A stretch of 64,000 nt of DNA from Winogradskyella aurantiaca (GTDB lineage: Bacteria > Bacteroidota > Bacteroidia > Flavobacteriales > Flavobacteriaceae). Shown in pieces: positions 1 to 64,000 of the stretch (position 1 is the stretch's first letter; each line of letters begins with the position of its first letter). The translations under genes and the position numbers were made by a program. Below the pieces are notes generated by a model, which worked only from the letters and a program-made list of their open reading frames with translations, had not been told where the DNA came from and did no database searches. The stretch spans positions 1 to 64,000 of the forward strand of contig NZ_QKTV01000006.1 of the NCBI RefSeq assembly GCF_003362725.1, written 5' to 3'.

Positions 1-2181
1 ATAATCCGTAGGGTCAAGACCCCCTAATACCACTGGGTCCATTACCGTTAAATCAAACTCTACAAAACCATTAGTGTCATCCCCATCCAAACTATTGTCG
101 CACTGGGCAAATACACCAGGGGTGGCGGTGACCTCTGTAAATACCTCAAGAGTGAAATCCTCTAATACAAAGCAAATTCCAGAATCAGTATCAACAATTC
201 TTACATGAATCACCTCGCCATTGGCTCCATCATAACTACTTGAATTGGTTATGGGATTGAGCCCATCACGGGCCTCATTTAAGGAGTTGTGATAAGTCAC
301 TAAAAAATCAGCAGGATCCTGCCCTCCTAACACTAGTGATGTATTGGATTCGAGATTAAAAACTGCTGTTACACCGGTACTACAATTACTTAAATCCTGA
401 GGTTCACCCTCAACAACAGGACTTTCTCTAAACTCTACAACTATAGAATCAGTCGTAGTACAACCTCCACCAAAATCAACATCAACACTGTAGGTCCCGG
501 CTTCTACAACGGTTAGGGTCGACCCAGTTTCCCCTGGAATTTCAACCCCATCTTTAAACCACACATGTGTGGCGCCAGGGGCTCTAGTATCAAGTTCCAC
601 ATCGTTACCGCCACAACGGGCATTACCATTGGCAATGGTGATGTCATCTCCAAGATCACCCCCTAAATTAAAACTACCCGCTTCAATAAACACGGCAGAA
701 TCAAAGGCCTGATCAGACAAACCATCCAATCCCAAATCACTCACAACCAATTTGATTTCATAGGTTACTCCTGGAGTCACTGGTGAGCTTGCTGTCAGCA
801 CTTTGGTTCTCCCATTAAAATTAGTATCTGTTACTGTTCCTGGGGCACCCCCAATGGAAATATTGGAATTATAACCTTCGAAAAACTCTGGGTTATTAGC
901 ACAAGTCGGATTGTTGTTAATATTAGGTATCGTGATTTCGTCTCCATTGGGTAAGACCGCTAGATTCGTGTACGATGTACTCCCTAATCGACGAAGTAGG
1001 AAAGCAAACCCATCAGAATAATCACATTCAAAATTTGTTCCTGTCCCTGAATACTCCTCAGAAGCCATGATAAATCGGAAGCTTATGGACTCTGCTGTTG
1101 GGGTGAAATTAAATTTTATGAAGGTCCCATCTCTACTGTTTACAACACCTAAAGCGTCCTCCAAATCAATATCTCCAGGAATACCCAAAGGACGTGACAT
1201 AGTTAAATTGGGTGATGACGCGTTACCAGCTTCGGAAACCCAGCCAGTACTTAAAACAATTCCTTCTTCAAATGGAAAGTCAGACGCCCCTCCTCTGGTA
1301 AAATATCCATAGCTCTTTTCAACTAAGTTATCCGAAGTGCCATTAAATGCATACTCAAAATTATCGACCTCAGCGCAACCACCAGTAACTAGAACTTGAC
1401 TTATCAATTCTTCTGGAGTAAAAGACGATTCTGGAAATGCCGGGCTATTAGCAGTGATTATTGAATCTTCAACTATAACGGTAATAGAAACACTTTCACT
1501 ACAGCCTATTGGATTACTATCTGTAACTGTAAGTATCACATTATAAGAGCCCCCATTATTAAACTGATGCCCAGTAATTTGACCAAATCCCGTATTACCG
1601 TCCCCCCAGTCCCAGGTATAAATAGCCCCAGCAGAGGACTCCGAGAAATTCGCTGTGGCATTAAAATCTACGAAGGTACCTGCAGAAACTACAATAATAC
1701 CTTCGGCATTAGCAGAAGGATTGGTACTGTCAATAATAGGCTCTATATCCTGACAGTTGGGTGTACATTCCAATTGAGCCTCCCAACCAATAGTCTCAGC
1801 AGATGGTGAGGATGAAAAATGCAAGGTCAAGCAGCCCGTAGCATTATTCCCAATGACTAGAACTGGACTACTGTTTCCACTGTATTCACCAACTAAAGGA
1901 GCCGATGTACTGTCGCCATCATATATTTTTAATACATCCTGTCCCTCTTGAGTACTAAATTCTGTAAAATCAAGTACTATTAATTCATCCGCCACGTCAG
2001 GGCAAATAGTCATCGTAAAATCCTCACCTGGAGCATAATCATTGGCCGCTCCGCCCGAATCTGTGAATGTTCTGGGACCACAAGTGTTAAACATACCATT
2101 TTGCATTGGCAATTCTTGTGCTAAAAGACTTAGGCCCGCAACAAAGGCAAGTAATATTAAGGCTAAATTCTTGTTCATCAT
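1..2181 (-). CDS. secreted CUB / PKD / choice-of-anchor-L protein (partial, C-terminus off window)
   Basis: My own reading of the reverse strand gives an open frame from ATG at 2181 (a second ATG follows at 2178) to position 1 without a stop, so at least 727 residues; the C-terminus is missing. Residues 1-22 are a signal peptide ending LSLLAQ. About 32-140 is a CUB-like domain with paired cysteines and the motif VLKIYDGDST. About 145-240 is a PKD-like domain with WDWGDGNTGFG. About 255-500 matches the choice-of-anchor L domain (FEEGIVLSTGW, IMASEEYSGTG, DGFAFLL). An Ig-like stretch and further extracellular repeats follow. Such proteins are normally exported by the type IX system through a C-terminal sorting domain, which would lie beyond the edge and cannot be seen. 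Divergent from the next gene. Probable surface adhesin; ligand unknown. Confidence 0.85.
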   Translation of the reverse strand, partial: MMNKNLALILLAFVAGLSLLAQELPMQNGMFNTCGPRTFTDSGGAANDYAPGEDFTMTICPDVADELIVLDFTEFSTQEGQDVLKIYDGDSTSAPLVGEYSGNSSPVLVIGNNATGCLTLHFSSSPSAETIGWEAQLECTPNCQDIEPIIDSTNPSANAEGIIVVSAGTFVDFNATANFSESSAGAIYTWDWGDGNTGFGQITGHQFNNGGSYNVILTVTDSNPIGCSESVSITVIVEDSIITANSPAFPESSFTPEELISQVLVTGGCAEVDNFEYAFNGTSDNLVEKSYGYFTRGGASDFPFEEGIVLSTGWVSEAGNASSPNLTMSRPLGIPGDIDLEDALGVVNSRDGTFIKFNFTPTAESISFRFIMASEEYSGTGTNFECDYSDGFAFLLRRLGSTSYTNLAVLPNGDEITIPNINNNPTCANNPEFFEGYNSNISIGGAPGTVTDTNFNGRTKVLTASSPVTPGVTYEIKLVVSDLGLDGLSDQAFDSAVFIEAGSFNLGGDLGDDITIANGNARCGGNDVELDTRAPGATHVWFKDGVEIPGETGSTLTVVEAGTYSVDVDFGGGCTTTDSIVVEFRESPVVEGEPQDLSNCSTGVTAVFNLESNTSLVLGGQDPADFLVTYHNSLNEARDGLNPITNSSSYDGANGEVIHVRIVDTDSGICFVLEDFTLEVFTEVTATPGVFAQCDNSLDGDDTNGFVEFDLTVMDPVVLGGLDPTDY

Positions 2182-2311
2182 TGTACCCAGAAGCTCATAA
2201 ACTGATACTTTTCTGGGGTCGGCGCGAAAATTACACAATTTATGTGATTTGACCTCTTAAAGTTCCTACAATTCTTATGCATTGGAACGGCATTAAAGTG
2301 GACATATTTTG

Positions 2312-2319
2312 TAATTTTG
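2312..2319 (+). promoter_or_regulatory. putative -7 box (TAATTTTG) of the Nfu gene
   Basis: TAATTTTG fits the Bacteroidota -7 consensus TAnnTTTG and lies 12 nt before the ATG at 2332. The nearest upstream TTG (2282-2284) is 27 nt away, too far for the usual 17-23 nt; it is 20 nt from an imperfect TATTTTG at 2305-2311. The box covers the TTG at 2317, which argues against that codon being the start of translation. Confidence 0.4.
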
Positions 2320-2331
2320 CAAAAAAAAGAA

Positions 2332-3234
2332 ATGGCTATTTCCCTAGAAATAAAAGAAACTTCCAGTCCTACTATATTAAAATTTGAAGCTGACAGCTTT
2401 CTTACCAAGCATAGTAGTTTCGAATTCAATAATATTGATGAAGCTGAAAAATCACCTCTTGCACAGCAACTTTTCCATTTACCCTTTGTTAAGAAAGTGT
2501 ACATAGCTTCGAATTTTGTGGCTATAGAACGTTTTAATATCGTGGAATGGGCAGATGTTCAAGAAGAGGTTAGAACCGTTTTAGAAACTTATATCAATGG
2601 AGACCAACCCATTTTCATTGTCGAGGAAGAAACAGAGTCTAGATCTCCAATTACTATTTACGCCGAGAGCACACCTAACCCAGCAGTTTTAAAATTTGTA
2701 TGCAATAAAGCTTTAACGGCAAAAGTCCTTGAATTTAATTCTATAGACGAAGCTAAGCCATCACCTTTGGCGATTGCGTTGTTCCAATTTCCGTTCATAA
2801 AAAGTGTTTTCATTGACCGAAATTATGTGTCGCTTACCAAATACGATATTGCCGAATGGGATGATATCACCTTGGAACTGCGCACTTTTTTAAAAACCTA
2901 TTTGGAAGAGGACAAACCAGTTCTAGACGAAAGCATCAGTATGCAAAAAGTAAAGGTAGAATCTGAAAAGGAAACGAACTTTGAGAAACTTGATGATATC
3001 TCAAAGCAAATAGTCAATATCCTAGAAGAGTATGTGAGACCTGCCGTAGCAAGCGACGGTGGAAACATAGAGTTTAAGTCGTTTGATGAGTCTTCCAAAA
3101 AAGTTGAAGTAATTCTTCAAGGTGCATGCAGCGGATGCCCGTCCTCCACATTTACCCTTAAAAATGGCATTGAAAACATGCTCAAACAAATGCTTAACGA
3201 CGAGCAGATTTACGTAGAAGCTATTAATCAATAA
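2332..3234 (+). CDS. NifU/Nfu-family Fe-S cluster scaffold with duplicated N-terminal domain
   Basis: 300 residues from ATG 2332; a TTG 15 nt upstream is in frame but overlaps a promoter-like box. Residues about 3-92 and 107-195 are two copies of the Nfu N-terminal domain: each carries a NSIDEA/NNIDEA plus SPLA block followed by a PFxKxVxI strand and an EWxD motif. Residues 222-298 are the NifU C-terminal domain with the cluster-binding pair C266-SG-C269. Nfu proteins carry [4Fe-4S] clusters to target enzymes in the cytoplasm. The paired cysteines are intact, so function is expected. The mscS gene starts 16 nt downstream and is probably cotranscribed. Confidence 0.9.
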   Translation: MAISLEIKETSSPTILKFEADSFLTKHSSFEFNNIDEAEKSPLAQQLFHLPFVKKVYIASNFVAIERFNIVEWADVQEEVRTVLETYINGDQPIFIVEEETESRSPITIYAESTPNPAVLKFVCNKALTAKVLEFNSIDEAKPSPLAIALFQFPFIKSVFIDRNYVSLTKYDIAEWDDITLELRTFLKTYLEEDKPVLDESISMQKVKVESEKETNFEKLDDISKQIVNILEEYVRPAVASDGGNIEFKSFDESSKKVEVILQGACSGCPSSTFTLKNGIENMLKQMLNDEQIYVEAINQ

Positions 3235-3250
3235 TCAAAATAATCTAATT

Positions 3251-4063
3251 ATGAACTTACAAGAATGGTTAACCAAAGGCTACGACCTGGTGTTGGACTA
3301 CACGCCAAAATTAATTGCTGCGATTCTAATCTGGATCGTTGGATCCTGGCTAATTAAAATGATCCTGAAAGGGATTAAAAAGGCTATGAAAAAACGAGAT
3401 TATGATGAGAGTTTGCAGAAATTCTTAGCAGATCTTATTGGTTGGGGCTTAAAAATACTTTTAATAGTTATTGTTTTAAGTACAGTTGGTATTGAAACAA
3501 CTTCTTTTGCCGCTATATTGGCAGCAGCAGGTTTGGCAGTTGGTTTGGCTCTTCAAGGATCGCTTTCTAATTTTGCTGGTGGGGTTTTAATAATGATTTT
3601 TAAGCCCTTTAAAATTGGTGATCTGATAGAAGCTCAGGGAGAAATTGGGGCCGTTGCAGAAATTTCAATTTTTACTACAAAACTAACTGGACTATCCAAC
3701 AAAGAAATTATCATTCCAAACGGAATTTTATCAAACGGCAACATTGTCAATTACACGTCCCTAGGTACCAGAAGAGTAGATTTGGTTATTGGTGTGAGTT
3801 ATGATTCTGACATTAAACAAACCAAGTCTGTATTGATGGATATCCTTGAAAAGCATGATTTGATTTTAAGTGATCCGGAACCAAGCGTTACGGTCTTAGA
3901 ACTAGCTGATAGCTCTGTTAATTTTGCAGTTCGCCCATGGTGTAAGTCAGAAGACTACTGGACTGTCTATTTTGATGTCATGGAGGAAACTAAGGAACAA
4001 CTAGATGCAGCTGGAATTGAAATTCCATATCCACATCAGGTAGAAATACGGAAGAATGCCTAA
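3251..4063 (+). CDS. small-conductance mechanosensitive channel, MscS family
   Basis: 270 residues, the size of a minimal MscS. Three membrane segments at about 19-39, 62-80 and 85-115; the third is the Gly/Ala-rich pore helix (AAAGLAVGLALQGSLSNFAG) followed by the KPFKIGDLIE motif that starts the cytoplasmic beta domain. IIPNGILSNGNIVNY is the usual beta-domain signature. The channel opens under membrane tension to release solutes during hypo-osmotic shock. Second gene of a two-gene unit with the Nfu scaffold. Its stop codon overlaps that of the convergent tsaB by 4 nt, so its terminator has to lie inside tsaB (see 4120-4146). Confidence 0.93.
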   Translation: MNLQEWLTKGYDLVLDYTPKLIAAILIWIVGSWLIKMILKGIKKAMKKRDYDESLQKFLADLIGWGLKILLIVIVLSTVGIETTSFAAILAAAGLAVGLALQGSLSNFAGGVLIMIFKPFKIGDLIEAQGEIGAVAEISIFTTKLTGLSNKEIIIPNGILSNGNIVNYTSLGTRRVDLVIGVSYDSDIKQTKSVLMDILEKHDLILSDPEPSVTVLELADSSVNFAVRPWCKSEDYWTVYFDVMEETKEQLDAAGIEIPYPHQVEIRKNA

Positions 4064-4743
4064 AACAAGGGTTTTGGCTTAATGGCTATAAAATCCTTAA
4101 GGTAATAAGGTTCAAAATAAGCGACGTCCTCAACGTCGCTTTTTTTGTATTTCATCTCGGAAATCTGTGCCATCTCTTTGGCAGATGGTAAAGCTTCCAC
4201 ATACCTTACCCCTGTCTTATGGTCAACCAATACGGCTTTAGTTTTTTGAACAGAGTTACCTATAAACACTATTTCTGAACCACCTTCAATATAAGCATCA
4301 TAAATGTTTGGCTCTAAAATCTCAGCCTTGACATCTCTCTCGAGTTCATAGTTAGCCCCAAAAACTGCAGCATATACTTCCATTCTTCTGGCATCGAGCA
4401 TAGAAATAATCTTACCATCTTTAATGGCTATCTGTCTTGCTAGAGCTTCTAAAGTTTCGGTGGCTATTAGCGGTTTATCCAAGGCATAACATAGCCCCTT
4501 CGCTGCTGAAACACCTATTCTTAATCCGGTATACGAACCAGGACCTTTACTAACTGCTATAGCATCGAGAGAATTGGGTTCAACATTGGTTTCATTAAAA
4601 ACGTCTTTAATAAATCCGTGAAGTTTTTCACCGTGAGAATATCCTTCTTCAGCGGTTTCTTTAAGAAACAAAACTTCCCCACCTTTTGCCAGGGATACTG
4701 AACAATTGGTAGTGGAAGTTTCTATATTAAGAATCAAGGCCAT
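4060..4743 (-). CDS. tsaB: tRNA threonylcarbamoyladenosine biosynthesis protein TsaB
   Basis: 227 residues, normal for TsaB. ASKHA-fold start LNIETSTTNCSVSL and the diagnostic VSKGPGSYTGLRIGVSAAKG segment at about 64-83. TsaB is the inactive-homologue partner that activates TsaD in adding threonylcarbamoyl to A37 of ANN-decoding tRNAs in the cytoplasm. It starts 8 nt after the stop of the adaptor gene at 4752 and so is the last gene of the exporter operon, a position without obvious functional link. Its 3' end carries the terminator of the opposing unit. Confidence 0.92.
   Translation of the reverse strand: MALILNIETSTTNCSVSLAKGGEVLFLKETAEEGYSHGEKLHGFIKDVFNETNVEPNSLDAIAVSKGPGSYTGLRIGVSAAKGLCYALDKPLIATETLEALARQIAIKDGKIISMLDARRMEVYAAVFGANYELERDVKAEILEPNIYDAYIEGGSEIVFIGNSVQKTKAVLVDHKTGVRYVEALPSAKEMAQISEMKYKKSDVEDVAYFEPYYLKDFIAIKPKPLF
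4120..4146 (+). terminator. rho-independent terminator for nfu-mscS, inside tsaB coding sequence
   Basis: Plus strand: a perfect 7-bp stem AGCGACG (4120-4126) / CGTCGCT (4134-4140) with a 7-nt loop, followed by seven T (4140-4146). It begins 57 nt after the mscS stop. It has the correct T-run only for plus-strand transcripts. It lies in the last 30 codons of the convergent tsaB gene. Confidence 0.7.
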
Positions 4744-4751
4744 TATTGGCT

Positions 4752-6056
4752 TTATTCGGTAGATTCTGAAGTCTCTTCAGTTGTTTTTTTGTCCGCACCT
4801 TCAACTTCAACAGCATCACCAGATTTCAGTGTTTTAGATACAACGTTATAAGGACCTGTAATGATTTCATCACCTTCTTCAAGTCCTTCTGTCACCTCTA
4901 TGTTAGTGTCATCCTGAATTCCAGTTTTAACCACTTTTAATTTGGCCTTACCGTTATCATTTACAAAAACACATTCAAACTTTTCTTCAGAAAATGAGGA
5001 ACTTGCTGCACCCTTGGTTTTATTTGTTTTCTTAACTGTAGAGGTATCGGTCTTAATTACAATAGCACTAATTGGAGCAGACACTGCATTTGGTCTTCGT
5101 TCAGTTATAATATCAACTGTTGCCGTCATTCCAGGTCTAAATGGTGAATACGAATCTGGCTTCCCTTCTGTTAAATCACTGTAAGACTCATCAAGAATAC
5201 GCACTTTTACCTTAAAGTTGGTCACCTGATCTGCCGCTAGATTTGATGCCGCAGAATTAGCTATCTCGGTAACAATACCACTAAATTCCTTTTTTAAATA
5301 TGCATCAACTTCAACAATAGCAGTATCACCAATCTCCACCTTTACAATATCATTCTCATTAACATCAACCTCAACCTCCATATTACTTAGATTAGCAACT
5401 CTCAAGATCTCAGTTCCCGCCATTTGGGCTGTTCCAACAACACGCTCTCCAAGTTCTGCTTGAAGAAGTGAAATAGTACCATCCATAGGTGCATAAATGG
5501 TTGTACGCATGAGATTATCACGTGACTCGTTAACAGTGGCTGCCGCACTCTTTACGCTATAATAGGCGGAGTTTCGTGAAGCAACTGCAGTTTCATAATT
5601 AGCAATAGACTGATCCCAATCTGCACGAGAAATTACTCCTTTTTCAAAAAGGTTCTCATTTCGCTCGTAATTAGCCTTCGCTTGCTTTAAATTGGCTTCT
5701 GCCTGTTCTAGCCCAGCTTGTGCATTTTGATAGGCTGCTTCAGCTCGGTTAAGACCAGATTCAATTAAGTCTGGGTTGATCTTTACTAAAAGATCTCCTT
5801 TTTTAACTTGATTCCCTTCTCTGATAGGCAATTCGATGATCTCTCCTGAAACTTCAGATGAAATACTCACCTCTACTTCAGGATAAATCTTTCCAGTCGC
5901 TGAAACAGTTTCGATAATTTCTTTTAGTTGAACTTTTTCGGTAGCTACGGTCTTAAAGTTTCCTTTTTTACCAAACCATCCCATCTTACTTCCTGCAATA
6001 AGAAGTATGACTACTACTGCAACTAGTGCTAGAATTATCTTTAAATTTTTACTCAT
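4752..6056 (-). CDS. periplasmic adaptor (HlyD/MacA-type membrane fusion protein), second copy
   Basis: 434 residues. One N-terminal membrane anchor (about 5-23), then a split lipoyl/barrel-sandwich domain (SGEIIELPIREGNQVKKGD, later TTIYAPMDGTIS), a long Ala/Glu-rich coiled-coil hairpin at about 95-180, a beta-barrel (DVNENDIVKVEIGD) and a membrane-proximal domain. The last about 20 residues are acidic and Glu/Thr-rich. Adaptors of this family bridge an inner-membrane ABC permease and an outer-membrane TolC-type duct. It starts 2 nt after the TolC gene. Compared with the adaptor at 7550 it has a longer tail and an insert rich in Lys/Ser near residue 345. Confidence 0.88.
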   Translation of the reverse strand: MSKNLKIILALVAVVVILLIAGSKMGWFGKKGNFKTVATEKVQLKEIIETVSATGKIYPEVEVSISSEVSGEIIELPIREGNQVKKGDLLVKINPDLIESGLNRAEAAYQNAQAGLEQAEANLKQAKANYERNENLFEKGVISRADWDQSIANYETAVASRNSAYYSVKSAAATVNESRDNLMRTTIYAPMDGTISLLQAELGERVVGTAQMAGTEILRVANLSNMEVEVDVNENDIVKVEIGDTAIVEVDAYLKKEFSGIVTEIANSAASNLAADQVTNFKVKVRILDESYSDLTEGKPDSYSPFRPGMTATVDIITERRPNAVSAPISAIVIKTDTSTVKKTNKTKGAASSSFSEEKFECVFVNDNGKAKLKVVKTGIQDDTNIEVTEGLEEGDEIITGPYNVVSKTLKSGDAVEVEGADKKTTEETSESTE

Positions 6057-6058
6057 GA

Positions 6059-7498
6059 TTAGAACTTTAGTTCAACAGCTGGTATTCCAAAATACAACTC
6101 CAACACTTTTAATTTAAAAATGTAGTCGTACTTTGCTCGGTTGGCTGTTATTATTGCTGCGTCTAAATTAAACTTAGACTGACTATATTCAAAAGAATTT
6201 ATGATACCTACATTGTAGCGCTCCTCTGCATAATTAAAGGCTAATTGTTGTGATTCTAAAGCAGATAAAGCCGCATCATAGGATTTAAGTGCCCCCTCAG
6301 CATCAACAAAAGCTTGGTATACAGTAGATTCCAAATCCAACTCCGTCTGATCCAATTGGTTTTGGGTTCTCTCTAAATTAATTTTATTCCTTATCACATT
6401 AGACCTTGAAGATAGTCCATTTAGAATAGGGATACTTAGACTTAGTCCATATGAAATACCATCGTTTCTCCATAACTGCTCAAAGTAAGGTAGGGCTGGT
6501 TCCTCTACAAAAAACGTATTAGGCACATCAGCGACAACAGCTTCCCCTGTACTTTCTACACGACCAATCTGTTCTGTAACAATTGGATTATCTGGGTCTA
6601 CTCTTAAATCAAAACTAGTTGTGCTTGTAAATCTAGTGTTGTAACCAAAGAATGCTGTAAGCCTTGGATAGTATGACGATCTCGCTATTTGAAGATCTTT
6701 CATCGCTAATTCCACATTCTGTTGGGCTATTTTAACTTCACTTCTAACCTCTTTTGCGGCGTCAATAATTTCATCAACAGATTTACCTGCTATGTCTTCA
6801 TTAACCAAATTGTATCCTTCTTCTTGTATGTCGAAGTTTTCATAATCTTTGATTAATAATAACTGAGCTAAACTTATTAATGAGATCCTAATACTATTCT
6901 CAGCAGTTACAATTGTTTGCTGTTCATTAGCATCAGTAGCTTTAATTTCAAGTAAGTCACCTTCGGGTAATACCCCAGCATTCACTAATTCCTGGGTTCG
7001 TTCTATTTGCTCCTTAGTAACCTCGTTTTGACGCATAAGGGATTTTAAATTTTCTTTATCGAGTATAGCCCTTAAATAACTATTAGCTACCAAAAGCGAA
7101 ATATCGTCCTTCATTTTAGCGAGGCGGTACTGGGCTGCCAACTCTGATATTTCAGCACGTTGTGAAGCTCTAATGTTTCGCAAACCGTCAAACAAAGTAT
7201 ATCCGGCATTTATCCCTGGAGTTGAAGATAGAAATGTTGTAGTCTCCGCTCTATTGGTCGTTGGATTAAAGTTAAGACCCGAACTCTCAACAACATTTGT
7301 AGAAGCATTTAATGAAGGCAACCAGTTTCCAATAGATTCTAATTTTTCTGCATCAACTGCCTGTAAATCTAACTCACTTTGCTTAATATCTATATTGTTC
7401 TCTAAAGCGTATTCAACGCATTCTTTAAGAGTCCATTTTCTTTGTGCTTGCGTAATTCCTACAGTCAAAAGAATTACTATTAAGATTGATTTTTTCAT
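6059..7498 (-). CDS. TolC-family outer-membrane efflux protein
   Basis: 479 residues with signal peptide MKKSILIVILLTVGITQAQ. Two outer membrane factor repeats: the first contains WTLKECVEYALENNIDIKQ and the second begins near SVDEIIDAAKEVRSEVKIAQ. NWLPSLNAS and SSYYPRLTAFFGYN are the typical strand entries of the OEP fold. It would form the trimeric outer-membrane duct of the exporter encoded around it. Flanked by two adaptor genes, 51 nt after the first and 2 nt before the second. Substrate cannot be inferred. Confidence 0.9.
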   Translation of the reverse strand: MKKSILIVILLTVGITQAQRKWTLKECVEYALENNIDIKQSELDLQAVDAEKLESIGNWLPSLNASTNVVESSGLNFNPTTNRAETTTFLSSTPGINAGYTLFDGLRNIRASQRAEISELAAQYRLAKMKDDISLLVANSYLRAILDKENLKSLMRQNEVTKEQIERTQELVNAGVLPEGDLLEIKATDANEQQTIVTAENSIRISLISLAQLLLIKDYENFDIQEEGYNLVNEDIAGKSVDEIIDAAKEVRSEVKIAQQNVELAMKDLQIARSSYYPRLTAFFGYNTRFTSTTSFDLRVDPDNPIVTEQIGRVESTGEAVVADVPNTFFVEEPALPYFEQLWRNDGISYGLSLSIPILNGLSSRSNVIRNKINLERTQNQLDQTELDLESTVYQAFVDAEGALKSYDAALSALESQQLAFNYAEERYNVGIINSFEYSQSKFNLDAAIITANRAKYDYIFKLKVLELYFGIPAVELKF

Positions 7499-7549
7499 AA
7501 TGTTGCTTATATGTCTATTGACATGTAAAAGTGTTACAGAAATATTTAA

Positions 7550-8710
7550 TTATCCTCTGGAGAATTGAGGAGGTCCTTGAACTTGATTCCAAACTTTGAT
7601 TTTGTCGTCCTTAGTAATACCACTTTTAACCTCAACATAAATGCCGTTACTAACTCCTAATTCAACATCGCGTTTTTCATATTTCTGATCTGAAATCTCA
7701 ATTTCAACAAAAGGCTTTTTAGTTTCAGGGTCATATTGAACCAAGGCCTCCTTGATTGCTAAAACTTCTTCAGCCTTTTCTAAAATAATTGAAGCATTTG
7801 CACTTAGTCCTGCTCTTATAAAGGTGGAATCTATTTGTTTAAGTGTTCCTTTGATCTCGAATTGAATAGCACCATTTTCCTCAACTCCCTTTGGTGCGAT
7901 ATAATCTAATACCGCCTCAAACTTTTGGTTTTCTATAGCACCTACTGTTATTTCCAATGGTAGACCTTCCTTGATCTTACCTACTTCACTTTCATCAACT
8001 TTACCTTCGAAGATCATCTTCTTAATATCTGCTAGAGAAGCAATAGAGGTTCCTTCATTAAAGTTATTCGCCTCGATCACCTGATTACCTGCCTTAACTG
8101 GTACATCTAGAACCATTCCTGAAACAGTTGCTCTTACCTGAGTCTGCGCAATATTACCAAGCCCCTGAGTTGTACCAGTTTTGATAATATCATAGTTCTG
8201 CTTAGACTGTGTTAAATTGATTCGCGCCTGCTCCACACTTTGTTTGGCCTGTAAATAAGTATTGTTAATACCATCAAAATCATTTGCTGAAATAACACCC
8301 TTATCAAACAGTGATTTCTGTCGGTCATAAATAGCCTTCTGCGTCTTGTAATTAATTTCAGCTGTTTGAAGGGCTGTCTCGTTTAAAGCAATGGAATTTT
8401 GGGCACTTGCTAAAGAGGATACGTTTGGAATAACGCGAATTTTAGCAATTAAGTCCCCAGCTTGCACATACTCGCCAGCCTCAATATATACCTCTTCAAT
8501 AACTCCCGAAATATTGGGTTTAATTAAAACCTCTTCCTCAGGGACAATACTTCCTGTTGCGACAGTATTAACTACAATAGTTTCATTACTAGGTCCATCA
8601 GTTGTATACTTAATTGGATCTTCTTGATTCTTTTGCCATAAGTAACCAAGGGCTACTACAAATACAACAACAATTGTTATAAGTATGATGACAGTTTTTG
8701 TTCTTTTCAT
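7550..8710 (-). CDS. periplasmic adaptor (HlyD/MacA-type membrane fusion protein), first copy
   Basis: 386 residues: N-terminal membrane anchor (about 5-24), lipoyl half-motifs SGVIEEVYIEAGEYVQAGD and RATVSGMVLDVPVKAGNQV, alpha-hairpin about 100-180, beta-barrel with KVDESEVGKIKEG and a C-terminal domain. ABC-type adaptor for a MacB-like pump. It starts 17 nt after the permease gene at 8728. Ends in a short QGPPQFSRG tail. Confidence 0.88.
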   Translation of the reverse strand: MKRTKTVIILITIVVVFVVALGYLWQKNQEDPIKYTTDGPSNETIVVNTVATGSIVPEEEVLIKPNISGVIEEVYIEAGEYVQAGDLIAKIRVIPNVSSLASAQNSIALNETALQTAEINYKTQKAIYDRQKSLFDKGVISANDFDGINNTYLQAKQSVEQARINLTQSKQNYDIIKTGTTQGLGNIAQTQVRATVSGMVLDVPVKAGNQVIEANNFNEGTSIASLADIKKMIFEGKVDESEVGKIKEGLPLEITVGAIENQKFEAVLDYIAPKGVEENGAIQFEIKGTLKQIDSTFIRAGLSANASIILEKAEEVLAIKEALVQYDPETKKPFVEIEISDQKYEKRDVELGVSNGIYVEVKSGITKDDKIKVWNQVQGPPQFSRG

Positions 8711-8727
8711 TTTATGATGATGATTAA

Positions 8728-9987
8728 TTATTCTATTCTTAAAGCGTCAACAGGTTTCATTTTTGTAGCACTATTTGCCGGTATCATCCCTGCTAATAAT
8801 CCGGATACGACTAGTATAAATAGCGCTGTGAAAACAACTTGCATTCCAACACTTGGGTTCGCAAAATTCTCAACAGGCCCAACATTATCTAATACAGCAT
8901 TCATAATCCAAATCATAAATGCTGCAAACGATATTCCAACCATCCCAGAAAGAATTGTTAGAATTAAACTTTCTTGTAAAATCTGACCTTTTATAGTCCA
9001 AGGTGACGCTCCTAAAGCTCGTCTTACCCCTATTTCCTTTGTACGTTCTTTAACCACAATTAGCATAATATTGGATATTCCTATAATGCCTGACATTAAC
9101 ACAAGAGCACCGACGAAGTAACCCACAATGGTAAGGATGGCAAAAAGACCACTCACTCGTTCAAATTGCTCAGACAAGTCAAAATGCCCAATGGCTCTAT
9201 CATCTTCTGGGTGAATTTTATGTCTGGATTTCATTAAGTCAAATACTTGCTGCTTAATGCTGGTAATAGGAATACCGTCAACCGCTGTTATAGCCATCCA
9301 ACCAACACGGTCACCGCGATTAAATGCCTGACCAAATGTTGTAAATGGAATGTAAATTGTACTAGCATCTTGTTCCCCATCTCCTTGACTATTACTCATC
9401 TTGAAGGTTCCCACCACTTTAAAGTTGACGCCGTTAATCTTAATGTAAGTTCCTATAATTTCCTCTCCAACGTCATATAACCCTTTGACGACTCCAGTGC
9501 CAATTACACATATTTTCCGTTTGGCTTCAATATCTGAGTAACTCAAAAAGCGTCCTGAGAGAATATCCATGGGTTGCTGTTTGATGTATTCAGGGTAATC
9601 TCCGTAAATCTCAAAAGCACCAGTCTTTGTCCCTCTAATAACATTATTTGCCCCTCGGAATCCACCTAATTGGTTTCGGGGGGACACATATTTTATATTT
9701 GGGATTTCAGCTTTAATGGCTGCTACGTCATCTATCTTATAATTGAAATATCTATTCTTAGGAAGTCCCTTGTATGGCTTGGATGTACCTTGTGTCCACA
9801 TGAACATTGAATTGGTGGCAAAGTCTCCAAAATCTGCAGTTACACCATTCTTAAGCCCATTAGTAAGGGCCAATAGCAATACCAAAATTGTTATACCCCA
9901 AAAGACACCAAAAGCAGTTAAGAAGGTTCTTATCTTATTAGCATTCAGCGCTTCTAGTATTTCTGACCATCGATCTTTGTTAAACAT
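8728..9987 (-). CDS. MacB-like ABC transporter permease (second)
   Basis: 419 residues with the MacB/FtsX topology: one N-terminal membrane helix (about 20-44), a large periplasmic MacB-PCD domain (about 50-275), then three C-terminal helices including the FtsX-like VVKERTKEIGVRRALGASP coupling segment at about 313-331. No ATPase domain, so it depends on the ATPase at 11227. MacB-type pumps transmit ATP-driven motion across the membrane to drive periplasmic substrates out through TolC. It starts 2 nt after the first permease; the two are paralogues and may form a heterodimer. Confidence 0.9.
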   Translation of the reverse strand: MFNKDRWSEILEALNANKIRTFLTAFGVFWGITILVLLLALTNGLKNGVTADFGDFATNSMFMWTQGTSKPYKGLPKNRYFNYKIDDVAAIKAEIPNIKYVSPRNQLGGFRGANNVIRGTKTGAFEIYGDYPEYIKQQPMDILSGRFLSYSDIEAKRKICVIGTGVVKGLYDVGEEIIGTYIKINGVNFKVVGTFKMSNSQGDGEQDASTIYIPFTTFGQAFNRGDRVGWMAITAVDGIPITSIKQQVFDLMKSRHKIHPEDDRAIGHFDLSEQFERVSGLFAILTIVGYFVGALVLMSGIIGISNIMLIVVKERTKEIGVRRALGASPWTIKGQILQESLILTILSGMVGISFAAFMIWIMNAVLDNVGPVENFANPSVGMQVVFTALFILVVSGLLAGMIPANSATKMKPVDALRIE

Positions 9988-9989
9988 AA

Positions 9990-11234
9990 CTATTCGTCTC
10001 TTAAGGCTACTATAGGTTTAATTTTAGCTGCTCTGTATGCTGGTATAAATCCGGCTAAAGCACCTGCAAATACAAGAATGAACACTGTAGTTAGTGCAAT
10101 GTTAAAGTTTACCTGTGGGTATTTTAAAAAGTCACTTTCAATTTGTGGCCCAACTAATTCAAGTAGTCCTAAACCAAATACTAAACCAAAAAGACCAGCA
10201 AACATTGTAACAAAAATGGCCTCCTGTAAAATCATACCAATAATTGAGTTGGGTTGCGCTCCTAAGGCCTTTCTAATGCCAATCTCCTTCGTGCGTTCTT
10301 TTACAATAATGATCATAATATTACCCACACCGACCACTCCTGCAACTATAGTTCCAATTCCGATGAACCAAAAGACTGCCTGAATGGTGGCAATTAAGGA
10401 ATATATTTTTCTTGCCTCATCCAGCCTATTAAATACACGTACTGCACTCTGATCATCAGGCGCTACAGTATGAATAGTTTTAAGTTCATTCTCAATAGCC
10501 AAAGCCATTTGATTACTTAATTGGGTAGCTTCTTCAAAATTATCGGACATCTTAATTGTAAAGAGCATGTTTCTAATGTCCTGGCCAGCACCAAAGACTT
10601 TTTGGGAAGTAGACACAGGAATATAGGCTTGTTGTTCTTCACGTTCTCCTCCTGGGTCTGTAAAAACTCCAACCACCTTAAAATTGACACCAAAAATGGA
10701 AATAATTTTATCTAAGGGGTCTTCATTCTTAAATAAATCAAGTTTCAATCGCTGTCCTATAACAGCAACCTTACGACTTTCCTCTAAATCAGGTTCGTTT
10801 AAGAATCTACCTGAAACTAATGATGCGTTCTCAATAAATTGCTGACCTGGCATCACACCTCTCACTCTGTAATTAACAGATTCATTATTGTAGGTGATTT
10901 GAGCACCCCAAATTGAATAAATTGAAGACTTATGATCAATGTTGTCCTTATATTTTTCAGAAATCAAATCGAAATTGTCATTCTTCATTTGGACATATCG
11001 CCCTGGGTTCAATCCCTTATAACCTTTAGTAGTTACCCCTGTCCAAACCGTGATAAGATTAGTAGCATCACCTTCAAACTCGGAACGAACACCATTTTCT
11101 AGACCTTTACTGAATCCTAGTAGGATTACTAGAATAAAAATACCGGATGCCACAGAAAGACCAGTTAAAAAGGTTCTTAACTTATTCTTACGAAGAGTTT
11201 CAAATATTTCTTGCCAACGCTCAACGTTAAACAT
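9990..11234 (-). CDS. MacB-like ABC transporter permease (first)
   Basis: 414 residues, same four-helix architecture as its neighbour: helix about 20-44 (GIFILVILLGFSKGLENGV), periplasmic domain about 50-275, and FtsX-like C-terminal part with IVKERTKEIGIRKALGAQP. It overlaps the end of the ATPase gene by 8 nt, implying translational coupling. Periplasmic domains of the two permeases are clearly diverged, which favours a heterodimeric transporter over a redundant duplicate. Confidence 0.9.
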   Translation of the reverse strand: MFNVERWQEIFETLRKNKLRTFLTGLSVASGIFILVILLGFSKGLENGVRSEFEGDATNLITVWTGVTTKGYKGLNPGRYVQMKNDNFDLISEKYKDNIDHKSSIYSIWGAQITYNNESVNYRVRGVMPGQQFIENASLVSGRFLNEPDLEESRKVAVIGQRLKLDLFKNEDPLDKIISIFGVNFKVVGVFTDPGGEREEQQAYIPVSTSQKVFGAGQDIRNMLFTIKMSDNFEEATQLSNQMALAIENELKTIHTVAPDDQSAVRVFNRLDEARKIYSLIATIQAVFWFIGIGTIVAGVVGVGNIMIIIVKERTKEIGIRKALGAQPNSIIGMILQEAIFVTMFAGLFGLVFGLGLLELVGPQIESDFLKYPQVNFNIALTTVFILVFAGALAGFIPAYRAAKIKPIVALRDE

Positions 11235-11928
11235 ACTGCGTAGCTCTTACCTGTTCTACTTTACTATCATCAATAATGACACCATCCTTAAGATTGACAA
11301 TTCTCTTTGTCATCTGGGCGATATCATGCTCATGCGTTACCACCAAAATGGTTTTACCCTCATCATTAATCCCTTGAATAAGCTCCATAACCTCATAAGA
11401 TGTTTTTGTGTCTAGGGCTCCTGTTGGTTCATCGGCCAATAACACCTTCGGGTCACTCGCCAAAGCTCGTGCTATAGCTACCCTCTGTTTCTGACCACCC
11501 GATAATTCACTCGGAAGATGGTGCGACCATTCTGCCAGGCCCACTTTCTCAAGATAATGCTCGGCCTTGGACAAACGTTCTTTTCTAGAAATACCCTGAT
11601 AATACAATGGTAAAGCAACGTTATCGAGAGCAGATTTATAGTTAATGAGGTTAAAAGACTGGAAGATGAATCCTAAGAATTCATTGCGGTAACGTGCTGC
11701 AATCTTTTCATTTAAGTTCTTTATCTGAACACCATCTAACACATAACTTCCGGTGTCAGCTTCATCCAGCATTCCCAAAATATTTAAAAGTGTAGATTTA
11801 CCAGATCCTGATGATCCCATGATGGAGACTAATTCCCCCTCATTAACATTGAAATTTATCCCTTTTAACACATGAAGTGAGTTCGTGCCCATGTGATAGG
11901 ATTTGTGTAGATCCTTGATTGTAATCAT
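11227..11928 (-). CDS. MacB/LolD-type ABC transporter ATP-binding protein
   Basis: 233 residues from ATG 11928; an in-frame TTG at 11952 would add eight residues before MITIKDLHKSYHMG and is less likely. Walker A GSSGSGKSTLLN, Q-loop in FIFQSFNLI, ABC signature LSGGQKQR, Walker B VLLADEPTGALD and switch His in VVTHEHD are all present. First gene of the exporter operon, followed with an 8-nt overlap by the permeases. I see no good promoter in the 146 nt upstream. Confidence 0.95.
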   Translation of the reverse strand: MITIKDLHKSYHMGTNSLHVLKGINFNVNEGELVSIMGSSGSGKSTLLNILGMLDEADTGSYVLDGVQIKNLNEKIAARYRNEFLGFIFQSFNLINYKSALDNVALPLYYQGISRKERLSKAEHYLEKVGLAEWSHHLPSELSGGQKQRVAIARALASDPKVLLADEPTGALDTKTSYEVMELIQGINDEGKTILVVTHEHDIAQMTKRIVNLKDGVIIDDSKVEQVRATQYV

Positions 11929-12052
11929 TTGATTGATGGTTTTCGGGTGCAATGTTAAGAATTCGAACAGGTATTGATTGCCAACAAACTGTTAAGAGTT
12001 CTTACCCAACACATCATTAAGACTTCATAATGAGGAAATTGTTACAATAAAA

Positions 12053-12069
12053 AAGATTAAAAAAATCTT
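12053..12069 (-). terminator. weak AU-rich terminator-like hairpin after the 71-residue protein gene
   Basis: Minus-strand RNA would form AAGAUU/AAUCUU with a five-U loop, followed by a U-rich stretch. It sits 6 nt after the stop of the gene at 12075. Stem is short and has little G/C, so this is a guess. Confidence 0.3.
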
Positions 12070-12074
12070 AATAT

Positions 12075-12290
12075 TTAAGACCTCTTAAATTTTCTGTAAA
12101 TAATGTACCCTAATCCCCCGACAAGTATGTATGGGATGGCCATTAGGTAAACGATGCCATTATTAATTCCTTCAGCCGTAGATTGATCTGCTTCACTTTC
12201 CAAAACAGCCCTACACATGGCACATTGGGACTCAACTGTTAGAGTGGAAACTACGAAGAGAATTAGTATGATTAGAATTCGTTTCAGCAT
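12075..12290 (-). CDS. small membrane protein with exported CxxC, oxidase cluster
   Basis: 71 residues. N-terminal hydrophobic segment (about 4-20) that looks like a signal peptide or anchor, then C23-AM-C26 just after it, a short soluble stretch, and a second membrane helix (about 46-65) ending in a basic tail YRKFKRS. I do not recognise a named family. It starts 4 nt after the DUF420 gene and is last in the SCO-DUF420 group. The exported CxxC pair next to a copper chaperone suggests a role in copper handling or thiol redox during oxidase assembly, but this is inference from context only. Confidence 0.75.
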   Translation of the reverse strand: MLKRILIILILFVVSTLTVESQCAMCRAVLESEADQSTAEGINNGIVYLMAIPYILVGGLGYIIYRKFKRS

Positions 12291-12294
12291 CTTA

Positions 12295-12810
12295 TTAGTA
12301 ATAAGGTGAAATCATAACATAAACAAGGACACCAGTCACTGCCACATACAACCAGAGCGGAAAAGTGATTTTTGCAATTTTCTTATGCCTTTCAATATTA
12401 TTGGTGATGGCTCTAACATAGGTTATCAAAACAAATGGAATAACACCTATTGATAATAAAATATGACTAACGAGAATTGGATAATATACATAACCATAAT
12501 CTCCTTCATAAGAGGTTGAATCGCTGGTCATATGATACAGTACATACATGACTAAAAATAATACTGAAAGTATTATTGCAACTTTCATCAGACGCTCATG
12601 CACTTTTACTTTTCCCTGTTTGATCATTACAACTGCAGCAATCAAAACTACTGCTGTTAATGCATTAGTAGTCGCATAAATTGGCGGTAAAAAAACGGGT
12701 ACAGTTATATCCAGTTTCACCCCAAACAAAACTGCTACAACCAAAGGGATGGCAATGGACAGTACCACTATCCATTTATTATACTTTTTTTCAGCTGAAA
12801 TCTTCGTCAT
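12295..12810 (-). CDS. DUF420-family membrane protein (CtaM/YozB-like), oxidase assembly
   Basis: 171 residues, five predicted membrane helices, with paired His in the middle (VLYHMTSD, ILVSHILLS, HERLMK) as in DUF420 proteins. In Firmicutes the DUF420 protein CtaM is needed for a heme-copper oxidase to become active, and the position here, 1 nt after SCO, agrees with such a role. Exact biochemical function is unknown. Cytoplasmic membrane. Confidence 0.85.
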   Translation of the reverse strand: MTKISAEKKYNKWIVVLSIAIPLVVAVLFGVKLDITVPVFLPPIYATTNALTAVVLIAAVVMIKQGKVKVHERLMKVAIILSVLFLVMYVLYHMTSDSTSYEGDYGYVYYPILVSHILLSIGVIPFVLITYVRAITNNIERHKKIAKITFPLWLYVAVTGVLVYVMISPYY

Positions 12811-12811
12811 T

Positions 12812-13567
12812 TTATTCGTTTAAAAGTTTAGTAATATCTTCTTTTAGAATGGTAATCTCCTGAGGAATTCCCTCATCATCCTGACCCTCCAACTCAGATA
12901 CAATCCCATTGTAATATATCATTGGACTTCCATACTGATTCAATCGACTCCTGATATATCCCTCTTTATCTATGAGTGCAAAATTACCAGAGTGCTCAAA
13001 ACCACCTTCAACCTCAGCGTCTTCCGCAGTATATAGATTAAACCCCTTGTTGGCAAGGTCATAGATAGTCTCCTTATTGCCCGTCATTAAATTCCAATTA
13101 GGATTTGTAATCCCATATTTCTCGGCATACGCTTTTAAAACTTCAGGAGTATCGATACGAGGCGTAATAGTAAATGATGCTACCCCAAAATTATCACTTG
13201 TTGAAAAATGATTTTGAACTTGAACCAAGTTATAGTTCATTTTCGGGCAAATAGTTGGGCATGTTGTAAAGAAAAATTCAACTACATAGACTTTACCTAA
13301 ATAATCTTTATTTGACACCAACTCACCATTTTGATTGATGAATTCGAATTCTGGTACTTTTTTACGTTCCCCGTTAATGACTAGATATTCAATATCTGAG
13401 GAATCAGATGTTTCTCCATCTGAAACGGTTACAGAATTGGATCGACTCTCTTCCCTTGTTATGTCATTATTAGATATGCGATCTACAATCCTAGGCACAA
13501 AAATAATCCCGAAGACTAAAATTATAAATGCGATTCCTATGTAAGAGTAGTTTGTTTGTTTAGCCAT
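12812..13567 (-). CDS. SCO1/SenC-family copper chaperone for cytochrome oxidase
   Basis: 251 residues: one N-terminal membrane anchor (about 8-26), a Ser/Glu/Asp-rich linker (34-58), then a thioredoxin-fold SCO domain. The copper ligands are all visible: C103-PTI-C107 in FFTTCPTICPKM and H192 in FEHSGNFALID. SCO proteins pass copper to the CuA centre of oxidase subunit II (ctaC, 37600) in the periplasm. Its ATG overlaps the stop of the SCO-like gene by 8 nt, so the two are translationally coupled. Confidence 0.93.
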   Translation of the reverse strand: MAKQTNYSYIGIAFIILVFGIIFVPRIVDRISNNDITREESRSNSVTVSDGETSDSSDIEYLVINGERKKVPEFEFINQNGELVSNKDYLGKVYVVEFFFTTCPTICPKMNYNLVQVQNHFSTSDNFGVASFTITPRIDTPEVLKAYAEKYGITNPNWNLMTGNKETIYDLANKGFNLYTAEDAEVEGGFEHSGNFALIDKEGYIRSRLNQYGSPMIYYNGIVSELEGQDDEGIPQEITILKEDITKLLNE

Positions 13568-14276
13568 TGTCTTTTTTTAAGTCTGAAGCACGTCTTGTAG
13601 TGGAGTCAAATTGACCTTTACGCTTCTGTCTGTATTCGGTAAATAGAATTCGAAGATCTTCACTCATTTTGTTTTTTATCACCGACACTTTAATGCAGTC
13701 ATAATCCATCAACCTATATGCAGGCTTATTGGCCTCCAATTCTTTCTTATCTCTCGCGTCTATTCGCCCCCTTTGATTAAGGTCCTTATCAACAATAAAC
13801 ACATTATGAGTAGAAAAATCCGAATCTAGAAATACAGAGGCGTCGAGGCTTTTATAAAGTTGCTCGATCTGCTCAGGACTACCGTATACGTAGTGCCAAA
13901 ATTTTAAATCTTCGTAGGTATTAATCTCCTTTTTTAACGACTCAATAGCAGCTTCAGTTCCTATCGGTTGCACAATAACAATCTGAAACTTCTTAAACCC
14001 TTTAAACTTATCATAAATTAGTTCTTTAAGATTAGAGGCGCCAATGGCATTGGATAAAGGATCAGAGCCTAAAAACCCAACAATAGTTATATGGTCTTTT
14101 AGCATAATTTTATCATCGGTGTCACTAGAAAAACCATTTAAATCTATAACACCTTCATTAACCACATCCAGAGGAACATAATTGTGTTTAGCTGGGTATA
14201 GCATCAATAAAAACAATACTGGTAAGAAGAAGAGAATACCTAGAACCAGATAGCGTTTCCGACTGTTATTTTTCAT
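13560..14276 (-). CDS. SCO-like thioredoxin-fold membrane protein lacking the copper-binding cysteines
   Basis: 238 residues from ATG 14276; a GTG 36 nt upstream falls in the terminator and is rejected. One N-terminal helix (about 9-27), then a domain that lines up with the adjacent SCO: ITIVGFLGSDPLSNA stands where SCO has VVEFFFTTCPTICPK, and THNVFIVDKDLNQRGRID where SCO has HSGNFALIDKEGYIRSRLN. Both cysteines of CxxxC are absent (67-78). It may be a structural partner of SCO or an electron-independent assembly factor. Alternative: an unrelated thioredoxin-fold protein; the collinearity with SCO makes a paralogue more likely. Confidence 0.75.
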   Translation of the reverse strand: MKNNSRKRYLVLGILFFLPVLFLLMLYPAKHNYVPLDVVNEGVIDLNGFSSDTDDKIMLKDHITIVGFLGSDPLSNAIGASNLKELIYDKFKGFKKFQIVIVQPIGTEAAIESLKKEINTYEDLKFWHYVYGSPEQIEQLYKSLDASVFLDSDFSTHNVFIVDKDLNQRGRIDARDKKELEANKPAYRLMDYDCIKVSVIKNKMSEDLRILFTEYRQKRKGQFDSTTRRASDLKKDNG

Positions 14277-14280
14277 TTTG

Positions 14281-14288
14281 CAAAAATA
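14281..14288 (-). promoter_or_regulatory. putative -7 box (TATTTTTG) before the SCO-like gene
   Basis: Exact TAnnTTTG match 4 nt before the ATG at 14276. It overlaps the T-run of the upstream terminator, so the match may be accidental, and the nearest TTG is only 14 nt away. Confidence 0.2.
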
Positions 14289-14317
14289 AAAAAGGCGGTT
14301 AACAATAACCACCTTTT
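14289..14317 (-). terminator. rho-independent terminator after oxidase subunit IV
   Basis: Minus-strand RNA folds AAAAGGUGGUUA (14317-14306) with UAACCGCCUUUU (14301-14290), loop of 4, then a U-rich run UUAUUUUUG. The one imperfect pair is G-U on the minus strand but A-C on the plus strand, which shows the direction. It separates ctaB-ctaE-subunit IV from the SCO group. Confidence 0.8.
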
Positions 14318-14343
14318 AATATCAATTAACGAAAGAAATCAAT

Positions 14344-14724
14344 TTAAAAATCTCTCTTAATAAACGTGGTTTCATAAACATCAAAAACGTATCCACCTTC
14401 TTGTAATAAGATAAATATCAAATAACAAATTAAGAAAACAGCAGTCCAGACCACCATACGTCTTAAACTTGCTTTTTCATCACGCATGTGCATGAAATCC
14501 CAGGTAATGTAATACGCTTTTACAATAGTGAGGATGATGAATATCCAATTAAGAATTTTCATTCCTAATACTGGTTGCATCAATGAGGCAGGCTTATAAA
14601 TACCTAATACAACCTCAACCGCAGTTATAATAGAGAGCAGTATAAGAACTCCCCAAATTTTTTGAGTATTGGACTTAAACTTTATTAGCCCTCTTAATAT
14701 TTCTAATTTATGTGCGTGTGCCAT
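14344..14724 (-). CDS. cytochrome c oxidase subunit IV-type protein (prokaryotic, CyoD-like)
   Basis: 126 residues with three membrane helices (about 23-42, 52-70, 88-108) and the KAYYITWDFMHM segment typical of this small heme-copper oxidase subunit. It stabilises the oxidase in the cytoplasmic membrane and has no cofactor. It follows the larger subunit III gene by 21 nt and is the last gene before a strong terminator. Confidence 0.85.
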   Translation of the reverse strand: MAHAHKLEILRGLIKFKSNTQKIWGVLILLSIITAVEVVLGIYKPASLMQPVLGMKILNWIFIILTIVKAYYITWDFMHMRDEKASLRRMVVWTAVFLICYLIFILLQEGGYVFDVYETTFIKRDF

Positions 14725-14745
14725 TATAATCTAACCTTAACTGTC

Positions 14746-15744
14746 TTAAACCAAATAAAAGAATGTAAATACAAAAACCCAGACCAAATCTACAAAGTGC
14801 CAGTATAATCCAACCTTCTCAACCATTTCATAACTACCACGTCTTTCATAAGTCCCTAATATAACATTGAAGAATATGATAATATTAATTACCACACCAG
14901 AGAATACGTGGAATCCGTGGAAACCAGTAATAAAGAAAAAGAAATCAGCAAATAGAGGGCTTCCATATTCGTTAACACGAAGATTTGCACCTTCTACAAC
15001 ACCAACCCCATTGGCCTTAAGTTGCTTTACCGATTCAGATCTTGACAAAACCGTCTTTTCGCCTTCTTCATTGATAATTTGTGTTCTTATCTGTAAGTCT
15101 GGATTTGCCTCAAACCCTGCAATCACCTCATTAACAGTATATGTAGGCAAGCTGCCTTCGCTTTGGAACCATAGTCCATTTTTACGTTCATGACGAACAC
15201 GATCACCCTCCTGGGCTATTGCAAAATCTGCTAATGCAACACGCTTAAACTTCTCTTGACCATCAACCTCGACGTACTGTCCAAACTGAAGAATATTTCC
15301 ACCTTTGGTTTCAATAGCTCCATAATCTCCTTTGATGAAGGTTGCCCATTCCCAAGCCTGAGAACCTACAAAAATCGCCCCGCCAATAATAGTCAAGAAC
15401 ATGTAGAGAATAACCTTTTTCTGATTCATATTATGACCAGCATCTACAGCTAAAACCATAGTTACAGAGGACATGATAAGAATAAAGGTCATAAATGCCA
15501 CATAGATCATCGGTAACTCCTGACCATGCAAGAAAGGAACGTGTGTAAAGACCTCATCGGCAATTGGCCATGCGTCAATAAATTTAAATCTTGAAAAACC
15601 ATAAGCTGCCAAGAAACCAGAAAAGGTCAAGGCATCAGAAACAATGAAAAACCACATCATTAGTTTTCCGTAACTAGCTCCTAATGGCTGGTTACCCCCA
15701 CCCCATGTTTTTCCTTCGGTTCCAGTTGTTACTGTAGTATCCAT
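14746..15744 (-). CDS. cytochrome c oxidase subunit III with long hydrophilic insertion
   Basis: 332 residues against about 200 for a minimal subunit III. Helices at about 28-48, 80-100, 112-135, 264-290 and 310-330. Family motifs: FFIVSDALTFSGFLAAY, GSQAWEW, FFFITGFHGFHVFSG and YWHFVDLVWVFVFTFFYL. Residues 139-262 are a soluble insertion between helices 3 and 4. Subunit III supports proton uptake and stability of subunit I. The adjacent 196-residue paralogue lacks the insertion; the complex may contain both or each may serve a different oxidase. Confidence 0.9.
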   Translation of the reverse strand: MDTTVTTGTEGKTWGGGNQPLGASYGKLMMWFFIVSDALTFSGFLAAYGFSRFKFIDAWPIADEVFTHVPFLHGQELPMIYVAFMTFILIMSSVTMVLAVDAGHNMNQKKVILYMFLTIIGGAIFVGSQAWEWATFIKGDYGAIETKGGNILQFGQYVEVDGQEKFKRVALADFAIAQEGDRVRHERKNGLWFQSEGSLPTYTVNEVIAGFEANPDLQIRTQIINEEGEKTVLSRSESVKQLKANGVGVVEGANLRVNEYGSPLFADFFFFITGFHGFHVFSGVVINIIIFFNVILGTYERRGSYEMVEKVGLYWHFVDLVWVFVFTFFYLV

Positions 15745-15785
15745 ATACTGCGTGTCAATTAGATTTTAAGATTGGACAAAAATAA

Positions 15786-16376
15786 TCAAATTATGTATCT
15801 AAAAAAATATAAAAACAAAAACAGGTAGAGCCACAACAAATCAACGAAATGCCAGAAGTTTGCTGCTAATTCGAAGCCTAGCATGTCCTGAGAATTGTAC
15901 TTTTTCCTAAGGTTTTTTATCAGTATCACACCCAATGCAATTAATGCAACAACAACGTGAGCAATATGTACTGTAGCTATTAGAAAAACATACGACATAG
16001 TAATGTTACTAGTAGGGCCTGTGAAGTTATAGCCCTCACCAATAATTTGACTAAATCCAATAAACTGGTTGTTAATAAAAATAATGCCAAGTACTAACGT
16101 GATTAGCACCCAAAAGCTAGCAGCATTCAATTTATCTCTTCGTAAGTTATACTTAGCAACCATGATGGCAACACTACTTATAAGAATAACAACCAAACTA
16201 ACGAAGAAAGCATCTGGTAATTGAAAATTGTCCAACCAATCATCCCTCTTACTACTAACAATAAAGGCGCTAGTTAGTGCCGCAAATGACATGATTAATG
16301 AGAGAATCCCAAACCATAACATCATTTTTTTTGATCTCGCCTTCTTTTCTTTTGGTGTTCCCTGAGTTAAATCCAT
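15786..16376 (-). CDS. cytochrome c oxidase subunit III, short form
   Basis: 196 residues, five membrane helices, ending with the subunit III motif FWHFVDLLWLYLFLFLYFF. YVFLIATVHIAHVVVALIAL is the helix with the conserved His pair. Its ATG is directly adjacent to the ctaB stop codon. Inner-membrane component of a heme-copper oxidase; catalytic subunits I and II are encoded at 35773-38667. Confidence 0.9.
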   Translation of the reverse strand: MDLTQGTPKEKKARSKKMMLWFGILSLIMSFAALTSAFIVSSKRDDWLDNFQLPDAFFVSLVVILISSVAIMVAKYNLRRDKLNAASFWVLITLVLGIIFINNQFIGFSQIIGEGYNFTGPTSNITMSYVFLIATVHIAHVVVALIALGVILIKNLRKKYNSQDMLGFELAANFWHFVDLLWLYLFLFLYFFRYII

Positions 16377-17270
16377 TTATCTCAAAAATTTATCAATTAC
16401 GTAAATAATCTGTAATAATGTAATATAAGTAACACTGCTCAACATCAATCGCTTTGCAGCCTTAACAGTCTTCTCCTTAAATAAGATGAGGGCATAGTAC
16501 AGCATTACCAAGCCTAGCAGGAATACAATGATGGCCCCAACAATTGATAATTTAAGTTCACCTGTAAAACCAAATACCGGAATAATGGAAGCTATGATGG
16601 TCCATACGGTATACATAATAATCTGAACCGCAGTTCCTTTATCAGGTTTACCAGTTGGTAACATTTTAAATCCACCACGCTGGTAATCGTCATGTAGAAA
16701 CCATCCAATGGACCAGAAATGAGGAAATTGCCAGAAAAATTGAATCGCAAAAAGGGTTCCGGGTTCAATTCCAAAACTGTTTCTAGCCGCCACCCATCCA
16801 AGCATAAAGGGAATTGCACCAGGTAGTGCTCCCACAAACACCGCTAATGGGGTTTTGGTTTTTAAAGGAGTATAGACACTCGTATATAAGAAAATTGAAA
16901 TAGCACCCCACATCGCTGTTTTTGGGTTGATCACATATAAGGTTACAATCCCTAGAATAGTAAACAATACTGCAACGGAGAAGGCCACATTAACAGACAT
17001 TCTTCCTGAAGGAATGGGTCTATTTTGTGTCCTCAGCATTAAGGCGTCTAGGTCTCTCTCAATAATTTGATTGTAAGCATTGGAAGCACCTACCATAAAA
17101 TAGCCACCAAAGGCCAATAATAATAATGTTGTAAATTCAATTTGTTCCGCGCCAAGAAAGTATCCAGCAATAGAGGAAAAAACCACACTTAAGGATAAAC
17201 CCATCTTGGTGATTTCTTTGAAATCGAGAACTACCGAACTTACTGAAATGGAACTTTTTATACTACCCAA
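16377..17270 (-). CDS. ctaB: protoheme IX farnesyltransferase (heme O synthase)
   Basis: 297 residues, about nine membrane helices. UbiA-family motifs: NAYNQIIERDLDALMLRTQN (about 64-83, two Asp-containing metal/pyrophosphate site) and WQFPHFWSIGWFLHDDY (second site region). It adds farnesyl to heme B to give heme O, the precursor of heme A used by aa3/caa3 oxidases. First gene of the transcript ctaB-subunit III-subunit III-subunit IV, with a strong promoter 34 nt upstream. The symbol cyoE is used for the same family. No ctaA (heme A synthase) is visible in the window. Confidence 0.94.
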   Translation of the reverse strand: MGSIKSSISVSSVVLDFKEITKMGLSLSVVFSSIAGYFLGAEQIEFTTLLLLAFGGYFMVGASNAYNQIIERDLDALMLRTQNRPIPSGRMSVNVAFSVAVLFTILGIVTLYVINPKTAMWGAISIFLYTSVYTPLKTKTPLAVFVGALPGAIPFMLGWVAARNSFGIEPGTLFAIQFFWQFPHFWSIGWFLHDDYQRGGFKMLPTGKPDKGTAVQIIMYTVWTIIASIIPVFGFTGELKLSIVGAIIVFLLGLVMLYYALILFKEKTVKAAKRLMLSSVTYITLLQIIYVIDKFLR

Positions 17271-17303
17271 ACCTCTGACTTTCTATCTTTTTCTAAGCGA
17301 GGG

Positions 17304-17334
17304 CAAAGATACTTTGAAAAAAAGTTTTGGCCAA
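17304..17334 (-). promoter_or_regulatory. Bacteroidota-type promoter of ctaB
   Basis: TTG at 17334-17332 and TATCTTTG at 17311-17304 with a 20-nt spacer, exactly the TTG-N17-23-TAnnTTTG consensus. Start of transcription would be about 17298, giving a leader of about 28 nt before ATG 17270. Confidence 0.75.
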
Positions 17335-17349
17335 TGGAATAAGTAAATA

Positions 17350-19464
17350 TTAAAAATCGAAATACCAGTTAAAGAGATCTGTTCTCAATCCCATTGTAAA
17401 CCAAACGGTGCTGCTCTTCATAGCTGTCGCCGTTTCGGCTGTTGGATCAAAATTTCTGTAACTAAGGTTGGCAAATAGTCTTAAATTACTAACAGGGTTT
17501 ATAACATATCCCCCTTGTAGTTCCCCGTGAAAAACACTGGTACTATTTCCTTGGCCTATTTTTACACCTGAATCAAAAGGACGGTCATTTTCGTTGCGGT
17601 AAATATTACCCCCATAATTAAAGCTATCGTCTTCCGAATTAAAGTCCAAACCACGCGTTCCAAAGACTAGTTTAGCATCACCAAACCAACGCTTGTAATT
17701 ATAGCGTCCAATGAGAATGAACTCTCTAAAATTACCTCCCCATAAATGCGCCATGGCTTGGTTAGCATGTGCATAATTTAAAACAATTGTATTGTGTGAA
17801 TAGGTATAGGGCCTAACCTGATTGTATTCAGCTTGAAGTAATAAATTTTCAACCCCAAAGGCATCATAGTATTTGGCACCTAATTGGAAGCCAAACTTGT
17901 TTTTCCAACTGCCATTCCCCCCAAATACGTCACTAGTAGAAAATTCATCAATGAGCAATTGAGTGTATAAATTGAGGCGATCGTTCCATTTGTATTTTCC
18001 TGATAGTCCCAAAAGTGCATTCCCAGCCCCCTGACCGGTATTAAACTCAATAGCTCTAAAAAATATGAAAGGATGCATGTAATTAAAATCAAAACCACGA
18101 CCGTTGGAATTATCCCAAATAACCGATTCGAATAAACCAATATTCAATTTCTTGGATACATTCCAACTCAGGTAGTGATTTGCCATATATTTTGGCAAAT
18201 AGGCCTTGTCCTCAATCACCTCGTCCCTAACGTCTCTTAAGCCCATCCAGGTACTTGTAAATTTAATCTTCCAAAACTTAAAATTAGTTTTGAAAAAGGG
18301 ATAGGGACTGGCAAAATCACTTTGGAATAAAGATCGATAACCATCCCCAATAAAGTTTTTTCCATAGCCTAGTTGTAGATTGACCCACTTGGCTGGAGTA
18401 AAGGAAATATTTGCTTCTGCCACAGGGTAATCGTATGAATCTGTTTTAAAGCGTTTGGCAATTCCTCGGCCTGGGATAATGGCTGGATCAGGACCCGAAG
18501 CACGAATGCTTTCGGCGTACTGATTGTAATAATTTGCAAATCTACCCTGGCTCTCAAAAACAGTCGCTGAGATACTAAATTTACGACCTAGACCAGCTTG
18601 AATTAAAATCCCTCGCGTGTTATTATAGGTATAGTCAAATTGGGCTTCGGTGTCATGACCAATTTGAAGGTCAAATACAGGGTCCAGTACAAAATAATAA
18701 TCTTTACCCTGAACCTCTACTAAATGTTCGTTCCAAAGTTTGCGACCCCACCAACTTGTTTTGTCTTTGGCCAGGGCTTCCTTTTCAGCCTTAAAATCGT
18801 AATAAGGGTTAACTTCTTCATAAACAAAAGGTTTGGCAGCAGTATGACTGTTAGATCCCGGAATATTCATAGCCCTGTCAAAACGAGCATAATAATTATG
18901 AGTAAAAGGAATATTTAAGGGGCTGTTATATTCTAACTTCTGATATTTTCTTGTCTGTGCGTTGATACTATCAATTTCATTTGAAAAGCGCTCCATGTCC
19001 TTTTTTTCTTCAGCTTTTTTATTTGCTTCAAGTTGAAGTTGCTGATCTGGACTTATTAATGGGATTCTTATCTTGATGGTATATTGAGCAAAGGTTGGAT
19101 TTCCATTGTAGGTTGCAGGCTCAATAGCAGGCGCCTCTTCAAACACCCTAACTGTCTCCTGTTTGAGTTCGTCGTAGATAGCATCTACAAATACAGTTTT
19201 AAATCGGCCTTCTCTATCGACCTCAAAGAGCACTTCTACCGTTCCATTATACGACTCGTTGGAAACTACTTCTGGAACTTTAAAATTCTTAAATAGATAG
19301 TCATTAAGTTCATACCTAAAGCAATGAATTAAACTGTCAATTGGTGTGTCTTTACAATTTGGAAAAACAGGCGGCTTCTCATAGGTTTTACTTGTGCGCT
19401 CTTGAGCGGTAGATAAAATCCCGAGCAATCCGAATAAACATAGGAGAACTATTCGTAACAACAT
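17350..19464 (-). CDS. TonB-C-terminal-like domain fused to an outer-membrane barrel (RemB-like gliding protein?)
   Basis: 704 residues. Signal peptide about 1-21. Residues about 30-140 resemble the C-terminal domain of the two TonB-like neighbours: PPVFPNCKD...CFRYELNDYLFKNFKVPE...VEVLFEVDREGRFKTVFV. A linker with KAEEKKDMERF follows, then a long beta-strand-rich region from about 240 to the last residue Phe (WYFDF), as expected of an outer-membrane barrel. LGLRDVRD/GYGKNFIGDGYRSLF resemble the capsule-assembly Wzi/RemB type. In flavobacteria RemB is a gliding-associated protein; I am not certain of this identity. A TonB-like domain on a secreted barrel would face the periplasm. Confidence 0.65.
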   Translation of the reverse strand: MLLRIVLLCLFGLLGILSTAQERTSKTYEKPPVFPNCKDTPIDSLIHCFRYELNDYLFKNFKVPEVVSNESYNGTVEVLFEVDREGRFKTVFVDAIYDELKQETVRVFEEAPAIEPATYNGNPTFAQYTIKIRIPLISPDQQLQLEANKKAEEKKDMERFSNEIDSINAQTRKYQKLEYNSPLNIPFTHNYYARFDRAMNIPGSNSHTAAKPFVYEEVNPYYDFKAEKEALAKDKTSWWGRKLWNEHLVEVQGKDYYFVLDPVFDLQIGHDTEAQFDYTYNNTRGILIQAGLGRKFSISATVFESQGRFANYYNQYAESIRASGPDPAIIPGRGIAKRFKTDSYDYPVAEANISFTPAKWVNLQLGYGKNFIGDGYRSLFQSDFASPYPFFKTNFKFWKIKFTSTWMGLRDVRDEVIEDKAYLPKYMANHYLSWNVSKKLNIGLFESVIWDNSNGRGFDFNYMHPFIFFRAIEFNTGQGAGNALLGLSGKYKWNDRLNLYTQLLIDEFSTSDVFGGNGSWKNKFGFQLGAKYYDAFGVENLLLQAEYNQVRPYTYSHNTIVLNYAHANQAMAHLWGGNFREFILIGRYNYKRWFGDAKLVFGTRGLDFNSEDDSFNYGGNIYRNENDRPFDSGVKIGQGNSTSVFHGELQGGYVINPVSNLRLFANLSYRNFDPTAETATAMKSSTVWFTMGLRTDLFNWYFDF

Positions 19465-19515
19465 TTGGGCATTTGGTCTGCGAAAGATACTATTTTTTCT
19501 GCCCCAAAAAAGAAA

Positions 19516-19537
19516 AAACCACCATTGCTGGTGGTTT
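19516..19537 (-). terminator. rho-independent terminator after the second tonB-like gene
   Basis: Minus-strand RNA: AAACCACC / GGUGGUUU perfect 8-bp stem with 6-nt loop, followed by UUUCUUUUUU. It begins 12 nt after the stop at 19550, and separates this gene from the barrel-fusion gene. Confidence 0.85.
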
Positions 19538-19549
19538 AACTTAGTATAT

Positions 19550-20329
19550 TTAATCTCTTACCTGAAAGATAATTGGCAAGGTATAAATAACCCGTACAGG
19601 GGTGTTACCTTGATATCCAGGTTCCATTTTCGGGATCTTATTAATAACACGTTGCGCTTCCGTTTCAAGCTCTGGATGCGGAGCTCTTGCTTTAATACCG
19701 TCAATTTCACCATTAGTTCCAATTGTAAATTCCACCCAAATACGTTGCTTTCCAATTAGGCCATTCTCTCCAGCGATATTTGTATTAAACTTCCGTCTTA
19801 CAATTTTCCCAATTTTATTGGACATACATTTAGTCAGGTCTTCTCGTTTACTGAATTTCTCACACCCTGGAAAAACTGGTACCTTTTGAACTGAGTTGAT
19901 ATTGACAGGCTCGTCTTCTACTTCAACAACCTTAATATCCTCGATGGATAATGCTGGTTCTTCAACACTTGGTTCATCCGATACTACCGATTCCAGAATT
20001 GGGTCATCAGCTTCTATAAATTGAATGGTATCAAAGGTATGAGTAGGGATTGGTTTCCCTACTTCAGGTCGGTTCTTCTTAATGATCTGTGGTTTAACTT
20101 CAGTCAACGCTACTTCTATTAAACCATCCTGAGGATTGAGAACTGGTGGTGAAATCACCTTGTTAGAAAACTGCATTTCTAGCAGTGCATAGGTACCTAG
20201 CAAACATAGGATGAGGCCTATTTGAAAGTAGATGCTTGCGTTTTTTTGTAAATTTACATCTTGCTTTTTGGTAGTCTCAGACACCTTTATACTCTGACCA
20301 GTACGCCGGTGTTGTTTTGATTTTTTCAT
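19550..20329 (-). CDS. TonB-like energy transducer (no polyproline)
   Basis: 259 residues: basic N-terminus, one membrane helix at about 32-52, a periplasmic linker of about 95 residues rich in Glu, Val and Pro but without a polyproline run, and a TonB C-terminal domain at about 150-258 (VPVFPGCEKFS, QRIWVEFTIGTNGEIDGI, RAPHPELETEAQRV). TonB proteins couple the proton motive force of ExbBD to outer-membrane transporters. Paralogue of the gene at 20443, about half identical over the C-terminal domain by eye. Own transcription unit, bounded by terminators on both sides. Confidence 0.87.
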   Translation of the reverse strand: MKKSKQHRRTGQSIKVSETTKKQDVNLQKNASIYFQIGLILCLLGTYALLEMQFSNKVISPPVLNPQDGLIEVALTEVKPQIIKKNRPEVGKPIPTHTFDTIQFIEADDPILESVVSDEPSVEEPALSIEDIKVVEVEDEPVNINSVQKVPVFPGCEKFSKREDLTKCMSNKIGKIVRRKFNTNIAGENGLIGKQRIWVEFTIGTNGEIDGIKARAPHPELETEAQRVINKIPKMEPGYQGNTPVRVIYTLPIIFQVRD

Positions 20330-20385
20330 AATACTAAAATTAAAGAGTTAGTATTGCGAAGTCACAAGAAACGTACCAAAAAGAA

Positions 20386-20417
20386 AAACCCCGTTCAATT
20401 AAATTTGAACGGGGTTT
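20386..20417 (-). terminator. strong rho-independent terminator after the first tonB-like gene
   Basis: Minus-strand RNA: a perfect 13-bp stem AAACCCCGUUCAA / UUGAACGGGGUUU with a 6-nt loop, followed by UUCUUUUUGG. It lies 25 nt after the stop at 20443. Confidence 0.9.
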
Positions 20418-20442
20418 GTTATATTTTTAAGTAATAAAAATA

Positions 20443-21168
20443 CTAATCCTGAACTTGAAACAAAATTGGTAAACTGTAGGGTACTGTTACAGCCTTACCT
20501 CTTTGTCTACCGGGCTCCATTTTTGGTAATAAGCCAATAACGCGTTTTGCTTCTTTTTCTAATCCTGGGTGGGGAGCTCTAGCACCAACACTAGTGATAT
20601 TTCCATTTTTATCAATTTTAAAGAATACACTGATTCTTTGACGACCACTAAGCCCTAGATCACCTGCTAAATCAGTATTAAACTTTCTATTCACAAACTT
20701 GGATATCTTCTCAGACATACATTTTTTCTTGGCATCATTAGTCTTTTTCTTTTCGCAGCCAGGAAAAACTGGAACATTCTCAATTACCGCAAAAGGAACC
20801 TCAACATCTTCTTCAACTTCTTCTACCTCTACATCTTCAACTTCAACAATTTCAGTATCCATTTCAGTTTCTGTAGATTCGATAACTGTTTCTTCAACCT
20901 CTTCCTCATCCTCAACAACTTCAATAACTTCAGGTGCTGGTGGAGGTGGTGGAGGTGGTGGTGGAGGTGTTACCAACTGTTCTGTGATTGGAATTTCCTC
21001 ATCCAACTCATCGTCTAAATTCAATTGACCAATATCAATATCGCTCTTGTCATAGGACTTGTAGTTAATAGACTGATAGGTTACAAATAACATCAGTGCT
21101 AAACCTACAGCAAAATAGATGGAACTATTTCTACTTACGTCCGATTTTGGATTTTTCTTAGGTTCCAT
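20443..21168 (-). CDS. TonB-like energy transducer with polyproline linker
   Basis: 241 residues. One membrane helix at about 16-34, ten consecutive prolines at 68-77, then a strongly acidic Val/Glu repeat region (about 80-127), and a TonB C-terminal domain (about 130-240) with VPVFPGCEKKK, a second Cys at CMSEKISKFVNRKFN, ISVFFKIDKNGNI and RAPHPGLEKEAKRV. The polyproline plus acidic linker is the usual periplasm-spanning arm. No exbB/exbD is in the window. It lies downstream of vanZ with a 59-nt gap and ends in a strong terminator. Confidence 0.9.
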   Translation of the reverse strand: MEPKKNPKSDVSRNSSIYFAVGLALMLFVTYQSINYKSYDKSDIDIGQLNLDDELDEEIPITEQLVTPPPPPPPPPPAPEVIEVVEDEEEVEETVIESTETEMDTEIVEVEDVEVEEVEEDVEVPFAVIENVPVFPGCEKKKTNDAKKKCMSEKISKFVNRKFNTDLAGDLGLSGRQRISVFFKIDKNGNITSVGARAPHPGLEKEAKRVIGLLPKMEPGRQRGKAVTVPYSLPILFQVQD

Positions 21169-21227
21169 AAAACTGTGTGATTAGAAAGTCGCTAATTTAA
21201 TTAAATATTAATGAAAAAAGCAACCTA

Positions 21228-21596
21228 TTAATTTAATTTAACTTTCTTCTTAGACAAGAAACGCACAATAACTATACCAAATAAAACTCCGCAACAATTT
21301 GCTGCTAAATCTAGTGCATCAAACGTACGTGATGAATTGATTAAATGCTGTATAGCTTCTAAAAATACCCCATATAATAAGCAAACTATAAACACCGACT
21401 TCAAGGCAATGATTGGATATTTAAGTCGGGACCAAGCCCCCCACAGAAAAGAGAAAACCATGTAGGCGCCTACATGGTAAATCTTATCTTCAAAGCCCAA
21501 ACCCACTTGGGGAATCGACTCTAAGTTTATAAAATTAATAACTGTAATAAATACAGAATAGCCAATTGCGGCAATCAGCAATAGCGTTCTAAGCAC
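21228..21596 (-). CDS. VanZ-family membrane protein
   Basis: 122 residues, four membrane helices, with the VanZ pattern: [21 protein letters not shown] near the second helix and [21 protein letters not shown] before the last. Function of non-resistance VanZ proteins is unsettled. Its ATG overlaps the gcvH stop by 8 nt. Ends in a basic KKKVKLN tail. Confidence 0.85.
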
Positions 21597-21969
21597 CGAC
21601 TAAGGCCTTGTAATCATCAGCACTCATTAAACCATCAACTTCTGAAGCATCAGATAATTTAATTTTTATCATCCAACCAGCACCGTAAGGATCAGAATTT
21701 ACCACTTCTGGTTCATCTTCCAAAGACTCGTTAAATTCCACAATTTCACCACTTAATGGTAAAAATAAATCCGACACTGTTTTTACAGCTTCCACGGTAC
21801 CAAATACTTCTTCAGCATCAAGAGTTTCATCTAAGGTTTCAACTTCAACATAGACTATATCTCCTAATTCTCCTTGTGCAAAGTCTGTAATCCCTACTGT
21901 GGCTACATCGCCCTCAATTCTTACCCATTCATGGTCTTTAGTGTACTTAAGTTCGGCTGGTATATTCAT
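21589..21969 (-). CDS. gcvH: glycine cleavage system H protein
   Basis: 126 residues, typical length. The lipoylated lysine is K63 in [43 protein letters not shown] is the family start and [11 protein letters not shown] the C-terminal signature. The H protein shuttles the aminomethyl group between P, T and L proteins. gcvP, gcvT and lpd are not in this window. It follows sprA, as in other flavobacteria, but has its own promoter-like sequence in the 60-nt gap. Confidence 0.95.
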
Positions 21970-21996
21970 TATAATCTGGTAAATAAAATTAGATTA

Positions 21997-22029
21997 CAAA
22001 AATAATAGAAATCGTGATTTGGAATTCAA
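21997..22029 (-). promoter_or_regulatory. Bacteroidota-type promoter of gcvH
   Basis: TTG at 22029-22027 and TATTTTTG at 22004-21997 with a 22-nt spacer, inside the gap after the sprA stop. Predicted start of transcription is about 21991, 22 nt before the gcvH ATG. It suggests gcvH-vanZ-tonB can be expressed without sprA. Confidence 0.55.
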
Positions 22030-25000
22030 TTAATTCCCAAAAATATAGCGCATGGTAACCCCAGCTCTTAAATTTGCCTGAGGGAACGATGTAGAAATGG
22101 CGAAGTCTGAAAATGTATAATCGAAGTAAAAGATTCCTGTCAGATTCTTACTAAAGGCATAATCTGCTGTGTAATTAACAGACCAGATCGTCTGACCCGC
22201 CGTTATTTGACTATTAAGCACATCCAGGTACCTAATAATTGTTGCATTCTCTCGAACTGCTATATCCATCCTCATATTTAAATCACTACGTATGACCTGT
22301 CTGGAACCAGCCAGTGAGGATCGTATTCTTACATCTTTAACACGGTATCCCAACCCAACAATATACTCTCTCCCTTGAGTTTCGGTCACCAAATTGTTAT
22401 CAAGACTAAGCGATAATAATCGATCGCGTTGCATTTCTAATAAGACCTTTAAAGAGTTTTTCATTTCAAATTCCACGCGAATTAATGGGCTAAACTGCTC
22501 CTCCAGATTAATATTGGTATATAGTGTGGGATTCCTGAAATTACCTTGTTGATCTACCTCATCAGGTTGTTCGGGACTATACTCCAAGTTTGTTCTAAAT
22601 TGGTTAATAGTATAACTTGAACGGTATCCATGCTGAAGCGAGAATCTTCTAAAGTTACTTCTAAACCATGGAATTCGCATAAGGCCAGTGTATTTAACTA
22701 TCCAATTAGGAATTGCAAAACTCTTAATTGCCGAGGTCCCAACATTCTCTGGATTGGCGCCAGTGTAAGCTGAATAAAAGGCCGGGATGAGAACACTCTG
22801 GTTGGTCTTTCCAAATCCTACAGGGAATCCTTCTTCATCTCTTGGAAAGTTGTCGTTGCCATAAAAATCGCGTGCCAGACGATCTGCAATGACCAACCTA
22901 TTATCACTGAAATTATCAAACGCTGTAGATTCTGTTGCATTACTTTTACTAAATGAGGTGGCAATTATTGCAGATGAAATGGCAAAGTTTCCAACAGTAT
23001 TTGGATTAAGCGAATTGTATATTCTACTTCCGTCTATGTTTTGATCTACTCTAAAATTCTCGGAGTTACTCTCTGAATAAATACGATTTCCAACCACATC
23101 GATCTTAAAATCCTGAAATGGTTCAAGATTGGCCGAATAATCAAAGGTTTTATTCCTAACAGTAGTATACTGCTGATTGAATTGATCGTATTCTGTTAAC
23201 CAACCATTTCCTGCAGCCTTTTGTCTTATATCGTCCTGTAATCCGAATGTAAATCCTAAACTAGGTTTGGTGGTTCCTAACCATCCTGGTGTCCGCACAA
23301 AACCGGGTAGAAAAGTTCCATTATTCTCTCTGTAGGTAAACTGTCCTCTTTTGACCATGGTCACTAAATCAATCAGAGTATTACCGGCCTTTCTTCCTAT
23401 GCTGGAACCTCCGCTGCTTTGTGATTGGTTCTGTCCTGGTTGACTACGGTTTCCGGCACTCCTATTGTTGGTCTTTTTAACCAGACCTATACTTCGGTAT
23501 AGCTGATCGAAATTAAAGGTGGTGTTTAAAGCATGTAGATTGGAGTTTTGAATTGTGTTCCCTAAGTTAAATTCTCTTATGTTTCCATTTAAATCTTCAC
23601 CAATAAAACTGAGATTGATGTCCGAGCCTTTGGTCCATTGAAACGTTCCTGTATATGCATAATTAGCATTAATAAACTCCAAATATGGTATCTTATTTAT
23701 GGGTAGTGTCCAATTCAATTGAAATTGTTGATTTTGAATATTCGGGTCACCAGGATTAAAGAAGCCATCCCATACGTCCAAACTGGGATCTTGACGTCCG
23801 TTTATTATGTTTCCGTCAATAAAATAGTTTCGAACAATATTGTTGTTAGTGGCGGTAAAATTAAAATTGAGGTTATCACTTAAATTATAATTAATCACAT
23901 ACTGAAAATCAAAAGTGTAATTTCTCCTAAATAATTCTTCCACCTGAATATTATCTGCTCCTAATTCAACCTCCCTAAACTTTTGCCTAGTAAACTGCCT
24001 TCTAATTTCAGAGTTTACAGAAAAACTTGTTGGCAAAGGATTGAAATTTATATCCTTCAGAATTTTCCAGTACCTACTCTTAAAAAGGGAATCATTTTTC
24101 TGGAAAGGTTCTAATCTTATTGGTTCGAAACCAAAATTATAATTGGCTCCCGCCCTGATATTTTCATTCAATGAACTTTCCAGTTCAAAATTGCGCTGCT
24201 CGATAGTATTGTGAGAATAGTTGAGTGTGAAATTTTCGACATCATAGAACTGAGCCTGTTTTGCGCTGGTCCTATTCTTTCTAACCCCTATAAAATTGAT
24301 ACTTTTTCGTTTCGTATAATCTTCATTCACCCGAAGTATGGAATCCCTGTTGGCGTTTGGATTATCTAATTGGGTTTGAAGCTCAATATCGCGATAATAG
24401 CGATCAAATTTAGGTGTAATTCGTTCTTCGCCAACGCCAAAATTAAAAGGAACCTGAACCCCCCATTCCTTTGGTAATAACTGACCAAGATTCCAATTAG
24501 TGACTAGATCGTATTGCTCTATATCTTCACGACTCCGTTCGTTTGGAGTTTGTTCAATACCACCAAATCCTGCAGTACTCTTACTTCCTGTGGCCGAAAT
24601 GTTAGCAAAGTCAGCCAAGTTAGTGTCAAGGCTCATAACTGCGGCATAACCACCTTCGTTATCCAATCCGGACATTCGCAATTCGTTGTACCAAATTTCG
24701 CCGCAAGCATTTCCTGCCGGTGAACGTGTATTTTTAATACCCAGCATCAATACTCTTATATCACCGAAATTTGGATTTCCTTTTACAGCGACCCGTTGTT
24801 GTCCAATCGTATAAGGTGAATACTCAGGTACAGCGTCTGGGACCAGTTCTCCATCAATAACATCATAAAAGGTGGGGTCATCATTGGTCAAAGACTGATC
24901 AAATATGCCTATTGATTTGATTTGCTGTAAGACTTCTAGCGGCAGGTTGATTTCATTTTGAAATGGCCATACCTGTTCTTCAATAGGTAAACTCGGGTCT

Positions 25001-28000
25001 ATCAAATCGGATTGATAGGTTACTAATGGGACCTCAATTTGATAGAAGTTATCGGTAAAGTCATTACCCATTCTAATAAACCCAATTAACTGTCCGTCCT
25101 CTAGGTTTTCACCATCCTGTGGTCGTGCGTGCATAAACATTCGCATACGTTTGTATTGTCGCATGTCTAAGTTTATGTTTTTAAATACCCCTCTGGAGTC
25201 TGTTGGAATTAAATCGCAGACCTTCACCACTAATGCTTGCTCGTTTTGACGAATGATGGTGTTATTATTATTGAGCTGTTCACGAACTACGCCTGGAGGA
25301 CTAACATAGCTGCCATCATTTTGTTGAACTCCAACAATTCCAACACTAAATTCAGCATTTGGACTATTGTTGCCGTCGTCATTATCTAAATCTAACGTAT
25401 AGCGCCGCCAATCACTCCTAACTAAATCAAACGTAGCAAATCGAAGGACCGTATTTTCCTGAAAACCGGTCATAAACATCCGAATAAAACGGATGGATCG
25501 TCTGTCTTGAATACCTCCAATAGCTCGTGTTGCTTCAGCAATAGGCAGCCTAAATTGATACCAGGTAAATTCTTCCGTTTCACCATTTGGAAGGGTCACA
25601 CTGTTGGTTTTTATATCGTTAATCTGAGGGTTATTAATATTCAAATCTGAAGGATTGATATCAATCTCATACTCAAAATAACTGTCGATGGTATTCATTG
25701 TGTTATCCCTGTTGATGTCTTCCACATCAGGTTGCGTAGTAGAACCTCTGTTAGTGTCAGTAAAAGAATCAGGGGTATTTCCATCAAGTCCGTTATACTG
25801 CTTATAGCGCTCCAGAATACCTCCCGTAGCATTCAAGAAGTAATTGTAGTTGTCATTTGAAGGGTCTATTAAGTTTGCAAAATTTGGAAAAGCACTTGCT
25901 TCTTCTGCATCGTCATAGCCGTCATATCCAACATCTTGATTGGTACGCTCCTGTCCCGTAGTTCCAAAGGTATAAACCAGTGATTGATTTTGAGGTACTA
26001 CAGTTCCATAGTCAGTAGGGTTAAACAAGGACACATCCCCGTCTTCGGGTAATCCGTTCTCATAGATCTTTTTACCATCTTTTAAAACATCTTCTGAAAT
26101 GTTTCCAAGATTAATAAATAACTTCCCCCCCTGAGAGCCAGGATTGTTAATAAAAGGATCCTGTACCCAAAACTCAATGAATTCCACATTAGCTTGTTCA
26201 AAGTCAGTTGACGTAATCTGTCTTGTTATTCCCGCATAACTATTAGACGGATTTAACGGATTCTCATTGGCTGCATTTGGATCAAAATTATAAGGTCCAC
26301 GCTCTGTAGGATAATAAGCCATGTCCAAAGTAAAGATGACAGAAGTATTACCCTGAGCAATATCGACCTGTGGAAAAATCTCATTAATAAACACACGTCT
26401 TGTTTCGGGTAATGAAATATCATCGTCTGATAATCCTGAAGGTCGCTGAGCACTATAAAAAACAGGATCTATGGTATACCAGTTTAAAAGGGCTCTACCA
26501 TAACCACTTTGCACACCATTTTGGTAGTTACCTGTAATATTGGTAATACCACTTTCTTCAAAATTTGGTCTACTGGAATGGAACCATGGCAGTGGTGACA
26601 AAAGGTCAAAGGTTCCTTGTGTTCCCTCAAAATCATCTATGTAGGCCGTTGCCTCATTATTAAATGAAGTCCCTTTTGGGGCTCCTGGGGATAAAGAGGC
26701 AATTTCACCACGCACCGATAAATTTGATGGCACGTCAGTATCTACATTTGGTAACTTATTAACTAATCTGGTAAAGAAAGGTACCTCAGTTGCGTAATTT
26801 CCATAAAGACCAAAAATGGAATTATTAATAGGCTCACTGTCAAAATTAGCCTTTTGGGTAATGGGACGTTCATTAAGGTTAAGAAACGTACCTCCAAGAA
26901 GAAAATCTTGATTAAACTGGTGTTCGACATTGATCCCAGTAAATCGCCGCGTTTGCTGACCAAAAATGGCATTATTTTCTACTGATACTTCGATGGGGGT
27001 ATTGGACGCTTTAAGTGCTTCATCCAGAATCTGTACACGCCCCAACTGATAGTTAACTGTATAGTCAATACCCTCAACAAGAACACGACCTCCTGCCGTT
27101 ACTCTAACAGATCCTCTAGGCACATTAAATGCCCCAATAGGAATTCCATCTCCACCACCGCTACTCTTAAATCGTCCTTTTATTTGAAATTTATTTTTTT
27201 GAGCTTCCTCTAGGGCAGCAATTTTTGTTGATTTATAGAGGATGTCATAAACATACTTCTGCTGATTTGGATTATATGTTGTTACATCATCATAATCACC
27301 CGGATTGTCTGGATCCTGTAACGTATTAAACAGATATTCCCCAAAAGGTTCAGCCTTAGTGAAAATGATCTTCCCATTTTCTACAATAATGGTAGTTCTG
27401 GGTACAAAATCAAAGAATCCATCACCACCCGATTGTGGATCACCATTAAAATTCAGCTTATCTAAATGGAAAAGGCGTATTAAAGGTGTCTCATTGATTT
27501 CGGTATCGTCAGTTGGGTCAAATGGTGTATTATTATCAAAAATCGGGAACATAGAACCATCAACTGGTGTTATATAGTTGACGGGTGAAGCCTCTGTGTA
27601 AAAAATATTTAGTCTAAAGTCTTCCTGATCCAAATTAAATGCTCCTGTGTCGTAGATGTTTTTCATCATTAGATCCCACACTGGTTGGTCAACCACGGTA
27701 ACGGCACTTTTCAGCATCTTGAGCACTAAACTATTATTAGCTACCTCTGGGTTTTGTGTTCCATCGCCTTCATCAATTCCTGAAGCATCAATTCCATCGT
27801 TAGCAAATTCACCAACTTGAAAGACTTCCCCATTTCTTGTATACTGAAATGCCACGGCAAGTACTTCATCATTCAATAAGCGCTGGTTTAACGAAATATA
27901 TCCTAACTCAGAATTAAGGATGTAATCAGAACCCTGGTTTAACTTTCGAGCTGTCTCTATTTTACCATAATCAAACCCCTCATTAACTGGAACTAATATC

Positions 28001-29238
28001 CCGGCTTCCACGTTGGTAATGTCTCTAACATCTTTAGTCAACAAGTTCCCCGGTTCACCAATGGCCTGTGGATTAAATTTATTATTTCCATTGTCGGGAT
28101 AACTGCCTTGGGGTACATTAACAAAATCTGGAGGAGGATTGGGTAGTCCAATTACATCAGATTCTCCAATATCCTGGAGGGCCACAATATTACGTACATT
28201 CTGAGTTTGATTATTACGGTTGGTTACCCAAACCTCAACTCTGGTTATTTGAATTCCATCATTTTGTGGGTACGGATAGGTCAATAAGGCCTTATCATAA
28301 TTTTCGCGAAAAAACTGAGCTAAGAAAAAGTGTCGGTTCTCATCATAATCTCGCCCAAAAAATTCAAATTCTTCAAGAGTACCACCACCTTGGGCTACCA
28401 CTTGCCTGGATTGCGATTGTTGCTCTGAGAATACGGCAGTGACAGTAGTTTTACCAAATTGTAACTTTGTTTTTACCCCAAATAATGCCTGTGCCCCCGT
28501 AATAAGTGTACTATTTAATGGCATATTTACATTACCAACCTCAATCTTTTGTACAATGTCGTCTTCAGTTGGTGTGTATTCTAACTTAATAAGATTCTGA
28601 AAATCGAAGGTGGACTGGGTATCATAATTCGCAGTAATTTGTAGTCGCGTCCCGATTTTACCTAAAAGACTAACGCTAATTCTTTGATCAAAGTCAAATG
28701 TGAAATTTCTCCGGTTACGAGGTGAAAAGTTGGGATTGTCTTGTCTAGAATATAATACACCTAGATCCACTTCCACAGAACCTTGCGGTACAATACTTAT
28801 CACATCACTACCAAAAATGGTTTCAAAGAAGCCTGAATTAACATAAAAATCAGGTAGTAAATTTTTCTGAGCTTCTTCAGACCCCTCCTTTTGTCCAGCC
28901 TGAGCATCAATCTTCTGTTGATAATAATCACGCATGCTTTCTTGAAGTACTAGCCTTTCAAATTCAGCAGGTGTAAGTATGAGCGGATAATTGATATTGA
29001 AATTACCTATCTGTTCCGTATAAATGTAGCGATCCAAAATAGGATCATAAGTGTATTTCTTAACTATACTGTTAGGGTTTGCAAACTTAACTGGACCCAA
29101 CGAAAACCCAGTTTTAGTAGTATCTTGAGCTGCATTATTTTCTTGCTGCGCATTACCGGCTAATGCCAACAAGAACAACGCAATAAATAAAAACCGTACC
29201 TTAAAGTTATAAGAATTTGTAGTGTTGGTTGTGCTCAA
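22030..29238 (-). CDS. sprA: SprA, outer-membrane translocon of the type IX secretion system
   Basis: 2402 residues, the size expected of SprA. N-terminal hydrophobic export signal ending LALAGNAQQ near residue 31. Family features by eye: QKIDAQAGQKEG region, DQRISVSLLGKIGTRLQITANYDTQ (about 185-210), several AYIDDFEGTQ-type and Asn/Asp-rich repeats, many alternating beta strands and a C-terminal strand ending MRYIFGN. SprA forms a very large single-chain barrel through which proteins with T9SS signals leave the cell; it is also needed for gliding. It starts 4 nt after the ruvA stop and precedes gcvH, a gene order known from Flavobacterium. The secreted protein at 1-2181 is a likely client. 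Confidence 0.95.
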   Translation of the reverse strand: MSTTNTTNSYNFKVRFLFIALFLLALAGNAQQENNAAQDTTKTGFSLGPVKFANPNSIVKKYTYDPILDRYIYTEQIGNFNINYPLILTPAEFERLVLQESMRDYYQQKIDAQAGQKEGSEEAQKNLLPDFYVNSGFFETIFGSDVISIVPQGSVEVDLGVLYSRQDNPNFSPRNRRNFTFDFDQRISVSLLGKIGTRLQITANYDTQSTFDFQNLIKLEYTPTEDDIVQKIEVGNVNMPLNSTLITGAQALFGVKTKLQFGKTTVTAVFSEQQSQSRQVVAQGGGTLEEFEFFGRDYDENRHFFLAQFFRENYDKALLTYPYPQNDGIQITRVEVWVTNRNNQTQNVRNIVALQDIGESDVIGLPNPPPDFVNVPQGSYPDNGNNKFNPQAIGEPGNLLTKDVRDITNVEAGILVPVNEGFDYGKIETARKLNQGSDYILNSELGYISLNQRLLNDEVLAVAFQYTRNGEVFQVGEFANDGIDASGIDEGDGTQNPEVANNSLVLKMLKSAVTVVDQPVWDLMMKNIYDTGAFNLDQEDFRLNIFYTEASPVNYITPVDGSMFPIFDNNTPFDPTDDTEINETPLIRLFHLDKLNFNGDPQSGGDGFFDFVPRTTIIVENGKIIFTKAEPFGEYLFNTLQDPDNPGDYDDVTTYNPNQQKYVYDILYKSTKIAALEEAQKNKFQIKGRFKSSGGGDGIPIGAFNVPRGSVRVTAGGRVLVEGIDYTVNYQLGRVQILDEALKASNTPIEVSVENNAIFGQQTRRFTGINVEHQFNQDFLLGGTFLNLNERPITQKANFDSEPINNSIFGLYGNYATEVPFFTRLVNKLPNVDTDVPSNLSVRGEIASLSPGAPKGTSFNNEATAYIDDFEGTQGTFDLLSPLPWFHSSRPNFEESGITNITGNYQNGVQSGYGRALLNWYTIDPVFYSAQRPSGLSDDDISLPETRRVFINEIFPQVDIAQGNTSVIFTLDMAYYPTERGPYNFDPNAANENPLNPSNSYAGITRQITSTDFEQANVEFIEFWVQDPFINNPGSQGGKLFINLGNISEDVLKDGKKIYENGLPEDGDVSLFNPTDYGTVVPQNQSLVYTFGTTGQERTNQDVGYDGYDDAEEASAFPNFANLIDPSNDNYNYFLNATGGILERYKQYNGLDGNTPDSFTDTNRGSTTQPDVEDINRDNTMNTIDSYFEYEIDINPSDLNINNPQINDIKTNSVTLPNGETEEFTWYQFRLPIAEATRAIGGIQDRRSIRFIRMFMTGFQENTVLRFATFDLVRSDWRRYTLDLDNDDGNNSPNAEFSVGIVGVQQNDGSYVSPPGVVREQLNNNNTIIRQNEQALVVKVCDLIPTDSRGVFKNINLDMRQYKRMRMFMHARPQDGENLEDGQLIGFIRMGNDFTDNFYQIEVPLVTYQSDLIDPSLPIEEQVWPFQNEINLPLEVLQQIKSIGIFDQSLTNDDPTFYDVIDGELVPDAVPEYSPYTIGQQRVAVKGNPNFGDIRVLMLGIKNTRSPAGNACGEIWYNELRMSGLDNEGGYAAVMSLDTNLADFANISATGSKSTAGFGGIEQTPNERSREDIEQYDLVTNWNLGQLLPKEWGVQVPFNFGVGEERITPKFDRYYRDIELQTQLDNPNANRDSILRVNEDYTKRKSINFIGVRKNRTSAKQAQFYDVENFTLNYSHNTIEQRNFELESSLNENIRAGANYNFGFEPIRLEPFQKNDSLFKSRYWKILKDINFNPLPTSFSVNSEIRRQFTRQKFREVELGADNIQVEELFRRNYTFDFQYVINYNLSDNLNFNFTATNNNIVRNYFIDGNIINGRQDPSLDVWDGFFNPGDPNIQNQQFQLNWTLPINKIPYLEFINANYAYTGTFQWTKGSDINLSFIGEDLNGNIREFNLGNTIQNSNLHALNTTFNFDQLYRSIGLVKKTNNRSAGNRSQPGQNQSQSSGGSSIGRKAGNTLIDLVTMVKRGQFTYRENNGTFLPGFVRTPGWLGTTKPSLGFTFGLQDDIRQKAAGNGWLTEYDQFNQQYTTVRNKTFDYSANLEPFQDFKIDVVGNRIYSESNSENFRVDQNIDGSRIYNSLNPNTVGNFAISSAIIATSFSKSNATESTAFDNFSDNRLVIADRLARDFYGNDNFPRDEEGFPVGFGKTNQSVLIPAFYSAYTGANPENVGTSAIKSFAIPNWIVKYTGLMRIPWFRSNFRRFSLQHGYRSSYTINQFRTNLEYSPEQPDEVDQQGNFRNPTLYTNINLEEQFSPLIRVEFEMKNSLKVLLEMQRDRLLSLSLDNNLVTETQGREYIVGLGYRVKDVRIRSSLAGSRQVIRSDLNMRMDIAVRENATIIRYLDVLNSQITAGQTIWSVNYTADYAFSKNLTGIFYFDYTFSDFAISTSFPQANLRAGVTMRYIFGN

Positions 29239-29242
29239 TACG

Positions 29243-29824
29243 TTACAAATTTTTTAGCGCTTCCTTTATGATTTGTTCAACAGGTGCATTGGGTTCCTGA
29301 GAAACAATTCGTTGAACAACCTTTTCAGCTTGCTTTTTATTGAACCCAAGAACTTCTAGTGCAGATAACGCTTCATCCTGATTAGTATTGCCTTTTTGCG
29401 CAGAAACCTCTTCTATTCCGTAAACCTTTATTACTTTATCTTTCAGATCTAAAATTATCCTTTGCGCGGTTTTAGCCCCGATACCCTTAACGCTTTGTAT
29501 TTGAGCTACATCCGCATTGGCAATGGCTTCCTTTATTTGATCAGGACTTAATGAAGAGAGCATGGTTCTCGCAGTGCTTGCGCCCACCCCACTAACTGAC
29601 AGCAATAGCTTAAATAACTCACGCTCCACTTTTGATGAAAACCCGAACAAATTTTGGGCATCTTCCTTTACTTGGAGATAAGTATATAAGCTAATGCTTT
29701 CCTGGTCTGGAATTTGAGAATAGGTATGAAGAGAAATATGGACTAAATAGCCAATCCCATTACAATCTATCACAACATCTGTAGGGTTCTTTTCTACAAG
29801 CCTTCCCTTAAGGTGTGTTATCAT
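29243..29824 (-). CDS. ruvA: Holliday junction branch migration protein RuvA
   Basis: 193 residues, full length. N-terminal OB domain (MITHLKGRLVEKNPTDVVID), two helix-hairpin-helix motifs (LLSVSGVGASTARTML and IQSVKGIGAKTAQRIILDLK), and a small C-terminal domain (DEALSALEVLGFNKKQAEKV) that binds RuvB. With RuvB (34659) it migrates Holliday junctions. It directly precedes sprA, with 4 nt between them. Confidence 0.96.
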   Translation of the reverse strand: MITHLKGRLVEKNPTDVVIDCNGIGYLVHISLHTYSQIPDQESISLYTYLQVKEDAQNLFGFSSKVERELFKLLLSVSGVGASTARTMLSSLSPDQIKEAIANADVAQIQSVKGIGAKTAQRIILDLKDKVIKVYGIEEVSAQKGNTNQDEALSALEVLGFNKKQAEKVVQRIVSQEPNAPVEQIIKEALKNL

Positions 29825-29845
29825 TTAAGTCTGTAGGTTTGGACT

Positions 29846-29853
29846 CAAATGTA
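29846..29853 (-). promoter_or_regulatory. putative -7 box of ruvA-sprA
   Basis: TACATTTG, an exact TAnnTTTG match, 21 nt before the ruvA ATG. No TTG is present at the right distance, so only half the promoter is supported. Confidence 0.4.
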
Positions 29854-29905
29854 ATAAAATAATTGGCATCTTAACGAAAAGTTAAATGAACTATTCACAA
29901 GGATA

Positions 29906-32185
29906 TCAAGAGTGTTTTCTCAACTTCTCCTGTGCATCAATTACGGCAATTGCCGTCATATTTACAATCTCTTCAACGCTAGCTCCTAATTGCAGTATGT
30001 GCACTGGCTTTTTCATACCCATCATAATAGGTCCAATAGACTCTGCATTATTTAATTCCTTCAATAACTTATAAGTGATGTTTGCTGAATCTAAGTTAGG
30101 GAATATCAAGGTATTAACTTTTCGACCAGCTAATTTCGAAAAGGGAAATATCTCCTTAAGCATTTCAGAATTTAAGGCAAAATCAGTCTGAATTTCACCA
30201 TCAATTATCATATGCGGGAAGTTATCGTGCAAGTAGGCAACTGCTTCATTTACTTTTGATGCACTGGCATGCTCGGACGATCCAAAATTGGAGTAAGATA
30301 TCATAGCAGTGACTGGTTGCATCCCGAAAAGGTTGACTGTTTTAGCCGTCATTCGGGCAATTGTTACCAAATCCTCAGTATTGGGGTCTATATTAATTGC
30401 TGTATCACTTAAAAATAGGGGGCCTCTTTGAGTCAAAAGAATGTTGGTTGTTGCAATTCTAGTAGCACCTTTTGCCATTCCTATAAGATCAAGCATTGGT
30501 TTTACAACGGTAGGGTAACTTCTGGAGTAACCTGAAATTAAAGCATCTGCATCACCCTCATTAACCATCATGGCGGCAAAATAATTACGCTCACGCATTA
30601 TTTTTTGTGCCGAATATTTGGTAACCCCTTCTCTTTCATTCTGTTTCCAATAAATCTCAGCATATCGGTTCTTTCTATCGGTCTCTGAGTCAGCCTTTGG
30701 GTCAATAATTGGGACCTCTGCCTCAAAGCCAATTTCATCTTTTAGGCGTTCTATTGCCTCGCGTCGACCTAATAAAATTGGATGTGCAATTCCCTCTTCA
30801 TAGGCAATTTGAGCTGCCTTAAGTACATCTAATTGATCCGCTTCAGCAAAAACTACGCGTTTAGGATTGGTCTTAGCTCTATTTAAAAGTAACCGGACTA
30901 ATTTATTATCTGATCCTAATCGTTCAAGAAGACTCTCCTTATATTTATCCCAATCTTTAATGCTTGATTGCGCCACACCGCTTTCAATAGCCGCCTTAGC
31001 CACAGCAGGAGGCACTTCAGCAATCAAACGTGGATCAAAAGGTTTTGGAATAATATACTCTCTTCCAAATGTAAGTCTCGTTTCTCCGTAAGCTACATTC
31101 ACTTGCTCCGGCGCAGGAGTCTTAGCCAATTGTGCTAAAGCCTCAACGGCTGCCATTTTCATTTCTTCATTAATCTTAGTAGCACGGACATCCAAAGCTC
31201 CTCTAAATATGAAAGGAAACCCTAAAACATTGTTTACCTGGTTAGGATGATCACTTCTACCAGTAGCCATAATAATATCGTCTCGGGTTTTTACAGCTAG
31301 TTCATAACTGATTTCCGGATCTGGATTCGCCATAGCAAATACTATAGGATCTTTTGCCATGGACTCCAGCATCTCAGCAGAAACAATATTTGCCATTGAT
31401 AATCCGATAAATACATCGGCATCAATCATAGCCTCATCAAGAGTATCAATCTTTCGATGGGTAGCAAATTCAGCCTTTTGAGAGGTTAGATTATCTCGAT
31501 CATCACGAATCACCCCTTTACTATCCAACATTACGATGTGCTCTCTCTTTGCACCAAAAGCCTGATATAAGCGCGTACAAGAAATAGCTGCTGCCCCTGC
31601 ACCACTAACCACTATTCTTACATTTTCAATGTTTTTATTAGCAAGTTCCAGAGCATTGAGCAAGGCGGCAGCGGATATTATTGCCGTCCCATGCTGATCG
31701 TCATGCATAACTGGTATATCCAATTCCTCTTTAAGTCGCCTTTCAATTTCAAAGGCTTCTGGAGCTTTGATATCCTCTAGATTTATCCCACCAAAAGTAG
31801 GTGCTATATTTTTTACCGTTTCAATGAAAGCATCTACATCTTCGGTATCAACCTCAATATCAAAAACATCGATATCTGCAAAAATCTTAAACAAGAGGCC
31901 CTTACCTTCCATAACAGGTTTTGAAGCCTCAGGCCCAATATTACCTAACCCTAAAACGGCAGTACCGTTTGATATGACCGCTACAAGATTCCCCTTAGTG
32001 GTATACTTGTAAACATTATTGACATCCTTATCGATTTCCAAGCAAGGTTCAGCAACACCTGGAGAGTATGCCAGAGACAAATCTCTTTGGGTAGCATATC
32101 GCTTGGTTGGAATAACCTTTATTTTTCCTGGTGAAGGCTTCGCATGGTATACCAAAGCCTCTTTTCGCCTACTTTCTTCGCTCAT
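29906..32185 (-). CDS. maeB: NADP-dependent malic enzyme with phosphotransacetylase-like domain
   Basis: 759 residues from ATG 32185; an in-frame TTG 24 nt upstream is not convincing. Residues about 1-420 are the malic enzyme: LSLAYSPGVAEPCLEI, MEGKGLLFKIFADIDVFDIE, VMHDDQHGTAIISAAALLNA, NADP fold VVSGAGAAAISC. Residues about 430-755 resemble phosphate acetyltransferase (NPKRVVFAEAD, ALISGYSRSYPTVVKPML). It decarboxylates malate to pyruvate with NADPH formation; in MaeB enzymes the second domain is regulatory. Stands 39 nt downstream of queG and 81 nt upstream of ruvA. Confidence 0.94.
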   Translation of the reverse strand: MSEESRRKEALVYHAKPSPGKIKVIPTKRYATQRDLSLAYSPGVAEPCLEIDKDVNNVYKYTTKGNLVAVISNGTAVLGLGNIGPEASKPVMEGKGLLFKIFADIDVFDIEVDTEDVDAFIETVKNIAPTFGGINLEDIKAPEAFEIERRLKEELDIPVMHDDQHGTAIISAAALLNALELANKNIENVRIVVSGAGAAAISCTRLYQAFGAKREHIVMLDSKGVIRDDRDNLTSQKAEFATHRKIDTLDEAMIDADVFIGLSMANIVSAEMLESMAKDPIVFAMANPDPEISYELAVKTRDDIIMATGRSDHPNQVNNVLGFPFIFRGALDVRATKINEEMKMAAVEALAQLAKTPAPEQVNVAYGETRLTFGREYIIPKPFDPRLIAEVPPAVAKAAIESGVAQSSIKDWDKYKESLLERLGSDNKLVRLLLNRAKTNPKRVVFAEADQLDVLKAAQIAYEEGIAHPILLGRREAIERLKDEIGFEAEVPIIDPKADSETDRKNRYAEIYWKQNEREGVTKYSAQKIMRERNYFAAMMVNEGDADALISGYSRSYPTVVKPMLDLIGMAKGATRIATTNILLTQRGPLFLSDTAINIDPNTEDLVTIARMTAKTVNLFGMQPVTAMISYSNFGSSEHASASKVNEAVAYLHDNFPHMIIDGEIQTDFALNSEMLKEIFPFSKLAGRKVNTLIFPNLDSANITYKLLKELNNAESIGPIMMGMKKPVHILQLGASVEEIVNMTAIAVIDAQEKLRKHS

Positions 32186-32206
32186 ATTATGAATTAAAGT
32201 AAGCAA

Positions 32207-32214
32207 CAAAGATA
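32207..32214 (-). promoter_or_regulatory. putative -7 box of maeB
   Basis: TATCTTTG, an exact TAnnTTTG match and the same octamer as in the ctaB and rimP promoters, 21 nt before ATG 32185. No TTG at 17-23 nt. Confidence 0.4.
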
Positions 32215-32224
32215 ATTATTGAAA

Positions 32225-33154
32225 CTATTCTATCTTTTTAATGAAGTTAATATTTCTTACTAACCCCTCATATTTGGTTCGTTTAACTGCGGATTTTTTA
32301 AAGACTTTATTAAAAGTCTCTTTGGTCAATTCTTCCCAATCACCCTTGTCCATTGTTAATAATTCAGGCTTCGGATTAAATAACGGTTCATTATGAGGTT
32401 TTGAAAATCGATTCCAGGGACACACATCCTGACATACGTCACACCCAAACATCCAATCATCAAACTGACCTTTAAAATCATTAGGAATATTATCTTTTAG
32501 TTCTATGGTAAAATACGATATACACTTACTCCCATCTACCACATATGGTTCCGTAATGGCTTCTGTTGGACAGGCATCAATGCAGGCTGTACAACTTCCA
32601 CAGTGATCGGTAACAGGAGTATCATAGTCCAGTTCTAAATCTATTATCAACTCAGCTATAAAGTAAAAGGACCCAACCTTCTGAGTGAGTAAATTGCTAT
32701 GCTTACCAATCCATCCTAACCCACTTTTAGCGGCCCAGGCCTTATCTAAAACAGGTGCTGAATCCACGAAACAACGTCCAGAAACCTCACCAATCTCATC
32801 TCTTATACGTTCTAACAGCTCACGCAACTTGTGACGAATGACATGGTGGTAGTCAGATCCATAGGCGTATTTAGAAATTTTATAGGATTCTGGATTCTGA
32901 AATTCAGAAGGATAGTAATTAAACAACAGGGACACCACACTTTTAGCTCCATCCACCAGTAATCTTGGGTCTAAGCGCTTGTCGAAGTGGTTTTCCATAT
33001 AGGTCATTTCTCCATGCATCTGACTCTTTAACCAAGACTCGAGACGCGGAGCTTCTTCTTCCAAAAAATCGGCCTTGCTGACACCACATGATAAAAAACC
33101 AAGGCGTTCAGCCTCGGTTTTTATAAGATTGGTATACCTGGTTTTGATGCTCAA
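32225..33154 (-). CDS. queG: epoxyqueuosine reductase QueG
   Basis: 309 residues. N-terminal cobalamin-binding part ([29 protein letters not shown]) and two 4Fe-4S motifs, [16 protein letters not shown] (about 190-205) and [15 protein letters not shown] (about 237-251). It reduces epoxyqueuosine to queuosine, the last step in wobble-base modification of GUN-decoding tRNAs. No other queuosine gene is in the window. Confidence 0.95.
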
Positions 33155-33204
33155 TACTTTTAGTTCAAAATCAGATTAAAGATACTGATATTTTCAGGAG
33201 CTAT

Positions 33205-34548
33205 TTAATCACAACCAACATCAATTTTAGATTGCGGATCCGCATTTGGAAAGCAATTACCTGTTGGTAATTCTTCAGGTACGAAACGCTGAAGGTTATT
33301 ATCATAAAGCGCCTCTTCAATAAACTCAACTAATAGCTCTATTTCCTGCTCTGTTAGACCCAGTGGCTTAAAATGCTCCGAAATCTGAGTTAAAGGGACG
33401 ATTGAGTTCTCTGGAACTCCGTCGTTTTTATATTCAATAATGGACTTCAAAGACTCAAATGAACCACCATGACCAAAGAATTGTACATCCTTTAGATTGT
33501 ATAATTGAGGTGTTTTAAACTTATAATCATCCTCTGAATTACCCGTAAATCCGCCACGTCCTTTCCTTGTGGCCTCATCAACTGTTGTTGAAATTTCAGG
33601 ACCTTGAAGATCATGCATTCCTAATGCATAGAAATTCATATCATTTAATGCCGGACCAGAGTGGCACTGATAACAATGTGCTTTCCCATAAAACAATTGT
33701 GCACCTAATTTCTGATCTTCGGTCATGGCACTTGAACTTCCTTTTAACCAATTTTGAAACGGCGCTTCATTGGCAAGAAGGGTTCTTTCATATGCTGCAA
33801 TAGCTAATGCTGCATTAATTTTCGTATACCGATTGGACTCCTCAATATTGGGGTACGCATTGTCAAAAAATGATTTATACGGGGAATTAATAATCTCATC
33901 TCCATTTACTTCAAGTCTATGAACATCTAATCCTGCTATAGCCTGAATTTCAACCCCTTCAAAACCTAAACTATTATTTTCTTTAGGGGTTCCTGAAGTC
34001 CATTGAGACTCTGTTCCTACGTTTGGACCTGAAGCTCCAAACTGTCCATTCCAAAGCATAACTGATTGAAATGCGACATTTAACGCTGTTGGAGTACGAA
34101 TAGGTTGTACATCCAACTGAGTTGTAGCATACATTGGGTTGGAATGTCTACCCTCTCCAATAAAACCAAATCCTAATCCCCCATCACCAATTCCCTGACG
34201 CAAGCCACTCTGAAATCCTGCATCTACATGGTGGCAACTAGCACAGGAATAAGTGTACATACTTTCTTCGTACATAGCCTGAGAAGCTAAGCCTGTTTCA
34301 TGATATAAAAAACTACCAAGTAGTACCTTGGCTTCAGATATAGGGTTATTTGGATCATAAGGAATATTGCTTAAATCCGATGCATGGGGAAGAAGTAATG
34401 CGTTCTTACTTCCATAAAGTTCGATTATTTGACTCTCTAATTGAGAATCTGCAACTGATACATTTTGATAATCATTGTCTGATTGACATGACACAATAAC
34501 ACTGATAAATGCAAGAAATACGAGTTTCCTGAGGTTTACAGTTTTCAT
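33205..34548 (-). CDS. di-heme cytochrome c peroxidase (MauG family) lipoprotein
   Basis: 447 residues. Lipoprotein signal with Cys21 (ISVIVSCQS). Two CxxCH heme sites, C102-x2-C105-H106 and C292-x2-C295-H296, as in the bacterial cytochrome c peroxidase/MauG family. RTPTALNVAFQSVMLWNGQ is the family signature between them. It would use electrons from a c-type cytochrome to reduce peroxide, or oxidise a protein, in the periplasm; MauG-like and peroxidase roles cannot be told apart here. Single-gene unit between queG and ruvB. Confidence 0.88.
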   Translation of the reverse strand: MKTVNLRKLVFLAFISVIVSCQSDNDYQNVSVADSQLESQIIELYGSKNALLLPHASDLSNIPYDPNNPISEAKVLLGSFLYHETGLASQAMYEESMYTYSCASCHHVDAGFQSGLRQGIGDGGLGFGFIGEGRHSNPMYATTQLDVQPIRTPTALNVAFQSVMLWNGQFGASGPNVGTESQWTSGTPKENNSLGFEGVEIQAIAGLDVHRLEVNGDEIINSPYKSFFDNAYPNIEESNRYTKINAALAIAAYERTLLANEAPFQNWLKGSSSAMTEDQKLGAQLFYGKAHCYQCHSGPALNDMNFYALGMHDLQGPEISTTVDEATRKGRGGFTGNSEDDYKFKTPQLYNLKDVQFFGHGGSFESLKSIIEYKNDGVPENSIVPLTQISEHFKPLGLTEQEIELLVEFIEEALYDNNLQRFVPEELPTGNCFPNADPQSKIDVGCD

Positions 34549-34658
34549 GATGATCGATTTAGTTACTCTAAAGTAAAAACGATCTTCTTAGAGTATGTAA
34601 AAACTAGACTAAGGGAACAAATCTGAAGATTAATGACTAACTAATGTTGGTTTCATCG

Positions 34659-35681
34659 CTAAAAAAGCCCCCCTTGAACAGATCCCTTTGTTCGACCCAA
34701 GTGTTTATAAGCCAATTCGGTTACCTCCCGTCCTCTTGGAGTCCGCATTATAAATCCTTGTTGAATGAGAAAGGGCTCATAGACTTCTTCGATGGTTTCG
34801 GAACTCTCACTAACTGCAGTTGCTAAGGTAGTAATACCTACAGGGCCCCCTTTGAATTTATCTATGATTGTAGACAGAATTTTATTATCCATTTCATCCA
34901 ACCCATGTGCATCCACATTCAAAGCCTCAAGCGCGTATTTAGCAATTGATATATCTATATTACCATCTCCTTTAATTTGAGCAAAATCTCGAACCCTTCG
35001 CAATAATGCGTTAGCAATCCTAGGTGTTCCGCGACTTCTTCCAGCTATTTCAATTGCTGCTTCCATAGTTATAGGAACGCTCAAGATAGAAGCACTTCGT
35101 TGCACAATGGTGGTTAGCAAGTCTGTTTTATAGTATTGGAGTCTGCTGCTAATACCAAATCTGGCACGCATTGGGGCTGTTAATAATCCCGATCTGGTTG
35201 TAGCTCCAACAAGCGTAAATGGGTTCAAATTAATTTGAACCGTTCTCGCATTCGGACCTGTCTCAATCATGATATCTATCTTGTAGTCCTCCATGGCTGA
35301 GTATAAATACTCCTCTACGATAGGACTTAATCGATGTATCTCATCAATAAACAACACATCGCGTTCTTCAAGGTTAGTCAATAATCCAGCCAGATCACCA
35401 GGCTTATCTAAAACAGGGCCAGACGTAACTTTAATACCAACGCTCAGTTCATTGGCTAGTATATGAGCTAATGTTGTTTTTCCAAGTCCCGGAGGGCCAT
35501 GAAATAGTGTATGGTCTAATGCATCATCACGCAGATTTGCCGCTTGAACAAAAATCTGCAAATTTTCAAGCACCTGATCCTGTCCAGTAAAATCATCAAA
35601 AGAAAGGGGTCTTAATCGTTTTTCTAGATCAAGTTCCTCAGGACTAAAATTATCATTAGATGGATTTAAATTCTCATTCAT
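34659..35681 (-). CDS. ruvB: Holliday junction ATP-dependent helicase RuvB
   Basis: 340 residues from ATG 35681 (MNENLNPSN); the longer TTG frame from 35744 runs through the upstream terminator and is rejected. Walker [13 protein letters not shown], Walker [11 protein letters not shown], sensor [17 protein letters not shown], arginine-finger region [19 protein letters not shown] and a C-terminal winged helix ([20 protein letters not shown]). Hexameric motor working with RuvA (29243), encoded 5 kb away rather than next to it, as is common in this phylum. Confidence 0.96.
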
Positions 35682-35699
35682 AGGAAGAAGTGATGAACT

Positions 35700-35707
35700 C
35701 AAATATA
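35700..35707 (-). promoter_or_regulatory. putative -7 box of ruvB
   Basis: TATATTTG, an exact TAnnTTTG match, 18 nt before ATG 35681 and just downstream of the ctaD terminator. No TTG at the expected distance. Confidence 0.35.
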
Positions 35708-35711
35708 ACGA

Positions 35712-35741
35712 AAAAGCCCTTCCTAAAATGGAAAGGCTTTT
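35712..35741 (-). terminator. rho-independent terminator of the act-cta operon
   Basis: Minus-strand RNA: AAAAGCCUUUCC / GGAAGGGCUUUU 12-bp stem with one U-G pair (it would be A-C on the plus strand), 6-nt loop, then a U-run. It lies 31 nt after the ctaD stop. Confidence 0.85.
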
Positions 35742-35772
35742 CAATATTATTAACTAAGTCCTTCTTCTTATT

Positions 35773-37569
35773 CTAATGCTGAAGTTCTTCTTCTCCTTCT
35801 TTTAAAGGTACGTTTTGAGGAACAAAATCTTCATCGTGACCTGGCTTACTATAATCGTAAGACCATCTGTAAACCGTCGGCAATGCCCCTGGCCAGTTAC
35901 CGTGTATATGCTCTACTGGTGCAGTCCATTCTAATGTATTGGACCTCCAAGGGTTTTGTTCCGCTTTCTTTCCGTAGAACACACTATGAATAAAGTTATA
36001 CAAGAATACCAACTGAATAGTACCCCCTATGATAGCAAACATAGTGATGACCGCTTGCGTATTGGTAGTATCATCGAACAATGGGAAATTGGAGTTGGTA
36101 TAATAACGTCTAGGTAACCCCGCCATTCCAATAAAATGCATTGGAAAGAATACCCCATAAGCACAGATTGCTGTAACCCAGAAGTGCAGGTATCCAAGGT
36201 TTTTATTCATCATACGTCCATACATTCTTGGGAACCAATGGTAAATACCAGCGAACACACCATAAAGTGCAGAAATTCCCATTACTAAATGGAAGTGTGC
36301 TACAACAAAGTACGTATCATGTACATTGATATCAAGTGCGCTATCTCCAAGAATAATTCCTGTTAATCCACCGGTAATAAAGGTTGATACCAACCCAATT
36401 GAAAATAACATGGCTGGATTCATCTGTAAGTTACCTTTCCAAAGCGTAGTTATGTAATTAAAGGCCTTAACCGCCGATGGAATTGCAATTAGAAGCGTTG
36501 TAAATGTAAATACAGATCCGAGAAATGGATTCATTCCAGAAATAAACATATGGTGACCCCATACAATTGTCGATAAAAAGGCAATTGCCAAAATAGAGGC
36601 TACCATGGCTCTATAACCAAAAATTGGTTTTCTAGAGTTCGTTGCTATAATTTCAGAAGTGATACCAAGGGCAGGTAATAATACAATGTATACCTCAGGA
36701 TGTCCCAAGAACCAGAATAAGTGCTCAAACAAAACTGGCGATCCACCTTGATAATGCAATACCTCTCCTTGAATAAAAATATCTGATAAGAAGAATGACG
36801 TTCCAAAGCTTCTATCCATAATCAGCAATAAAGCAGCTGATAATAATACTGGGAATGAAATCACACCGATAACTGCCGTTACAAAGAACGCCCAAATGGT
36901 TAATGGAAGTCTAGTCATTGACATTCCTTTGGTTCTCAAATTAATTACAGTTACAATATAGTTTAGAGATCCTAGAAGCGATGATGCAATAAAGATGGCC
37001 ATAGAAACTAGCCATAAGGTCATACCTAAACCAGATCCAGGCTGTGCCATCTCCAGAGCAGATAATGGAGGATAAATAGTCCATCCTGCTGCAGCTGGTC
37101 CCATCTCCACAAAGAATGAGGCGATCATTACAACACATGATATGAAAAACAACCAATATGAGATCATGTTCAGGAAACCAGAAGCCATATCTCTTGCACC
37201 AATCTGCAATGGAATTAATAGGTTACTAAAGGTCCCACTTAACCCAGCCGTTAAAACGAAGAATACCATTAGAGTTCCGTGGATGGTTACCAATGCCAAA
37301 TAGATATCCGCATCCATAACTCCTCCAGGTGCCCATTTCCCTAAAAAGGTTTCAAAAAGTACATTCGGTTGTTCAGGCCAAGCTATTTGCATACGAATCA
37401 TTAAAGACATAAAAATCCCAATGATTCCCATAACCAATACCCCGGTAATCAAATACTGTTTAGCGATCATTTTATGATCCTGGCTAAAGATGTATTTGGT
37501 CACAAAGGTTTCCTTGTGATGGTGAACCTCGTGATCGTCGTGTAAGTGTGCTTCAGCTGTTGCTCCCAT
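35773..37569 (-). CDS. ctaD: cytochrome c oxidase subunit I
   Basis: 598 residues, about twelve membrane helices. Heme-copper centre residues are visible: WFLGHPEVYIVLLPALG (CuB His and cross-linked Tyr), VWGHHMFISG (CuB His pair), and HDTYFVVAHFHLVMG (heme a and a3 His). The N-terminus carries a His-rich cytoplasmic stretch (HLHDDHEVHHHKET). It reduces oxygen to water and pumps protons. The last gene of the operon after ctaC; subunits III and IV are in the cluster at 14344-16376. Confidence 0.97.
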   Translation of the reverse strand: MGATAEAHLHDDHEVHHHKETFVTKYIFSQDHKMIAKQYLITGVLVMGIIGIFMSLMIRMQIAWPEQPNVLFETFLGKWAPGGVMDADIYLALVTIHGTLMVFFVLTAGLSGTFSNLLIPLQIGARDMASGFLNMISYWLFFISCVVMIASFFVEMGPAAAGWTIYPPLSALEMAQPGSGLGMTLWLVSMAIFIASSLLGSLNYIVTVINLRTKGMSMTRLPLTIWAFFVTAVIGVISFPVLLSAALLLIMDRSFGTSFFLSDIFIQGEVLHYQGGSPVLFEHLFWFLGHPEVYIVLLPALGITSEIIATNSRKPIFGYRAMVASILAIAFLSTIVWGHHMFISGMNPFLGSVFTFTTLLIAIPSAVKAFNYITTLWKGNLQMNPAMLFSIGLVSTFITGGLTGIILGDSALDINVHDTYFVVAHFHLVMGISALYGVFAGIYHWFPRMYGRMMNKNLGYLHFWVTAICAYGVFFPMHFIGMAGLPRRYYTNSNFPLFDDTTNTQAVITMFAIIGGTIQLVFLYNFIHSVFYGKKAEQNPWRSNTLEWTAPVEHIHGNWPGALPTVYRWSYDYSKPGHDEDFVPQNVPLKEGEEELQH

Positions 37570-37599
37570 TTTTTTCTTTTCTTTCTTAAAACAATTTTT

Positions 37600-38667
37600 C
37601 TAATTCAATGATGCTGCAAACTTGGTTTGCTCTGCCATCCAGGCATCAAATTCTTCCTGCTCCTCAACAATAATCTTCATCTGCATATTGTAATGAGACT
37701 TTCCACAGATTTTGTTACATAAAAGTAAGTAATCAAACTCGTAAACCAAATCTTGTCCACGTGCTTCAATATCCTCTTTATTCTCTAAACGAATCTCATT
37801 AATGTTTTTCACTTTATCCTGCATATCAGGATTTTGTCTCATCTCCGCAGTAGTTACCATTGGCGTGAAAGCGAATTGAGTTACCATTCCTGGTACACAG
37901 TTCATTTGAGCTCTAAAGTGTGGCATATAAGCAGAATGCAGAACATCCTGAGATCTCATTTTAAACAAGATCGGCCTTCCTTTTGGTAAGTGTAACTCTG
38001 TAACTATAACATCGTCTTGTGCATACGGATCCGCTTCATCAAGACCTAAGATATTAGCGCGGTCTAAATCGATTAATCTCACATTGGCCTGACCTAATAC
38101 ATTATCTTCACCTGAATATCTGGCCTTCCAATTAAATTGCTGTGCATATAACTCGATAACCATTGGATCCTCATCATCAGTAGCTGCAGTAACATTCATT
38201 ATATCGTTCCAAGTGAACAAACCATAAATGATCAAACCTGCTAAAACAATAACTGGAATTATAGTCCAAATTGCCTCAAGAGTATTATTGTCTGCATAAA
38301 ACAATGCCTTCCTTCCCTTCTCACCTTTGTATTTAAAAGCAAAATAATGTAGAAGGAATTGTGTAACAATTTGTACAATAAAGATAACTACCATGGAAAT
38401 TACCATTAAGTTATCAATCCCCGGACCGTGCTCGGAGGCAGAATTACCAATCAAAGGAAGATCCCCTAGATAGTAAAAACTTAAAATTGTAATGGCGTAG
38501 ATGAATATTAGGAATCCTATCATCAAATACCCATTGATTCTATTGTCCTTGTCATCGGCAACTTGAGAACTTGGCCCACCTACTTGTGCCAAATCAAAAA
38601 TCTTCACCATCTGCCATAAAGCAATAGCCACAAAAAGAACTATTACAAAAATTAATAAAGTTGTCAT
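37600..38667 (-). CDS. ctaC: cytochrome c oxidase subunit II
   Basis: 355 residues: an N-terminal helix that is likely an additional anchor (about 3-18), two further helices (about 48-68, 84-108), one more at about 135-155, and a cupredoxin domain. CuA ligands: His in SQDVLHSAYMPHF and C317-x3-C321-x3-H325-xx-M328 in CNKICGKSHYNM. It receives electrons from cytochrome c or directly from the ActE heme. No fused cytochrome c domain, so the oxidase is aa3-like in this subunit. Between actF (23 nt) and ctaD (30 nt). Confidence 0.96.
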   Translation of the reverse strand: MTTLLIFVIVLFVAIALWQMVKIFDLAQVGGPSSQVADDKDNRINGYLMIGFLIFIYAITILSFYYLGDLPLIGNSASEHGPGIDNLMVISMVVIFIVQIVTQFLLHYFAFKYKGEKGRKALFYADNNTLEAIWTIIPVIVLAGLIIYGLFTWNDIMNVTAATDDEDPMVIELYAQQFNWKARYSGEDNVLGQANVRLIDLDRANILGLDEADPYAQDDVIVTELHLPKGRPILFKMRSQDVLHSAYMPHFRAQMNCVPGMVTQFAFTPMVTTAEMRQNPDMQDKVKNINEIRLENKEDIEARGQDLVYEFDYLLLCNKICGKSHYNMQMKIIVEEQEEFDAWMAEQTKFAASLN

Positions 38668-38690
38668 TCGTTTTTATCTAAACAATTTAA

Positions 38691-40067
38691 TTAATAATGA
38701 AAGTGCTCACTTTCTTTAATCATCGGATTTCCCTTGGCTAATAAAGGCGCTTTTCCAAGTGCTCTAAATACAATGAAAAGAAATAATCCACCAAACAAAC
38801 ATACGGCACCTAACTCTGGCGCACCAATAAACCAACGATCCACTACAGTTGCTGGCATAATCATGTTAAAGACATCTAAATAGTGCCCGCAAAGAATAAT
38901 TATACCGGCCATAACTACAAACCAAGGAATTCGTTTATAATCACTGTTCATTAAAACTAATAATGGGAATATGAAATTCATTGCTAACATTCCAAAAAAT
39001 GGAAGTTTGTAATATTCTATTCTGGTCATGAAGTAAGTCACCTCTTCAGGTATGTTAGAATACCAGATTAACATGAACTGTGAGAACCACAAATAAGTCC
39101 AGAAAATACTAATACCAAACATGAATTTTGCTAAATCATGGATATGACTATCATTTACAAACTCTAACAATCCTTTAGATTTCAAATAGATGGTTATTAA
39201 TGCAATAACAGTTATCCCACTCACAAACATAGAGGCAAACACATACCAACCAAATAAGGTACTAAACCAGTGAGGATCTACGCTCATAATCCAATCCCAA
39301 GACATCATAGATTCAGTATAAATATAGAATACTAAGAAACCTGCAGAGATTCTGAAGTTCTTCTTAAAGTTCTTATTGTCATCAGCATTGTCCTGTGCAA
39401 TCGAGAATTTTCTTGAGAAGTGACGGTACAATGCCCATCCAGAAATAAAAATTACACCTCTTATTACAAAAGATGTCATATTCAACCATCCTGATTTTCC
39501 TTGAATTAACTTATCATGCTCTACAACCTCTGGATCCATCCATGTAAAGATGTTATAATGACCAATAGTACCTGAAGCAACTGCTATTAACAAGACGATA
39601 ACCGCTCCAGGGAACATGTAAGCCGTGATAGCTTCCATGACTCTAAAAAGCACTGGAGACCACCCAGCTTGCGAGGCATACTGAATCGCATAAAATGCTA
39701 GCACCCCTAAGGCAATCATAAAAAAGAAAAACGCACCAACGTATAATGCTGCCCATGGACGGTTGTGGATTTGGTGCAGTACATGCTCTTCATGACTCAT
39801 ATGATGACCTTCTTCAGCATGTTCATCGGACTCACCATGTGCATCAGCTTCATGATGACCAGCTGTAGCATGTGTGCCACCATGATCTGCACCATGGGCT
39901 TCGCCATGACCATCACCGTGATGTGCTTCTTCAGCCAACAAGACTTTTACATCATCTACTGTTTTGTAATGATGAGAATCCCAAAAACCATAGCTTACCC
40001 CGATTAGCCCCAAAATAATGAGGACTATTGAAGCCATTTTTAGTCGGTTTGAAATTGTATATTCCAT
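38691..40067 (-). CDS. actF: alternative complex III subunit ActF with histidine-rich loop
   Basis: 458 residues, ten membrane helices, NrfD-related integral subunit of the quinol:cytochrome c oxidoreductase. Between helix 1 (about 11-29) and helix 2 (about 108-130) there is a loop of about 60 residues with 16 His at 49-101, in HG/EAH repeats. Membrane part contains ESMMSWDWIMSVDPHWFSTLFG and the conserved GHYLDVFNMIMP. With ActC it anchors the complex. Lies 22 nt downstream of actE. Confidence 0.93.
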   Translation of the reverse strand: MEYTISNRLKMASIVLIILGLIGVSYGFWDSHHYKTVDDVKVLLAEEAHHGDGHGEAHGADHGGTHATAGHHEADAHGESDEHAEEGHHMSHEEHVLHQIHNRPWAALYVGAFFFFMIALGVLAFYAIQYASQAGWSPVLFRVMEAITAYMFPGAVIVLLIAVASGTIGHYNIFTWMDPEVVEHDKLIQGKSGWLNMTSFVIRGVIFISGWALYRHFSRKFSIAQDNADDNKNFKKNFRISAGFLVFYIYTESMMSWDWIMSVDPHWFSTLFGWYVFASMFVSGITVIALITIYLKSKGLLEFVNDSHIHDLAKFMFGISIFWTYLWFSQFMLIWYSNIPEEVTYFMTRIEYYKLPFFGMLAMNFIFPLLVLMNSDYKRIPWFVVMAGIIILCGHYLDVFNMIMPATVVDRWFIGAPELGAVCLFGGLFLFIVFRALGKAPLLAKGNPMIKESEHFHY

Positions 40068-40089
40068 TTATATAATCTTTGTCTAAATC

Positions 40090-40647
40090 TTACTTTTCTA
40101 AATCTGCTTTTAGTTTTTCAACATAAGCAACTACTTGCCAGCGCTCTTCTTCATTAAGCTGATTGGCATAGGATCCCATGGTATTTTTTCCGTAGTAGAT
40201 CACATGGTAGATACTACCTTGAGTAATTGCTCTCCCGGCATCATCATAACTAGGAACCCCTAATATTTTCTCACGCTTAACCAAAGTCCCTTGACCCTTA
40301 CCCTTATTCCCATGGCAAATGCCACAGTATATTTCGTAAAGTTCTTTTCCGCGCTCCATATCTATGGCAGTCGAGTCTATTGGGCTTACTAAATTGGCTT
40401 TCGCGTACTCGTAACCATCATTAGTATTTTCAATATCATAAAATGAATACCCTCTTGGTAGTGTCCCTTCCACAGGTAATTGTGCTTCAACGTCACCCTT
40501 AAAAACCTCTGCTTCCTGGTAAGCTTCGTAACCAACAGACTCATACATGTTTGGCATGTATTGGTAGTTTGGTCTGGAATTGTTTTGGCATGAAACCATT
40601 ACTAAAACAGTCAATATTACAACTGCATATGTATATAAGTTCTTCAT
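40090..40647 (-). CDS. actE: alternative complex III subunit ActE, monoheme cytochrome c lipoprotein
   Basis: 185 residues. Lipoprotein signal with Cys20 (VMVSC). One heme site C108-GI-C111-H112 in a mono-heme cytochrome c fold, with Met axial ligand likely in MGSYANQL. It passes electrons from the ActA hemes to the oxidase. Starts 1 nt after actD, ends 22 nt before actF. Confidence 0.94.
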   Translation of the reverse strand: MKNLYTYAVVILTVLVMVSCQNNSRPNYQYMPNMYESVGYEAYQEAEVFKGDVEAQLPVEGTLPRGYSFYDIENTNDGYEYAKANLVSPIDSTAIDMERGKELYEIYCGICHGNKGKGQGTLVKREKILGVPSYDDAGRAITQGSIYHVIYYGKNTMGSYANQLNEEERWQVVAYVEKLKADLEK

Positions 40648-40648
40648 A

Positions 40649-41185
40649 CTAGTGTGTATCTTCTTTATCGATAAACTTTAGTTCAACGGCTCCTGTCTCT
40701 TTTAGTAAAGAGCTTAGCTCTTTTTCATTACCATGAACAGCAACCTCCATTAAGAAATGGTCATCTGTGGTTCTTGGATCAGGATTCTCGGCTTTCTTAA
40801 AAGGCCACATACGGCTTCTCAGATAGAATGTAATTACCATTAAGTGCGCAGCAAAGAAAACAGTCAACTCAAACATGATTGGTACAAAGGCCGGCATATT
40901 TTCCAAATAGCTGAAGCTTGGTTTACCACCAATGTCTTGCGGCCAATCTTTAATCATAATGAAATTCATCATCAAGATAGCTACAGTTAATCCAACACAT
41001 CCATATAAAAAGGAAGTGATGGCAATTCTTGTTGGAGCTAATCCCATTGCCTTATCCAATCCGTGAACTGGAAAAGGTGTATATATTTCCTCGATGTGAT
41101 GTTTTTCTGCCTTGACCTTTTTAACTGCGGCCATCAACACATCATCATCGTTATAAATAGCGTGTACTACTTTTGAAGCTTCCAT
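40649..41185 (-). CDS. actD: alternative complex III subunit ActD (DUF3341)
   Basis: 178 residues, two membrane helices (about 56-78 and 98-122) after a soluble N-terminus. FPVHGLDKAMGLAPTRIA and the MWPFKKAENPDPRTTDDHF segment are DUF3341 signatures. No cofactor. It is a structural component of ActABCDEF. Overall position and 1-3 nt spacing on both sides show it is part of the operon. Confidence 0.93.
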   Translation of the reverse strand: MEASKVVHAIYNDDDVLMAAVKKVKAEKHHIEEIYTPFPVHGLDKAMGLAPTRIAITSFLYGCVGLTVAILMMNFIMIKDWPQDIGGKPSFSYLENMPAFVPIMFELTVFFAAHLMVITFYLRSRMWPFKKAENPDPRTTDDHFLMEVAVHGNEKELSSLLKETGAVELKFIDKEDTH

Positions 41186-41188
41186 AGG

Positions 41189-42658
41189 CTATTCGTTGTT
41201 TTTGTCTTTTTTATTAGTTGATTTAGCTTTAGTCGAGCTTGTTCTTTCATCTGTTGCTGCTCCTGCCAAACTCTCACCATTTTCTCTTAATCGCTTGTAG
41301 CGCTCGCCAGATGATTTTAAAATCGTCTTAACCTCAGCTTGTGCAATTACTGGGAATGTTCTTGAGTACAATAGGAAGAGTACAAAGAAGAATCCAATGG
41401 TGCCAATGAATATTCCTATATCCACAAAGGTTGGTGAGAACATTGTCCATGACGATGGCAAGTAATCTCTGTGAAGCGAGGTTACAATAATTACAAAACG
41501 CTCAAACCACATTCCAATATTTACTACAATTGAAATAAAGAACGAGAACATGATACTTGTTCTTAATTTCTTGAACCACATGAACTGTGGAGAGAATACA
41601 TTACAACTCATCATGGCCCAGTAAGCCCACCAGTAAGGTCCAGTTGCTCTATTTAAGAAGGCGTATTGTTCGTATTCTACACCAGAATACCAGGCAATGA
41701 ACAACTCAGTAATATAGGCCACACCAACAATAGAACCAGTAATCATAATTACTATGTTCATCAACTCAATATGCTGAACTGTGATATAATCTTCAAGGTT
41801 ACAAACCTTTCTCATAATAATAAGTAAGGTGTTTACCATGGCAAACCCCGAGAAGATCGCCCCAGCAACAAAATAAGGCGGGAAGATCGTAGTGTGCCAT
41901 CCAGGAATAACCGAGGTAGCAAAGTCAAAAGATACAATGGTATGAACAGAAAGTACCAGAGGTGTTGCTAAACCAGCAAGTACCAGAGATACTTCTTCAA
42001 AACGCTGCCAATCCTTAGCTCTTCCTGACCACCCAAAACTTATTAATGAATAAATTTTCTTTTGGAATGGCTTTACTGCACGGTCTCTAATCATGGCAAA
42101 GTCAGGTAATAACCCTGTCCACCAGAAAACCAGAGAAACCGATAAATAGGTTGAGATCGCAAATACGTCCCAAAGTAGTGGAGAGTTAAAGTTCACCCAA
42201 AGGGATCCAAATTGATTTGGAATAGGTAACACCCAATAAGCCAACCATGGACGACCCATGTGAATAATTGGGAATAAACCTGCTTGGATTACAGAAAAAA
42301 TGGTCATCGCTTCAGCTGATCTATTGATCGCCATTCTCCATTTCTGACGGAAGAGTAACAGTACTGCAGAAATCAATGTTCCTGCGTGACCAATACCTAC
42401 CCACCATACAAAGTTGGTGATATCCCAGGCCCAGTTTACAGTCTTGTTAAGACCCCAGACCCCAATACCTGTGGAAATGGTGTAGATGATACATCCTAAT
42501 CCCCAAAGAAAGGCCACTAATGCAATGCTAAAGACAATCCACCAGGCTTTGTTGGCCTGACCCTCTACAGGTCTTGCCACGTCCACTGTTACATCGTGAT
42601 ACGATTTCTCGCCGGTGACTAGTGGTCTTCTAATTGGTGCTTCGTAATGAGACGCCAT
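41189..42658 (-). CDS. actC: alternative complex III subunit ActC (NrfD/PsrC-type quinol-binding membrane subunit)
   Basis: 489 residues, ten membrane helices, NrfD/PsrC family. WWVGIGHAGTLISAVLLLF and the FPIIHMGRPWLAYWVLP segment mark the quinol site region. C-terminus is a Lys/Ser-rich tail of about 40 residues (from about 450) without helices. It oxidises menaquinol and passes electrons to ActB. Located between actB (27 nt) and actD (3 nt). Confidence 0.94.
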   Translation of the reverse strand: MASHYEAPIRRPLVTGEKSYHDVTVDVARPVEGQANKAWWIVFSIALVAFLWGLGCIIYTISTGIGVWGLNKTVNWAWDITNFVWWVGIGHAGTLISAVLLLFRQKWRMAINRSAEAMTIFSVIQAGLFPIIHMGRPWLAYWVLPIPNQFGSLWVNFNSPLLWDVFAISTYLSVSLVFWWTGLLPDFAMIRDRAVKPFQKKIYSLISFGWSGRAKDWQRFEEVSLVLAGLATPLVLSVHTIVSFDFATSVIPGWHTTIFPPYFVAGAIFSGFAMVNTLLIIMRKVCNLEDYITVQHIELMNIVIMITGSIVGVAYITELFIAWYSGVEYEQYAFLNRATGPYWWAYWAMMSCNVFSPQFMWFKKLRTSIMFSFFISIVVNIGMWFERFVIIVTSLHRDYLPSSWTMFSPTFVDIGIFIGTIGFFFVLFLLYSRTFPVIAQAEVKTILKSSGERYKRLRENGESLAGAATDERTSSTKAKSTNKKDKNNE

Positions 42659-42685
42659 AATATATTATTGATCTTTAATTTTAGT

Positions 42686-45600
42686 TTATGCTTTTGTTGT
42701 ATTTCTAACTTTCGTATGATAGAACACATTTGGTTTTGTACCAACATGCTCCAATAAATGATACATGCGATCATCCTTAGAAAGTTTCGCTACCTCACTT
42801 GATTCATCATTAACATCACCAAATACCATGGCTCCGCTACCACAAGCGGCAGAACATGCCGTTTGGAACTCCCCATCTTTAATCTCACGTCCGTCACGCT
42901 TAGCATCAAGTATTGTTTTCTGAGTCTTCTGGATACAGAACGAACACTTCTCCATCACCCCTCTTGAACGAACTGTAACATCTGGATTGATAACCATACG
43001 ACCAAGATCGTTGTTCATAAAGAAATCAAACTCATCGTTATTGTTGTATAAGAACCAATTGAAACGTCTTACTTTATATGGACAGTTGTTAGCACAGTAT
43101 CTAGTACCTACACAACGGTTATAGGCCATGTGGTTTTGTCCCTGACGACCATGAGCAGTTGCCGCAACTGGACAAACTGTTTCACACGGAGCGTGATTAC
43201 AATGCTGACACATTACTGGTTGGAAGGCTACCTGAGGATTATCAGCAGGGCTTTCCATTTCTCCAAACTCACTCAGTGAACTGCCTAAACCAGAAATGTT
43301 GTCCTTCTTAGCGTTATCACCCTCAAAGGAATCCTGAGAAGAATAATATCTATCAATACGTAACCAGTGCATATCTCGACTGCGACGCATCTCTGTCTTA
43401 CCAACTACCGGTACATTATTCTCAGCATGACATGCAATAACACATGCTCCACAACCTGTACAGGCATTTAAGTCAATTGATAAATTAAAATGATGTCCAA
43501 TAGAACGGTCAAAAGAATCCCACAGATCCACATCTGGAGATGTTACTGGGGTTTCAATATGATCTTTGGAAACCTTTGGTATTGGATTCCAGTAATTTTT
43601 ATTCTTAGTGTTAAATACCTCAAGCGTGGTTTCTCTAATGATATCACCACGACCCATTAAGGTATTGTGTAACTGTACACAAGCAAATTCGTGTGTTCCT
43701 GAAGTTTTCTCAATACTTACTTCTTGAACCGCACTAAAGTTTTGATACAACGGATAGGCATTTACTCCAGTCTGCAATTCGGATTGAACACCATCGGTAC
43801 GTCCATATCCTAAGGCTAAACCTACGGTCCCTTTAGCTTGACCTGGCTGTATAATCACAGGCACATTCACTGTTACACCATTTACCGTAACGTTAGCATA
43901 ACTACCGTTAAGTCCACCGTTAGCAACATTTTCGTTTACCAAACCAGCAGCTTCAGCATCTGCCTTAGATACGGTTAAGTAGTTATCCCATGAAGTTCTG
44001 GTAATTGGATCAGGAAATTCCTGTAACCAAGGATTGTTAGCCTGTTGGCCATCACCCATACCTGTTTTGGTATAAAGCACCAACTCCATTGTTGCACCCT
44101 TAGCAGATTGCGATAGTGCTCTTGCAGCATCACCTGCTGGAGTTTCAACAGCATCCTCTTCTAAAGTATCCTCAATATCATCTAAAACATCAACAGCGTC
44201 ATAAGCCACCTTATAAACACCATCGTGTAGAGCCTGACTGAAAGATCCACCGTTTAATATATCCTGATTCCAGATCATTTTAATGTACTCATCGTAAGAC
44301 TGCGGATTAGCAGTCCAAGTCATTAATAATTCCTGGAATTGTTTCGTATCAAATAAAGGTCTAATTGTTGGCTGAGTTAAGCTGTAGTGACCTTTCTTCA
44401 TTTCAACATCACCCCATGATTCTAAATAATGTGGTGCCGCAGCAATATATGTGCAAAGTTTTGCGGTCTCGTCTACTTTCATTGTAGAAGCAATTGACAT
44501 TTCTACCTTTTCTAAGCCAGCCTTAAAATCCTCAGCATTAGGTAAGGAATAGATTGGATTCACACCCGCCATAATTACAGCTGCTATCTTACCAGCTTTC
44601 ATATCCGCAACCAAAGTAGCAACCTCAGTATCATTTCCACGTCTGGTCTTAATAGTCATCTTAGTGTCAAACGCTTTACTTCCTAAGTATTCGTTCAATT
44701 CTAATACAACGGTCTGTGCATTGACGTCCTGAATTCCAGTAACAACAACACCTTTGTTTCCAGCTCGCTTTAATTCTGAAGCAGCTGAACGTACCGCCTG
44801 GTCAATAGCCTCAGGTAAGGTCCCTGATACATTTGACCCGGTTACATAGCTAAACAGTTTGGCAAGGGCCAAACGTTGCTCGCTTGCTTTCATTGGCACA
44901 CGAACATCTGCATTAGCACCGGTTAGAGACATATTGGACTCAAACTGGATGTGCTTAGACATTTTACCATGATCAGGCACACGCTTCTTAGCATATCCTG
45001 AATCAAAACCTCCACCTTGCCAATCGCCTAAGAAATCAGCACCAACAGAAACGATGGTCATAGCTTTTTCAAAGTCATAGTTAGCAAGAGCACGTTCTCC
45101 GTACTTAGCTTGGAAGGCATCTAGAGCAGCAGATTCAGATACAGCATCATAACGTACGTGGCGTACATTGGTATATTGCTCTCTAAAGTCAGCAATTAGG
45201 TTTCGAGTAGATGGGCTTGCGTAGGATTGTGTTAAAATAGCAATCTCTTTCCCCTCTGCTTTTAACTCGTCGAATTTCTTTGTGGTTTCTGAAACAAACT
45301 GAGACCATCCTATTGGCTGATCGCCTTTCATAGGAGCCTTCACACGTTTGTTATCATATAAATCTAAAACCGAAGCATGAACACGGGCATTGGCCATCCC
45401 GTTTGTTTCAGCCAGGTTATTGTTTTCAATTTTAATAGGTCTACCTTCTCTGGTTTTGACCAAAACACTTGCAAAGTCATGACCATTAGCAATAGTGGTG
45501 GCGTAATAATTGGCCACACCAGGAATAATCTCGGTTGGTTGCACCACGTAAGGAATGGACTTTACAACCGGTCCTTCACAAGCTGCTAAAGAAGCTGCCG

Positions 45601-45790
45601 CTGTACTAAAACCAACATACTTTAAGAAATCGCGTCGTGTAGTGGACGAAGATTCAAGTGTTTCTTTATCACCTAAGAATGTGTCAGTTGGTATTTCTTC
45701 AACAAATTCGTTTTGCTGAAGTGTCTCAACAATAGAACTGTTGTCGTTCAGTTCTTCAACACTTTTCCAGTATTTCTTGTTTGATGACAT
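42686..45790 (-). CDS. actB: alternative complex III subunit ActB, TAT-variant molybdopterin-oxidoreductase-like Fe-S protein
   Basis: 1034 residues. Extended N-terminus, then RR52-53 in TRRDFLKYVGFSTAAASLAAC with lipobox-like Cys71 (LAAC), the TAT-variant signal of this family. Residues about 80-720 form a molybdopterin-oxidoreductase-like domain without visible cofactor ligands. The last 300 residues carry four cysteine clusters: CTGCGACVIACH, CQHCNHAPCETVCP, CVGTRYCANNCP, and CSFCIQ...CSAAC. They would hold one 3Fe-4S and three 4Fe-4S clusters that carry electrons from the quinol site to ActA. Starts 42 nt after actA. Confidence 0.95.
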   Translation of the reverse strand: MSSNKKYWKSVEELNDNSSIVETLQQNEFVEEIPTDTFLGDKETLESSSTTRRDFLKYVGFSTAAASLAACEGPVVKSIPYVVQPTEIIPGVANYYATTIANGHDFASVLVKTREGRPIKIENNNLAETNGMANARVHASVLDLYDNKRVKAPMKGDQPIGWSQFVSETTKKFDELKAEGKEIAILTQSYASPSTRNLIADFREQYTNVRHVRYDAVSESAALDAFQAKYGERALANYDFEKAMTIVSVGADFLGDWQGGGFDSGYAKKRVPDHGKMSKHIQFESNMSLTGANADVRVPMKASEQRLALAKLFSYVTGSNVSGTLPEAIDQAVRSAASELKRAGNKGVVVTGIQDVNAQTVVLELNEYLGSKAFDTKMTIKTRRGNDTEVATLVADMKAGKIAAVIMAGVNPIYSLPNAEDFKAGLEKVEMSIASTMKVDETAKLCTYIAAAPHYLESWGDVEMKKGHYSLTQPTIRPLFDTKQFQELLMTWTANPQSYDEYIKMIWNQDILNGGSFSQALHDGVYKVAYDAVDVLDDIEDTLEEDAVETPAGDAARALSQSAKGATMELVLYTKTGMGDGQQANNPWLQEFPDPITRTSWDNYLTVSKADAEAAGLVNENVANGGLNGSYANVTVNGVTVNVPVIIQPGQAKGTVGLALGYGRTDGVQSELQTGVNAYPLYQNFSAVQEVSIEKTSGTHEFACVQLHNTLMGRGDIIRETTLEVFNTKNKNYWNPIPKVSKDHIETPVTSPDVDLWDSFDRSIGHHFNLSIDLNACTGCGACVIACHAENNVPVVGKTEMRRSRDMHWLRIDRYYSSQDSFEGDNAKKDNISGLGSSLSEFGEMESPADNPQVAFQPVMCQHCNHAPCETVCPVAATAHGRQGQNHMAYNRCVGTRYCANNCPYKVRRFNWFLYNNNDEFDFFMNNDLGRMVINPDVTVRSRGVMEKCSFCIQKTQKTILDAKRDGREIKDGEFQTACSAACGSGAMVFGDVNDESSEVAKLSKDDRMYHLLEHVGTKPNVFYHTKVRNTTKA

Positions 45791-45832
45791 ATGATTAAAA
45801 TTACTTGCTTTATTAATTTTGATTACCTCTTT

Positions 45833-47143
45833 CTAGTAGTGGCACTTACCACATTCCAGACCACCCATCATGGCAACCGTTAATTTTTCTACGTTATATT
45901 TTTTGGAAAGTTCTTCGTGAATTTTGGTATAATACCCATTATCCTTCACCTTAACTTCCGTTTCTCTGTGACAGTTGATACACCATCCCATCGTTAATGG
46001 AGAATGCTGACTCATGATTTCCATTTCTTCTACAGGACCATGACAAGTCTGACACTCGATGCCTCCAACCTCAACGTGTTGTGAGTGATTGAAATAAGCA
46101 AAGTCAGGAAGATTGTGAATTCTCACCCATTTCACCGGCTGTGTTTCGCCTGTGTAAGCCTGCTCATTCTGATCCCATCCTACAGCGGCATACAATTTCT
46201 GAATCTCCGCATTGTAATCCTGACCATATTCTAAGCCTTCAGCTTGCGTTTCTGGCGCTACTTCAGCAATAGATTTGTGACAGTTCATACATATATTTAA
46301 TGATGGTATTCCAGAGTGCTTACTAACTCTGGCAGATGAGTGACAATATTTACAATCGATTTCATTGTCCCCAGCGTGAATTCTGTGTGAGTAATGGATT
46401 GGTTGAACTGGTGCATAACCTTGATCTAAACCAACCTGCATTAAGTAGCCATACACAAAATAACCACTAGCTAATAACAATACTATAGAAGTCACTAATA
46501 CCAGGAACTGATTTTGAATAAAGGCTTTCCAAATTGGAATACGCTTCTCAGATTCTTCAACCTCAATACCTTTTGCTTCAGCAAAATGGTTTAAAGTACG
46601 CTTCACTAGAACTAAGGCCATAGCTAAAAGTGCGAATAACAAGGCTAGTGCACCAAGTATAATTTCATTACTAATCCCTGGCTCTGACCCCGCAGTAGTA
46701 GCAGTGGTAGCAGCAGTCTCAACCGGCGCTGGTGGTGGAGCAGCCGTGTAAGCTAAAATATCGGTAATATCCTGATCACTTAACGTAGGGAATGCCGTCA
46801 TGGCGGTTTGGTTGTACTCATTCCAAATCTTGTTGGCATAAGCATCACCAGATTTAATCAATGCAGCACTGTTTCTAATCCAGGCATTTAACCATTCTCT
46901 GTCCAAGCCTTCCTCATCATACAAACGCGCCTCAACATTACGTAAAGCAGGTCCCGTCATTTTCTGATCAAGCCTGTGACAAGCAGCACAATTGGTGTTG
47001 TAAAGCTGTTTCCCTTTAGCAGGATCACCAGCCTGGCCTTCCGCGGCTTCCTGAGCTTGAATTGATACCGAAAACATTAAAATGAAAACAAAACCGATAC
47101 GAAGTAAAGACTCGGTTAAATTGCGGCTGAAAACCTTTTTCAT
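45833..47143 (-). CDS. actA: alternative complex III subunit ActA, multiheme cytochrome c (six CxxCH)
   Basis: 436 residues. Signal peptide about 8-30. Heme motifs at C52-x2-C55-H56, then C264, C285, C364, C388 and C431, the last ending CGKCHY at the very C-terminus. The first lies in a separate N-terminal mono-heme cytochrome c domain (about 38-135); then an Ala/Thr/Pro linker and two membrane helices (162-181, 212-236) precede a pentaheme domain. The pentaheme ActA is known for this complex; the additional domain adds a sixth site. First gene of the act-cta operon. Confidence 0.95.
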   Translation of the reverse strand: MKKVFSRNLTESLLRIGFVFILMFSVSIQAQEAAEGQAGDPAKGKQLYNTNCAACHRLDQKMTGPALRNVEARLYDEEGLDREWLNAWIRNSAALIKSGDAYANKIWNEYNQTAMTAFPTLSDQDITDILAYTAAPPPAPVETAATTATTAGSEPGISNEIILGALALLFALLAMALVLVKRTLNHFAEAKGIEVEESEKRIPIWKAFIQNQFLVLVTSIVLLLASGYFVYGYLMQVGLDQGYAPVQPIHYSHRIHAGDNEIDCKYCHSSARVSKHSGIPSLNICMNCHKSIAEVAPETQAEGLEYGQDYNAEIQKLYAAVGWDQNEQAYTGETQPVKWVRIHNLPDFAYFNHSQHVEVGGIECQTCHGPVEEMEIMSQHSPLTMGWCINCHRETEVKVKDNGYYTKIHEELSKKYNVEKLTVAMMGGLECGKCHY

Positions 47144-47313
47144 CTGTGAATTTTTATTGATTTGTTTGTCCGTTTATACAGACTATTTTTTTCTTTTGTT
47201 CCAACTTAAATCAATGTTTCTCAGAAACCTTGATTTTTATTTTCTGTTTTTGTTCAATTTTGGCATGATTTTTATGTTAAAATTTACCAAAAAAGTGTCT
47301 ATAAAAACTCAGG

Positions 47314-47321
47314 CAAAAGTA
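47314..47321 (-). promoter_or_regulatory. candidate -7 box of the act-cta operon
   Basis: TACTTTTG, an exact TAnnTTTG match on the minus strand, 170 nt before the actA ATG. No TTG at 17-23 nt. It implies a long leader if real. Confidence 0.3.
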
Positions 47322-47418
47322 AGGTATAAAGATGATTTTAGAAATGCTGGTATAGTCTTAACATATAATTTATAACTATTCTAAATAACAAATTTTAGGT
47401 CACTTCGTTCTAGTCCTA

Positions 47419-47426
47419 TACCTTTG
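47419..47426 (+). promoter_or_regulatory. putative -7 box of the SPOR-domain gene
   Basis: TACCTTTG, an exact TAnnTTTG match, 18 nt before ATG 47445. No clear TTG upstream. Confidence 0.4.
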
Positions 47427-47444
47427 TCTTAAATACCAAAAATC

Positions 47445-47837
47445 ATGAGTAAAGTAAGAACTGTAATTATTCTTTTAGGATTGTTTTTGATAACAGAATC
47501 TAAGGCTTTTGCTCAAAATGGAACGGTTACTGTAAACCAAAGCCATACGATTGATGAACTTCTAGAATTTAAGAAGGACATTAGAACCAATACTATTTAT
47601 AAAATCCAAATTTTTCAAAGTACGCAACCCGCAAAAGCCGAGGAAGCGCTTGAAGAGTTTAAGATCAAATACCGCGATTGGCCAACAAGCATCGAATTCA
47701 ATACACCTAACTATAAGGTTTGGGTAGGGGTGTTTAAAGACAAGTTAGAGGCTGATAGAGCTTTGGCAACACTTAAGAATGATTATATGTATGCCTTTAT
47801 ATTTGAACCCAAGACAGACTTTAAAAAACGTCAATAA
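47445..47837 (+). CDS. exported SPOR-domain protein
   Basis: 130 residues: signal peptide of about 23 residues ending SKAFAQ, short linker, then one SPOR domain (about 50-128) with IYKIQIFQSTQPAKAEEAL and YKVWVGVFKDKLEADRALATLK. SPOR domains bind glycan strands lacking peptide stems, at the septum. It is small and may be a periplasmic or secreted septal protein. Single gene between divergent act and convergent infB, with its own promoter-like box and a shared terminator. Confidence 0.85.
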   Translation: MSKVRTVIILLGLFLITESKAFAQNGTVTVNQSHTIDELLEFKKDIRTNTIYKIQIFQSTQPAKAEEALEEFKIKYRDWPTSIEFNTPNYKVWVGVFKDKLEADRALATLKNDYMYAFIFEPKTDFKKRQ

Positions 47838-47870
47838 AAAAAAAGCCGACTTTTCAGTCGGCTTTTTTTT
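47836..47870. terminator. bidirectional terminator between SPOR gene and infB
   Basis: AAGCCGAC / GTCGGCTT stem with a 6-nt loop (47851-47856), flanked by A-run on the left and T-run on the right, so it ends both transcripts. It overlaps the end of the plus-strand gene's 3' side and reaches the infB stop codon. Confidence 0.9.
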
Positions 47871-50602
47871 TATTTGGATAGTTTCTTTTTGACTTCCACT
47901 TCCTGGAAGGCTTCCAAAACATCACCTTCTTTAATATCGTTGTAATTCTTGATCTGAAGACCACAATCGTAACCTTTAGATACTTCTTTAACATCGTCTT
48001 TAAATCGCCTAAGTGAGGCTAACTCGCCAGTGTAAACCACGACACCATCTCTAATGATTCGGATACTTGAATTTCTGTAGATCTTACCGTCTGTAACCAT
48101 ACATCCTGCAATGGTACCAATCTTAGAAACTTTAAAGAGTTCTCTAATTTCTACAGTACCGGTAACCTCCTCTTTCAATTCTGGAGATAAAAGACCTTCC
48201 ATAGCATCTTTGATGTCATTAATAGCATCATAAATAATGGAGTATGTTCTGATATCAATTTCTTCCTTATCGGCAATCTGTCTGGCATTGCCCATTGGAC
48301 GTACATTAAATCCAATGATGATGGCATCTGAAGCAGTAGCTAATAGCACATCACTTTCTGTGATAGCACCTACTCCTTTATGGATAATATTCACCTGAAT
48401 TTCTTCAGTTGATAATTTCTGGAATGAATCTGTTAAGGCCTCAACAGAACCATCCACATCCCCTTTAAGGATAATATTAAGTTCTTTAAAGTCACCAAGA
48501 GCAATACGTCTTCCAATTTCATCAAGTGTAATGTGACGTTGTGTTCTTACCGATTGCTCACGTTGTAATTGTGTACGTTTAGTAGCGATTTGCTTCGCTT
48601 CACGCTCATCTTCAAAGACATTAAACTTATCACCAGCCTGTGGCGCTCCGTCCAAACCAAGTATAGATACTGGAGTCGACGGACCTGCAAATGGCACATC
48701 TTTGCCGCGTTCATCCTGCATGGCTTTAACTTTTCCACTATGTCTTCCTGCCAATACGTAGTCCCCTATTTTTAGGGTACCAGCTTGAACCAAAATGGTG
48801 GATACATAACCTCTTCCTTTGTCTAAAAATGCCTCAACAACAGTACCGTTGGCCGGTTTGTTAGGGTTAGCTTTTAATTCTAATAATTCAGCCTCCAACA
48901 GGACTTTCTCCAGTAATTCAAGAACTCCCTGACCTGTTTTAGCCGAAATATCATGTGATTGAATTTTTCCTCCCCAATCCTCTACAAGAAGATTCATACT
49001 AGCTAATCCTTCTTTAATTTTATCTGGATTGGCTGTTGGCTTGTCTACCTTATTAATGGCAAATACAATAGGAACCCCTGCTGCCTGTGCGTGGGAAATC
49101 GCTTCTTTGGTTTGTGGCATGATATCATCATCAGCCGCAACTACAATAATTGCAATATCCGTTACTTGAGCACCACGTGCACGCATGGCCGTAAAGGCTT
49201 CGTGACCTGGTGTATCTAAGAAGGCAATTCGTTGACCATTCTCAAGTTCCACACCATAAGCGCCAATGTGCTGGGTGATTCCACCAGACTCACCGGCAAT
49301 CACATTTTCTTTTCTTATATAATCCAGAAGGGACGTCTTACCGTGGTCAACGTGACCCATTACTGTTACAATTGGCGCACGTTCTTTAAGATCTTCTGGT
49401 TTATCTTCAACTTCTTCAATAGATTCTTCTATGTCAGCAGTTACAAATTCTACCTGATAACCAAATTCCTCGGCTACAATAGATAAAGTTTCAGCATCAA
49501 GACGTTGGTTCATGGTCACCATCATCCCTAAAGACATACAGGCAGATATAATTTGTGTTACCTGAACATCCATCATAGTAGCCACCTCACTTACCGTAAC
49601 AAACTCCGTCACCTTAAGCACTTTGCTTTCAGCTGCCGCCAATTCCTGATCCATCTCCGTCTGTTGACGGTGCTGATCTCTTTTCTCTCTACGATATTTG
49701 GCTCCTTTACCTTTGCTACCCTTTCCTTGAAGTTTTTCTAGGGTCTCACGAATTTGTTTTTGTACATCCTCTTCGCTAGGTTCTTCCCGAACCACCTTTG
49801 GACGATTCTGATTTCCTCTTCCTTTATAGCCACCCTGACGGTTTCCTTGGAAACCACCTCTATTGTCATTCCCAGCTTTACTAATGCGACGTCTTTTGCG
49901 CTTATTGGCTGGTTGATCATCTTTTTTCTTATCAGCTGGCTTATCTTCTTTTTTCTTTTTGGGCTTGTTAAATTGAGATAAATCAATCTTTTTACCTGTT
50001 GCCTTGGGCCCTGAGAGTTTTTGATATTGCGTTTTTATCTTCTCATCTTCAACCTTTTCCTCCTTCACTTCAACTTTTGGCTCTTCTTTCTTAGGTGCTG
50101 GCGCTGGTTGTTTCTCTTCTTTTATGGGCTCCTCTTTGGCTTTAGGTTCCTCTTTCTTCTCTTGAATTTTCTTCTCAACTTTTTCTTCAACAGGCTTTGC
50201 TACTTCCTTTTCAGATGAAACCGGTTCTGCTTTTGGTTTCTCAGGATTAAGATCAATTTTGCCAATAGTCTTTGGACCACTAAGTTCTGCTTTGGCCTTT
50301 AAAACAGATTCTTCAGCTGCAACAGCAGCCTCTTGCTGCATCTTTTCCTCAAGTTCGGCTTCTTTCTTAAGACGTAACGCTTCTTTCTCCTTCATTTTAG
50401 CTTCACTAACCTTCTGCGCTTTCTCGCGCTTTGAAGCATCAGTTTCAAACTCTGCAGAAAGCATGTCGTAAACTTCTTCAGAAATTTTTGTATTCGGACT
50501 TTTTTCAATACTCACCCCCTTGGACCCTAAATAGTCCACAGCGCGATCAATTGAAATATTAAGTTCGCGTAATACCTTATTTAATCTAATTGTTTGAGCC
50601 AT
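47870..50602 (-). CDS. infB: translation initiation factor IF-2
   Basis: 910 residues. The N-terminal third is highly charged low-complexity Lys/Glu/Pro (about 75-330) with a Gly/Arg-rich basic stretch ([20 protein letters not shown]). G domain from about 410: [22 protein letters not shown] and NKVDK are complete, followed by domains II-IV. IF-2 brings initiator tRNA to the 30S subunit and joins subunits. It follows nusA by 29 nt and its stop is inside a bidirectional terminator. Confidence 0.97.
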
Positions 50603-50631
50603 ATATGCCTGTAAAATAACTTAAATAAATC

Positions 50632-51864
50632 TTATTCTTCAAATTCCTCGCGCAGAATTCTAACCACATCTTCAATGGTCTCTTCTTCTAAATCCGTACG
50701 CTTAACAAGATCCTGTAAATCCTGCTCTAAAACACTTTTGGCAGTATCTAATCCTGCCTTAATGAATTCTGCGATGATCCACTCTTCTATTTCATCTGAG
50801 AATTCTTTTAATTCCACATCTTCTTCCGCACCTTCTCTAAACACATCTATCTCATAACCAGTAAGTTTACCTGCTAATCTTATATTATGTCCACCACGAC
50901 CTATAGCCTTGGAAACCTCTTCTGGTTTTAAGATAACCTCAGCACGTTTAGTGTCTTCATCAATCTTAATCGAAGTAACTCTGGCAGGACTTAATGATCT
51001 GGTGATATATAATTGTAGATTGTTTGTAAAGTTGATGACATCAATGTTCTCATTGCCAAGTTCTCTAACAATTCCATGAATTCTAGATCCTTTCATACCT
51101 ACACAAGCACCAACAGGATCAATTCTATCGTCATAAGAATCTACAGCAACTTTTGCTTTTTCACCAGGAATTCTCACTACATTTTTAACAGTGATTAATC
51201 CATCAAATACTTCCGGAATTTCCTGCTCAAATAATTTTTCCAAGAACAATGGAGACGTTCTTGACATAATGATTGCAGGCTTATTTCCCTTAAGCTCCAC
51301 ACTCTCGATAACTCCTCTCACATTTTCACCTTTTCTAAAGAAATCTGAAGGGATTTGTCTGTCCTTTGGCAAGATTATCTCATTCCCCTCATCATCCAAT
51401 AAGATAATAGCTCTATGTCTGATGTGGTGTACTTCAGCAGTATAGATTTCTCCTTCTAACTCTTTAAATTGCTTGTATATATTAGTATTGTCATGTTCGT
51501 GAATCTTAGAAATCAAATTTTGACGCAATGCCAAAATAGACCGTCTTCCCAATTCAACTAACTTCACTTCTTCAGCTACATCTTCGCCAACTTCAAAGTC
51601 AGGCTCAATGCGTTGTGCTTCGGAAAGTTCGATTTCCTGGTTCGGATCTTCAACCTCCCCATCCGCAACAACAATTCGGTTTCTCCAAATTTCCAAGTCG
51701 CCTTTATCAGGGTTAATGATGATATCGAAATTGTCATCATCTCCATATTTTTTCTTTAGGGCATTTCTTAAAACGTCTTCAAGAATTGCCATGAGCGTCA
51801 CTCTGTCTATTAGTTTATCATCTTTAAACTCTGAAAATGATTCAATTAACGCTACATTTTCCAT
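50632..51864 (-). CDS. nusA: transcription termination/antitermination factor NusA
   Basis: 410 residues: N-terminal RNA-polymerase-binding domain, S1 domain (about 135-200; AEVHHIRHRAIILLDDEG), KH domains (PVGACVGMKGSRIHGIVREL and KAIGRGGHNIRLAGKLTG). C-terminal acidic repeats of the enterobacterial protein are missing; a short acidic tail ends EEFEE. Binds RNA polymerase and nascent RNA. Middle gene of rimP-nusA-infB. Confidence 0.96.
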   Translation of the reverse strand: MENVALIESFSEFKDDKLIDRVTLMAILEDVLRNALKKKYGDDDNFDIIINPDKGDLEIWRNRIVVADGEVEDPNQEIELSEAQRIEPDFEVGEDVAEEVKLVELGRRSILALRQNLISKIHEHDNTNIYKQFKELEGEIYTAEVHHIRHRAIILLDDEGNEIILPKDRQIPSDFFRKGENVRGVIESVELKGNKPAIIMSRTSPLFLEKLFEQEIPEVFDGLITVKNVVRIPGEKAKVAVDSYDDRIDPVGACVGMKGSRIHGIVRELGNENIDVINFTNNLQLYITRSLSPARVTSIKIDEDTKRAEVILKPEEVSKAIGRGGHNIRLAGKLTGYEIDVFREGAEEDVELKEFSDEIEEWIIAEFIKAGLDTAKSVLEQDLQDLVKRTDLEEETIEDVVRILREEFEE

Positions 51865-51876
51865 AACTGATATGAA

Positions 51877-52341
51877 TTAGAATTTTATTTTAACTTTTGC
51901 TTCTTTAATCGTGTCAAATGCTATCGTGGCGGTTTTCACAACCGTATGTTTGCCCTTACCTACCGGCTTCGGTTCTCTGGTTTTCCATTTTAACTCCACC
52001 ATTTCTCCATCGATAGATACCAATTCGCCCTCCACTTTCTCATCATCCATAGTCTTCACCTCTAGAGTTCGCCCGAGATGCTTGTGGTATTGACGAGCAT
52101 ATATTAAAGGTGCTGTTGCGCCAGCTGATAGAACTTCCAATGAAAAATCGGTTTCGTCACGGTCCAGATTATGTTCAATAGCTCTGCTAATAAAAATACA
52201 ATCGTCAACTGTGACGCCCTTATCTCCATCAATCACAATCTTAACCTGATTATCTGGAGTGATACTTTTCTCGATCAAAAACAAATCTGACCGCTCCTCA
52301 AAAGCCTCTTCTAATAGTGATCTAACCTGTTGTTCAAACAT
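51877..52341 (-). CDS. rimP: ribosome maturation factor RimP
   Basis: 154 residues. VKIVIDGDKGVTVDDCIFISRAIEHNLDRDE and FSLEVLSAGATAPL are RimP signatures; the C-terminal Sm-like domain follows. The family motif SPGxxRPL is here SAGATAPL. It helps mature the 30S subunit. First gene of the operon, with a good promoter and a hairpin in its 59-nt leader. Confidence 0.93.
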   Translation of the reverse strand: MFEQQVRSLLEEAFEERSDLFLIEKSITPDNQVKIVIDGDKGVTVDDCIFISRAIEHNLDRDETDFSLEVLSAGATAPLIYARQYHKHLGRTLEVKTMDDEKVEGELVSIDGEMVELKWKTREPKPVGKGKHTVVKTATIAFDTIKEAKVKIKF

Positions 52342-52356
52342 ATTTCGGTATGAAAA

Positions 52357-52377
52357 GAGGGGACTTTTGGTCCCCTC
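52357..52377 (-). promoter_or_regulatory. hairpin in the 5' leader of rimP-nusA-infB
   Basis: Perfect 8-bp GC-rich stem GAGGGGAC / GTCCCCTC with a 5-nt loop, followed on the minus strand by TTTT. It ends 15 nt before the rimP ATG (52341) and begins about 23 nt after the predicted transcription start. It may be an attenuator or block ribosome access. Confidence 0.6.
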
Positions 52378-52405
52378 GTTAATTTCCTTTCCGTAAATAA
52401 CAGCG

Positions 52406-52435
52406 CAAAGATACGCTTTTTATCCGTTTTCACAA
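52406..52435 (-). promoter_or_regulatory. Bacteroidota-type promoter of rimP-nusA-infB
   Basis: TTG at 52435-52433 and TATCTTTG at 52413-52406 with a 19-nt spacer. Predicted transcription start about 52400. Confidence 0.75.
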
Positions 52436-52629
52436 CCCACCTAATCAACAATCTATTATCAAGAAAAGCTTGAGAAAATAACAACCTCAATTCTAACTCA
52501 AATTATGATGATTTTATCGGCCAATGCGTACTTACCTCTATTGAGGTTGACTTGAGCCAATTATAAAGACTCATCTTAGCCTGCCTTATCTGCACATAGG
52601 GCTCCTTGCCCTAGATGTGTTGGCACAAA
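52436..52629. other. intergenic region with inverted repeats between rimP promoter and tRNA-Gln terminator
   Basis: This completes the 322-nt gap between rimP and tRNA-Gln. No gene is credible. It contains a perfect 10-bp inverted repeat CAACCTCAAT (52482-52491) / ATTGAGGTTG (52540-52549) with 48 nt between, and an imperfect hairpin CACATAGGGC...GCCCTAGATGTG at 52593-52619. Confidence 0.5.
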
Positions 52630-52658
52630 AAAACCCTTGAAGATTTTTCAAGGGTTTT
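52630..52658 (-). terminator. rho-independent terminator of tRNA-Gln
   Basis: Minus-strand RNA: AAAACCCUUGAA / UUCAAGGGUUUU, perfect 12-bp stem with a 5-nt loop, then UUUGUG. It begins 5 nt after the 3' end of the tRNA. Confidence 0.9.
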
Positions 52659-52663
52659 GACCG

Positions 52664-52736
52664 TTGGCCTACTAGGGCTCGAACCTAGACTCTTCTGGAC
52701 CAAAACCAGACGTGTTGCCAGTTACACCATAGGCCA
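52664..52736 (-). tRNA. tRNA-Gln (anticodon UUG)
   Basis: 73 nt, cloverleaf drawn by hand. Acceptor TGGCCTA / TAGGCCA, anticodon stem TCTGG / CCAGA with loop TTTTGGT giving anticodon TTG, T arm CTAGG-TTCGAGC-CCTAG, discriminator A. The 3' CCA is not encoded. It has its own promoter and terminator. Confidence 0.95.
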
Positions 52737-52754
52737 TTCACTCTAACGAGGGTG

Positions 52755-52784
52755 CAAATTTAAAACAAACTTTTACTTAGACAA
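52755..52784 (-). promoter_or_regulatory. Bacteroidota-type promoter of tRNA-Gln
   Basis: TTG at 52784-52782 and TAAATTTG at 52762-52755 with a 19-nt spacer. Predicted start about 52749, 13 nt before the tRNA 5' end. Confidence 0.7.
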
Positions 52785-52888
52785 AAAATTAATCTTAAAA
52801 TCACACCTTTTGCTTAAGGTTTCTTTAAAAGACTCTAGGGGTGTGGTAATTATTGCTAAATTCGCCTCGTTCTAAATCAATAATTTAT

Positions 52889-55800
52889 ATGGCCAATTTT
52901 AGCTTCGTAAAATGGAATAGAATTTTAAGTTGGGGATGTTTTGCTATTGCCCTTATCACCTATGCACTAACCATTGAACCAACCGTTAGTTATTGGGATG
53001 CGGGTGAGTATATATTAACTTCCTCGAAGTTACAAGTAGGCCACCCTCCAGGGGCGCCACTATTTCAAATGCTTGGGGCGTTTTTCTCAATTTTTGCTAC
53101 TGAAGCATCCCAAATTGGGGCCTTGTTGAACATGATGAGTGCCGTATCCAGTGCATTCACCATACTATTTATGTTCTGGACTATTAGTATGCTGCTTCGC
53201 AAACTCACCAACTATGAAGAAGGTGATGCTAATAAAGGCATGGCTATAATAGGTAGTGCTGTTGTTGGTAGTTTAGCCTTCACCTTTACAGATTCATTCT
53301 GGTTTAGTGCAGTTGAAACGGAAGTTTATGCCATGGCCGCCCTTATTATGTCTGCCATGTTTTACCTGGCCTTGTGCTGGGAACGTGATATGCACACCCC
53401 GCGAGGTAACCGCTGGCTCATATTAATTGCTTTTATTATTGGTTTATCCTTTGGAGTGCACTTCATGGGATTACTTACCATTCCAGCTATTGGATTGATT
53501 TATTTCTTTAAAAACTATGAGAAGGTAACAGTTAAGAACTTCCTTGTCGCCAATATAGCGTCAGCTGCTATTCTGCTTTTTATATTCAAATTACTCTTAC
53601 CAAGTACGCTTAAGTTCTTTGGGTGGATGGAAGTCTTTATAGTCAACAGTATTGGATTACCTTTCCATTCTGGAACCATCATTGCAGGACTTCTGGTTAT
53701 AATAGCTTTTTATTTGGCTTTAAACTATACTAGAAAGAAGGGGCTTGTTCATCTAAATACTTTGACGCTTTGCCTAATGTTTATTTTCATTGGTTTTTCT
53801 TCATGGATGATGTTGCCTATTAGAGCCAATGCCAACGTTATAATTAATGAGAACGATCCATCAGACGCACGAGAATTATTGGCGTATTACAATCTAGAGC
53901 AATACCCAAAGACTTACTTATTTTATGGACCACAGTTTACCGAAATTTATTCAGGTGCGGATGAAAAACAGCCCTTTGTAGACGCTAAAAAGAACTATGA
54001 GAAGGACTATAAGACAGGAAAATATGTGGTTATTAATGATTGGAAAAATGCGGAGCAAAATTACAATCATGAACATGCGTCTCTTTTGCCAAGAATGTGG
54101 AGTTCAGAACATGCTCAAAACTACATGATGTTTACTGGTCTTATTCAGTTTAAAATCAAACCAGAATACGCTGGAGACCAACAGATTGTTGCTATCGTTA
54201 ATGATTTTAGAATGCGGGTAGCGCAAGGCCAAGTTGATTATGAAGGATATGATGAATTCTTAAGAACCTATGGGCAACAATTACTTGATATTGAAAAACC
54301 GTCCTTTATTGATAACATGATCTACATGATCCAATATCAGTTTGGTTACATGTACTGGCGTTACTTTATGTGGAATTTTGTTGGACGCCAAAACGATATA
54401 CAAGGACGATATGATGATTTTAATGGTAACTGGATTTCAGGAATTAAATGGATTGATACCATTCATTTAGGCATGTCTCAAGATAATCTTCCTGGAGATG
54501 TTCTAAATAATAAGGCTCGTAATACCTATTACTTTTTACCTCTGATTCTTGGATTACTCGGATTCTTTTTCCTTTTTCACACAGATAAAAAACGCTTCTG
54601 GGTCTTATTGGTATTCTTTGCCATGACCGGAATTGCTATTCAGTTTTATACGAATATCAGGCCTTTTGAACCGCGTGAACGCGATTATTCTGTAGTAGGA
54701 TCTTTTTATGTATTTGCTATATTTATTGGTTTTGGGGTGTATTCCTTATACCAAGCCCTTTCTGAACGTTTTAAGACTAAATTGTTGGCGCCGGTTGTAG
54801 CACTAGTCTGCTTACTAGCTGTGCCTGGTATCTTAGCAGCCAACAACTGGGACGATCACGATAGATCCGGTAAATACACGGCCAATGCCATGGCTAGAAA
54901 ATATTTAGAATCCTGCGCACCAAATGCCATATTATTCACTATTGGTGATAACGACTCATTCCCACTTTGGTATCTGCAGGAAATTGAAGGTGTAAGAACA
55001 GATGTACGTGTGGTAAATACGAGTCTGTTCCAAACCGATTGGTACATCGATCAAATGAAACGTAAAGCTTATGAAAGTGACCCAATTCCATCACAATTGA
55101 CACATGAGCAATACCGTTTTGGTACGCGTGACTTTATAATCAAACGAGAAATTACTAAAGATACCATTCCTATCAATGATTTTATGGATTTTATATCCAG
55201 TGATAAACCAAGTACCAAATTGCGTTTTGTTGCGGAACGTCAAGGTGAAGACGTTAGACAATATCCAAATACCTTATTAAATACAAACTACTTCCCGACA
55301 TCGCATGTGCGCATCCCTGTCAACAAAGACGCTGTGCTTGAAAATGGCGTAGTCAAACCGGAAGATGCTGATAAAATAGAACCCTATCTAGACATAAAAA
55401 TCTCAAGTTCTTATATCTATAAAAATCGTCTTCTCATGTTGGATATTATAGCCAATAATAATTGGGAACGCCCCATCTATTTCTCAGGTGGAGCTTTTGG
55501 GGATGAAGACTACATTTGGATGAAAGACTATCTGCAACTGGATGGACTTTGTTACAAACTTGTTCCAATTAAGACACCTGTTAATAGGGCAAATCCATTT
55601 GACATGGGTAGAGTTGATCCTGATCTTATGTATAATATGGTTAAATCCTGGGATTGGGGCGGTAGCGGAGAAGACATCTATCACGATGTTGAAACCAGGA
55701 AAAATGGTATCACCTATCGTGGAAACTTAGCGCGCCTTATTGAAGCACTTATTCAAAAGGATGAACTGGACAAGGCTGAAGAAATTGCCGATTTAGCTAT

Positions 55801-56206
55801 GATGAAAATGCCAGTAGACGACTTTGGTTATTACACCTTGTTAGAACCTTACATAAACGCCTACTATGAAGTTGGCAGTGCAGAAAAGGCTAGACAACTC
55901 TTCTTAGATGTTGCTGTAAAATATCAAGAAAGCCTTACCTATTTCGGTGCTATGGATTTTGAAGATCAGGAACGTTTAATTGAAGAGATCGTCACTAATA
56001 TTGAACGGTACAGATCCCTAGTAGACCAACTTATTATTATGGATGATAAAGATTTTGCTTTAGAACAAACCAAGGTCTTCAATTCTTACCTCAAATTGTT
56101 TGATAATTTTATGGGACCAGAGGAACCAGAGCCTGAGGCTGTTGATATAGATATGCTACTTAATGATCTAAAAGATTCAACAAAGATTATTAACCCTGAG
56201 GAATAA
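52889..56206 (+). CDS. DUF2723 membrane protein, GT-C-like (probable protein O-glycosylation enzyme)
   Basis: 1105 residues from ATG 52889 (MANFSFVKW); an in-frame TTG 36 nt upstream is not needed. About eleven membrane helices up to residue 660. The first loop has TIEPTVSYWDAGEYILTSSK and HPPGAPLFQMLGAF, the DUF2723 signature with acidic residues like the catalytic pair of GT-C glycosyltransferases. A periplasmic domain of about 440 residues follows, ending in helical TPR-like repeats. Bacteroidota members are proposed to transfer the first sugar in protein O-glycosylation. The deacetylase gene starts 8 nt downstream. Confidence 0.87.
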   Translation: MANFSFVKWNRILSWGCFAIALITYALTIEPTVSYWDAGEYILTSSKLQVGHPPGAPLFQMLGAFFSIFATEASQIGALLNMMSAVSSAFTILFMFWTISMLLRKLTNYEEGDANKGMAIIGSAVVGSLAFTFTDSFWFSAVETEVYAMAALIMSAMFYLALCWERDMHTPRGNRWLILIAFIIGLSFGVHFMGLLTIPAIGLIYFFKNYEKVTVKNFLVANIASAAILLFIFKLLLPSTLKFFGWMEVFIVNSIGLPFHSGTIIAGLLVIIAFYLALNYTRKKGLVHLNTLTLCLMFIFIGFSSWMMLPIRANANVIINENDPSDARELLAYYNLEQYPKTYLFYGPQFTEIYSGADEKQPFVDAKKNYEKDYKTGKYVVINDWKNAEQNYNHEHASLLPRMWSSEHAQNYMMFTGLIQFKIKPEYAGDQQIVAIVNDFRMRVAQGQVDYEGYDEFLRTYGQQLLDIEKPSFIDNMIYMIQYQFGYMYWRYFMWNFVGRQNDIQGRYDDFNGNWISGIKWIDTIHLGMSQDNLPGDVLNNKARNTYYFLPLILGLLGFFFLFHTDKKRFWVLLVFFAMTGIAIQFYTNIRPFEPRERDYSVVGSFYVFAIFIGFGVYSLYQALSERFKTKLLAPVVALVCLLAVPGILAANNWDDHDRSGKYTANAMARKYLESCAPNAILFTIGDNDSFPLWYLQEIEGVRTDVRVVNTSLFQTDWYIDQMKRKAYESDPIPSQLTHEQYRFGTRDFIIKREITKDTIPINDFMDFISSDKPSTKLRFVAERQGEDVRQYPNTLLNTNYFPTSHVRIPVNKDAVLENGVVKPEDADKIEPYLDIKISSSYIYKNRLLMLDIIANNNWERPIYFSGGAFGDEDYIWMKDYLQLDGLCYKLVPIKTPVNRANPFDMGRVDPDLMYNMVKSWDWGGSGEDIYHDVETRKNGITYRGNLARLIEALIQKDELDKAEEIADLAMMKMPVDDFGYYTLLEPYINAYYEVGSAEKARQLFLDVAVKYQESLTYFGAMDFEDQERLIEEIVTNIERYRSLVDQLIIMDDKDFALEQTKVFNSYLKLFDNFMGPEEPEPEAVDIDMLLNDLKDSTKIINPEE

Positions 56207-56214
56207 TAAGGGGT

Positions 56215-56853
56215 ATGCAGGTCTTTCCAACTAAAACACCTGATTTTGTTAAGTCCTTATTTCCGCAGTTTTTGTGGCATCTTCCAGACAATGAGAAGGT
56301 GCTTTACCTTACATTTGATGATGGCCCAACACCAGAAATCACAGACTGGGTACTCAATTGTTTGGAGAACTATAATGCTAAGGCGACCTTCTTCTGTATT
56401 GGGAAGAATATTGATTTACATCCTCTGATTTTTGATCAGGTTCTAGCAAAAGGTCATGTTATTGGCAACCACACATACCATCATCTAAAGGGATGGAAAA
56501 GTAGAACAAAGACCTATATGACTGACGTATCTAAAACTCAAGACCTAATTCAAGAGAAAACCGATTCCAAGCTTTTTAGACCTCCTTATGGGAAATTCAA
56601 ATCGTCTCAGGCTAGAAAACTACTAAGAGATGATTACACTATTGTTTTATGGGATGTATTGTCTTACGATTGGGACCAAAGTGTAAGCCCTGAAAAGTGT
56701 TTCAACAATGTCATTTCTAAAGCCAGAAATGGCAGCATTATAGTTATGCACGACAGTGTAAAGGCTTCTAATAACTTAAAGTACGCGCTTCCTAGGATCT
56801 TAGATCACTTTACTCAAGAGGAGTACCACTTTAAGTCTCTTCCCTTATTTTAA
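56215..56853 (+). CDS. polysaccharide deacetylase family protein (NodB domain, CE4)
   Basis: 212 residues. NodB motifs are intact: TFDDGPTPEITDWVL (motif 1, Asp-Asp), HVIGNHTYHHL (motif 2, HxxxH metal ligands), RPPYGKFK (motif 3), WDVLSYDWD and IIVMHDSV (motif 5 His). No signal peptide or membrane helix seen, so it may be cytoplasmic or exported otherwise. Would remove N-acetyl groups from a glycan; substrate unknown. Probably cotranscribed with DUF2723. Confidence 0.9.
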   Translation: MQVFPTKTPDFVKSLFPQFLWHLPDNEKVLYLTFDDGPTPEITDWVLNCLENYNAKATFFCIGKNIDLHPLIFDQVLAKGHVIGNHTYHHLKGWKSRTKTYMTDVSKTQDLIQEKTDSKLFRPPYGKFKSSQARKLLRDDYTIVLWDVLSYDWDQSVSPEKCFNNVISKARNGSIIVMHDSVKASNNLKYALPRILDHFTQEEYHFKSLPLF

Positions 56854-56915
56854 GTGAAAGCTTTTTTAATATGGGCATCTTTAAGCATTGCCCTAGCTTA
56901 ACGAATTAAAATCAA

Positions 56916-57212
56916 CTAAACGTATTCTTGAATTATTCCAATTAGAGTATTGGCATCTTGCTCCCCACTATGGCGCCATTTCATTTCGCCATTTTTATAG
57001 ATTATAAGTGTAGGTAGCCCTTTAACTCTAAGGGCCTCAGCAAGTTCTTTATTTTTATCAACATCAATTTTAATAACCTTCGCCTTATCTCCTAGGGCTG
57101 CGGCTACATCTCGAAGTACTGGATGCATGGCAATAGAGGGATCGCTCCATTCTGTATAAAAGTCCAACAGAACAGGTACATCAACATCAATAATTTCGCC
57201 AAATTTTGACAT
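56916..57212 (-). CDS. thioredoxin-fold protein without active-site cysteines
   Basis: 98 residues with the full thioredoxin fold: PVLLDFYTEWSDPSIAMHP, KAKVIKIDVDKNKELAEAL, and the cis-Pro KGLPTLIIYKNGEM. In the place of WCGPC stands W22-S-D-P-S26, and there is no other Cys, so it cannot do thiol exchange. No signal peptide: cytoplasmic. Probably a binding or scaffolding protein. Has a promoter of the expected type 25 nt upstream. Confidence 0.85.
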   Translation of the reverse strand: MSKFGEIIDVDVPVLLDFYTEWSDPSIAMHPVLRDVAAALGDKAKVIKIDVDKNKELAEALRVKGLPTLIIYKNGEMKWRHSGEQDANTLIGIIQEYV

Positions 57213-57236
57213 AGCTTTATGTTTTTAGCATCATTA

Positions 57237-57264
57237 CAAACCTAATCAAATTATCTAACTTCAA
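57237..57264 (-). promoter_or_regulatory. Bacteroidota-type promoter of the thioredoxin-fold gene
   Basis: TTG at 57264-57262 and TAGGTTTG at 57244-57237 with a 17-nt spacer. Predicted start about 57231, 19 nt before the ATG. Confidence 0.6.
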
Positions 57265-57312
57265 TTTATTTGGTTTATAATGAGTCATATAAAGATAAAT
57301 ATTTCTTTATAA

Positions 57313-58542
57313 TCATGCTGTTTTAGTCCCTGATTTGAGCTCTATCACTGTGATCTCGGGCCAAATACCAACACGTCCTGGATAGCCAATGTATCCAAAC
57401 CCACGGTTAACGTTTAAATACTGCCCCATCTCTTCATAAATGCCAGCCCATTGTTTGTATCGCCATTTCACTGGACTCCATTTAACCCAGCCGGGGATTT
57501 CAATACCAAACTGCATTCCATGAGTGTGCCCACTTAGTGTTAAATGAAAATGATAATCGTTTGGAATCACCTCGGCTTCCCAATGGCTTGGATCATGACT
57601 CATTAAGATTTTAAAATCTTCAGACGCTACATTGCTCACTGCTTTTTTGAGGTCTCCAGCTTTTTTAAATCCTCCCTTTCCCCAGTTTTCAACACCAATT
57701 AAAGCCAATCGTTGATTGTCTTTTTCAATAAAACGACTTTCATTTAGTAATAGATCAAATCCAATATCCTTTTGGATTTGCTTTAAATGTTCCAAATTAG
57801 CAGCCTTGGCACTATCTGAATCCCAACTCACATAATCTCCGTAATCATGATTTCCCAAGACTGAAAACACACCATCTTTAGCTGTTAGCTTAGAAAAAAC
57901 TTCTTTCCAAGGCAACATCTCTTTGGCCTTATTATTGACCATGTCGCCCGTAAATAAAATCACATCAGATCCCTGATCATTAATGAGATCAACAGCGTAG
58001 TTTATTTTGTCAGGATTGTCGAAACTTCCAGAATGGATATCACTAATTTGGGTTAGCCGGTACCCGTCAAAGGTCTTGGGTAGATCCTCAAAATGTAAGG
58101 TATACTTAAGTACTCTATAGTTGTATTTACCGCGGTACATACCATACAACAGGGATGAGAAAGGAATGGCAGCTAAGCCAAGAGCTAACTGACTTACAAA
58201 TTTTCGTCGTGAAGGAACATGAAAACTCGTTTTAGAAGACACCAATTTATCATAAACACTGAATGCCCCTCTTATTAGGTCCTCACCAATTAGAATAGGA
58301 ACAATCACGAGATTCAAGGCCATAAAAGACAGTAAAAACCCGAAGGCATAACTTTTGGCAGGGCTTAGTACGCTTCCGTCAGATGTAGAAGAAAATTGAT
58401 AAATAAAATTACCGAGGACAAGAAGTGCTACTCCTAAATATACATAATACCAAATGCTTTGTTTGGTAACAGTTTTAACCGCTTGAAAACCGTAAATGGC
58501 CAAAAGCGCATATATAAGTATGAAAACTATCCAGCGTGTCAC
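57313..58542 (-). CDS. membrane-anchored metallophosphoesterase (calcineurin-like)
   Basis: 409 residues. Three membrane helices at about 2-22, 30-50 and 66-87, a further hydrophobic stretch at about 117-132, then a calcineurin-like phosphoesterase domain from about 148. Metal ligands in order: ISDIHSGSFDN, TGDMVNNK, LGNHDYGDY, LMSHDPSHW, LSGHTHGMQFG. Related to YaeI/YkuE-type enzymes that act on lipid or membrane phosphoesters. Substrate unknown. A single-gene unit with a -7 box at 58558. Confidence 0.9.
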   Translation of the reverse strand: MTRWIVFILIYALLAIYGFQAVKTVTKQSIWYYVYLGVALLVLGNFIYQFSSTSDGSVLSPAKSYAFGFLLSFMALNLVIVPILIGEDLIRGAFSVYDKLVSSKTSFHVPSRRKFVSQLALGLAAIPFSSLLYGMYRGKYNYRVLKYTLHFEDLPKTFDGYRLTQISDIHSGSFDNPDKINYAVDLINDQGSDVILFTGDMVNNKAKEMLPWKEVFSKLTAKDGVFSVLGNHDYGDYVSWDSDSAKAANLEHLKQIQKDIGFDLLLNESRFIEKDNQRLALIGVENWGKGGFKKAGDLKKAVSNVASEDFKILMSHDPSHWEAEVIPNDYHFHLTLSGHTHGMQFGIEIPGWVKWSPVKWRYKQWAGIYEEMGQYLNVNRGFGYIGYPGRVGIWPEITVIELKSGTKTA

Positions 58543-58557
58543 GCAATTCGTTTAAAA

Positions 58558-58565
58558 CAAATGTA
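58558..58565 (-). promoter_or_regulatory. putative -7 box of the metallophosphoesterase gene
   Basis: TACATTTG, an exact TAnnTTTG match, 15 nt before ATG 58542. No TTG at 17-23 nt. Confidence 0.35.
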
Positions 58566-58582
58566 CATATCTGCTTTTCGAC

Positions 58583-61054
58583 TTATCTTATGAAATTGTT
58601 AAAGCTTATAGCCTGAAGTCCTGTAATAGAATCAGTTTTACATTCAAATAAGATAGTTTTAAGCTGATTTGGCAAAATATCAATAAAATTCTCTTTAAAA
58701 TGCCCTTCCTGATCCGCCGATAGATAGACATCTTTCTGTAACACAGCACTCTCCATTGTAATTTCAAACCCCTCTTTAACCTTTTGTGAGGTTATTGTTA
58801 TATCAGCCTGTGGTAACTTAAGGTCTTTCGGGGAAGTCAAATAAAACAGTCTGGATTGATTTTTGAAAGTTACCTCCACAACCACAGCATCTCGATCTAT
58901 ATCTTTAGAACTAATGTCTAGTTTCCATTTTAAATCATTGGACAGAGAAGTCATTTTTATGGGTTTGGCATCTTCAAATATGGTGTTTCCATAAAAGTCC
59001 AAGATTTTTAATGCTAGAATTCCTGTTTGGGACTCTATTCCATCATTGATTAGCCATATCTCTAACTGATTCAGATCATTAAGTTTTGGACTGATCAACA
59101 CATTTTCAAAACCCTGTTTGGCTTTATAGTGGAGCGCTTTCCAATGACCTAAAAAGTCAATACTGGACCAGGAAATAGCTGGCCAACAATCGTTGAGTTG
59201 CCAAAAGAGGCTCCCCATATTATAAGGTTTGGCTCTGCGATGGGCCTCAATGCCTTTGGTGATGCCATAGGCCTGCACTAATTGAGACATGTAAATATAA
59301 TCTTGTGGATCATCTAGAACTGGAAAATCATGGGTCATATACTGATCTATCAATTGAAAACCACGACTGTGCTTCTGATGGTTGATAACCGCATCGGTAT
59401 TCAATTGTAAGGAATCGGAATCATTCATGAGGTTAATAACCTCTTCACTTGGAAAGGATTGAAAACCAAACTCACTCATAAATCGTGGTACGTGTGCTTC
59501 AAAATGTTCGAAAGGGTAGCCATCATGCCATACCCACCAGTCATGTGCATCCCCTTCAAATTCATACTGTGGATTTCCCCGACCAAATTTTGGTGAGGAT
59601 TCCCAATAAGGCACATTGGTGTAACTGCCAACAATTTGTGGTAACAAGCTATCAAATACCTTTATATAGTTGTTCCAAATCTCTAATTTTTCTTCTTCAG
59701 GTCTACCATCCTGCCAGCCCCAACGATGCCAGCCTTCAGAATTTTCGTTATTACCACACCACAAGACAATAGAGGCATGATCCCTAAGCCTTGAAACATT
59801 GTCAATAGCCTCTTCCTTCACATTGCTTAAAAACTCCTCGTCTCCCGGATACATGGCACAAGCAAACATAAAATCCTGCCATACCATAATTCCTTTTTCA
59901 TCACAGAGTTCATAGAATAAATCGTCTTCATAAATACCTCCACCCCAAACGCGAAGCATATTCATATTAGCATCAACCACGTCGTTTAATAATTGAACAT
60001 AATCCAAATCCTTTACATTATTTTGAAAACTGTGTTGGGGTATGTAATTAGCCCCTTTAGCATAAACTGGAACACCATTAATTTTAAAATAAAAGGCAGT
60101 ACCTAAACTATCTGGATCCGTCACTAGTTCTACCTCCCTAATACCATATTTAGTCGATAGGGTATCCAGAACGGTATTGTCATCTTTAACAACTACTTTG
60201 ATATCATAGAGATAAGGATCTCCAATATTGTGCGGCCACCAAAGTTGAGGATTTTTAATGTTTAGCTTTAAGTTCCTATTTAACGAAGGAAAAGTATCTC
60301 TTAGCGTTTTGACAGGCTCATTATTGAGTAAAACCTCAAATTCTAGATCTGGTTCATGAGTGTTGCTAGTTGAAAAACTAAGATTCAAAACTGCTAAAGA
60401 ATCTGAAATCTGATGGTTTGATATAGCGAGATCTCTTATGCGCCCTTCATTACTAAATACCAACTCAATGGGACGCCATATACCCACAACATTGAGCTTA
60501 GGTCCCCAATCCCATCCATATTGAAATTGTGCTTTTCGCGTAAACACTCGATTACCTTCGGGCAGCTCATAATTGAGTCTGTTCTTTGCAATCGCTTCAT
60601 TTTTAAAAGGTGATTCAAGCACAACAAGCAACTCGTTATTGGTTTTAAGCAAGGCCTGAGGTTGCAGCTTCCACGATCTAAAAGCATTATTGGAATTTAA
60701 AATAAGACTGTCATTTAGGTAAACTGAGGCATAGGTGTCCAAGCCCTTAAAGTTTAATTCAATGTCTTTTTTCTGGAGTAGTTCTTCAGAAAGTGAGAAG
60801 TTGGTTCTGTATTCCCAATTGGCTTCTGACACCCATTGGACCTCATCTTCATTGGTCCCTACAAAAGGATCTTTAATCAATTGATGATCCATAAGGTCGG
60901 TAAAGACATTACCAGGTACAGTCGCCGTTCGCCATAAGCTATCACCCTGTTGCCTGAATTCCCAGTTATCGTTCAATTCTATAGTGATAGGCAGATCATA
61001 CTTGGTTTCACAGCCAAGGATCAATAATATGATTAACCAACAACTATAGCGCAT
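58583..61054 (-). CDS. beta-mannosidase lipoprotein, glycoside hydrolase family 2
   Basis: 823 residues from ATG 61054, which begins a lipoprotein signal MRYSCWLIILLILGC (Cys15). A frame extension to 61186 would lie wholly within cutC and is rejected. GH2 order: sugar-binding jelly roll (about 20-200), Ig-like (about 200-320), TIM barrel from about 325. Acid/base Glu in LWCGNNENSEGW; nucleophile Glu in FMSEFGFQSFPS. GANYIPQHSF and RVWGGGIYEDDLFYELCDE are beta-mannosidase signatures. It cleaves terminal beta-mannose, such as the core Man-beta-1,4-GlcNAc of N-glycans. Overlaps the cutC stop by 11 nt, implying coupling. Confidence 0.92.
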   Translation of the reverse strand: MRYSCWLIILLILGCETKYDLPITIELNDNWEFRQQGDSLWRTATVPGNVFTDLMDHQLIKDPFVGTNEDEVQWVSEANWEYRTNFSLSEELLQKKDIELNFKGLDTYASVYLNDSLILNSNNAFRSWKLQPQALLKTNNELLVVLESPFKNEAIAKNRLNYELPEGNRVFTRKAQFQYGWDWGPKLNVVGIWRPIELVFSNEGRIRDLAISNHQISDSLAVLNLSFSTSNTHEPDLEFEVLLNNEPVKTLRDTFPSLNRNLKLNIKNPQLWWPHNIGDPYLYDIKVVVKDDNTVLDTLSTKYGIREVELVTDPDSLGTAFYFKINGVPVYAKGANYIPQHSFQNNVKDLDYVQLLNDVVDANMNMLRVWGGGIYEDDLFYELCDEKGIMVWQDFMFACAMYPGDEEFLSNVKEEAIDNVSRLRDHASIVLWCGNNENSEGWHRWGWQDGRPEEEKLEIWNNYIKVFDSLLPQIVGSYTNVPYWESSPKFGRGNPQYEFEGDAHDWWVWHDGYPFEHFEAHVPRFMSEFGFQSFPSEEVINLMNDSDSLQLNTDAVINHQKHSRGFQLIDQYMTHDFPVLDDPQDYIYMSQLVQAYGITKGIEAHRRAKPYNMGSLFWQLNDCWPAISWSSIDFLGHWKALHYKAKQGFENVLISPKLNDLNQLEIWLINDGIESQTGILALKILDFYGNTIFEDAKPIKMTSLSNDLKWKLDISSKDIDRDAVVVEVTFKNQSRLFYLTSPKDLKLPQADITITSQKVKEGFEITMESAVLQKDVYLSADQEGHFKENFIDILPNQLKTILFECKTDSITGLQAISFNNFIR

Positions 61055-61733
61055 TAAGAAGGTCTTTAATTTTTTGTGGATGCGAGATTGATTGTGGGAC
61101 AGCGAATAAGTCTGAATTTTGATCAACGGGAACTGAGGCTGAGGCATGCACTTCTGTAATCCCAATTGCTTTAAACTTAGCGACATTTTGAGCTGTTATT
61201 CCGGAGCCTGCCATGATTCCAATACGTCCATCCGCCTGCTGAACTAATGCCTCTAAAAGCTCAAGTCCGTCCTCCGCCTTTAGTTTTTGACCTGAGGTCA
61301 GTATGCGCTTGACGCCCAATTCAATAAGCTGTTCTAAAGCTTGAAATGGATCTATAACCTCATCAAAAGCTCTGTGAAAGGTAAAATCCAAAGACTTAGC
61401 CAGGTTCATCAGCTCTTGGATGCGAGAGGTATCAAGGGTCCTGTCTTTGTTCAAAACTCCTGAGACAATGCCCGATGCTCCAACGGCTCTGCACAATCCA
61501 ATATTGGTTTTCATGACCTCAAATTCTTCCTCAGAATAACAGAAATCACCAGATCGTGGTCTTATAAGCACGTAAACAGGAATCGACAAGGCTTTAATCG
61601 TATGCTGCAATTCTCCATAAGAAGGTGTGAGACCACCAACCGATAATTCGGTACACAACTCAATGCGTTGAGCACCGGCAGCCTCCGCGTTTAAAGCCGA
61701 TTGGTAGGAATTCACACAGATTTCTAAAGTCAT
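61044..61733 (-). CDS. cutC: CutC-family protein (TIM barrel)
   Basis: 229 residues, full length. ICVNSYQSALNAEAAGAQRIELCTEL is split by the family pattern AGAxRIELC; other signatures are LIRPRSGDFCYSEEEF, TFHRAFDEV and RILTSGQK, IMAGSGI. The family was named for copper homeostasis, but the cellular role is doubtful. Here it is translationally coupled to a beta-mannosidase and lies next to a GH20 hexosaminidase, which points to a role in sugar metabolism instead. Cytoplasmic. Confidence 0.92.
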   Translation of the reverse strand: MTLEICVNSYQSALNAEAAGAQRIELCTELSVGGLTPSYGELQHTIKALSIPVYVLIRPRSGDFCYSEEEFEVMKTNIGLCRAVGASGIVSGVLNKDRTLDTSRIQELMNLAKSLDFTFHRAFDEVIDPFQALEQLIELGVKRILTSGQKLKAEDGLELLEALVQQADGRIGIMAGSGITAQNVAKFKAIGITEVHASASVPVDQNSDLFAVPQSISHPQKIKDLLNAL

Positions 61734-61768
61734 TGTTCTTTCGTCATGTTTAAATTGTTACATCGAGT

Positions 61769-61833
61769 GATTTTGATCTTTCAAAATCGTATCGAGATGT
61801 CTTGTTCTCGATACAACCCCATTTTTATGGGGT
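61769..61833. repeat. cluster of three hairpins between GH20 and cutC genes
   Basis: Three adjacent inverted repeats: GATTTTGA/TCAAAATC (61769-61788), TATCGAGA/TCTCGATA (61790-61813) and ACCCCAT/ATGGGGT (61816-61833). None has a T-run. They lie in the 145-nt gap before cutC. The shape is like dispersed intergenic palindromic elements. Confidence 0.6.
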
Positions 61834-61878
61834 CACCTGCCCGAATGATAATCAGTCAAGGCGGACCCTAACTGACAT

Positions 61879-64000
61879 CTATTCAATAATTATTTCATCA
61901 ATAAAAGTCCAGGCTTTTTGACCGGCTCCTTGTTTGCCTTCAGGGATGGTTCCGTAATTAGAGACTTTCAATTGGATATATCTCACCCTATTAGAAGGCG
62001 CTTCAAAATTTGGAACCGAACAATAATGATTTAATGCAAACCAACGTTCATTATTCTTATAAGGTTCTAATTCCATAGTTTTTCCTAATTGCACCTCATT
62101 TTCATCAAAAAAACTAAGACCAACAGAATTTGGAGCGTATATCCATTGTCCCTCTGAATGAAAAAATCTTGTATCAACGCATTCCACTTCTTGAGCTTCG
62201 CCTAAATCAATATTTATCTCAATATCTTCTCCCCAGAATCCTAGCCATTCTTTATCACCGTAGCGATTGTCGGAACCTGAAACGCCATTAATCAAACCTT
62301 CTGGCCCACTACCAGAATACGCCTGGTGTGCTGTTTTATTAATGCTAATTTTGGCTCCAACACCTTTGTGAAAATTGATATATTGCTCAAAGACCTTGCC
62401 CAGAGGCTTATTACCTTTAAAGATCTGTGCCTTGATTGTAGCGCTGTTTGCAATAGGAATTGGACTTGTATAAACTGTGGACTCTTTATCTGGATCCGAT
62501 CCATCAAGAGTAAAAATAATGGTCTTTCCTTTTGAAAGCGTTTCCAGTTTATAAGCCGCCCCTTCGTCATCGGAGATCATTTCTCCATTTATCTCATACA
62601 AGTGATTGGCATAGTTAATATCCAATGCCTCTAATCGGGCATGAAACTTTTCCACACGCCCCAAAAAATCATTATAATCTTTTCTTTCAGGATTGGTCCA
62701 GACCACCTCGCTCATGGCCAATATTCTTGGGAAAGCCATATACTCAACCTGTTGGGTCGTGGGCATGTATTCGGTCCAAATATTACCCTGAGCTCCCCAG
62801 ACATATTGGGCTTCTTCTGGGGTTAATTCTTCAGGAATAGGATTAAAATTATAGACCTTCTCTAAGGGCAAAAAGCCACCAATAGCTAGAGGTTCTTCCT
62901 CGTTTTCAGACTGATAATAATCAAAATAGCAATGCGACGTTGGCGTCATCACCACTTGATGCTGCTGCCTTGCGGCAGCAATGGCAACCGAGGTGCCCCG
63001 CCAACTCATAACGGTGGCATTGGGCGCTAGACCGCCTTCTAAGATTTCATCCCAGCCTATAATTTGTCGGCCTTTAGAGTTTAGGAATTTCTCAATTCTC
63101 GTGATAAAATAATTTTGTAACTCGTGCTCATCCTTTAAACCCTCATTTTTCATTAGGTCCTGGCACTCCTTACAAGCCTTCCATTGAGCTTTCGGGGCTT
63201 CATCACCACCAATGTGTATGTAGGTGCTTGGAAATAAATCCATGACCTCATCCAGAACATTTTCAAGAAATGTAAAGGTGGCTTCTTTAGGACAATAAAT
63301 ATCTTCAAACACCCCCCATTTGGTGGCTACTTCTACTTCTTCCCCTGTGCAGCCCAATTCGGGATAGGCAGCAATTACCGCCTGGGAATGACCAGGCATT
63401 TCAATTTCCGGAATTATGGTCACAAATCGTTCCTTAGCATAGGCGACTACTTCTTTTATCTCCTCCTGAGAATAATAACCACCATAGCCCATTCCATCAA
63501 ACTGGTGGGGTTGATCGCTATAATGTCCAACCAATGTTTCTTTCCGAAAGGCAGCCACCTCCTGAAGTTTGGGATATTGTTTTATTTCAACACGCCAGCC
63601 TTGATCTTCAGTCAAGTGCCAATGAAAAGTATTCATCTTTAGCATGGCCAAGGCATCAATATACTTTTTAATAAAGGCCACCGGAAACATATGCCGGCCC
63701 ACATCGAGATGCATTCCGCGGTACTCAAATTGAGGAGCATCCTCTATACGAAGGCAGGGTAACTCATAGGTCTTTAATTCTTTGCTTCTCGCTTCATAAT
63801 TTGGCGGCAAAATTTGTCTTAAGGACTGCACCGCATAAAAGGCACCTTGATCTGAACTGGCTTCAATCCTAATGTGATTTGGTCCAATCTCTAATGCATA
63901 AGACTCTTCGGCTAAGGCATCATTCTTTACGAAAACCACATCATCACCCAATTCAACTTCTATCCCCGCGACTTGCAAATAAGATAATAAAAATTGACCT
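61879..64000 (-). CDS. beta-N-acetylhexosaminidase, glycoside hydrolase family 20 (N-terminus off window)
   Basis: The frame is open to the right edge (codons down from 63999, 706 residues visible), so the start and signal peptide are outside the window. Visible order: GH20b-type N-terminal domain (to about 90), catalytic TIM barrel (about 95-440) with WHLTEDQGWRVEI and the catalytic Asp-Glu in HIGGDEAPKAQW, GWDEILEGGL and WGAQGNIWTEYM. Then a C-terminal Fn3-like hexosaminidase domain (LDGSDPDKES) and a discoidin-like domain to the end. It removes terminal beta-GlcNAc or GalNAc and would complement the beta-mannosidase downstream. Confidence 0.93.
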   Translation of the reverse strand, partial: GQFLLSYLQVAGIEVELGDDVVFVKNDALAEESYALEIGPNHIRIEASSDQGAFYAVQSLRQILPPNYEARSKELKTYELPCLRIEDAPQFEYRGMHLDVGRHMFPVAFIKKYIDALAMLKMNTFHWHLTEDQGWRVEIKQYPKLQEVAAFRKETLVGHYSDQPHQFDGMGYGGYYSQEEIKEVVAYAKERFVTIIPEIEMPGHSQAVIAAYPELGCTGEEVEVATKWGVFEDIYCPKEATFTFLENVLDEVMDLFPSTYIHIGGDEAPKAQWKACKECQDLMKNEGLKDEHELQNYFITRIEKFLNSKGRQIIGWDEILEGGLAPNATVMSWRGTSVAIAAARQQHQVVMTPTSHCYFDYYQSENEEEPLAIGGFLPLEKVYNFNPIPEELTPEEAQYVWGAQGNIWTEYMPTTQQVEYMAFPRILAMSEVVWTNPERKDYNDFLGRVEKFHARLEALDINYANHLYEINGEMISDDEGAAYKLETLSKGKTIIFTLDGSDPDKESTVYTSPIPIANSATIKAQIFKGNKPLGKVFEQYINFHKGVGAKISINKTAHQAYSGSGPEGLINGVSGSDNRYGDKEWLGFWGEDIEINIDLGEAQEVECVDTRFFHSEGQWIYAPNSVGLSFFDENEVQLGKTMELEPYKNNERWFALNHYCSVPNFEAPSNRVRYIQLKVSNYGTIPEGKQGAGQKAWTFIDEIIIE

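Follow-up and report, generated by a model that had tools for sequence, protein, structure and literature searches.

The barrel of Wzi, an outer-membrane capsule lectin of E. coli, has 18 strands. RemB of Flavobacterium johnsoniae (Fjoh_1657; sprA is Fjoh_1653; PMC4572689) is described in other terms: the gene tables of two papers list remB as adhesin-like and RemA/RemB as secreted by PorSS/T9SS (PMC4572689, PMC4891872), so that in these tables RemB is an adhesin-like gliding gene only, in contrast to the TonB-barrel architecture found here. A literature search covering CC-licensed PMC papers found no description of this architecture, which contradicts the published label of adhesin-like T9SS cargo.

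Three consecutive minus-strand ORFs were analysed in the window (the whole 64,000-nucleotide stretch of DNA), together with their conserved neighbours. The features are as follows.

22030..29238, minus strand: sprA, T9SS translocon, conserved upstream neighbour (NCBIfam TIGR04189, 2691.8 bits; synteny)
21589..21969, minus strand: gcvH, conserved neighbour (profile match and synteny)
21228..21596, minus strand: VanZ-like protein, conserved neighbour (profile match and synteny)
20443..21168, minus strand: first TonB, 241 aa, with a membrane helix (by eye), a proline run and TonB_C at aa 179-238 (ORF and Pfam)
20938..20967, minus strand: polyproline run, aa 68-77 of the first TonB (sequence read)
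19550..20329, minus strand: second TonB, 259 aa, without a proline run, with an N-terminal membrane helix (by eye) and TonB_C at aa 197-256 (ORF and Pfam)
17350..19464, minus strand: RemB orthologue, 704 aa, with signal peptide, TonB-like domain, helical linker and 18-strand Wzi-like outer-membrane barrel (ORF, Pfam, structure model, synteny)
19405..19464, minus strand: signal peptide, aa 1-20, likely cleaved between STA and Q (by eye only)
19057..19377, minus strand: TonB C-terminal-type domain, aa ~30-136 (Pfam, profile, structure prediction, Foldseek, VIA)
19354..19356, minus strand: invariant Cys37 (39-row alignment)
19321..19323, minus strand: invariant Cys48 (39-row alignment)
18955..19050, minus strand: long linker helix, aa 139-170, poorly conserved (structure model, alignment)
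18733..18936, minus strand: conserved helical pre-barrel segment, aa 177-244 (structure model, Wzi alignment, conservation)
17380..18699, minus strand: 18-strand beta-barrel, aa 256-695 (structure model and structural matches)

An earlier note, made from the letters of the window, had read the third gene as a signal peptide and a TonB-like domain ahead of a barrel-like region; this layout was confirmed, and the fusion architecture is well supported. The note had also taken the first two genes for inner-membrane TonBs, one with a proline run and one without, which agrees with the presence of the run in the 20443 gene only. Both match Pfam TonB_C (PF03544) above the cut-off, at 2.7e-7 and 2e-8, and the PVFPxC...C block that had been seen by eye is indeed common to the two TonBs and the RemB orthologue. 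sprA does lie upstream. The noted lack of exbD holds for the window (C22:1-64000), the ExbD matches of the genome being on other contigs or at C22:96114-97160, outside it. According to a six-frame search, the genome holds three tonB genes, two of them adjacent.

The 17350-19464 gene is identified as the RemB orthologue by its position beside sprA. The comparison with F. johnsoniae RemB, which occupies the same place, was made by position and through its Flavobacterium congeners, which encode the same fusion at 56-58% identity. Gene order in the Flavobacterium loci is sprA-gcvH-vanZ-one gene-remB, and sprA lies upstream of the remB locus in 71 of the 72 loci having a full upstream flank. In 14 Flavobacterium-type loci (L066, L068-L080) the fusion lies beside sprA and a neighbouring tonB went undetected by BLASTP at 1e-5, the ORFs of five of these loci being read by eye as well. 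Adjacency to tonB is therefore not part of the fusion trait, and an operon-bound TonB-RemB unit was rejected.

Membership of the N-terminal domain in the TonB family was assessed from both structure and sequence. Folded alone, the domain gave a pLDDT of 89, and ranks 1-15 of its Foldseek list are all TonB C-terminal domains; the best E-value is just 1.6e-3, so the fold call depends on the consistency of the match list. VIA aligned it with TonB bound to FoxA (Z 9.1, 86 residues, 2.1 A), in a match list from which a family may be missing without being excluded. The N-terminal domain is thus of the TonB fold, and the reading in the earlier note withstood the structural comparison. Pfam TonB_C (PF03544) matches the window RemB at 1.1e-4, with 23.1 bits by hmmscan against a cut-off of 24.6 and, above it, 27.6 bits when the genome was searched in six frames; matches at E<=1 were obtained for 28 of 39 aligned family members, the best at 3.2e-8. 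A profile built from RemB domains alone recovers the TonBs of the two adjacent genes, at 5.5e-16 and 4.6e-13. The shared block is therefore not due to chance, and a chance PVFPxC motif was rejected on this ground and on that of the all-TonB Foldseek list. The two invariant cysteines may possibly form a Cys37-Cys48 disulphide. While the fold and PVFPxC...C are common to TonB C-terminal domains (e.g. 6I97_D) and local TonBs, respectively, the RemB domain differs from TonB in that it precedes an outer-membrane barrel: it directly follows the signal peptide (by eye), and the inner-membrane anchor and the periplasm-spanning proline region that would stand before it are absent. Reuse of the domain outside TonB is also seen in other Bacteroidota proteins with a TonB_C tail, namely M56-type peptidases, anti-sigma-like, VIT/VWA and small lipoprotein-like proteins (names by eye); in these the domain is at or towards the C-terminus, whereas in RemB it is N-terminal, ahead of the barrel.

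The barrel model has 18 strands, with uneven confidence (mean pLDDT 72.9, loops below 50). Wzi (2YNK) ranks first in both structural searches (Z 20.2 over 366 residues; next best 17.3), and its alignment begins at model residue 181 of the RemB orthologue. The barrel prediction therefore stands, and RemB and Wzi-type proteins, to which the earlier note had pointed, were both good leads. RemB and Wzi share the kind of barrel and a helical N-terminal segment; on the other hand, they are 13% identical and Wzi has no TonB-like domain. RemB is called Wzi-like here and is not filed under PF14052 because the window protein itself gave no match to this Pfam model at E<=1; the model was matched above cut-off by three of the ten barrel-only homologues tested. 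A sequence search of solved structures with full-length RemB gave no matches. Mean column identity is 77% for the barrel and 65% for the less conserved TonB-like domain, and falls to 36% over aa 137-172, the linker.

The fusion is a Flavobacteriaceae trait, and new in this analysis. Of 199 genomes sampled from across Flavobacteriaceae, 114 encode it at full length (tallied by hand from the genome search list), and in four more (G456, G513, G407, G506) it is split over contigs. G566 has a C-terminal piece only, G438 a full match plus a second fragment, and G515 a barrel-only protein that sits on a long branch immediately outside the fusion clade. Outside Flavobacteriaceae, all 20 homologues inspected are barrel-only. 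In the final barrel tree, from which the TonB ORF L050_10 was left out, all 45 fusions form one clade (99/84) as against 21 barrel-only proteins, and the domain was therefore gained once. In the domain tree the RemB domains likewise form a single branch (21 of 21, SH-aLRT 96, the only support calculated) outside the TonB clade; a domain entered this tree if its E-value was 1e-5 or lower and its match extended to profile position 98, and the loci were hand-picked for spread. Given this separate branch and an identity of 23-25% to the two neighbouring TonBs, recent copying from the adjacent tonB genes was rejected as the origin of the domain. Alignment A1 comprises 38 of 80 loci plus the window (39 rows), the final residue being missing from those 38 rows, and A2 comprises 38 of these 39 rows, L039 being left out.

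Among the 20 barrel-only homologues, 6 have polysaccharide genes as immediate neighbours, and so have 5 of the 7 that lie closest to the fusion clade (raw counts, with no background control). The genes next to the 20 were read by eye, except for nine proteins from 7 of the 20 loci that were run through Pfam, and the group of seven was taken from a first barrel tree, which included L050_10. In the loci compared by synteny, the Flavobacteriaceae fusion gene has no polysaccharide cluster around it.

I tentatively propose, at a likelihood a little short of even, that RemB is a Wzi-like surface-polysaccharide barrel whose TonB-fold domain acts as a docking module, taking up a peptide of its partner through strand addition. 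The domain is thus probably a docking clamp rather than an energy carrier. After export by Sec, RemB would sit in the outer membrane, where its 18-strand Wzi-like barrel would handle surface polysaccharide or anchor it. The TonB-fold domain, presumably gained early in Flavobacteriaceae, would lie in the periplasm on an N-terminal helical arm and grip a short peptide belonging to some partner in the periplasm or outer membrane via beta-strand addition, as TonB does with the TonB box, so that the barrel that binds polysaccharide would be coupled to a further machine of the envelope. Given the sprA neighbour, gliding or T9SS parts are the first partner candidates.

Another role for the domain, in which it binds peptidoglycan or just keeps the barrel where it is and has nothing to do with TonB-box peptides, is rather unlikely. 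The TonB_C tails on proteins other than energy carriers suggest a general periplasmic binding domain, and the helical linker of RemB would suit a tether, but Pfam matched no peptidoglycan-binding family in RemB. Slightly less probable is that RemB is a TonB mimic tethered to the outer membrane, whose domain captures, in trans, peptides resembling TonB boxes from transporters or from gliding/T9SS parts. Equally doubtful is a related reading, close to the competition with TonB that the earlier note had suggested, in which the domain binds the TonB boxes of TonB-dependent/SusC transporters and either blocks the access of TonB to them or labels these transporters, so that they cluster with the polysaccharide barrel. 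The best match of the domain is indeed a receptor-bound TonB, it shares its two-Cys subgroup with the TonBs of the cell itself, and the genome has three of these, two of them adjacent; yet the 14 Flavobacterium-type loci retain the fusion with no adjacent tonB detected, and since the RemB domains branch outside the TonB clade their binding sites may have diverged. If such mimicry were true, a polysaccharide-binding barrel would be mechanically linked to, or would take over, energised envelope machines, and RemB would represent a TonB that serves as receiver or decoy; I know of no such kind.

The suggestion in the earlier note that the barrel could accept energy, with TonB or ExbBD using the domain to open the barrel or set it in motion, draws on the presence of a TonB-like domain on an outer-membrane barrel. 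It is disfavoured, and indeed most improbable: energy transfer by RemB is unlikely because both the inner-membrane anchor and the periplasm-spanning stretch of an energy carrier are missing, a TonB-box/plug architecture was not recognised in RemB, and most barrel homologues outside Flavobacteriaceae lack the domain. No more credible is the mobile adhesin secreted through T9SS, for which the gene tables cited above speak. Against it stand the 18-strand barrel and its final residue, which is F or Y in 66 of the 82 ORFs counted, a set that includes one spurious TonB ORF. NCBIfam gave no family in the window RemB at E<=1, and thus no T9SS sorting-domain model, such models presumably being included in the library; RemB as T9SS cargo was rejected accordingly.

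RemB, a gliding-associated protein of marine flavobacteria, has so far stood in lists of gliding genes as 'adhesin-like', with no mechanism attached. The fusion locates a TonB domain on the outer-membrane side of the envelope, and with a Wzi-like barrel and a TonB-fold domain that was acquired a single time and is retained across the family Flavobacteriaceae, the role of RemB in gliding or slime attachment becomes testable.

Three consecutive minus-strand genes encode proteins with a common PVFPxC...C block and a TonB C-terminal-type domain:

20443-21168, minus strand: inner-membrane TonB, N-terminal hydrophobic helix (by eye), proline run
19550-20329, minus strand: inner-membrane TonB, N-terminal hydrophobic helix (by eye), without proline run
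17350-19464, minus strand: RemB orthologue, 704 aa; signal peptide (by eye), TonB-like domain, long helix, further helices, barrel

The earlier note had proposed this order of domains and genes, and reading frames, Pfam TonB_C and the motif bear it out: the first two products are inner-membrane TonBs, the proline run being confined to the first of the three proteins, the third carries a signal peptide and a TonB-type domain before its barrel, and sprA lies upstream. A VanZ-like gene and gcvH are also found on that side. Identity to relatives is lower for the second TonB (34-51%) than for the first (mostly 60-86%); though without a proline run, the second is retained by most relatives that possess the pair. 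Elsewhere in the window, two adjoining genes in a cytochrome oxidase region (42686-47143) match menaquinone reductase-type subunit models QrcC/QrcB and QrcA below cut-offs, and a plus-strand ORF of 1117 aa (52853-56206) has no NCBIfam match at 1e-10.

The third gene is assigned as the RemB orthologue from its sprA-linked position and its similarity to congeners. The F. johnsoniae locus tags are Fjoh_1653 for sprA and Fjoh_1657 for remB (PMC4572689, in a table; also PMC4891872). Of the 72 loci whose upstream flank is complete, 71 have sprA there, locus L046 being the exception; the place of the tonBs is taken in Flavobacterium-type loci by a single different gene, which by eye is deoC (5 of 14 loci read).

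Pfam TonB_C scores 23.1 bits on the window's RemB against a cut-off of 24.6, and 27.6 bits in a six-frame genome search; it matches 28 of 39 relatives at E<=1 (best 3.2e-8). A profile made exclusively from RemB domains recovers the neighbouring TonBs at 5.5e-16 and 4.6e-13. Structure prediction likewise gave a TonB-like fold: residues 26-172 folded alone reach pLDDT 89, ranks 1-15 against the PDB in Foldseek are TonB C-terminal domains throughout (best E 1.6e-3, probability 1.00), and VIA-align superposes the domain on TonB bound to FoxA (Z 9.1, 86 residues, 2.1 A), followed by TolA and TonB domains. The domain is conserved, with two invariant cysteines and a mean column identity of 65%, though less than the barrel (77%); the loose linker has 36%.

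The barrel is also borne out: the full RemB model (mean pLDDT 72.9, loops weak) has 18 strands spanning residues 256 to 695, and both structure searches put the capsule lectin Wzi of E. coli at the top (Foldseek 7.1e-8; VIA Z 20.2 across 366 residues, beginning at model residue 181, next row 17.3). RemB itself has no Pfam Wzi match; PF14052 is matched above cut-off by 3 of 10 barrel-only homologues tested. Barrel type and domain are each known; no description of their arrangement was found in the CC-licensed PMC papers searched.

Among the matches listed from a draw of 395 phylum genomes, full-length ones all fall within Flavobacteriaceae; in other families alignment starts at about column 171 or later, in ORFs mostly of about 500-680 aa. 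All 20 out-of-family homologues fetched are barrel-only, with starts signal-peptide-like by eye; the genes conserved around remB in the window were not found in the vicinity of any of the 20. Within the family, the full-length fusion occurs in 114 of 199 sampled genomes and is split over contigs in four more; the sole barrel-only RemB relative seen there is in genome G515 (locus L143, G515 C12). In the barrel tree (66 rows) the 45 fusions all group together (99/84); the G515 gene branches just outside, sister to all of them on a long branch, and may represent either the pre-fusion state or an early loss. The domain tree unites the RemB domains, 21 of 21, in a single branch (support 96). The simplest account of these sequences is that the fusion was gained once, at or near the base of Flavobacteriaceae. 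Since RemB domains fall outside the TonB clade, the adjacent tonBs are ruled out as a recent source.

Two other kinds of protein entered the domain tree. An M56/BlaR1-type peptidase (by eye) outside the window (locus L085, G000 C10:588827-589009) has a TonB_C tail of the same two-Cys kind, and its domain falls together with that of the first TonB of the window; proteins resembling this peptidase in other members of the family bear two such tails. A small lipoprotein-like protein in L137, L138, L139 and L140, where a RuvC-like gene (by eye) is near, and also at the end of L085, has a degenerate PxFxxC...C TonB-like domain that forms a separate long branch.

PMC4572689 and PMC4891872 list RemB as adhesin-like, with RemA/RemB secretion by the T9SS. 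The adhesin-cargo label is probably wrong, given the barrel, a C-terminus that is aromatic in the majority of relatives (66 of 82 tallied ORFs, the 82 including a spurious one) and no NCBIfam match for RemB. A polysaccharide gene (sugar transferase, GDP-mannose dehydratase or glycosyltransferase) directly adjoins 6 of the 20 barrel-only homologues, a count with no background rate set beside it, and these include 5 of the 7 nearest the fusion clade; such a neighbourhood is consistent with the Wzi fold.

The earlier note had suggested that the barrel might accept energy or compete with TonB. This interpretation is partly supported: the TonB fold and the barrel stand, but force delivery is unlikely, for the RemB domain has neither the anchor in the inner membrane nor the spanning stretch that energy carriers possess. 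That the domain mimics or competes with TonB is doubtful, and a cell-wall or periplasmic anchor is a slightly better, still improbable, candidate. TonB_C is reused in the phylum on proteins other than energy carriers (identities by eye), at or towards the C-terminus. Because of this reuse and the missing energy-carrier parts, I tentatively favour a putative docking role, in which the RemB domain would bind by strand addition.
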